Source: a virus. Taken from it: DNA of 27,714 nucleotides. The position numbers and the translations under genes are program-made. Positions 1 through 27,714 of this stretch are shown here, piece after piece. Where the stretch lies: the IMG/VR virus record IMGVR_UViG_3300032092_000189, positions 1-27,714 of that record, one strand, 5' to 3'. Under the pieces are notes generated by a model. The model was not told the DNA's origin, searched no databases, and saw nothing but the letters and a program-made list of their open reading frames with translations. The first letter of the stretch is position 1. Every line of letters starts with the position of its first letter.

Positions 1-56
1 GTATAAAAACTCTCGTCGATTACCGTAACTTGTACGCCTGGTGATGTTAGTGCCAT
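1..56 (-). CDS. 18: Tail sheath protein gp18, N-terminal fragment (cut by window edge)
   Basis: Reading the minus strand from the ATG at 56-54 gives MALTSPGVQVTVIDESFY before the window ends. An SPGVQV-type start is the usual N-terminus of contractile tail sheath proteins of T4-like cyanophages (T4 gp18 begins MTLLSPGI). The sheath polymerises around the tail tube and contracts during DNA injection. A strong ribosome site, AGGAGA, lies at 71-66 on the minus strand, nine bases before the ATG, and a late-promoter box lies further upstream. Only 18 residues are visible, so the family call rests on the N-terminal signature. A second sheath-like paralogue cannot be excluded. Confidence 0.72.
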   Translation of the reverse strand, partial: MALTSPGVQVTVIDESFY

Positions 57-89
57 ATCGCCTATTCTCCTGGTAATAGTTGCTCATAA

Positions 90-97
90 TATTTAGC
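90..97 (-). promoter_or_regulatory. T4-type late promoter box for gp18
   Basis: The minus strand reads GCTAAATA, close to the T4 late consensus TATAAATA recognised by the gp55-type sigma factor. It lies 33 bases before the gp18 ATG and is followed by a good Shine-Dalgarno sequence, which is the expected spacing for a late phage gene. Confidence 0.55.
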
Positions 98-160
98 ATT
101 CTGTTCCAAAAACAGCCAGTTAGACACATAACAAAAGGGGTCTAAAAGGGTAAATATCAG

Positions 161-499
161 ATGCGACCACTCTGCAAGGCCTGCGCACAGCGACCTAGAG
201 CCATTAATTACTACAAAGACACTCGTGCCTACTATAGAACACTGTGTGAAATCTGTTTATCACACGGTGCGGGTGCGCATGTGCCTCGTTGGCAACGTGC
301 AGGATACAAACCCAAGACCGTGTGTGAAAAATGTGGATGTCGATCCCAACACGCAGAGGTGTTTCGTGTGTTCCACATAGATGAAAATCTCAACAACTGC
401 AGGCCCAACAATCTCAAAACCGTGTGCTTAAACTGTGCTTCTATTCTAGGCAAAGAGGGCATCACTTGGAGGCAAGGAGATCTGGTGGCTGACTACTAG
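161..499 (+). CDS. HNH-like / zinc-binding small protein
   Basis: A 112-residue protein rich in cysteine pairs: C5-C8, C29-C32, C55-C58 and C89-C92. The segment HIDENLNNCRPNNLKTVC (residues 72-89) resembles the core of HNH (His-Me finger) nucleases, where the His, the spaced Asn residues and the flanking CxxC pairs build a zinc-bound beta-beta-alpha metal fold. Related small proteins are frequent in marine T4-like phages and usually have no assigned function. AAAAGGG before the ATG serves as ribosome site. The last 54 bases overlap the convergent dNMP kinase gene on the other strand. Either a homing or structure-specific nuclease or a DNA-binding zinc protein would fit. Its position alone between late genes suggests a mobile, homing-type insertion, which is inference. 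Confidence 0.6.
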   Translation: MRPLCKACAQRPRAINYYKDTRAYYRTLCEICLSHGAGAHVPRWQRAGYKPKTVCEKCGCRSQHAEVFRVFHIDENLNNCRPNNLKTVCLNCASILGKEGITWRQGDLVADY

Positions 500-1102
500 A
501 TTTGCACTTTGTTCATAGAGCTCATCAATAGAACCGTTGTTATTGATAGTACTGTCAAACTCACTGCCTAACCATGCCCACTCTGATGCATGTATTTTTC
601 GCATCTTCATAGCATTAAGGCCTACGTTGTTGCCCTGATTAGCACTGATAGCATCTGCATACCATTCGGGCAACTCACCACGCTGCACCCAAACAATCTG
701 TCCGCCTGCGTCTTTAATTGATTTAATCTCGTTGGGGAAACGGCAGTCTGAAATAACTATATGGTCTTTGCTGGTGCGTAGTTTGTTTTCTAATGAAGCG
801 ATCCATATATCATCATGGAACGATCTACGACAGACTTCTGTGCCCCAGTATTGTAGAACCCATCTAGGAGTTAGTGTAGGCATATCCAACCGTTCTGCCC
901 ACCAAGGATCTACCTGTTCCCGCCATTCTCGAGCCTGTGCTGTGCGTCCTTCCAGCATAGTTCGATCCCAACCAAACACACTGGCCACAGCGTCTTTGAG
1001 TGTTGAAGCAAAACTTTCTCTGCGAAATTCGTGAAAATTAACTAGATAGTCGGCCACGGTGTCTTTGCCCGAGCCTATAAAACCGCATACACCTATGATC
1101 AT
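446..1102 (-). CDS. 1: Deoxynucleoside monophosphate kinase (T4 gp1-like)
   Basis: A 218-residue P-loop kinase. The Walker A motif GFIGSGKDT is at residues 7-15, followed by a nucleoside-binding region with WxLQYWGTEVCR (about 81-92), HDDIWI (about 96-101) and VISDCRFPNE (about 115-124). All are typical of the dNMP kinase family of T4 gp1, which phosphorylates dTMP, dGMP and hydroxymethyl-dCMP to diphosphates for phage DNA synthesis. Length is close to T4 gp1 (241 aa). The ATG at 1102 is preceded by AAAGGGGA. The 3' end overlaps the convergent HNH-like gene by 54 bases. It sits between gp13 and gp18, an unusual place for a nucleotide-metabolism gene. Confidence 0.88.
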   Translation of the reverse strand: MIIGVCGFIGSGKDTVADYLVNFHEFRRESFASTLKDAVASVFGWDRTMLEGRTAQAREWREQVDPWWAERLDMPTLTPRWVLQYWGTEVCRRSFHDDIWIASLENKLRTSKDHIVISDCRFPNEIKSIKDAGGQIVWVQRGELPEWYADAISANQGNNVGLNAMKMRKIHASEWAWLGSEFDSTINNNGSIDELYEQSANLVVSHQISLPPSDALFA

Positions 1103-1147
1103 AAACTGTCCCCTTTAGAACAATTATAATATAGATTAGTTACAAGG

Positions 1148-1906
1148 TCAACCAGTTATCCAGGTATATCCGCTGCCGCCGGGAACCAATTTCATCAAAT
1201 CATCTATGAGTTTTTCCATCTCAGCCTGCGCTTCTGTGATCAATGCTGTGCCGTTAAGCTGTGTGCCACCCTGTGGGCCTGCTATTTGTCCAAACTTGCT
1301 TCGTGCCTGCCCCAGCATCATCTTGCAGTTAGCCAAACTATAGTCTTTGATCCATTGCCCCGAGTATACATCATCTATGATAGAAAAATCCGGTTTGGTA
1401 TTGTAGACCTGTAACATTATGCTTTCTTCTCCACGGGGACGTTGATGAATTATCAATTTGCGACTCTGAGGATGATAGGTAAAATTAATAAAAGAACCAA
1501 ACATTTTGCCAACCAACTCCTGATACTGACTAAACAGTTCATAGGTTAGTAGCCCGCCCATGTTGGTACTGCTTAACAGATAGGTGTTGGCATAGGCCAA
1601 ATTAAATGGTTCGAACACTGTGCCTCCTGTGCCGTTACCGGTTCTAGAACCAACACTGCGTCTAAAAATTTGACGCACCTGTTGAATTTCCTTGGGGAGA
1701 ATGTATTCGTTGTTGCTCTCTGTCAGCGTTATAAACACATAGCTTTCTTCCACAGCGTTATCGCTACGCTGACGGAAAGTTGCTAGAGCACGATTAAGTG
1801 CTGTGTCGTAGTGTATGGGGTCTAATTCTACATCTACCATACCATCGCCTAGCATGGCTTTGCAGTAGTTGAAAACAGAGTTTTTGGCTTGATCTGATGT
1901 GCTCAT
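1148..1906 (-). CDS. 13: Neck protein gp13
   Basis: A 252-residue protein resembling the cyanophage form of T4 neck protein gp13, recognised from segments such as LDPIHYDTALNRALATFRQR, YILPKEIQQVRQIFRRSVG, NTYLLSSTNMGGL, LVGKMFGSFINFTYH and QWIKDYSLANCKMMLGQARS. In T4, gp13 and gp14 form the neck that seals the filled head and lets the tail attach. It is shorter than T4 gp13 (309 aa) but in the cyanophage range. The start is the ATG at 1906. No convincing Shine-Dalgarno sequence precedes it; instead a late-promoter-like box lies only five bases upstream. It is transcribed away from gp14, its structural partner, which starts 27 bases away on the other strand. Confidence 0.72.
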   Translation of the reverse strand: MSTSDQAKNSVFNYCKAMLGDGMVDVELDPIHYDTALNRALATFRQRSDNAVEESYVFITLTESNNEYILPKEIQQVRQIFRRSVGSRTGNGTGGTVFEPFNLAYANTYLLSSTNMGGLLTYELFSQYQELVGKMFGSFINFTYHPQSRKLIIHQRPRGEESIMLQVYNTKPDFSIIDDVYSGQWIKDYSLANCKMMLGQARSKFGQIAGPQGGTQLNGTALITEAQAEMEKLIDDLMKLVPGGSGYTWITG

Positions 1907-1911
1907 ACAAG

Positions 1912-1919
1912 TATTTATC
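1912..1919 (-). promoter_or_regulatory. Late-promoter-like box before gp13
   Basis: The minus strand reads GATAAATA, seven of eight matches to T4 late TATAAATA. It ends five bases before the gp13 ATG, so transcription starting at the usual distance would begin at or next to the start codon. On the plus strand a related GGTAAATA (1925-1932) precedes gp14. The short spacing is odd and makes the call uncertain. Confidence 0.4.
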
Positions 1920-1933
1920 GTAGCGGTAAATAT

Positions 1934-3331
1934 ATGACTATGCCAAGACTCAGTTTATACCGTCCCGAAAAGGGCAACGATTTCCGCTTTATAGATAGAT
2001 CCGCCTGGGAAATGTTCCAAGTTGGTGGCACTGATGTGCTGGTGCATAGGTACATAGGGCCGGGAGCTGCAATTCAAGGCGATACTCCTAGCACACCCGA
2101 TTACACCACTGATAATGTAGCAAACATACAGGATCTTCTATTTTTAGAAAACAGGGATCGCAAATACGATCCCGATGTTTACGTCATGCGCGGTGTCTAT
2201 AATATATCTGATATCGATTTCAACCTCAGCCAATTTGGACTGTTTCTACAGAATGATACAATTTTTATCACGTTTCACATCACCGATACCGTGGAAAAAC
2301 TAGGTCGTAAAATCATAGCAGGCGACGTAATAGAACTACCACATCTCAAAGATGAGTATGCTTTGAATGATTTGACATTTGCGCTGAAACGTTTCTTTGT
2401 CATAGAAGAAGTTAGTAGAGCAGCAGAAGGATTTTCAGCCACATGGTATCCACACTTATATCGAGCCAAGTGCAAACCATTAGTAGACAGTCAAGAATTC
2501 AAACAGATCCTAGATGGCATTGCTGACAGCGATGCTTATCAAGGCACTTATAACGCAGGCATCACATACTATCCGGGTGATATAGTACTAGCAGCTAACG
2601 GTAAAAAATATCAGGTCATACAGGAAGTCACGGGCATTGCTCCACCTAACAATACCTACTATGCACTAGCAGATACTCTGCGAGATGTTGTCAGCACCTA
2701 TGAAAAAGAAATGCAGATCACTGCTGCGGTGTTGGATCAAGCAGAAGCAGATGTGCCACGCAGCGGCTACGACACCAGCAAGTATTATACCTTGCAGAGA
2801 AACGCTGACGGAATAGTTGAATTAGCCACTGTGGATGCGGGATCTGTAACAGTGGATGCACAGAGACAGGCCACCGACGAAGCAGGTAATCTACTATATG
2901 ACACGGATGGTAATGCTGTGTATGTTGGACAGACTGCCAGCAGTGTAATATTGCCAACAGACGGCGATGGCTATGAAGGATATCTAACCAAAGACGGTGT
3001 ACCTCCTAATGGTGCTCCATTTACCGCAGGCATTTCATTTCCGGCTAGTCCTGTCAATGGCCAGTTTGCACTGCGCACAGATTATCTGCCCAATAGACTG
3101 TTTAGATACGATGGCCTAAGATGGCGAAAATTTGAGGACAATGTTCGAATGACCATGAGCAATCTCGGAGCCAGTGATGTTGCTGCTGGTGAACCGTTTG
3201 CAGGCAAGGATGTGAGAAAGACACAAAAATCTACATTCATCAATAACCCCACTGTGAGCACCATAGATGGCCACACAGTCAAAGAAAAGCAGAGCCTCAG
3301 CAAGGCTCTTAGACCCGAGGCAGACCTATAA
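1934..3331 (+). CDS. 14: Neck protein gp14 with an inserted carbohydrate-binding-like module
   Basis: A 465-residue neck protein of the cyanophage gp14 type. The N-terminal 190 residues carry the conserved core: PRLSLYRPEKGNDFRFIDR, MFQVGGTDVLVHRYIGP, DLLFLENRDRKYDPDVY, NLSQFGLFLQNDTIF, GDVIELPHLKDEYALND and WYPHLYRAKCKPLVDSQEF. T4 gp14 is only 256 aa. The extra length lies in the C-terminal half, where residues 201-243 (YNAGITYYPGDIVLAANGKK onward) look like a small chitin-binding (CBM5/12-type) beta module. The C-terminus with KEKQSLSKALRP is also shared with cyanophage gp14. Two in-frame ATGs (1934 and 1940) are possible and neither has a good ribosome site. It overlaps gp15 by one base (TAATG), indicating coupled translation. 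Confidence 0.78.
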   Translation: MTMPRLSLYRPEKGNDFRFIDRSAWEMFQVGGTDVLVHRYIGPGAAIQGDTPSTPDYTTDNVANIQDLLFLENRDRKYDPDVYVMRGVYNISDIDFNLSQFGLFLQNDTIFITFHITDTVEKLGRKIIAGDVIELPHLKDEYALNDLTFALKRFFVIEEVSRAAEGFSATWYPHLYRAKCKPLVDSQEFKQILDGIADSDAYQGTYNAGITYYPGDIVLAANGKKYQVIQEVTGIAPPNNTYYALADTLRDVVSTYEKEMQITAAVLDQAEADVPRSGYDTSKYYTLQRNADGIVELATVDAGSVTVDAQRQATDEAGNLLYDTDGNAVYVGQTASSVILPTDGDGYEGYLTKDGVPPNGAPFTAGISFPASPVNGQFALRTDYLPNRLFRYDGLRWRKFEDNVRMTMSNLGASDVAAGEPFAGKDVRKTQKSTFINNPTVSTIDGHTVKEKQSLSKALRPEADL

Positions 3332-4938
3332 TGGATTTTCACTACGACGGACAGATAAGACGCTATGTCACACAGTTCATGCGTGTGTTTATAGGGTTCA
3401 AGTATCAAGCAGGCGATGGCGATCAACGACAGATTCCTGTGATGTACGGAGATTTAACTAGGCAAGTGGCCAGCATCATCAAAGATAACTCAGAAAATAA
3501 AATGCCTACTGTTCCTAGGATCGCCTGTTACATCACAGGTCTTGAAATGGATACCAACAGACTCAGTGATCCTACGTTTATTTCAAAGATACATATCCGA
3601 GAACGCAGATTCACAGACGCTAGTGGCACTAGAGAATACACTGGCGCACAAGGCGGCAGCTATACAGTAGAACGGTTAATGCCCACACCGTTTAAATTGA
3701 CCATGAAAGCAGATCTGTGGACTTCTAACACAGATCAAAAACTACAGTTGCTTGAACAGATATTGGTGCTTTTTAATCCCAGTCTGGAACTTCAGACCAC
3801 AGACAACTACATAGACTGGACCAGCCTTAGCGCCATGTATCTAACCGGCACTAATTTTTCAAGTAGAACCATACCACAAGGAGCAGAAAGCGACATAGAC
3901 ATCTGCAGCATGGACTTTGAAATGCCGGTTTTCATATCGCCTCCTGCTAAAGTTAAAAAATTAGGTATAGTGCAGAGCATTGTGGCCAACGTGATGGACG
4001 ATGAAGGAAATGTAATAAATCTCGAAGATTTAATTTATAATAACAGTGCTACTGGTCACTTTGAGCCTGGTAACGATGCTGTTGGTATTGGAGTAGGCGG
4101 TAGTCCGTTTGGCAGATACGGAATTCTGTTGTTTAAATCAAATACCGGTAATCCCAACGATAATCAATACGATCTAACATTGGTTGATCCTGTAGAGGCT
4201 GTGACGTCACTGGGTCTTAGTGAAAAGGAAACAAAAACTGGTGAGCCGATTGATTGGAATATAATATTAAATACTCAAGGCGGTTATGTTCCAGGCAGTG
4301 AAGTTTTGTTTGGAAAATCCAACGGATTAAAAATAGTAGGAACATTTGTAATTAACCCACTGGATCCTAGCATATTAGTAGTGTCCTTAGATACAGATAC
4401 ATATCCAGGCAATACTGATATACCCAGCTCCATACCGGGATTCAGTGCCAGAGGCACCGTGGATGCTATTATAGATCCCTACAAGTATAATCCGCTAGAA
4501 GTGTATGGCTCACACGCAGCCATACCGTTGGGGTTGAGATTTTTAATGCTAGATGATGTTAATAACAGTGTAAATCGTGGTGGTTACATCAATCTTCCTT
4601 CTCAACCTGCAGACAGTACCAGTGTGCCTTATCGTGGACCGCAGGCCTGGAGAGAACCCAGCAACAATGATTCATCTTGGGAAAATCAAGATGGCACAGA
4701 TCCAATTATCAAAGCCAACTCTATTATAGAGTGGACTGGGCGTACATGGACCACAATATGGGATCCAGAAGAAAATACCTTAGAGGCAGCAGACATACTA
4801 GGTGAAGAATTTAGTCCAACCTATATCCAAAATATACGCACAGGTGTCAAATACCAGTGGGAAGGCACACAATGGATCAAGGCTTTTGAAGGTGAGTATG
4901 TGTCAGGAGAATGGAGCTTCAGGACTTCAGATGGATAA
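3331..4938 (+). CDS. 15: Tail sheath stabilizer / tail terminator gp15
   Basis: A 535-residue protein whose first 220 residues match the cyanophage form of T4 gp15: YDGQIRRYVTQFMRVF, QIPVMYGDLTRQVASIIKDN, DPTFISKIHIRERRF, YTVERLMPTPFKLTMKADLW, LLEQILVLFNPSLELQTTDN and SPPAKVKKLGIV. T4 gp15 (272 aa) forms the hexameric ring that closes the tail tube and sheath and docks to the gp13/gp14 neck. Here the protein is about twice that length. The C-terminal half (about 225-535) is a phage-specific extension with small beta-module signatures near the end (VKYQWEGTQW, GEYVSGEWSF). Its start overlaps the gp14 stop by one base, and its end overlaps the next gene by up to 28 bases. Confidence 0.8.
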   Translation: MDFHYDGQIRRYVTQFMRVFIGFKYQAGDGDQRQIPVMYGDLTRQVASIIKDNSENKMPTVPRIACYITGLEMDTNRLSDPTFISKIHIRERRFTDASGTREYTGAQGGSYTVERLMPTPFKLTMKADLWTSNTDQKLQLLEQILVLFNPSLELQTTDNYIDWTSLSAMYLTGTNFSSRTIPQGAESDIDICSMDFEMPVFISPPAKVKKLGIVQSIVANVMDDEGNVINLEDLIYNNSATGHFEPGNDAVGIGVGGSPFGRYGILLFKSNTGNPNDNQYDLTLVDPVEAVTSLGLSEKETKTGEPIDWNIILNTQGGYVPGSEVLFGKSNGLKIVGTFVINPLDPSILVVSLDTDTYPGNTDIPSSIPGFSARGTVDAIIDPYKYNPLEVYGSHAAIPLGLRFLMLDDVNNSVNRGGYINLPSQPADSTSVPYRGPQAWREPSNNDSSWENQDGTDPIIKANSIIEWTGRTWTTIWDPEENTLEAADILGEEFSPTYIQNIRTGVKYQWEGTQWIKAFEGEYVSGEWSFRTSDG

Positions 4939-5330
4939 GTACTGGCATGCAACAGCGGGCCGGATTACTATTCTTAGCTAAAACCACAGGTCGTATACTG
5001 CTGATCCTAGATGCAGAGCGGTGGACTGTGCCCACATTTCAGCGCAATAACAGTCTCCTAGAAGATGCAGACGACTTGTTAAATCAATATGCACAGGGTC
5101 GAATAGTTCCTATTGAACTGTATCTGTCCGAAGATCGCGGTTTTGAATATGGCACATATGTGTGTGTGGTCGATCAAGAGTTTTTGACCCTAGCATCAAA
5201 GACTGTGTGTTGGGCAGATTTGGATTGCTTGCCAAAACAATTGCATTCCGGACTACGCACCACATTAAATAACACTGTTATTAGAACTAAAATTGAAACC
5301 ATTATGGGGTTAGAAAGGCTACCGAAGTAG
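4911..5330 (+). CDS. Nudix-fold protein lacking the Nudix catalytic box
   Basis: A 139-residue protein that resembles a phage Nudix hydrolase in its flanks. The first strand is AGLLFLAKTTGRILLILD (17-34), and the C-terminal half, IVPIELYLSEDRGFEYGTY, VCWADLDCLPKQLHSGL and TTLNNTVIRTKIETIM, matches the ending of marine phage Nudix enzymes. The box GX5EX7REXXEEXG expected in between is not present: residues 38-64 are short and carry no RE..EE motif. It is therefore probably catalytically dead or repurposed. The ATG at 4911 has AGGAG only one base upstream, which is too close, so the ATG at 4947 (residue 13) is an alternative start. It is probably co-transcribed with gp14 and gp15. Confidence 0.55.
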   Translation: MELQDFRWISTGMQQRAGLLFLAKTTGRILLILDAERWTVPTFQRNNSLLEDADDLLNQYAQGRIVPIELYLSEDRGFEYGTYVCVVDQEFLTLASKTVCWADLDCLPKQLHSGLRTTLNNTVIRTKIETIMGLERLPK

Positions 5331-5333
5331 CCT
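5316..5333 (-). terminator. Hairpin terminator at convergent gene junction
   Basis: The inverted repeat AGGCTAC-CGAA-GTAGCCT forms a perfect 7-bp stem. Read on the minus strand, the loop is C(TTCG)G, the extra-stable UUCG tetraloop, and the stem is followed by TTTCT. This fits an intrinsic terminator for the leftward permease transcript. It overlaps the stop codon of the rightward Nudix-like gene, so it may also slow transcripts arriving from that side, although the plus-strand T-tract is poor. Confidence 0.6.
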
Positions 5334-5341
5334 CCTAATGT

Positions 5342-6382
5342 TTAGATTACAAAAGTAATCACGCCAGCCGTTATTAACATCAGTCCGCCCCAGGCACCCA
5401 ATGCTTTGTAATAGGTACCAAACGGTGTTCCAAAATAACGATTACCGATCATCACACATTTGTGAGTCGGACTTAACAAGTAACCAGCAAAGTCAATAGC
5501 AAAGAACCATAAGAAATACTCAACTCCAAAGACCTGAGACATTAATACAGCAATCGCAATAAACTTACCTGAACTACCCATTAAAAAGCTAGCTATGAGA
5601 CCTATGACGCTGATGATTAACATGCCAACGACAGTATGCGGATCGAGCACACTGGTCTTTAACATTGTTTGCCATGCGGCATCATAAGTTTTCATGTAGT
5701 TACCTAACATGATAACTGCACCAACCCATGCTAACACATCCCAGCGAACATAGCCAAGAAGTTTTTTCGGACCCCATTGCTGACTGATGACGATGTAATA
5801 CAGGGTCAAGAAACCAAAACAACCAACCATCCATGCATCGTTGTAAATGTAAAGGCCAATGGCCGCAAACATTGGAACAACGTTTCGTAAGACTGATGAT
5901 AGTTTGAAGTTTCCCGGTGTGATTATTATTTCGTCGTCATTCACCTGGCTCCAAATGTACCAAGTAATAAACACGAAACTAACAATCAACAGGGGCGCAA
6001 TCAGGCCAAGCCACGCACCATAAGTTAAACCAAATGCCGCGATTGGTAGGATTACTGTTTTCTCAAGTGGGCTCCACAAATAATAGTGGTGTGTACTCAA
6101 GTAATCAACAATGCCTAACTTTTCACGGCCCGGTCCATCTTTTGGTGCTACTGTATCCAGCAAACCTGCTGACACAGTGACTCGACCTTCAATTGGAAGA
6201 ATACCTCCAATTGCACTTAGGAGAACTACTACAAACTTGTTACTTCTGAATGTGTTTCTTACATAGGCAAATGCCGGGGCGAAGAGTTGATACTCTTTTG
6301 CTAGTCCGGCAGTGATCATAATGAAGAATATCATCCATAAGTATGATATGTTCTTTAACAGAACGTTTGTGATGAAGTCCAT
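5342..6382 (-). CDS. Polytopic membrane permease (DUF401 / ion-transporter-like)
   Basis: A 346-residue integral membrane protein with about ten hydrophobic helices, for example residues 14-28, 50-63, two between about 108 and 145, and the last 25 residues. Two half-site motifs, LPIEGRVTVSAG (62-73) and LSPTHKC (303-309), sit in corresponding places of the two halves. This resembles the DUF401 family of putative permeases in the broad ion-transporter (citrate/anion) superfamily, where a small-residue motif lies near each pseudo-symmetric hairpin. The substrate is unknown. It would act in the host inner membrane. Such a transporter among phage tail genes suggests an auxiliary metabolic gene. 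AAAGGAGAAACG precedes the ATG, and an upstream late box suggests expression late in infection. It could instead be a different anion or organic-acid carrier. Confidence 0.6.
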   Translation of the reverse strand: MDFITNVLLKNISYLWMIFFIMITAGLAKEYQLFAPAFAYVRNTFRSNKFVVVLLSAIGGILPIEGRVTVSAGLLDTVAPKDGPGREKLGIVDYLSTHHYYLWSPLEKTVILPIAAFGLTYGAWLGLIAPLLIVSFVFITWYIWSQVNDDEIIITPGNFKLSSVLRNVVPMFAAIGLYIYNDAWMVGCFGFLTLYYIVISQQWGPKKLLGYVRWDVLAWVGAVIMLGNYMKTYDAAWQTMLKTSVLDPHTVVGMLIISVIGLIASFLMGSSGKFIAIAVLMSQVFGVEYFLWFFAIDFAGYLLSPTHKCVMIGNRYFGTPFGTYYKALGAWGGLMLITAGVITFVI

Positions 6383-6400
6383 CGTTTCTCCTTTAAAAAA

Positions 6401-6418
6401 GCACTATAATTATAGTGC
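6401..6418 (-). terminator. Perfect palindrome with T-tract, probable terminator
   Basis: GCACTATAATTATAGTGC is an 18-base perfect palindrome (7-bp stem with AATT loop, or 9 bp as DNA). On the minus strand it is followed directly by TTTTTT, then by the ribosome site of the permease gene. It would end leftward transcripts coming from the oxygenase operon. A late-promoter box lies just upstream. As a perfect dyad it could also be a protein-binding operator. Confidence 0.5.
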
Positions 6419-6422
6419 CAGT

Positions 6423-6430
6423 TATTTATT
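6423..6430 (-). promoter_or_regulatory. Late promoter box for the permease gene
   Basis: The minus strand reads AATAAATA, seven of eight matches to the T4 late consensus, 40 bases before the permease ATG. The expected transcription start falls at the edge of the palindrome at 6401-6418, so the box is placed to restart transcription across the terminator-like element. Confidence 0.5.
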
Positions 6431-6468
6431 AGTACAAGTACTATGGAGAAATTAGTATGGAATTGAAA

Positions 6469-6684
6469 TTATGATTTCCGTGTTGAAGGAACGTATTCTT
6501 TTATTATAGGGAGCCAAGAATCACCAGTGCGTTGTGTCATATTTTCAGCTAATTGTTCAGCTCGCTGCTGGCAAAAAAGCTGTTGATCTGAAGTATATTT
6601 CAATCCGTCCATGTCTTGTACTTTAACAGTTTGGCCAGTCGTGCTATTTTTAGCCATTGGCATAAGGTATTTTCTAGTAGTCAT
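6469..6684 (-). CDS. Small hypothetical phage protein (71 aa)
   Basis: A 71-residue soluble protein with no domain I recognise. It starts MTTRKYLMPMAKNSTTGQ and has a basic C-terminus ending in STRKS. The middle is predicted to be helical and Gln-rich (QQLFCQQRAEQLAENM). Similar short proteins with an MAKNSTTGQ-type start seem familiar from marine T4-like phages, but no function can be assigned. The start is well supported: GGGAG lies seven bases before the ATG and an exact TATAAATA late box lies upstream. It follows the oxygenase operon on the same strand and probably has its own late transcript. Confidence 0.7.
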   Translation of the reverse strand: MTTRKYLMPMAKNSTTGQTVKVQDMDGLKYTSDQQLFCQQRAEQLAENMTQRTGDSWLPIIKEYVPSTRKS

Positions 6685-6699
6685 AATAGTCTCCCAACA

Positions 6700-6707
6700 T
6701 ATTTATA
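6700..6707 (-). promoter_or_regulatory. Exact T4 late promoter TATAAATA
   Basis: The minus strand reads TATAAATA, a perfect match to the T4 late promoter. It lies 15 bases before the ATG of the 71-aa gene with GGGAG between. It overlaps the stop codon of the upstream oxygenase gene. Confidence 0.65.
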
Positions 6708-7251
6708 AGAAATTTTCTAAATTTCTTGGCCAAATTACCTGACACTGAATTTCCATATTAAGTGCTATTCGATATTCGTCGGTATCTGGCGGGATGGGTT
6801 CGTGTTTTAACCAGCCTGGATAAATTATTAAATCGCCTTCTTTGGGTTTGTACCAAAATCTCAGTTCTTTATTTGAATTGTATATACCTAAACAATTTGC
6901 AATCGGTGACGTTGATGCGGGTATTTTATGATAATAGACTGCATTGATTTCACATGTATGACTGTGATCGTGAATCCCTTGAAAAAATTCATTAGATCGA
7001 CTCACATAAGCCCAAATTTTTCTACGATTATTTTTTTTTATTTCTAAAGGTCCGAGCCATTTAGTTGCATGTTCCAAAAATAGCGTGTACAGATGATCTA
7101 AATCGTTGGTTATAGTATCTTCTAAAGGCAAACTAGCATCACCGGGATGAATATGATACGGGTAAGAAGCATGCCGTTGCAGAATATATTCTGTGATATG
7201 ATTTTGATTTCGACACCAGTCTATTGATGTTAGATATATAGGCAGTTGCAT
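6703..7251 (-). CDS. 2-oxoglutarate/Fe(II) oxygenase-like protein (copy 1)
   Basis: A 182-residue double-stranded beta-helix protein of the small phage 2OG-Fe(II) oxygenase type. The first metal motif is H94-D-H96 followed nine residues later by VYY. The distal part is EGDLIIYPGWLKHEP, with H150 as third ligand and R161 in YRIALNME as the likely 2-oxoglutarate-binding arginine. The position normally Asp/Glu in HxD/E is His here. Members of this superfamily hydroxylate or otherwise oxidise proteins, nucleic acids or small molecules; the substrate is not evident. I place the start at the ATG at 7251, which overlaps the upstream stop as TGATG, rather than at a TTG one codon earlier. It is the last of four consecutive oxygenase genes. 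Confidence 0.72.
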   Translation of the reverse strand: MQLPIYLTSIDWCRNQNHITEYILQRHASYPYHIHPGDASLPLEDTITNDLDHLYTLFLEHATKWLGPLEIKKNNRRKIWAYVSRSNEFFQGIHDHSHTCEINAVYYHKIPASTSPIANCLGIYNSNKELRFWYKPKEGDLIIYPGWLKHEPIPPDTDEYRIALNMEIQCQVIWPRNLENFL

Positions 7252-7853
7252 CAAATAATATCAAAATTGACAATACATCTTCTGTCTTTAGTGGGATTAG
7301 TGCTGGCATGATAAAACTTCCCGTCAAACAGCACGACCCGGCCTTTTTTTGGAGTGACCCTGTGAGTGATCTGGGCTGGCGGAATGAGACTATTAACTTC
7401 ATCTTGACTGAATTGCGGATATGTTGCATTAGTAGTTATAACAGTGTCGCCATCTGCATCATTGACATAATACAAACAGACTAAATGCGGAATGTCAGCA
7501 TCCACGTGCAGTAGATTATATTTTTTTTGAAAAATATCTTGTACGTTAGGAAATGTTAAAAATACTCTTCCCCAATATAGCTCATTAAATTTAAAATTTA
7601 TTTTCTCACAGGCCTGATACATCAAAGGTAGCAGCAGATTAGTTATGGCACTGATCGACCCCGTTTGTTTCTTATAAAACATATGGCCAAACCCATGCGA
7701 ATCGTGTTCCATTTTTTGATCTAGAGGTATTTTTTTAGTAATGCTGGCTGCAAAATACCAAGGAAAATCTGGATTGTATAATGTGTCCTGAGCTATCTTA
7801 TCTTGATAGGTTTCAGAAATAAAGTCATCGATAATAATTATGTCATTGATCAT
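7251..7853 (-). CDS. 2-oxoglutarate/Fe(II) oxygenase (copy 2, canonical HxD...H...R)
   Basis: A 200-residue oxygenase with a complete facial triad: H116-V-D118 followed by IPHLVCLYYVN, then H182 in FDGKFYHAS, and an arginine (R191 or R192) in the strand ending CIVNFDI that should bind the 2-oxoglutarate carboxylate. The GRVVLFDG step before the distal His is typical of prolyl-4-hydroxylase-like phage enzymes. It pairs with copy 4 (8427-8981), which has the same HVD and FDGxxYHAST motifs, so these two look like divergent paralogues. CGGAG lies before the ATG. The stop overlaps the next gene's ATG by one base (TGATG), a sign of translational coupling. Confidence 0.8.
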   Translation of the reverse strand: MINDIIIIDDFISETYQDKIAQDTLYNPDFPWYFAASITKKIPLDQKMEHDSHGFGHMFYKKQTGSISAITNLLLPLMYQACEKINFKFNELYWGRVFLTFPNVQDIFQKKYNLLHVDADIPHLVCLYYVNDADGDTVITTNATYPQFSQDEVNSLIPPAQITHRVTPKKGRVVLFDGKFYHASTNPTKDRRCIVNFDII

Positions 7854-7855
7854 GT

Positions 7856-8425
7856 TTACTCCGTAATCTCTATGTCTGCTGCAATAACGAATCTGTATTT
7901 ACTACTTTGGATGATGCCGGGTCTATGCCAAAGCTCTCCAGGAAATATCACCCAGGCAAATTGTTGAGGTCTGATAAAATATTTATTTTGCCCGTCGACA
8001 CCGTCGGGGGCAAATTCTGTTCCTGCATATTCTAATTGTTTAACATCATCAGGTATATGCAAGTAAAAAATTCCACTCATTTTTTTCTTATATGGATTGT
8101 TGTTATGGTGATGCCAGTACGAGTCTCGATTTTCTTCAGTGTCTAAGTTAGTCATATAACTCCAGGCCATCATCTCTGAAACTTTTACTTCTTTTCCAAG
8201 ATACATGAACACACTGAAAAGAAAACTTAATCGATACTTCAACCAGATTGATTCATCTAACTTGAATAAATTTACGTTTGTTTGATATCTAGGACTGTTG
8301 GTAAAATAGCTGCCTTTGTCAACTAATTCTTCTATTATTTTTATCACAGTTTGATTATCTTCGGCACTAATCATACTGGAGTAATTAAATGTTTTTACAA
8401 TATCATTAGATTCAATGGCGTACAT
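7856..8425 (-). CDS. 2-oxoglutarate/Fe(II) oxygenase-like protein (copy 3)
   Basis: A 189-residue protein with the layout of a small 2OG oxygenase: WHHHNNN (H105-H107), then MSGIFYLHIPDD, a strand FAWVIFPGELWHRPG carrying the distal H167, and R178 in YRFVIAADIE. SGxFYL after the first metal motif and FPxxxWHxP before the arginine place it near the TIGR02466 / 2OG-FeII_Oxy_5 group. As in copy 1, the acidic ligand of HxD/E is replaced by His. It lies three bases upstream of copy 2 and two bases downstream of copy 4 in the same operon. No substrate can be deduced. Confidence 0.72.
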   Translation of the reverse strand: MYAIESNDIVKTFNYSSMISAEDNQTVIKIIEELVDKGSYFTNSPRYQTNVNLFKLDESIWLKYRLSFLFSVFMYLGKEVKVSEMMAWSYMTNLDTEENRDSYWHHHNNNPYKKKMSGIFYLHIPDDVKQLEYAGTEFAPDGVDGQNKYFIRPQQFAWVIFPGELWHRPGIIQSSKYRFVIAADIEITE

Positions 8426-8426
8426 A

Positions 8427-8981
8427 TTATTTTACCTTGAAATTTATATTCATTACTATTCTTTGTTTTTTATCTGTTTGGGTGGTACTGGCATGATATT
8501 GTAATCCATCAAATATCACTACTTTATTTTCTTCGGATTGTACTAGGTGTTGAGTTTTTAAAAAATTATCGTCGGGAAATTTTTGATCATACAATACTGT
8601 TGGACCATTACAGGTTGTAAGATAAAACAAAGCAGTTAGATGAGGGAAGGGATAATCTACATGAGGATTATGAGTATAAGGTCTTGGAGTTTTAGTCATC
8701 ATCCCTAGCCGTATCCTTGTTACTTCTAATGAACCAAGATCAAAACTGCTGCAAATATTCTCAGCCAGTAGTATTGATTTTTCTGTAAGCGGACTGTCTC
8801 CTTGCCCATCCACTGCTACTACATGGCTAAAGGAAAAATCCCATAATTGATGATTGTCTTCAGCCATTCCATATGCAGTGTTTTTACTGTAGAACCAAGG
8901 AAATGCCATATCGCCGTTGAGAAAACCAAACGAATTTTGAAACTCTGTTTTGTTTAAAAAATTTCTTTTCTCTAAAAGCAT
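8427..8981 (-). CDS. 2-oxoglutarate/Fe(II) oxygenase (copy 4, canonical HxD...H...R)
   Basis: A 184-residue enzyme and the first gene of the leftward oxygenase operon. It shows H107-V-D109 followed by FPHLTALFYLT, then VVIFDGLQYHAST with H163 and R174 in QRIVMNIN, that is, the full Fe(II) triad plus the 2-oxoglutarate arginine. The N-terminal region (FPWFYSKNTAYG) parallels FPWYFAASITKK of copy 2, supporting common descent. A late-promoter box lies about 20 bases upstream of the ATG. It is transcribed divergently from the 90-aa gene that begins the rightward oxygenase/radical-SAM operon, across a 71-base gap. Confidence 0.8.
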   Translation of the reverse strand: MLLEKRNFLNKTEFQNSFGFLNGDMAFPWFYSKNTAYGMAEDNHQLWDFSFSHVVAVDGQGDSPLTEKSILLAENICSSFDLGSLEVTRIRLGMMTKTPRPYTHNPHVDYPFPHLTALFYLTTCNGPTVLYDQKFPDDNFLKTQHLVQSEENKVVIFDGLQYHASTTQTDKKQRIVMNINFKVK

Positions 8982-9001
8982 AAACTCTATTTACCCACAT
9001 C

Positions 9002-9008
9002 TATTTAG
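9002..9008 (-). promoter_or_regulatory. Late promoter box for the oxygenase operon
   Basis: The minus strand reads CTAAATA, a common cyanophage variant of the T4 late box, 20 bases before the ATG at 8981. A second GTAAATA lies at 8994-8988 but is too close to the start. The 71-base divergent gap shows no clear late box for the rightward genes. Confidence 0.5.
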
Positions 9009-9052
9009 GGTCACAAATTTTTTACATAATTACAGTATACGAGGATTATAAA

Positions 9053-9325
9053 ATGCTACCGTCTATCGAAAAAAGTTTGAGTTTCCAGAGTGAACTTACC
9101 AAGTTCACAGAGATGCAGAAAAATATCAGCAATCAAGGTCTAAAAAATGAAATCGAAACAATGATCAATAAACTAATTTTTGAAGTGAGAAAGATCGATG
9201 CTCTCCACATGGACCCTAGTACCTTTAAAGAACCCACTGGATTAGACCGGACCAAAGAAAATATTGCACTATTAAGAAAAAAATTAAATAACCTCTGCAA
9301 AGATCACAGTGAGTCAACCAGATAA
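9053..9325 (+). CDS. Small helical protein of unknown function (90 aa)
   Basis: A 90-residue, highly charged protein predicted to be almost entirely helical, probably a helical hairpin or short coiled coil (ELTKFTEMQKNISNQGLKNE, then a second helix ending IALLRKKLNNLC). No enzyme motif or known domain is seen. GAGGA seven bases before the ATG supports the start. It is the first gene of the rightward operon, overlapping the next gene (2OG oxygenase) by 17 bases, so it may be a small partner or chaperone for that enzyme; this is only inference from position. Confidence 0.65.
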   Translation: MLPSIEKSLSFQSELTKFTEMQKNISNQGLKNEIETMINKLIFEVRKIDALHMDPSTFKEPTGLDRTKENIALLRKKLNNLCKDHSESTR

Positions 9326-9950
9326 CATTTATGTGAATACCGTAGAAATGACTAATATACTGCATGCCAAGCAGGTATTAGACGTGTCTCTTTGCCGAGA
9401 AATATCAAGACAAGTGTTAGCTTACAAGTCTCAAAATTCCACTTCAGAAAACACCTCTCCAAACTGTTGGAGAGGTAATCCACATTTATTCGAGACAGGA
9501 CTCACTGATGAGATCAACGAGATTTTACAGGACGTGATTTCTCGTTATCACACTGTTTATGACCAGACTCTAATACGCCCACAGTCGTTTGGTCAGCCCA
9601 CTGATGAAATAAGTAGATATGACATAGATCATCCTGTAATCAGTGCATGGTTCAACGTCAATGGGATCAATGGTGGCAATCCTGTACACACACATTCGGG
9701 AAATTATCTAAGTGGCACGTTATATTTTCAGGCCGCAGATACAGGATATATTGAATTCATGTCTCAGAGTTATCTTTATAAAAGCATGAATTACTGTTGG
9801 CCATATTTTGGATCCGCAAGATATAATCCCAACGACGGCGATCTCTTGATGTTCCCTTCATACCTCGCACACTTTGTAGAGCCTAATCCTGTGTTAAGAC
9901 CTAGAATCAATATGGCGTTTGATATACAGTATCATTTTAAAAATATCTAA
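9309..9950 (+). CDS. 2-oxoglutarate/Fe(II) oxygenase-like protein (copy 5, TIGR02466-like)
   Basis: A 213-residue protein of the TIGR02466 / 2OG-FeII_Oxy_5 type: SAWFNVNGINGGNPVHTHSG, then LSGTLYFQA, NDGDLLMFPSYLAHFVEPN and RPRINMAFDI. Metal ligands would be H127 and H129 (HTH in place of HxD/E) and H188, with R199 for the co-substrate. The family is widespread in marine T4-like phages without a demonstrated substrate. The reading frame opens with GTG at 9309, overlapping the previous gene. No strong ribosome site is visible there or at the later ATG at 9348, so the start is uncertain. Its stop overlaps the radical-SAM start as TAATG. Confidence 0.78.
   Translation: MSQPDNIYVNTVEMTNILHAKQVLDVSLCREISRQVLAYKSQNSTSENTSPNCWRGNPHLFETGLTDEINEILQDVISRYHTVYDQTLIRPQSFGQPTDEISRYDIDHPVISAWFNVNGINGGNPVHTHSGNYLSGTLYFQAADTGYIEFMSQSYLYKSMNYCWPYFGSARYNPNDGDLLMFPSYLAHFVEPNPVLRPRINMAFDIQYHFKNI
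9453..9476 (+). other. Perfect intragenic RNA hairpin
   Basis: ACCTCTCCAA-ACTG-TTGGAGAGGT is a perfect 10-bp stem with a four-base loop inside the fifth oxygenase gene, about 145 bases after its start. The 3' arm contains the SD-like GGAGAGG, hidden in the stem. It is far from a T-tract, so it is not a classic terminator. Confidence 0.45.
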
Positions 9951-11368
9951 TGTTCAAAGGTTTATTTTTCAATCAGTGCGGCAAAGGACCAACTGTTAGA
10001 TCTCCGGGAGCTCATAGAATAGCTTCATGGCTCCGGATGAATAATTGGGACATAGAAGTTTTAGATTTTTTACCGTTTTGGTCGATAGAAGAATTAAAAG
10101 AGTTTTGTATTTCTAGAATAGATCATCAAACTAAGTTTGTGGCATTTAGTTATATGTTTTTTACTCCCCAGGTTAATAATTTTCCTGTTGAATTATTAAT
10201 ATGGATTAAAGAACATTATCCGCAACTTAAAATTATCGTAGGAAGTCAAGAAAAATATCTTCACGGCCACGAATATGTAGACTACATTATTTCGGGGTAC
10301 GGAGAGTTTGCTATTTTAGAACTTCTACAGTATCTATTTTCCAACGGCGATCGTCCTAAGTTTGCTTTAGAAAATCCGTTTTTTAAATTTATCAATGCAA
10401 ACAAACTTTATCCTGCATACCCTATGAAAAATCTGTCTATCTTATACGAGAACAGAGACTATCTTTCTGCAGACGAGTGGTTGGGAATTGAATTCTCACG
10501 AGGCTGTATGTTTAAATGCGATTTTTGTAATTATCCCATCCTAGGTGTAAAAGGTGATTATACAAGAGATGCTGACGATTTTAGCAATCAAATCACTGAC
10601 ACATATGAAAGATTCGGAATATCAAACTATGTAGTAGCCGACGAAACGTTTAACGATCGGACAGACAAAATAACAAAGTTTGCGGATGTAGTTGAAACTT
10701 TAAATTTCTCTCCTTTTTTCCAAGGATTTTTAAGAGCAGATCTTTTAGTCAGCAGACCAACAGATCGAGAAGAACTATTAAGAATGAATTTTTTAGCTCA
10801 GTTTTATGGTATAGAAACATTTAATCATCAATCCGGTAAAGCTATTAAAAAAGCCATGCATCCCGACAAACTAAAAGACGGATTGATAGATATTAAAAAA
10901 TATTTTCATACTCACGGCAGTAAAAAATATAGAGGATTTATAAGTTTAATTTTTGGATTACCATATGAAACTTTGGAATCGTTAAACACAACAAAAAATT
11001 GGTTAATAGATAATTGGCAGGGAGAATCATTTGGTGGTGCTCCTTTAGAAATTAGACTATCCAGCGAGAACAGTTCTCTTATATCAGATAATTATGAAAA
11101 GTACGGATATAGGAAAATGATTGATGATAAGAATTTTCCAGGTCTTGTTTGGGAAAATGAGTTCATGAATATTATGCAGGCTCGACAGATATCTCAAGAA
11201 TTTCAAAATCTATACAATAATCAACAATACGATTTTAGGGTATATGCTCACTGGCTACCTGACACACAAAATATAGATTTATTTAAAAATCAAGTAGATG
11301 TCGCAGATCGACTTCGCATATTAGATAGGATCACAATCTACAAGAACAACAAATTATCAACAAATTAA
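9950..11368 (+). CDS. Radical SAM protein with N-terminal B12-binding-like domain
   Basis: A 472-residue protein. The first 130 residues look like a cobalamin-binding Rossmann domain (VEVLDF-like start, KIIVGSQEKYLHG, then DYIISGYGEFAILELLQYL), but no DxHxxG motif is visible, so B12 binding may be lost or base-off binding absent. The radical SAM core begins GIEFSRGCMFKCDFCNYP, with C186, C190 and C193 in the CX3CX2C arrangement that binds the 4Fe-4S cluster and S-adenosylmethionine. ADETFND (about 229-235) and GIETFNHQSGK fit later barrel strands. Such enzymes methylate or rearrange unreactive carbons. It is the last gene of the operon with the fifth oxygenase (TAATG overlap) and abuts the convergent fibre gene with no spacer. 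Its codons are visibly AT-rich compared with the fibre genes. Confidence 0.8.
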   Translation: MFKGLFFNQCGKGPTVRSPGAHRIASWLRMNNWDIEVLDFLPFWSIEELKEFCISRIDHQTKFVAFSYMFFTPQVNNFPVELLIWIKEHYPQLKIIVGSQEKYLHGHEYVDYIISGYGEFAILELLQYLFSNGDRPKFALENPFFKFINANKLYPAYPMKNLSILYENRDYLSADEWLGIEFSRGCMFKCDFCNYPILGVKGDYTRDADDFSNQITDTYERFGISNYVVADETFNDRTDKITKFADVVETLNFSPFFQGFLRADLLVSRPTDREELLRMNFLAQFYGIETFNHQSGKAIKKAMHPDKLKDGLIDIKKYFHTHGSKKYRGFISLIFGLPYETLESLNTTKNWLIDNWQGESFGGAPLEIRLSSENSSLISDNYEKYGYRKMIDDKNFPGLVWENEFMNIMQARQISQEFQNLYNNQQYDFRVYAHWLPDTQNIDLFKNQVDVADRLRILDRITIYKNNKLSTN

Positions 11369-14182
11369 TTATATTGCTGCTATGTCTTTAATTACGATGT
11401 TACCTTGCATTAATGCATGTGATGAACATTGATATCGATATGTTCCTGATATGTTAGCAGGAATTTTCCAATACAGCGTACCAAATATCTTTCCTTGTGC
11501 GGCTGCACCAGTACTTACAACTCCATTATAAAATACATGCACTAATCCGGTGCTGTAATTTGTGCCACCACTGTTTTGAATTAAAAATGGGTGGCCGTTG
11601 ACGTTGAGATTAAAGGCTATGGTTGTTCCGGATATTGCATATATAGTAGGATTGGCTCCAGTATACTGTCCGTCAGTGTCGAAATAATAAATCTGTCCAA
11701 TGTTTGTTACGTGCAGTCTAGTAATGGCTTGAAAGGCTACCTTGTCGATGGTCATGCCGTCACCTAGATATATCCAGGCACCAATGCTAGATAAATCAGC
11801 CCAGTTCATATCAGTAGCCACTCCTACTGTTACAGTATCATTGGCAGCATCATGAGTCATCGAGATGAATCTTCCGGCATCAATTCTTAACGTATCTGTT
11901 GTGGTGTCTGCGACATAATCTGTACCGTTGAAATTCACAGTTGAAAATACGTTTTGAGGAATATTTGGACTGCTGTTAGTGACCGTGATAGTATCTGTGG
12001 AATCATTTGTAGTGATAGCTACCCCGGTGCCTGCAACTAGTGTAAGTGTATCTGTGGCAGAATCCGCTACAACACTGGATTGTCCAGCCACTGCAATAGT
12101 CTGAAAGGCCTGTGTTGTGTCGCTGCCTGTGATGGTTATATTACCTTCAGCGTCCGACGAAGTTGTTATACCCGTGCCGCCTATAAATTTAATACTCTCA
12201 TCTTCACTCACAGTTATGATTGTAGAATCGTCTGCTGCCACAAAGAATTGTGTGCGTTTTCTAGTACTTTCGTATATAGGTGATTCGCCATTCACTGATA
12301 TGCTACCAGTAACCGAAAGTCTAGTACCATTCCAAGATAACCCTGTAGTTCCTTCTACAACATTGCCAGTCTGGAAGTAATAGGCCAATTCATATTGACT
12401 AGCTGTACTTACACCGCTGCTGCCTGCCGTGGCTGCTATAGAGCCGCCGCTGACATATGCTGTAAATCCTGCAGTACCGTTTACTGTAGTAGTCAATCCT
12501 GTGTCGCTGTATAATCTAATCTGTGTCGAAGTTACAACGTCCGCAAAATAACTATTACCATTTAATTCTGTAGTGCCTACTACATCAGTAATAGTAATCT
12601 GTTGACCATTGCTAAGATTGTGGGCTGCTGTTGTTGCGATTACTATGGGATTGTTTAAAGTAATAGATTGTACTGATGAAGACCCGCCTACGTTTGCTCC
12701 AATGGTAATAGTATCTGTTCCAGGAGATGTGGATATAGTTATATTAGGTCCAGCTACCAGTGTTACTGTATCTGCTTCGTTGTCTGCAACAACACTGCTC
12801 TGTCCAGCTACCGCCATGGTTGTAAACGCTGCGGTCACGTTGCTGGTTGTTGTCAGGGTCAATGTGTTAGCTGATGTAGTAACGTTGATCCCGCTGCCTA
12901 CGATAGTAAGAACATCTTGTGCGCTATCTGCCTCTATATCAGTTTGACCAGCCACACGCACAGTAGAAAAAGTATTCAACGTAGAAGCTATGGTCACCGT
13001 GTCAGTTCCAGCATTGGTAGTGATTGTAATTCCTGTACTGGCAGCTAATGTCAGGGTATCTGTAGCAGAATCAGCTGCCACACTAGATTGACCTGCTACT
13101 GCTATTGTAGCAAATCCGTTAGGTACACTAACCCAAGAAAGTGTTCCAGATCCGTTGGTTTGTAAATATTGATTGGCCGAGCCGTCGGTACCCGGAAATG
13201 TAAATGCTGGAAATGAAGTGGTTTTAGTTTCACCATCCAACACCCAATTGTTGCCAGCACCCAGGTCCGCTACAAAATAACCAAAATTACTAGCGGCTTT
13301 TCTTTCTACGTAGGAGAAAAATTCGTTGTTGTAATTTAATTGCACATAGTCAACTGTGGTCGGAGCATATAAATCTACTCCGTTAAATGCAAATGCCGGC
13401 TCCTGTCCTTGTACGTTGCCGATCCTTCCACCGGTAGGTATTGTAATAGTGCCGTCATCTTCTAGCACCACTTCTAGATTTCCGTTGACTAATCTGTCAC
13501 CTGTGCCCGATCCTGATCCCGTTCCTGGATCGGATGTTGCAATAGAATTGCCCATTGCAAGATGTTGATAACACCAGTAATACAAAGTACTAGGAGTTAA
13601 ACTAGTCACTTGTATTTCTACTGTTCTAGAAGTTGCGGTATCAAAGGCCACACTGTTATACACAGCATATGTAACGGGACTTCCACTTAACTTATAAATC
13701 ACATTGGTGGTATAAGCAGTGCCGCCACCAACTACTCCGCTGAGATTGTCTGCTGAAAAATTTAATGGATGCCTATTTTGGGTAGTTCCGTTAGCGTTGG
13801 GATAGTAAACATTGGTCAAATCTGTTTGATTGAAAATATAAGTATAACCTACAACCAAGGATAACGCTGGTTTATAAACACCATCGATTCTGTATTTGTT
13901 TCCGGTGTCAGGGTTTACTGGTCCGGCTATTGTGACTGTATAGCTAACTGTAGCTACGTTTGCTTCTGTAACTTTAGATTTGATTGCGGTAGTTGAAACA
14001 TTGGCTAGATCGGATCTGGCGATCTCTATGCCGCCTTGTGTGGCTCCGTCAAATACCTTTAAGGTATAGTGTGTGGGATCCACATAAATTTCACCTGATA
14101 GACCTGTTTTTCTATCTAATATTTCAGGATCTTCTGTAAGAATCCTAATGCTTTTAAAGATAGGTCTGTTATTATAGCTCAT
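11369..14182 (-). CDS. Long fibre/structural protein with two cupredoxin-like domains and beta repeats
   Basis: A 937-residue virion-type protein. The N-terminal part (SGEIYVDPTHYTLKVFDG) is a fibre-attachment-like start. Residues about 80-215 form a cupredoxin-like domain with H138 (NRHPLNF) and C204, H207, M210 in YYWCYQHLAMG. About 350-505 holds three repeats of the VAGQSSVVADSATDTLTL type. Next comes an FCCH-like beta module (about 510-590, HNLSNGQQITITDVVG). After two more such repeats comes a C-terminal cupredoxin-like domain with H864 and C919, H922, M925 in YQCSSHALMQGN. The C-x2-H-x2-M spacing equals that of amicyanin. Tail or capsid-fibre location is inferred from the repeats and the neighbours. 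AGAGGAAC before the ATG and an upstream late box support the start. Confidence 0.7.
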   Translation of the reverse strand: MSYNNRPIFKSIRILTEDPEILDRKTGLSGEIYVDPTHYTLKVFDGATQGGIEIARSDLANVSTTAIKSKVTEANVATVSYTVTIAGPVNPDTGNKYRIDGVYKPALSLVVGYTYIFNQTDLTNVYYPNANGTTQNRHPLNFSADNLSGVVGGGTAYTTNVIYKLSGSPVTYAVYNSVAFDTATSRTVEIQVTSLTPSTLYYWCYQHLAMGNSIATSDPGTGSGSGTGDRLVNGNLEVVLEDDGTITIPTGGRIGNVQGQEPAFAFNGVDLYAPTTVDYVQLNYNNEFFSYVERKAASNFGYFVADLGAGNNWVLDGETKTTSFPAFTFPGTDGSANQYLQTNGSGTLSWVSVPNGFATIAVAGQSSVAADSATDTLTLAASTGITITTNAGTDTVTIASTLNTFSTVRVAGQTDIEADSAQDVLTIVGSGINVTTSANTLTLTTTSNVTAAFTTMAVAGQSSVVADNEADTVTLVAGPNITISTSPGTDTITIGANVGGSSSVQSITLNNPIVIATTAAHNLSNGQQITITDVVGTTELNGNSYFADVVTSTQIRLYSDTGLTTTVNGTAGFTAYVSGGSIAATAGSSGVSTASQYELAYYFQTGNVVEGTTGLSWNGTRLSVTGSISVNGESPIYESTRKRTQFFVAADDSTIITVSEDESIKFIGGTGITTSSDAEGNITITGSDTTQAFQTIAVAGQSSVVADSATDTLTLVAGTGVAITTNDSTDTITVTNSSPNIPQNVFSTVNFNGTDYVADTTTDTLRIDAGRFISMTHDAANDTVTVGVATDMNWADLSSIGAWIYLGDGMTIDKVAFQAITRLHVTNIGQIYYFDTDGQYTGANPTIYAISGTTIAFNLNVNGHPFLIQNSGGTNYSTGLVHVFYNGVVSTGAAAQGKIFGTLYWKIPANISGTYRYQCSSHALMQGNIVIKDIAAI
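11815..12106 (-). repeat. Two beta-repeat units in the fibre gene (units 4-5)
   Basis: Two tandem units of about 48 residues each (AFQTIAVAGQSSVVADSATD and VFSTVNFNGTDYVADTTTD) continue the series found at 12690-13118. Unit 5 is the most diverged. Boundaries are approximate. They probably form successive beta layers of a trimeric fibre shaft. Confidence 0.65.
12690..13118 (-). repeat. Three tandem beta-repeat units in the fibre gene (units 1-3)
   Basis: Three tandem units of about 47 residues begin FATIAVAGQSSVAADSATD, TFSTVRVAGQTDIEADSAQD and AFTTMAVAGQSSVVADNEAD, each ending in a TDT(V/I)TI-type strand. The repeat is also visible at DNA level as recurring blocks for VAGQSSV. Coordinates are approximate. 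Confidence 0.7.
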
Positions 14183-14200
14183 AATGTTCCTCTAGTCTTG

Positions 14201-14208
14201 TATTTATC
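14201..14208 (-). promoter_or_regulatory. Late promoter box for the 937-aa fibre gene
   Basis: The minus strand reads GATAAATA, seven of eight matches to the T4 late consensus, 18 bases before the fibre-gene ATG, with AGAGGAAC as ribosome site in between. Confidence 0.6.
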
Positions 14209-14221
14209 ACTGTTTTTTAAA

Positions 14222-14229
14222 AATAAATA
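14222..14229 (+). promoter_or_regulatory. Late promoter box for the 72-aa gene
   Basis: The plus strand reads AATAAATA, 20 bases before the ATG at 14250, followed by a strong AGGAGG at 14234-14239. Together with the box at 14201-14208 it makes a compact divergent late-promoter pair. Confidence 0.6.
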
Positions 14230-14249
14230 TATCAGGAGGCACACTAATT

Positions 14250-14468
14250 ATGAATTGGATACAGGAAAGATTCGGCAGCCAGGCTGAAACTTTAGTTAAA
14301 AATATCAAGAACAAAGTAGTAGTTTCCGAAGAAGAACACAAACAAAGACTGGATGTTTGTAGAAGCTGTGAAAATTACAGCGATCTACACATGTGCAAAG
14401 AATGCCACTGCTATATGCCATTAAAAACTAAATTCGCTATTTTTACCTGCCCAATAAAGAAATGGTAA
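14250..14468 (+). CDS. Small Cys-rich zinc-ribbon-like protein
   Basis: A 72-residue protein with six cysteines in the pattern C37-x2-C40, C49-x2-C52-x-C54 and C67-P, ending CPIKKW. The arrangement CRSCE...CKECxCYMPLKTK...CPIxKW is a recurrent small family in marine T4-like phages and probably binds one or two zinc ions. The N-terminal half is helical and charged. It has its own strong ribosome site (AGGAGG) and late box, so it is likely well expressed. The gene ends exactly where the convergent oxygenase gene ends. The 94-aa product of 18749-19033 shares the same cysteine pattern and C-P-x2-KW. Function unknown. Confidence 0.75.
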   Translation: MNWIQERFGSQAETLVKNIKNKVVVSEEEHKQRLDVCRSCENYSDLHMCKECHCYMPLKTKFAIFTCPIKKW

Positions 14469-15047
14469 TCACAGTATCAAGGGCATTAATTGATAATCTA
14501 AGGGATGATCTTCGCCTATAAAATTATAGGCTAAGTCAAATCCAACTGTGATTCTAGGTGATGAAAAATTGTTTGTTTTTGTTGTAACTACTCGATGTAA
14601 TTTTTTGCCTAATCCTATATAAATTTGACCAGGTCTGTTTGTAATAGCATATTCCTTAAATTCAGTCACAGTATCTTTAGGATCTATAGATATATATCCA
14701 TGCATGGGCCAATGATGAGTGTGCCAATCGAGGATTTGTTCACTTCTGTGTATATTGATCCAACTCTCCATCCATACTGGAGTATTCCAAGTTCGTTGTT
14801 GTTTAATAACTTCTACGAGATCCTTGAACAACATATACCATGCTGGGGAGGGACTAGTCAGTAGCCATATATTATAGGACTGATAACTCCAAGTTAAATC
14901 TCGATCTTTGAGTGGACCAAACCTAGCTTCGAATAGTTGTTCTGCTCGTAATGATGCATCAATTATTTCATCATGATGATTTGTTATTACATCACTGTTC
15001 CAAATCTGATAATTAAATTCTTTATTATTTTCAAGAAGCGTGATCAT
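14469..15047 (-). CDS. 2-oxoglutarate/Fe(II) oxygenase-like protein (copy 6)
   Basis: A 192-residue oxygenase-like protein that ends the halogenase operon. Motifs: ILDWHTHHWPMHGYISID (H109-T-H111), RPGQIYIGLGKKLHRV (H151) and SPRITVGFDL (R165). This is the layout of the small phage 2OG oxygenases, again with His in place of the acidic ligand. I take the ATG at 15047 as start; a TTG two codons earlier is open but less likely. It overlaps the upstream 170-aa gene by 17 bases. Its nearest resemblance in the window is to copy 5 (HTH and the R-I strand). Placed next to the halogenase, it could act on the same substrate. Confidence 0.7.
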   Translation of the reverse strand: MITLLENNKEFNYQIWNSDVITNHHDEIIDASLRAEQLFEARFGPLKDRDLTWSYQSYNIWLLTSPSPAWYMLFKDLVEVIKQQRTWNTPVWMESWINIHRSEQILDWHTHHWPMHGYISIDPKDTVTEFKEYAITNRPGQIYIGLGKKLHRVVTTKTNNFSSPRITVGFDLAYNFIGEDHPLDYQLMPLIL

Positions 15048-15543
15048 AATCAATTAGCTTACTGATAATTTTCTTGTTTACAAAATCTAATCTTATGTTA
15101 TCATCTATTTGATACACATCTTTTTCGTTTAAAAATATTTTTTCTGTTGAAAACGAATGCCTATTAGTCATAATATTTCCTGTGATAGAAAATCCCCAAC
15201 CTTCATCGTCATTGTTTATATGAATATTCACAAGCTCGCTATTTCCGTTTAGATCCTTGGTAGGGAATATTTTTTCTACGGTTTTAGGCCTAGAATAATA
15301 TATAAAAACTTCTGACACAATGCACAGTATAAAACTATCAGGAAATTTTGTTAATAAATCTTGTATAGAGTCAACGTGGATGTTTGCTAACGATTTATAA
15401 ATGTATGGTGGGTTGTCTTTCTGAAAAATTATAAAAGCGTGGCCAGCAATTTTCCATGGACTGGTTAATTTTCTTTTTTGCTCTAAGATCCATCTTTCCA
15501 AATGCTCTTGATCGAAAGATCCAATTATTCTAAAGGTATCCAT
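15031..15543 (-). CDS. Unknown protein (170 aa) in the halogenase operon
   Basis: A 170-residue soluble protein that I do not recognise. It begins MDTFRIIGSFDQEHLERWIL, has an alternating alpha/beta pattern with aromatic-rich strands (ILCIVSEVFIYYSR near 92-105), and an acidic C-terminal half with WGFSITG. No signal peptide, membrane segment, Cys cluster or catalytic motif is evident. It starts four bases after the halogenase stop and overlaps the oxygenase by 17 bases, so it is made from the same message as both and could be an adaptor or substrate-binding partner; that is inference. Confidence 0.65.
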   Translation of the reverse strand: MDTFRIIGSFDQEHLERWILEQKRKLTSPWKIAGHAFIIFQKDNPPYIYKSLANIHVDSIQDLLTKFPDSFILCIVSEVFIYYSRPKTVEKIFPTKDLNGNSELVNIHINNDDEGWGFSITGNIMTNRHSFSTEKIFLNEKDVYQIDDNIRLDFVNKKIISKLIDYDHAS

Positions 15544-15547
15544 GGTG

Positions 15548-17074
15548 TTATCTATCTTTTCCTGTATACGATTTTTCTAAATAGTCAGCGTGATTAGGAA
15601 ATATTTTTAAACATTGATCTATTCTAAATTTATGCGAATCCCACATCATCTTTCCGTATTTTTTAACTGGCTCTTCACATGTGTACTGATCAATAAATTG
15701 GTCGTATGCACCAAAAGCATACAACAAAGAAAACCATTGTCCGGGATGAAACATCGTGTATATCCCAGGGTTAATAATTTTATCAGGAGGTTGTGGTATA
15801 AAATGATTCAAAGCTGTCCTGGTAGATGCAGGAGGTTGTACCATTTTTGCTGCTTTCCAGAAATCAGTATCATCCTTTGTGGACATCAAATAGTGTATTA
15901 GTACAAAATCCACAATTTCTCTCACCATGAGGTTATAATTGTCGCTGAGCATCAAGGCTGAATCGTCGTTGTAAGCACCACCATTTTGTAAAATCACTTC
16001 AGTTAATGCTTGTATACCTTTGGTAGTAAATGTAATGCCTGTGGCTTCTAAGGGTTCTACAAATGCTGCTGCAAGTCCAGTGGCGTAAACATTCTTTACA
16101 GCTATGTTTTTATGAGTTCCTGTTTTCATCTTTATATGATTAGCCGGGGCAGACCATTCATCTAATACAGATCTTAGATATAGTTCAGCATCTTCTGGGC
16201 TGATAAATTTATCACAGTATACATAACCGTTTCCTATTCTGTTAAAGGTAGGAATAGTCCATCGCCAGCCACAGGGTTCCGCAATGGCTTTGGTATACGG
16301 ATGCATTTCCGTTGTTTTATTTTTATATTCCGTTGGGATAGCAACTGCTCTATTACACAATAATATATCTTCAAACGATATAAACGGTTCTTTTAATGTT
16401 TGTTCCAGCAACAAAGATTTAAATCCAGTACAGTCTATGTATAAATCTGCATGTAACAATCCGTTTTCTTTAGACATTAACCCAGTTATTCCAGTTTCGT
16501 CTGAAAATACTTCTAGTATTTCATCATCATAATGTTTTATTTTTCTTTTACATTTCTTTTTTAGTGCTTCAACAAGTGCGTCTGCTCTAAAATGTACGGC
16601 ATCCCAAGTGAAATCATGCATACCTAGATTGAAATCTAATTTATGATCGTCCAGTTTAGTAGATTTATTGGCCTTGGCAAATCTGTATGCAGGTAGCCAA
16701 TCATTGTATTCTTTTTTAGTGATCTTTTGAGATAGTATGTATTTTGCTAAAAACGTATCTCTACCTAAAACTGCGGTGGCTACTGTGTCGTTGTCAACAA
16801 ACGCAGGTTCGTCAGCCCATCCAGTTAACTCAACACCTAATTTAAGTGTGGCTTCTGCAAGAGACATCCAATCTTCTGGTTGTAACCCGCATTCTAATAA
16901 AAATGCTGTGGTGTATGGCTGGGTACCTTCGCCCACGCCTATGGTTCCTATCGTTGTTGATTCAACCAATGATATCTTAACTGCCGGAGGCAAATTATTA
17001 CTAAGATGAGCAGCAGCCATCCAACCTGCCGAACCTCCTCCTACAATAATAATGTTATTGATAATTCTGTTCAT
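15548..17074 (-). CDS. Flavin-dependent (tryptophan-type) halogenase
   Basis: A 508-residue FAD-dependent halogenase, normal length for the family. GGGSAGW (residues 12-18) is the FAD-binding GxGxxG with the family Trp. ATLKLG supplies K78, matching the catalytic Lys79 of PrnA/RebH that forms the haloamine or guides HOX. GWRWTIP (269-275) is the signature WxWxIP, which blocks monooxygenase activity. FVEPLEATGI contains E340 and E343, one matching the conserved catalytic Glu. The enzyme uses FADH2, O2 and halide to halogenate an electron-rich substrate. I start at the ATG at 17074, which has GGAG five bases upstream and overlaps the previous stop as ATGA; a further upstream start lacks support. 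All key residues are intact, so it is likely active. VirX1 from cyanophage Syn10 is a known viral precedent. Confidence 0.88.
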   Translation of the reverse strand: MNRIINNIIIVGGGSAGWMAAAHLSNNLPPAVKISLVESTTIGTIGVGEGTQPYTTAFLLECGLQPEDWMSLAEATLKLGVELTGWADEPAFVDNDTVATAVLGRDTFLAKYILSQKITKKEYNDWLPAYRFAKANKSTKLDDHKLDFNLGMHDFTWDAVHFRADALVEALKKKCKRKIKHYDDEILEVFSDETGITGLMSKENGLLHADLYIDCTGFKSLLLEQTLKEPFISFEDILLCNRAVAIPTEYKNKTTEMHPYTKAIAEPCGWRWTIPTFNRIGNGYVYCDKFISPEDAELYLRSVLDEWSAPANHIKMKTGTHKNIAVKNVYATGLAAAFVEPLEATGITFTTKGIQALTEVILQNGGAYNDDSALMLSDNYNLMVREIVDFVLIHYLMSTKDDTDFWKAAKMVQPPASTRTALNHFIPQPPDKIINPGIYTMFHPGQWFSLLYAFGAYDQFIDQYTCEEPVKKYGKMMWDSHKFRIDQCLKIFPNHADYLEKSYTGKDR

Positions 17075-18765
17075 TTTTTCTCCAATACATATATTCCTAA
17101 TCCGTTCCAATAATCGTTTGGATCTTCACCGGTGGTAAAAATCTCTTTCTCAAAAATAACTTTTAAGTCTAGTCCGCTTATACATTTTTTTGTTCCGTGG
17201 GCGACTTGAATCCAATTCCAATCATCTACTATAAAAATAAAAATATCATCACAAACGTCTATTACTTTTGTTAAAAACATTTCGTGACTTTCTAAAGAAT
17301 GATCACCGTCATAAAAGACTATTGATGCTTTGAATGGTAAGTCGGTTTGTTTTACTTCATCAATATTTTTATCTATGATTTTAAAATTTTTATTTCCTGT
17401 TTTTGAAATATTTTGATATAGTAAAGATTTAGTAGGTCCTGGTACAGATACCCATTCTTCCATGTCTCTCATTGGCTTGATGCCGTCGTTTTCAAAATTA
17501 TCTATACCTACGCAAAATGCATGCTCATTCTTATATAGTGCCGAAGAAAAAATTGCACCTTGATAAACTCCTACTTCTAAATATCGAGAATCTTGCATTT
17601 CTAAAAGATTATTCAACAAGTGCTTAACTTTGTTTGATGTTAATCCGTTTATTTCAAGTATTTCTTCACTTAATTTAGATTCTAAGTTTTCAGACTTTCT
17701 AAGAGATTCGTTTATTTTTTCTATAAATCTATTTTTGGATTTGCTTATCACTACTTGATTACAATAATTACAATCCCAGCAATCAAATTTACATGTTTTT
17801 ATTTTTTTCCGCCATGCATTTATCGGTGATCCTTCTATGGCCATATCGTCGACGTATGATTCAAAACCGTCAAACAATATTTCTTTATCTTGGGCAAAAT
17901 TTTCTATGATTTTCATAGTTTCAAACATTCTGGGTGTATGTTCTCTACCATGCATTTTAAAAACATCTATGCCCAACTCATTGACAAATTCTAACCAATC
18001 TTTTTTCCAGGGTGGGAAATCTGCTTTCTTTAATGATTGTCCTGGATCATCGCGGTCCCATGCTGGACACGTGACTTTTGACAACGGTGTCATGAAATAA
18101 GTAGGATGTTTGCCTTCTATTCTAGTATTGTTATATTGAAAATGTTCGTCTTGAACAGAACAATTCCCCCAACAGCCTTCGTTGGCTAACAAAGATACAG
18201 TTATTTCTCGCCCATACTTTTCTATACAGTATTCTTTGGCCTTCTTGATTTCTAACAAACTTTCTCGATCTCTCATCAAATCTCTATCAAGATTTATATA
18301 ACTAAATCCTGCTTCGACTAATTTAACTAGTTCGTTGGCTCGTTGCACATTCCTTAGAATAGTATTTTTTACAAATAATTCCGGATATTCTTTCTGTATT
18401 CTTCCGGACAACATCCAGATAGTATGTGGCAGTGTAACTGTTCGTATTCCTTGATCGTATAGAGGTCTGAAATATTTTATCCATGTCTCCAAGAATTCTT
18501 GTGTGGGCGGAACCTCTATATTATTAAATGTTGCTGAGAGCGGTATACCTAGATCTGTTTGTAAAATCAAAGCATTATTGATCAAGTCAATGGCTTGTTT
18601 ACTGTCAAATACATCTCCCATTGCATCAGTTACAAATGGTGGAATTCTACAGGTAAAATATATATCGTAGATATACTCTTTGTGTGTGCTACAAAAATCG
18701 TAAAATTGTTTAAATTCTTGTTCAGATAATTTAGGATTCAGTGGGATACTAAATATTTTCATCAT
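17071..18765 (-). CDS. Fusion of a U32-like TIM-barrel protein with a class I methyltransferase
   Basis: A 564-residue two-part protein. Residues 1-335 look like a peptidase-U32/UbiU-like barrel: strand ATFNNIEVP (78-86), GFSYINLDRDL (153-163), VSLLANEGCWGNC (190-202) and FKMHGREH (269-276), then a cluster C325, C329, C332, C335. C198, C202 and C233 with that cluster could hold a 4Fe-4S centre as in UbiU/UbiV. Residues about 390-564 are a SAM methyltransferase of the Methyltransf_24 kind: motif I LEVGVYQGA (396-404), VGIDN (419-423), and VFYDGDHS (483-490). U32-like proteins hydroxylate, cleave or modify RNA or quinone precursors. Two starts, 18765 and 18762, are adjacent. It is translationally coupled to the halogenase (ATGA), suggesting joint action. 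Confidence 0.65.
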   Translation of the reverse strand: MMKIFSIPLNPKLSEQEFKQFYDFCSTHKEYIYDIYFTCRIPPFVTDAMGDVFDSKQAIDLINNALILQTDLGIPLSATFNNIEVPPTQEFLETWIKYFRPLYDQGIRTVTLPHTIWMLSGRIQKEYPELFVKNTILRNVQRANELVKLVEAGFSYINLDRDLMRDRESLLEIKKAKEYCIEKYGREITVSLLANEGCWGNCSVQDEHFQYNNTRIEGKHPTYFMTPLSKVTCPAWDRDDPGQSLKKADFPPWKKDWLEFVNELGIDVFKMHGREHTPRMFETMKIIENFAQDKEILFDGFESYVDDMAIEGSPINAWRKKIKTCKFDCWDCNYCNQVVISKSKNRFIEKINESLRKSENLESKLSEEILEINGLTSNKVKHLLNNLLEMQDSRYLEVGVYQGAIFSSALYKNEHAFCVGIDNFENDGIKPMRDMEEWVSVPGPTKSLLYQNISKTGNKNFKIIDKNIDEVKQTDLPFKASIVFYDGDHSLESHEMFLTKVIDVCDDIFIFIVDDWNWIQVAHGTKKCISGLDLKVIFEKEIFTTGEDPNDYWNGLGIYVLEKK

Positions 18766-19033
18766 TTTCCTTTAGTGTTTTTTCCCAATCAGACCAAACA
18801 GGCCACTTATTCAACGGACATCTTTGCTTGTTTCGATCGCCGGACATCATGTAGCTAGAACATGCACATTCTCCACAGTGTGCCCTAAAAAACACACGAT
18901 TTGGCGATTCGTCGTCAGCTGCACTTAAGAAACAATGCTCACAGTTGTAACAAATCTCAACCCGGTGCAGTCTAAATTCCCAATCACCTAATATGTAACC
19001 TGGCGGTGGCGGGGTTGTAGGTAATTTTTTCAT
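18749..19033 (-). CDS. Small Cys-rich protein related to the 72-aa zinc-ribbon-like protein
   Basis: A 94-residue protein with cysteines C28, C31, C34, C53, C56, C58 and C72. The order CYNCEHC...CGECACS...CPLNKW repeats the CxxC / CxxCxC / CPxxKW pattern of the 14250-14468 product, but with a longer middle and a Pro-rich N-terminus (TTPPPPGY). It probably binds zinc. It overlaps the upstream coiled-coil gene by 50 bases and the fusion gene by 17 bases, an unusually dense packing that still leaves AGGA upstream of its ATG. Function unknown; a zinc or Fe-S carrier role in the operon is only a guess. Confidence 0.65.
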   Translation of the reverse strand: MKKLPTTPPPPGYILGDWEFRLHRVEICYNCEHCFLSAADDESPNRVFFRAHCGECACSSYMMSGDRNKQRCPLNKWPVWSDWEKTLKENDENI

Positions 19034-19874
19034 TAATCTGTGTCCTGTTTGTCTCTAACTGCTGTGTGGACAATGTACTTTTTCCTCCGTAGGTTCCAAC
19101 TACACCGGTGATATCTGGCAGTTGATAAGGCTGTCTATTCTCAGGAGTCGTTGTCAATACGTGCCTTACTGCTTCTCCTAGTTCGGAAATACCGTGTTCC
19201 ATACGTTGGGTCTGCAACATCGCATACGAAATTACTTTTTGTTGCGCTTCGAGTGGCATGCCTATGATGGAATCAATATTCCCGGACTGAATTTTTCCTG
19301 AAAGCATCACATCATACATCGCTTGTTTACCAAATCTTTTGATCCAGTATTCTTCTTCTTTTTCTTCCCAATTGTCCTTGTAATTTTTAATCGTTTCTAA
19401 CGTGTTTTCAGGAGCTATCTCTTTTGCTATTTCTAAAAAATTATTGATTTCGTAATTACTTTGCTCTTGCAATAATTTAGTCTGCGCTACATCAAAACCT
19501 ATCTTTTTAATTTCTAATTCCATTAGCTCTTTTTCTAACTCATCTTCTTCTAGTTCAAGTGCCCTTTGTATTTTTCTTACTTCTATTTCGGCTTTTTTAA
19601 TTTTATAGGTACTGTCGGCTAGTCCTAGAATCCTAGCTTTGATTTCTAGGCCTACTTGTTGTAGTTTCCTATGATCTGTAACTTCTGTGTTTATAACAAA
19701 AGATCTAGATTGAAAAATTGAATAAGGGGTGATTACAGACGATAAAAATTTCACTATGTCGGCATCTTCTTTAGAGGTGACTTTTAAATCTAACAGATTT
19801 TCATAATCAATGTTAAATTCTTCTGGCGCTTGTGATCTCTTTATTCTATCTAAAGGTACAATGTGACTAGGCAT
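18984..19874 (-). CDS. Coiled-coil protein of unknown function (296 aa)
   Basis: A 296-residue protein. Residues about 90-150 form a long charged coiled coil (KIKKAEIEVRKIQRALELEE and following), flanked by globular parts: N-terminal FNIDYENLLDLKV and a C-terminal region with KQAMYDVMLSGKIQ and VISYAMLQTQRMEHG. No enzymatic motif is seen. It is the first gene of the operon that carries the fusion protein and halogenase, but it could equally be a structural or chaperone protein of the tail-fibre region that the enzymes were inserted behind. A good ribosome site (ACGGAGAAACT) precedes the ATG, and a late box lies upstream. Confidence 0.65.
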   Translation of the reverse strand: MPSHIVPLDRIKRSQAPEEFNIDYENLLDLKVTSKEDADIVKFLSSVITPYSIFQSRSFVINTEVTDHRKLQQVGLEIKARILGLADSTYKIKKAEIEVRKIQRALELEEDELEKELMELEIKKIGFDVAQTKLLQEQSNYEINNFLEIAKEIAPENTLETIKNYKDNWEEKEEEYWIKRFGKQAMYDVMLSGKIQSGNIDSIIGMPLEAQQKVISYAMLQTQRMEHGISELGEAVRHVLTTTPENRQPYQLPDITGVVGTYGGKSTLSTQQLETNRTQINEKITYNPATARLHIR

Positions 19875-19885
19875 AGTTTCTCCGT

Positions 19886-19918
19886 AAAAAAATATCTTGT
19901 TTGTTAGACAAGATATTT
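19886..19918 (-). terminator. Intrinsic terminator between fibre operon and halogenase operon
   Basis: The minus strand carries an 11-bp perfect stem, AAATATCTTGT / ACAAGATATTT, with a seven-base loop (CTAACAA), running into a T-tract at its 3' side (TTTTTTT on the minus strand). This is a clear rho-independent terminator for leftward transcripts from the tail-fibre genes. A late-promoter box overlaps its upstream arm. Confidence 0.75.
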
Positions 19919-19921
19919 ATG
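19914..19921 (-). promoter_or_regulatory. Late promoter box overlapping the terminator
   Basis: The minus strand reads CATAAATA, seven of eight matches to the T4 late consensus, 39 bases before the ATG of the 296-aa gene. Five of its bases lie in the terminator stem, so transcripts starting here lack the full hairpin and escape termination, while read-through transcripts from upstream form it. Confidence 0.55.
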
Positions 19922-19940
19922 TTAGTGAAATTTTTAAAAG

Positions 19941-20627
19941 TTAGATTCTGACTACAAAGTCGCCATGTCTACTTGTACCGAATTGTGGATATTTGGCTAT
20001 TCCAAATTTAAGGTCGGCTATTTCAGCTGCTTCTTCTATCGTAGAGCAAGCGTCAATATCTCTGATATGTCTTTGTTGTCGGCCTAGGAGATTTCCAACA
20101 TTTGCATGATAGTCTGCGGCACTTCTTTTGATTTTATCTGCTAAAACAGAAACAGTAATTCCCCGTGCCTTGGCAATTTCTTCAATAAGGGTACCGCTTC
20201 CTTGTTCGGCTTCTTTCAATTGTTGAGGCCATGTGCTCATTTCAAAAGCGTTTATGTGTGTTTGAAGCTCTAGATAACGTTGGTAAAAAATATCTTCAAC
20301 ACGCACACGCATCACTGTTTTCATGTATTCTAATACTCCGGCAGCTTCTTCTTCAGTATATGGTCTTGTGATCTTTAACGGATCTTTAAGCTGATATTTT
20401 GAAGCATATATTTCGCCTGTGTCTCTATCTTGATATCCTCTGAATTCGGGGCGACCAAAATAATTGTACCAACGGGCAACATCTTCCGGAATTATCCTAG
20501 GACGACCTTGTTCCCAGTTTATCCAATCGAGATTGCTGACCTGGACCAGCGTGAAACCTGCGAAATTGTCTATGACTGTGTGTCTTGGATCTACTGATTC
20601 GTGATATTTTTTATAGATTACGTACAT
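19941..20627 (-). CDS. Tail fibre assembly-like protein (DUF4376-type C-terminal region)
   Basis: A 228-residue protein. The first 110 residues (YHESVDPRHTVIDNFAGF, DWINWEQGRPRIIPEDVA) are a phage-specific N-domain. Residues about 125-190, with FEMSTWPQQLKEAE, LIEEIAKARGITVSVLADKI and YHANVGNLLGRQQ, match the helical region shared by tail-fibre-assembly proteins and DUF4376 (WPxQxxEA, ARG, LA.KI, Y.a.vG.llG). Such proteins help fold or attach fibres. It lies immediately downstream of the fibre genes, where a chaperone is expected, eight bases after the 497-aa gene. AAGGAAAATC precedes the ATG. The terminator follows. Confidence 0.62.
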   Translation of the reverse strand: MYVIYKKYHESVDPRHTVIDNFAGFTLVQVSNLDWINWEQGRPRIIPEDVARWYNYFGRPEFRGYQDRDTGEIYASKYQLKDPLKITRPYTEEEAAGVLEYMKTVMRVRVEDIFYQRYLELQTHINAFEMSTWPQQLKEAEQGSGTLIEEIAKARGITVSVLADKIKRSAADYHANVGNLLGRQQRHIRDIDACSTIEEAAEIADLKFGIAKYPQFGTSRHGDFVVRI

Positions 20628-20635
20628 GATTTTCC

Positions 20636-22129
20636 TTAAGCTCTGCGAGATCCCGAGTCACCGGATGACATAGCGCGATCTGAACCGCCTAACCATGTAC
20701 TTGCGGTGTTGGTAAAATTCTGCTTCCAGAACCAGTTGTTTTGACAAGTAGAACCGCAACAGCCCATACCGTATCCCCAATCTTGGCCTTCGACAAAGTT
20801 AGTTTCTCCACAAGTCTGAGGTTTGTTGGTCCAGTTGTTCTGTAGAGTTTCTGCTGCATAATTGTGTCTAGTATAGGTATAAGAACCGTTACCGCCATTT
20901 TCGACAAACGCAAAATCTAGTTTAGTACCCATCGATTTACTATGTGCTTGATCACTACCTGGTGGTCTACCGCTGGGCATAGATGTTACCGTCTCGTCGG
21001 AGAATCTAATACGATGAGCGCCAAACGCATCATAGCCGTATGAGTCGCTTTCCCAAGCGTTTCCATAATTGGCTGAGCTAAGTCCACCAACGGTGGTATA
21101 CGCAATGGTGTTGTTTGACATATTATGTCTAACGTTGGTGCCTTCACCGCCGCCGATTATATAATTGGCCACAACACCACTGTAAGCACCGTGATTACTC
21201 ATTACTCCAGTGTCGTCTTTGGTACGTCCCATGTCTCCGTTATTAAATCCGGATTCACTAAACATGTTAAATCCCGAATATGCGGAAAAAGCTCCTAGAT
21301 CTCCACCAGTTCCATAAACCCATAGTCCTGTGTCGTTCCAAGCACCACCAACGTATCCTGCACGGTTGTTTAATCTATCGCCTAGTGATGCATAAGCATC
21401 GTTAGACACTGTGACCCTATGTGCAGCGAACCAAGGTGTTGACGCTGAATATCCCCCAACCACATAGCCAAAGGCATAGACCTGTCTATAATAATAACTA
21501 TTAGTAGCACGTATGCTAAATGCTCTATCTGCTGAACCTAGTCCGTCAGTGGCTGTGGCTCTTAATGTATAACTGAAATCTTGCTGCCAAGCAGCATTAA
21601 GTGTGGCCCAGTTTATGGTTCCAGATACTGTGCCGTTAGAGGCCAGGCTCATACCTGTAGGGATTGCTCCACTGACTAAAGATACCGTAACTCCGGTAGG
21701 ATCTGTAGCTGTGTGAGCATAACTTGCAGCCGACATAGTAGCAGTGGTTCCTACTAGTCCAGCAGCGGTTGACCATGTGGGATCTGGGTCCACTGTACCT
21801 GCTGCTGACAACGTTGTGCTAGCTCCCGGACCGTTGGCAACTATTATATCAAATAATTGACTGGCAGTAAACGGTACTGCGCTAGCGTTTGTGGAAAAAG
21901 TCAATTGTGTGCTATTAACGTAGGTAGTGGCCATTGCTCTGGGAACACCGCCGGTTGCGGCTCCGCTCACAGACACTGATGCCAGTGATAAGAATCTAGC
22001 TCCATTGACTGTGATCGTTGTTGTTGTGTCTACGTTTATGGTACCAGATATGCTGGTAACCGCAGGTGGAGGTAATCCTCCAAATCTAGCTGCTATCAGA
22101 CCACTGGTTAGGGCATTTCTAAAAGGCAT
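20636..22129 (-). CDS. Tail fibre protein with TIG-like and He_PIG-like Ig domains
   Basis: A 497-residue fibre protein. Residues about 22-112 resemble an IPT/TIG immunoglobulin fold (VTSISGTINVDTTTTITVNG, then FLSLASVSVSG). Residues about 114-210 resemble a He_PIG putative Ig domain (SLVSGAIPTGMSLASNGTVS, TYTLRATATDGLG-like end). The C-terminal 285 residues are rich in Gly, Tyr, Asn and Ser with recurring aromatic-Gly motifs and a CC...C cluster (GCCGSTCQNN), typical of a receptor-binding tip. It probably recognises the host surface. It is preceded by AAGGAT. Neighbouring 22142 and 22748 products are also fibre/structural. The tip domain is a good place to look for host-range variation. Confidence 0.65.
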   Translation of the reverse strand: MPFRNALTSGLIAARFGGLPPPAVTSISGTINVDTTTTITVNGARFLSLASVSVSGAATGGVPRAMATTYVNSTQLTFSTNASAVPFTASQLFDIIVANGPGASTTLSAAGTVDPDPTWSTAAGLVGTTATMSAASYAHTATDPTGVTVSLVSGAIPTGMSLASNGTVSGTINWATLNAAWQQDFSYTLRATATDGLGSADRAFSIRATNSYYYRQVYAFGYVVGGYSASTPWFAAHRVTVSNDAYASLGDRLNNRAGYVGGAWNDTGLWVYGTGGDLGAFSAYSGFNMFSESGFNNGDMGRTKDDTGVMSNHGAYSGVVANYIIGGGEGTNVRHNMSNNTIAYTTVGGLSSANYGNAWESDSYGYDAFGAHRIRFSDETVTSMPSGRPPGSDQAHSKSMGTKLDFAFVENGGNGSYTYTRHNYAAETLQNNWTNKPQTCGETNFVEGQDWGYGMGCCGSTCQNNWFWKQNFTNTASTWLGGSDRAMSSGDSGSRRA

Positions 22130-22141
22130 ATTCTTTTATCC

Positions 22142-22735
22142 TTATGCGAATGGTGCAAGATTTCCTACACAATAATTTACACCCCCGACTCTGAACAATG
22201 AGAATGAGGCAATGTCTATGATATTAACAGACGGAGTTGGTGTAAGGTTATTGGCCCATCTCAAGGTAACTGCTGATCCGTTTATTTGAACTGCACTAGG
22301 AAGTCTTCCTGTTCCACCTTGCACTAACACCAGTGTAAAGTTAACGTTTCTATTATCTGTAGTAGGAACATTGGTAAAGTTTGCAGTAAAGTTTGCGGAT
22401 ATACCAGTATGCCAGAAGATCTGCGATTCTGTATAATCATGTACCACAGTACCTGTAGCAGAAGTTTTTACAACAACCTTTTCAGTGATAGTGTTAATAC
22501 CATCTGTTCCCACTGTAAATCCAGTAGCACTAGTAGTACCAACAACGGTTAATCCTGTGCTGCTAAATGTTCCTCTTGTGGTATTATTAGGAACTTCAAA
22601 CAAAACACTACCGGTTCCATTGGGACTGAACAGCAGGTTCGCGTTGGTTTGAGTTGGAGATAATTCCGATCCAACAATTACTGTTGCTCCTAGATTTGAC
22701 GAGCCCCCAACGCCCGCGGATATTCTTCTTCCCAT
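22142..22735 (-). CDS. Structural protein of the cyanophage tail-fibre operon (197 aa)
   Basis: A 197-residue beta-rich protein. The N-terminus (GRRISAGVGGSSNLGATVIV) and the fibre-like middle (FSSTGLTVVGTTSATGFTVG) are followed by a conserved C-terminal domain (ESQIFWHTGISANFTANFT, then VNFTLVLVQGGTG, QINGSAVTLRWANN). Versions of this C-terminal domain recur in tail proteins of marine T4-like phages. No enzyme motif is present. It sits between the 114-aa and 497-aa structural genes with gaps of about 12 bases, so all are co-transcribed. It may be a fibre segment or a small tip protein. Confidence 0.65.
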   Translation of the reverse strand: MGRRISAGVGGSSNLGATVIVGSELSPTQTNANLLFSPNGTGSVLFEVPNNTTRGTFSSTGLTVVGTTSATGFTVGTDGINTITEKVVVKTSATGTVVHDYTESQIFWHTGISANFTANFTNVPTTDNRNVNFTLVLVQGGTGRLPSAVQINGSAVTLRWANNLTPTPSVNIIDIASFSLFRVGGVNYCVGNLAPFA

Positions 22736-22747
22736 GTTAATTCCTTA

Positions 22748-23092
22748 TTATAATGTTGATGTTTCGATGCCCATTACCACAGCATTGACACTGGTTAGAC
22801 TAGATCTAACCACTATATATTTTCCGCCGATGCTGCCTGCTTGTTGATTGTTATCCATCACGATACCTGTTCTTTCTAATACACCCTTAGCTAGAAGATC
22901 TGTATCGTATTCTATGTACTCTGATGGTCCTGGTGTAGCGGATGTACTCACAGCGATTCTTACTGTAGCTGTAGTAGCTCCTCTATTACACAAAGACACT
23001 GTCACTACTGAAAAAGTGTCTGTAGGACAAATATAGACTGTGGTGTCTGTAGTTGCTGCTAGGTCTGCGACCCCTAATCTTCCTGTTGCCAT
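22748..23092 (-). CDS. Small virion-associated protein (114 aa)
   Basis: A 114-residue all-beta protein (ATGRLGVADLAATTDTTVY, VVTVSLCNRGATTATVRIAV, YDTDLLAKGVLERTGIVMD, then GKYIVVRSSLTSVNAVVMGIE). It belongs to a small structural family often found in cyanophage fibre regions, with the shared core NTFSVVxVSxCNRxATTxTVRxA and VLERTG. It probably forms a trimeric or hexameric beta assembly attached to fibres or the baseplate; the precise location is unknown. Start well supported by TGGAGAAA before the ATG. Confidence 0.7.
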   Translation of the reverse strand: MATGRLGVADLAATTDTTVYICPTDTFSVVTVSLCNRGATTATVRIAVSTSATPGPSEYIEYDTDLLAKGVLERTGIVMDNNQQAGSIGGKYIVVRSSLTSVNAVVMGIETSTL

Positions 23093-23106
23093 GTTTTATT
23101 TCTCCA

Positions 23107-26100
23107 TTATGTTAAAAAGTAGTGGAATGAAAGTGGAATGCCTTCTATTCCGCTTTGGAAGTTCAATACCGCTCTCACGTTGATCCCACCTCCAGTAGTT
23201 GTACTTATCGTATTACCTGATATAAGTATCGATCCTGCGATCAGTGTATTTACGTTCAGTGACGCACCACCGCCTCCGATCTGTGAACTAATATAAGATT
23301 TAATAGCTCTCTGAGTAGGCACAATATCGTCTGAATTTTCAGTGAAGAACGGATCTGTTGAAAATTCACGGATAGTAGCTGAGCCGCCACCTAGTGCCAC
23401 TGCACCTAGAGTCAGTTCATTCAATCCTGCGATGTTAAATGCGTCAGCATTTAATGTAGCTACACCAGTGCTTTGTTGAATAGTAAACAAATCACCAACA
23501 CGGAAATTACCATCTTGGTCCGTTGATGTAAAGAATACACGACCGCCTCCGGATTCAACAGTTTCGTTGGCCTGTATTGGATTATAAATCGGATTGTCTG
23601 GATAATTTGATGATACAAATCCTCCGGTTCCTATACTTAGGAAATCGTGTCCGGTTAATCTAGCTTGGCTATACTGTATTCTAAGAGTGGCTGTTGATTC
23701 GTGTGTGAGCTCTTCGCTTAACGATACCCCTGGACTTATCTGTAAGAATGCTGTGTATGCACCATCATATTCGCCTACAAAACTGTTTGTTTGTACCAGT
23801 TTGAAGTAGCGTCCAGGAATACTAGAGAACTCAATGTTAGCACCCGCTAACGGAAGCGCACTAATTCGTTTTACTCCGATGAATGATCCGCTTTGGAAGA
23901 AATCAGCGTAGCCGTCTCCAAACACTGTGGCTGTAGCAGCTGAGTATCCTGTGCCTCTATTAGTGAATGTAGGATTAGCCAATGCTCCGTTTCCGTATCT
24001 TACGGTGAAAGGCGCAGGATAGATCACATTAGGATCAGTGATAGTTAATGTAGGTGCAGCTGCATATGCTGAGCCTGGTTCTATGATGGCAGTTGAAAAT
24101 ATCTTTCCGTCTGCAACTGCACATCTAGCTTTGGTTTTAGCACCAGTTACTACTTTGCTGGCGGCTGTTGCACTGTTAGATATAGTGATCCACATAGGAG
24201 ATCTATTTGGGTTTCCAAAAGCAATACCTCTGTTAGACTGAGCAGTGCTGTATAAAGCTCTTTCACGCCATACAATACCGTCTTCTGAAGTAACTATACT
24301 AACATCTGTGTCATTTGTGACCGCAACAAACAAGCCTTGACCGTATGCTACTCTATACCAACCCTGCGTGACTCCTAGGGAAGCTGCTGTCCATGTAGTT
24401 CCATTTAAGCTGTATGCGGCTACTTGTCCGCTAGTATTAGATACTGCTACAAATCGGCCGTTACCCCAAGTTACTGAATTCCAGTTGGAACTAGATGATA
24501 ATGTTCTTGCAGTCCAGGTTAAGCCGCCGTCTGCTGAACTGGCTGCAACAGTACCGCCACTGGCTACTGCTACCCATAAGCCCATTCCGTATGCAATGCT
24601 CTTCCAGTTAGCTGAGGTCATTGCTCCGCCATTGCTCCAAGACACTCCTCCGTCAACGGAGAACACGCTCAATGACGAGCTGGTATCAGATACTGCCACC
24701 CAACGGCCGCCGGCGTATGCTACGCTAGACCAAGCAGATGAAGCACTGATAGCACCGCCAGATGTCCAAGTAACTCCGCCATCATTGGAATAAGCTGTGG
24801 CTGTTCCACCGGAAGAGATAGCTACTATATGTGTTTTTACCAGTCTAGCAGTACCTGTTCCTACACCAGCACCTGTGGCCACAAAATATGTTCCGACTGT
24901 GCTGTTAGTAGAGCCAATTAACGTGTAATTGGTGTTGCCTGCTGTGACAATTTCATAGGCTTGACCTGTGACAAAAGCCCCAGCAGTGGTAAGGTCGGTT
25001 CTACTTCCGCCTGCTAGACTAGACCAAGTTGCCGACGGCAGTGTTGACGTTGACCAAGTAACTCCATCTATAGAATAGCCGCCAGCAGTGGTGCTGGATA
25101 TCGCAACAAAATTGCCGCCACGGCCTTCACCATTTTGTTCATAGGCCTGTACAGCACCTGTGGTTGAATTTACTGCGGTAAGCAACAGCGTTAAATCATT
25201 TGCAGGTGTTGCGCCGCCGAGGCTGGTGCCGGCTATGGTCAGTGTGTTTAGTCGTGTATATCCTGTACCACCGCTTAACTGGATTACTGTATAACCTTTT
25301 CCATCTTTCAAAACGTTAAATGTTGCACCTGTTCCTGATCCGCCGGTTGGTGATAGATTGTTGAAAAATTGTTTGGTTTCTATATATTTGATATCCACCC
25401 AGGCTGATGCGCTCGGTAAGGTAGCAGCAACAGCAGTATATCCTGGCTCAGTGAAACTTAAACGAGGTGTAATTTCATAGGTAGTAGACGCATCCGGAGA
25501 TACAATAGTAGTTCCTGGAACTACATGATCCCATCCTAGTTCATCAAGAGTCATGCTTCCAGCAGCAGTGGACAAACTTACAGCAGATCCACCAGAAGAT
25601 GCACTGACTGTAAATGTAGTACCACTATCAATTGTAATAACGTAATAGGTGGTGGTCAACGACAATCCGCCTAGTGCAGTACCACTGAAAGCCACTAGTT
25701 GATTAACTCGCAATGTTGCTGTGCTACTAACTGTGATTAGATTGGTACTTGTGGCGGTAGCTGTACAGGTCAATGTATCGAACCAAGGTTTGCCAATCTT
25801 GGCAATTTTGCTACCGCTGTTATATGTCAGTATCTTTGCTATCTGTCCAACAGCTGTGCCGCCATCGAGATAAACTAACATACCTGGAAAGGCTGTGCTT
25901 AAATTTCCATCTGTGGCAGCTATTGTCAACGTTGTTGCTGAACCTGCCTGCGCTGTATTAGCCGCAGTTACGAATCCTGTTCCGCCAAAATCATTTTCTC
26001 CAGACGAGTCTGCTCCGTCGGTTAGTCTTACTTGATAGACTGCTCCGTCTCGAAGTTCGTCGGCCACTGCGGCAGCGTTTAATCCAGAACCGTTGATGTT

Positions 26101-27714
26101 TATGGTTGTACCTTGGCTAGTGTACATAGATCCAGCATGACTGAATTCTAGATTGTATACTGTGGATCCGCTTACGTAGGCTGCGCCCACTTGTGCTTCG
26201 AATGATCGATTATCGATCACTGCGGTAACCGGAGTTTCTGTACTATCTATACCTTCTGCCACTGCTCCAAATTCGCCGTATGAGTTGTTGCCGTTGGTAG
26301 CACGGATTTTACCGCCGTTTTCTGCAAGATATCCAACGTGTGAATAATATGAGAACACAGAAACAAGTTCTGCTCTGCCGTTGTTAGTGATCCATGCGCC
26401 GATACCATCACTGATTAGCTGTGTGAAATCGTTTGATACTATGGATTTATTTCCACCATCGTGTAATGCGCCGTCAATTTTCTGACCAATTGCTGCATTA
26501 CCAAACGTAGCTACGTTTTGTACATAGCAAGATCTGCTTATTATCCAAGTATTGAAGTCAGCTGTGCCCCATCCTGGGTCAAGAGAAACATATGCTCCTG
26601 CTGTGGTTCTTGAAGTTCCATATGCATTGGCTGGTGTTAGTTGACCTTGTAGATCTCGTAGAGTCATATTTCTAACGCCAGTGCCGTTACGTACCAGGAA
26701 CATGTTTTCTTCAGCACAGCCTGTGACAGCATTGGCGTAGTATAATGCCACATATCTTGATTTATAATTTCCAGGCCATTGAAGATCGTATTTCAACGCA
26801 TCTATATATGTGTCAATATCTCGCTGACACAAACTGCTGTTATAATAAAGATCAACTGTCATGCTTCCAGAAGCTGTGGTTAATGTCAATGCAGTAGTAG
26901 CATTTCTAGTGGTAGCAATCTTAAATGTAGTTGCACTTACGATATTCTGTACATAATACACAGTACCGGCAGTGATTCCACCAAATGTAGTTCCGCTGAA
27001 CACGATAGCAGTGTTTCTCTTCAGCCAGCTGGTACTGCCAACAGTTACTATGTTTGTGGTCACAGTAGTATTGGTAGCGGTGCCTGTAAATGTGTTATCG
27101 ATATAGGCTGTGGCTTCGGCTTTGATAAAGTTACGATTTCTTTCTAACTGAAGTCTAGCATAGTCACGATTACGTTCGTTGGTCTGACAGACAGATCCTT
27201 CATTGGTTGCTCCATAAATCACGTTGTCTATGATCACAGCCAACGCAGTAATTCTAGACTGAGCTGTTGCATTGCCTCCTACGTTTGCTTTTGCAAGTGT
27301 TAGTGCATATTGTATCGCATCTCTAGTAACAGTTTTTTGATTCAATGTATAAACTTCTGTAGCTGTGGGTCTCAAATAGGACAGCGCAGCAATAACTGTT
27401 TGGAAGTTGCTGTTAAGCTGAAAATCGTAACCTACTGCTTTTAATATTATACCGATGTCTCTGGAACATTTGGCAGAATCGTAGACTAATGTTGGATAAG
27501 TGGTGTTAATATAAGATATTGTATTTGAACGGATGGTAGCTGCTGCTGCATCTAGTGTGCTGTATGCACTGATCAGTGCAGTTGTTGAGCTTACTCCGTT
27601 GGTCGCTGCTGGGTCACTCAACGTTACTGTAGTTCCTACTGCTGTTGGTCCTACATCTACTATACTAATTAAATTATCTAGATTGTTACCGATGAATGTG
27701 GCTGAACCGGCTGA
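23107..27714 (-). CDS. Very large tail fibre protein, N-terminus beyond the window edge
   Basis: The frame is open from its stop at 23107 to the right edge, giving at least 1535 residues. The TTG at 27621 is not a true start, since codons upstream keep the same frame and fibre-like composition (IGNNLDNLISIVDVGPTAVG). In protein order it shows a right-handed beta-helix-like region typical of cyanophage fibres (LISDGIGAWITNNGRAELVS, GYLAENGGKIRATNGNNSYG), two copies of a small beta module, and a six-blade BNR-like propeller (VAVS..DGG.TW...W.SVAYG). The C-terminal domain is also found in cyanophage fibres (VFFTSTDQDGNFRVGDLFTI, GVATLNADAFNI). It likely makes the first contact with the host or binds surface glycans. 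Confidence 0.78.
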   Translation of the reverse strand, partial: SAGSATFIGNNLDNLISIVDVGPTAVGTTVTLSDPAATNGVSSTTALISAYSTLDAAAATIRSNTISYINTTYPTLVYDSAKCSRDIGIILKAVGYDFQLNSNFQTVIAALSYLRPTATEVYTLNQKTVTRDAIQYALTLAKANVGGNATAQSRITALAVIIDNVIYGATNEGSVCQTNERNRDYARLQLERNRNFIKAEATAYIDNTFTGTATNTTVTTNIVTVGSTSWLKRNTAIVFSGTTFGGITAGTVYYVQNIVSATTFKIATTRNATTALTLTTASGSMTVDLYYNSSLCQRDIDTYIDALKYDLQWPGNYKSRYVALYYANAVTGCAEENMFLVRNGTGVRNMTLRDLQGQLTPANAYGTSRTTAGAYVSLDPGWGTADFNTWIISRSCYVQNVATFGNAAIGQKIDGALHDGGNKSIVSNDFTQLISDGIGAWITNNGRAELVSVFSYYSHVGYLAENGGKIRATNGNNSYGEFGAVAEGIDSTETPVTAVIDNRSFEAQVGAAYVSGSTVYNLEFSHAGSMYTSQGTTININGSGLNAAAVADELRDGAVYQVRLTDGADSSGENDFGGTGFVTAANTAQAGSATTLTIAATDGNLSTAFPGMLVYLDGGTAVGQIAKILTYNSGSKIAKIGKPWFDTLTCTATATSTNLITVSSTATLRVNQLVAFSGTALGGLSLTTTYYVITIDSGTTFTVSASSGGSAVSLSTAAGSMTLDELGWDHVVPGTTIVSPDASTTYEITPRLSFTEPGYTAVAATLPSASAWVDIKYIETKQFFNNLSPTGGSGTGATFNVLKDGKGYTVIQLSGGTGYTRLNTLTIAGTSLGGATPANDLTLLLTAVNSTTGAVQAYEQNGEGRGGNFVAISSTTAGGYSIDGVTWSTSTLPSATWSSLAGGSRTDLTTAGAFVTGQAYEIVTAGNTNYTLIGSTNSTVGTYFVATGAGVGTGTARLVKTHIVAISSGGTATAYSNDGGVTWTSGGAISASSAWSSVAYAGGRWVAVSDTSSSLSVFSVDGGVSWSNGGAMTSANWKSIAYGMGLWVAVASGGTVAASSADGGLTWTARTLSSSSNWNSVTWGNGRFVAVSNTSGQVAAYSLNGTTWTAASLGVTQGWYRVAYGQGLFVAVTNDTDVSIVTSEDGIVWRERALYSTAQSNRGIAFGNPNRSPMWITISNSATAASKVVTGAKTKARCAVADGKIFSTAIIEPGSAYAAAPTLTITDPNVIYPAPFTVRYGNGALANPTFTNRGTGYSAATATVFGDGYADFFQSGSFIGVKRISALPLAGANIEFSSIPGRYFKLVQTNSFVGEYDGAYTAFLQISPGVSLSEELTHESTATLRIQYSQARLTGHDFLSIGTGGFVSSNYPDNPIYNPIQANETVESGGGRVFFTSTDQDGNFRVGDLFTIQQSTGVATLNADAFNIAGLNELTLGAVALGGGSATIREFSTDPFFTENSDDIVPTQRAIKSYISSQIGGGGASLNVNTLIAGSILISGNTISTTTGGGINVRAVLNFQSGIEGIPLSFHYFLT
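24160..25130 (-). repeat. Six-unit BNR-like beta-propeller, first blade interrupted
   Basis: Six units of about 40 residues with the pattern VAVSxxxG...SxDGGxTWT...W.SVAYGxG follow one another in the giant fibre. The first unit is split near 24840-25005 by a separate beta module (GAFVTGQAYEIVTAGNTNYT). Asp-box-like SxDGGxTW is present, but the catalytic residues of a sialidase are not apparent, so binding rather than cleavage is likely. Boundaries are approximate. Confidence 0.65.
25540..25770 (-). repeat. Beta module copy B in the giant fibre
   Basis: A module of about 75 residues (NLITVSSTATLRVNQLVAFS, LTTTYYVITIDSGTTFTVSA, ending AAGSMTLDEL) is a second copy of the one at 26850-27095. Both share FSGTxxGGxxxxTxYYV and SGSMT(V/L)D. 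Coordinates are approximate. Confidence 0.65.
26850..27095 (-). repeat. Beta module copy A in the giant fibre
   Basis: First copy (NIVTVGSTSWLKRNTAIVFS, GTVYYVQNIVSATTFKIATT, ending ASGSMTVDL) of the module repeated at 25540-25770. The two copies are separated by the beta-helix-like region, so they probably cap or link it. Coordinates are approximate. Confidence 0.65.

Follow-up and report, generated by a model that had tools for sequence, protein, structure and literature searches.

Why does a phage fragment carry so many kinds of tailoring enzyme among its tail genes, and what might those enzymes modify? The DNA considered here, which we call the window, is a 27.7-kb fragment of an uncultured T4-related phage. 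The initial annotation had taken six oxygenase-like genes, a radical SAM gene, a flavin halogenase gene, and a gene fusing a U32-like domain to a methyltransferase to suggest one late oxidative pathway. All of these genes are real, as judged from Pfam and PHROG matches and predicted folds (Table 1). The cassette as drawn mixes two layers, a conserved fiber-tip module and a set of loose accessories.

Table 1. Features of the window discussed in the text
Feature	Coordinates	Strand	Basis or remark
gp13-like neck protein (backbone marker)	1148-1906	-	phrog_211
gp15-like tail sheath stabilizer (backbone marker)	3331-4938	+	phrog_11196
oxyA, PF13759, HxH-type	6703-7254	-	Pfam cut-off passed
oxyB, HxD-type	7251-7853	-	phrog_274
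oxyC, HxH-type	7856-8425	-	PHROG match weaker, 2e-8
oxyD, HxD-type	8427-8981	-	phrog_274
oxyE, PF13759, HxH-type	9309-9950	+	Pfam cut-off passed
Radical SAM protein	9950-11368	+	PF04055 4.8e-8
fib937, fiber/baseplate-wedge connector-like	11369-14182	-	phrog_677 and phrog_708
Late-type box GATAAATAC	14200-14208		upstream of fib937
oxyF, HxH-type oxygenase-like	14469-15053	-	phrog_2696
orf170, conserved in this subclade	15031-15543	-	homolog in 5/80 U32-fusion loci
Flavin-dependent (tryptophan-type) halogenase	15548-17110	-	PF04820 3e-93
U32-like/class I O-methyltransferase fusion	17071-18765	-	phrog_1458 2e-176
orf94, small Cys-rich protein	18749-19033	-	sequence
orf296, conserved partner, charged	18984-19874	-	phrog_1409; late-type box upstream
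Late-type box CATAAATA	19914-19921		upstream of orf296
orf228, conserved partner	19941-20627	-	phrog_1604
orf497, fiber/adhesin, proposed substrate	20636-22129	-	phrog_1417; predicted kelch propeller

The closest isolate relatives of the gp13-like neck protein are the PA5oct group, Phosso, Atu_ph07, and XaC1, and those of the gp15-like tail sheath stabilizer are the PA5oct group and Phosso. Judged by these nearest relatives, the backbone is jumbo-phage-like. The label "marine" lacked support, and no paper naming either of two IMG accessions turned up in a search for the sample habitat. We dropped an identification as a marine cyanophage because the neck proteins place the backbone closer to jumbo phages than to cyanophages and because the window had no DNA-level match among INPHARED genomes. 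The region is best explained as a locus for host recognition in a jumbo-like phage related to T4, a reading to which, taken whole, we assign a probability of about 0.5.

The six oxygenase genes and the radical SAM gene form the loose layer. The products of oxyB, oxyC, and oxyD fell below the cut-off for PF13640/PF13759 and matched PHROG families strongly (oxyC more weakly), while OxyF matched phrog_2696 (5e-35), weakly phrog_81, and no Pfam family. Of the 102 family members aligned, 101 share the HxD motif of OxyB and OxyD (the one other row has a gap at this site), and the distal H and R are conserved at 100%. PF13759-type proteins have HxH for HxD in 151/153 rows and OxyF-type proteins in 21/21, both keeping the distal H and R. 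We consider OxyA, OxyC, OxyE, and OxyF to be putative oxygenase-like proteins without the canonical HxD...H metal motif. The radical SAM protein scored 33.8 bits against PF04055 (cut-off, 29.5) and contains CX3CX2C as CMFKCDFC; its N terminus may be a degenerate B12-binding-like region, with PF02310 (0.025) and the NCBIfam B12-rSAM models all below cut-off. A tblastn search of INPHARED phages with this protein gave no match.

Comparison with the closest distinct relative, locus L008 (approximately 94% identical), revealed recent loss of accessories. In L008 the radical SAM gene and oxyF are internally deleted (the radical SAM deletion is in-frame), and an extra, different oxygenase is present. 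Several cassette members are therefore exchangeable, and for the same reason we rejected a single pathway of all nine enzymes. What survives of the proposed co-occurrence is the clustering of oxygenases around phage halogenases, with 46 oxygenase genes within 6 kb of a halogenase versus 15.5 expected (21 loci in 17 phage genomes; circular shifts, p = 5e-5), together with the stable pairing of fusion and halogenase described below. Single genes scattered at random places without co-occurrence were seen in part among the accessories and not in the core.

We also looked for T4-type late promoters. Exact TATAAATA occurs once in the window, no more than chance, and we rejected strict promoters of this form, which are not enriched. 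The core ATAAATA occurs seven times, and six of these copies immediately precede the start of a gene on the same strand (gp13, TM346, orf71, fib937, orf72, and orf296). Boxes thus precede the fiber gene and the operon running from orf296 to the halogenase gene, but not the oxyD-oxyA and orf90-oxyE-radical SAM operons.

The conserved module comprises orf497, orf228, orf296, the U32-like/O-methyltransferase fusion, and the flavin halogenase. The C-terminal part of Orf497 (about residues 210 to 490) is predicted to form a six-bladed kelch propeller (AF2 pLDDT, 82; pTM, 0.81). Foldseek matched this model to kelch folds in the PDB (TM, 0.76 to 0.77), and its top viral structural match was the "Sericin 1-like protein" of cyanophage S-RIM12 (TM, 0.78). 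Of 45 testable IMG/VR loci with the fusion, 42 have a propeller gene upstream of it, compared with 0/67 loci that carry a halogenase but no fusion and 0/80 loci of neck genes. These loci were collected by sequence similarity and many are related; made nonredundant, they yield 38 fusions at 75% identity and 50 propellers at 80%. Homologs of orf296, which probably encodes a coiled-coil protein, occur in 76/80 fusion loci, those of orf228 in 29/80 and also in Syn33 and P-HM2, and those of orf94 in 5/80. A role for orf228 in fiber assembly is a guess. The literature that we searched contained no earlier report of a link between the fusion and the propeller.

The fusion is predicted to combine a U32-like TIM barrel with an O-methyltransferase (AF2 pLDDT, 88.6). 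In Foldseek searches the U32 part matched 5d88, the U32 protein Mk0906 (E = 9.6e-7; TM, 0.59 on target), and the C-terminal half matched the Rossmann O-methyltransferase fold (8gxo, 6jcl, 5x7f, MycF, and COMT); the latter half also matches PF13578 weakly. A PDB sequence search with the fusion gave no useful match, and a Pfam scan gave none to PF01136, a family that L290, a match of the U32-like profile, does pass (28.4 bits; cut-off, 22.4). Seven Cys residues are invariant in the alignment, in the pattern CX3C...C...CX3CX2CX2C, which differs from the CX6CX15CX3/4C of most U32 families. UbiU/UbiV are 4Fe-4S, O2-independent hydroxylases (PMC6747719), and formation of mo5U34 by TrhP-type proteins and TrmR proceeds by U32-protein hydroxylation followed by methylation (PMC6599085). 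The fusion resembles UbiU/UbiV, TrhP, and RlhA in having a U32-like barrel with conserved Cys residues; unlike them, it has other Cys spacing, carries a fused methyltransferase, and falls below PF01136 detection, and nothing points to RNA or a quinone, their substrates, in its case. By analogy, the fusion may be a U32-like hydroxylase.

Bacterial relatives of the U32-like part lie on three metagenome-assembled genome (MAG) contigs, two with RTX/type I secretion genes and one with a SecA-like gene and a halogenase. One relative (L276) is located between the end of an RTX protein gene and a C39-type type I exporter, those of L277/L291 precede TolC/ABC/HlyD genes, and that of L288 is near the SecA-like gene and the flavin halogenase.

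Flavin halogenases of viral origin occur widely in aquatic phages; VirX1, one of these enzymes, is a well-studied biocatalyst. To our knowledge, no natural substrate has been established for these viral enzymes. The catalytic residues of the window's halogenase are intact, as originally described: GxGxxG, the catalytic Lys, GWxWxIP, and FVEPLE are present and conserved, and in a 13-sequence alignment K77, W269, P274, E339, and E342 are invariant and W271 nearly so (aligned-fragment numbering). It scores higher to PyrH-type enzymes (best PDB match, 2wet, 244 bits) than to VirX1 (6qgm, 199 bits), and its PDB relatives are mostly small-molecule enzymes, acting mainly on free tryptophan. The characterized VirX1 takes bulky substrates (PMC8407142); the tree and the PDB scores led us to reject the idea that the window's enzyme is simply VirX1-like.

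The halogenase ATG (17074-17072) overlaps the fusion stop codon by 4 nt (ATGA). In 21 of the 22 rows of this halogenase clade that were testable, the halogenase gene follows the fusion with an overlap or one gene apart, and U32 adjacency changes twice on the halogenase tree, compared with 22.6 changes with shuffled labels. Fusion and halogenase are thus an adjacent, phylogenetically stable pair. In a separate clade the halogenase adjoins a stand-alone U32-like gene and a 2OG oxygenase gene, behind three glycine-rich tip adhesins, unrelated, that take the place of the propeller.

Of the substrates first suggested, a virion or fiber protein fits best, given that the fusion and halogenase pair lies behind a fiber-tip gene; a metabolite or capsule is retained as a rival. 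Most likely, with odds that we judge to be about even, the core enzymes modify the fiber tip or an adhesin, and we infer the following chemistry. The core would be a mobile fiber-tip module of the kelch-propeller tip adhesin Orf497, its conserved partners Orf228 and Orf296, and a dedicated pair of tailoring enzymes. At a late stage of infection, the U32-like domain would use an iron-sulfur, O2-independent route to hydroxylate a residue in the tip or adhesin, the fused methyltransferase would O-methylate the new hydroxyl, and the halogenase would halogenate an aromatic side chain. Strain-specific marks might come from neighboring oxygenases and, for the strain represented by the window, from the radical SAM protein. 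A tip modified in this order could have altered receptor binding or stability, with a presumed effect on host recognition. Points against tip modification include the unusual Cys pattern of the fusion, the small-molecule PDB relatives of the halogenase, the relatedness of many of the loci, and the limitation of the bacterial evidence to three MAG contigs. In addition, propellers from loci that have a halogenase are no different in aromatic content from those of loci that lack one, and we dropped the idea that the former are enriched in aromatic residues.

Alternatively, the enzymes could serve during infection to produce or decorate a small halogenated compound or a sugar of the host surface. 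Such a metabolite or capsule system was proposed for a cluster in the jumbo cyanophage S-SSM6a that, like the window, combines a halogenase with 2OG oxygenases and O-methyltransferases (PMC7824862), and the nearness of the window's halogenase to free-tryptophan enzymes agrees with it. However, the S-SSM6a cluster includes carbamoyl transferases and phosphatases, neither identified in the window, and Pfam and PHROG scans of the genes on this 27.7-kb fragment identified no scaffold-building enzyme. The fusion, moreover, comes after a fiber-tip gene rather than sugar or amino acid genes, and the bacterial relatives of its U32 part sit with protein exporters. We regard this explanation as unlikely.

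Less probable still is that the fiber locus is a recombination hot spot gathering unrelated moron genes, with co-occurrence reflecting linkage rather than function. Accessory turnover among near relatives and variable gene content among gp13 loci are consistent with this, as is the finding that halogenase and fusion occur together in none of 22 isolate genomes, 4 chosen for the fusion and the others for the halogenase. Yet across a divergent clade the fusion and halogenase genes keep both their order and their overlap, and a U32/halogenase pairing recurs in another clade and once more in a bacterial MAG. Adjacency in a hypervariable locus could also reflect co-transfer, a caveat to the tip-modification reading. 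Slightly less probable again is late remodeling of host adhesins, S-layer, or lipopolysaccharide (LPS) that blocks superinfection or readsorption, with the fiber linkage reflecting shared host specificity: it was proposed for glycosyltransferases of a comparable pelagimyophage cluster (PMC7029224) and suits the surface-protein export genes beside the bacterial U32-like relatives, but leaves unexplained why the fusion so closely tracks one particular propeller domain.

That pelagimyophage host-recognition cluster shares with the window a hypervariable island of fiber and enzyme genes between fiber and neck genes, including radical SAM cassettes; it differs in being noted for glycosyltransferases and LPS genes, and the text of PMC7029224 does not mention a halogenase. 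Halogenase-oxygenase cassettes beside cyanophage fibers are already known. The Syn9/Syn10 cassette with VirX1 (PDB 6QGM) has, like the window, flavin halogenases of the same Pfam family followed by an oxygenase run adjoining fiber genes. CPUG_00131, likely the VirX1 gene, comes after a gp35-gp40 run and adjoins a second halogenase, and the corresponding stretch of syn9 has genes annotated as tail fiber and fiber assembly. In contrast to the window, the syn9 genome lacks the U32 fusion and has a different halogenase clade and phage backbone. The clusters T4-GC 351-354 (Syn33_042-045 and P-HM2_098-101), so far listed only as hypothetical, have the same order as the window: sericin-like propeller fiber, GC352, GC353, and a U32 fusion 45% identical to the window's. 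Unlike the window, Syn33 and P-HM2 have no halogenase, and their backbone is Kyanoviridae/Eurybiavirus, not jumbo-like.

A wider proposal, which we hold tentatively and at lower odds than tip modification in the window, is that phages use dedicated sets of a U32-like hydroxylase, often O-methyltransferase-fused, and a halogenase to modify their own tip adhesins by hydroxylation, methylation, and halogenation, and that related sets in bacteria act on surface adhesins that are exported. If so, phage receptor-binding proteins would be post-translationally halogenated, giving at least some viral halogenases a natural role. Host recognition would then include an enzymatic chemical layer invisible in fiber sequence, which would matter for predicting host range and for interpreting bacterial adhesins that are modified. 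The specific and repeatedly assembled link of U32-like protein, halogenase, and fiber-tip adhesin names a candidate substrate, one within reach of routine mass spectrometry of virions. At least two propeller copies were present in 8/16 halogenase-bearing loci versus 3/36 without (Fisher p = 0.0016), a comparison confounded by phylogeny that we treat as a lead only. The propeller gene lies outside the interval first drawn for the cassette (6703-18765), and it is the gene to watch.

The locus is best read as serving host recognition, with a propeller-tipped fiber that travels together with its own tailoring enzymes and with optional extra oxygenases. The enzymes listed in the initial annotation, namely six oxygenase-like proteins (oxyA to oxyF), a radical SAM protein (rSAM), a flavin halogenase and a U32-like/O-methyltransferase fusion, were all recovered in place by Pfam and PHROG scans. 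Two calls are the weakest. oxyF matched no Pfam family and was placed through phrog_2696, helped by a weak match to phrog_81; the U32 assignment of the fusion received no direct support from any model in the Pfam scan. Translational coupling links oxyA to oxyB, oxyE to rSAM, and orf170 to oxyF, and the fusion is coupled to the halogenase, whose ATG overlaps its stop codon (ATGA).

Coordinates of the features discussed (window positions unless prefixed with the name of a related contig)
Feature	Position	Strand
HNH-endonuclease-like ORF	161-499	
DUF401 (PF04165) protein	5342-6382	
oxyA-oxyD	6703-8981	-
oxyB	7251-7853	-
oxyD	8427-8981	-
oxyA/oxyB coupling	7251-7254	
oxyE	9309-9950	+
oxyE/rSAM coupling	9950	
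rSAM	9950-11368	+
Small Cys-rich protein, DUF6171 (PF19668)	14250-14468	
oxyF	14469-15053	-
orf170/oxyF coupling	15031-15053	
Halogenase	15548-17110	-
Fusion/halogenase coupling	17074-17071	
U32-like/O-methyltransferase fusion	17071-18765	-
Small Cys-rich protein	18749-19033	
orf296	18984-19874	-
orf228	19941-20627	-
orf497 (propeller fiber tip)	20636-22129	-
Extra PF13759 gene	L008:18551-19246	
Tandem propeller genes	L185:5618-8766	
Region with U32-like gene, RTX/exporter context	L276:1-4352	
Region with U32-like gene, TolC/ABC/HlyD context	L291:1-6510	
Region with U32-like gene, SecA-like/halogenase context	L288:286-8860	

Homologs of orf296 and orf228 were present in 76 and 29, respectively, of 80 IMG/VR loci containing the fusion. 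Upstream sequence reached 4.5 kb or more in 45 of the loci, and in 42 of these the C-terminal domain of orf497 had a homolog upstream of the fusion, on the same strand and usually ~2 to 4.5 kb away; this domain was found in 0/67 halogenase loci without the fusion and 0/80 gp13 loci, these being stretches of limited length. The set is a diverse one, comprising 38 fusions at 75% identity and 50 propeller domains at 80%. In Foldseek searches, the AlphaFold2 model of the orf497 domain (pLDDT 82) resembled six-bladed kelch propellers (TM 0.76 to 0.77) and also matched the "Sericin 1-like protein" of cyanophage S-RIM12. Cyanophages Syn33 and P-HM2 have the order propeller-GC352-GC353-fusion, as in the window, and the module is therefore present on two very different phage backbones. 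The propeller gene occurs in two or three tandem copies 5' of the fusion in the related contigs L185, L188, and L159.

The T4-type late-promoter box TATAAATA was not enriched in the window, but the core ATAAATA occurs seven times, six of them just upstream of gene starts. This core precedes the orf296-to-halogenase operon and the fiber gene, making late expression of the core genes plausible; it does not precede the two other oxygenase operons.

In the model of the fusion (pLDDT 88.6), the N-terminal barrel matched the U32 peptidase Mk0906 (5d88), and the C-terminal part is a predicted O-methyltransferase domain. An alignment of 37 sequences shows seven invariant cysteines, spaced unlike those of known U32 families. 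A profile of the U32-like part, searched genome-wide, also hit L290, which passes Pfam PF01136 and is a sequence bridge to U32. The U32 proteins UbiU and UbiV are 4Fe-4S, O2-independent hydroxylases (PMC6747719), and TrhP is required for prephenate-dependent tRNA hydroxylation, the product of which is O-methylated in Bacillus subtilis (PMC6599085). Because of these precedents, an enzyme that would hydroxylate and then methylate is a reasonable reading of the fusion.

The halogenase has the motifs required for catalysis, and its score against PyrH-type tryptophan halogenases (244 bits) exceeds that against VirX1 (199 bits), placing it nearer to the former. A tree built from 144 halogenase sequences puts it in a clade of 25 rows (SH-aLRT 100); within this clade, the halogenase follows the fusion in 21 of the 22 rows with enough upstream sequence, the outermost row being the exception. 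In a second, separate clade, 4/4 halogenases adjoin a stand-alone U32-like gene that lacks a methyltransferase domain and is only distantly related to the U32 part of the fusion. On this tree, which was searched quickly and contains some long branches, U32 adjacency required 2 changes versus 22.6 with shuffled labels. Upstream in the second group are an S74-chaperone fiber and three glycine-rich tip adhesins (PF21722, phrog_863), followed by a phrog_1787 protein, the U32-like gene, an HxD oxygenase, and the halogenase. The U32/halogenase pairing therefore stands behind two unrelated fiber-tip architectures.

Among the 84,980 genomes of bacteria and archaea that were scanned, five U32-like relatives turned up. 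Two (L273 and L274) appear to be phage sequence that was binned into metagenome-assembled genomes (MAGs), because they carry the same orf228 and orf296 partners. In L276, the gene has the end of an RTX-repeat protein on one side and a C39-type type I exporter on the other, and in L277/L291 genes of the TolC, ABC, and HlyD types come after it. A phylum search added L288, where a SecA-like gene and a PF04820 halogenase are found nearby; in the two phyla sampled, the profile matched only 5/792 genomes. Close together on this contig (same phylum as a Campylobacteraceae MAG) are SecA-like, flavin halogenase, two APH-type kinase, U32-like, and SelO genes, possibly an export-linked protein-modification cluster. 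Few as they are, the three bacterial contigs agree in pointing to surface proteins that are exported; on one of them the halogenase pairing recurs.

We put the probability that the fusion and halogenase act on a fiber or adhesin protein at about 0.5. The rivals are metabolite or capsule chemistry, as published for S-SSM6a (PMC7824862); host-surface remodeling, as proposed for pelagimyophage glycosyltransferases (PMC7029224); and hitchhiking. Viral halogenases, their oxygenase neighbors, and the fiber-adjacent island are already known. The open-licence literature searched held no earlier report of the propeller/fusion/halogenase module, the second U32/halogenase pairing downstream of different tip adhesins, the export settings in bacteria, or the two-layer structure of core and accessory genes.

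The accessory layer is apparent in close relatives. L006 is ~99.6% identical to the window over its 16 kb, and L008 is ~92 to 96% identical across most of the region. In L008, only the start and last codons of rSAM are left, and an internal in-frame cut in oxyF spares the first 34 and last 23 residues; these remnants indicate losses rather than lack of an insertion. L008 also has an extra PF13759 gene after oxyA, absent from the window. rSAM had no match in INPHARED and one distant IMG/VR relative (29% identity) in a search limited to close relatives. Together, these observations argue that rSAM and at least some oxygenases are exchangeable accessories.

The oxygenase clustering noted in the initial annotation extends beyond this window. 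Across 17 genomes of cyanophages and pelagiphages, which contain 21 halogenase loci, 46 oxygenase genes lay no more than 6 kb from such a locus versus 15.5 expected from circular shifts (p ~5e-5, an optimistic value because the genomes remain related and near-identical records were only partly removed). The single oxygenase label appears to cover two chemistries. oxyB and oxyD belong to phrog_274, in which HxD...H...R is conserved in 101/102 aligned sequences (the remaining one is gapped), and are canonical-looking. PHROGs and several cyanophage records label phrog_274 "DNA endonuclease V" (denV), which appears wrong given this oxygenase motif and looks like a propagated error. oxyA, oxyC, oxyE, and oxyF have HxH...H...R, as do 151/153 PF13759-type and 21/21 oxyF-type aligned rows. 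Proteins of this type, without the usual carboxylate ligand, may not be ordinary 2OG hydroxylases; the motif suggests a three-His metal site or noncanonical chemistry.

The window is a 27,714-base IMG/VR record and had no DNA-level match among INPHARED records. Its gp13 and gp15 homologs are nearest to jumbo myophages (the PA5oct group, Phosso, Atu_ph07, and XaC1; ~30 to 45% identity); close gp13 relatives sit on contigs of up to 353 kb. The marine origin implied by the initial annotation is not supported. A transporter-like DUF401 membrane protein, with homologs in 15/80 fusion loci, separates the tail genes from the oxygenases. Both small Cys-rich proteins have a CP-x-x-KW motif near the C terminus. 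The HNH-endonuclease-like ORF adjoins a deoxynucleoside monophosphate kinase gene, and similar ORFs follow the kinase in the related contigs L046 and L052.
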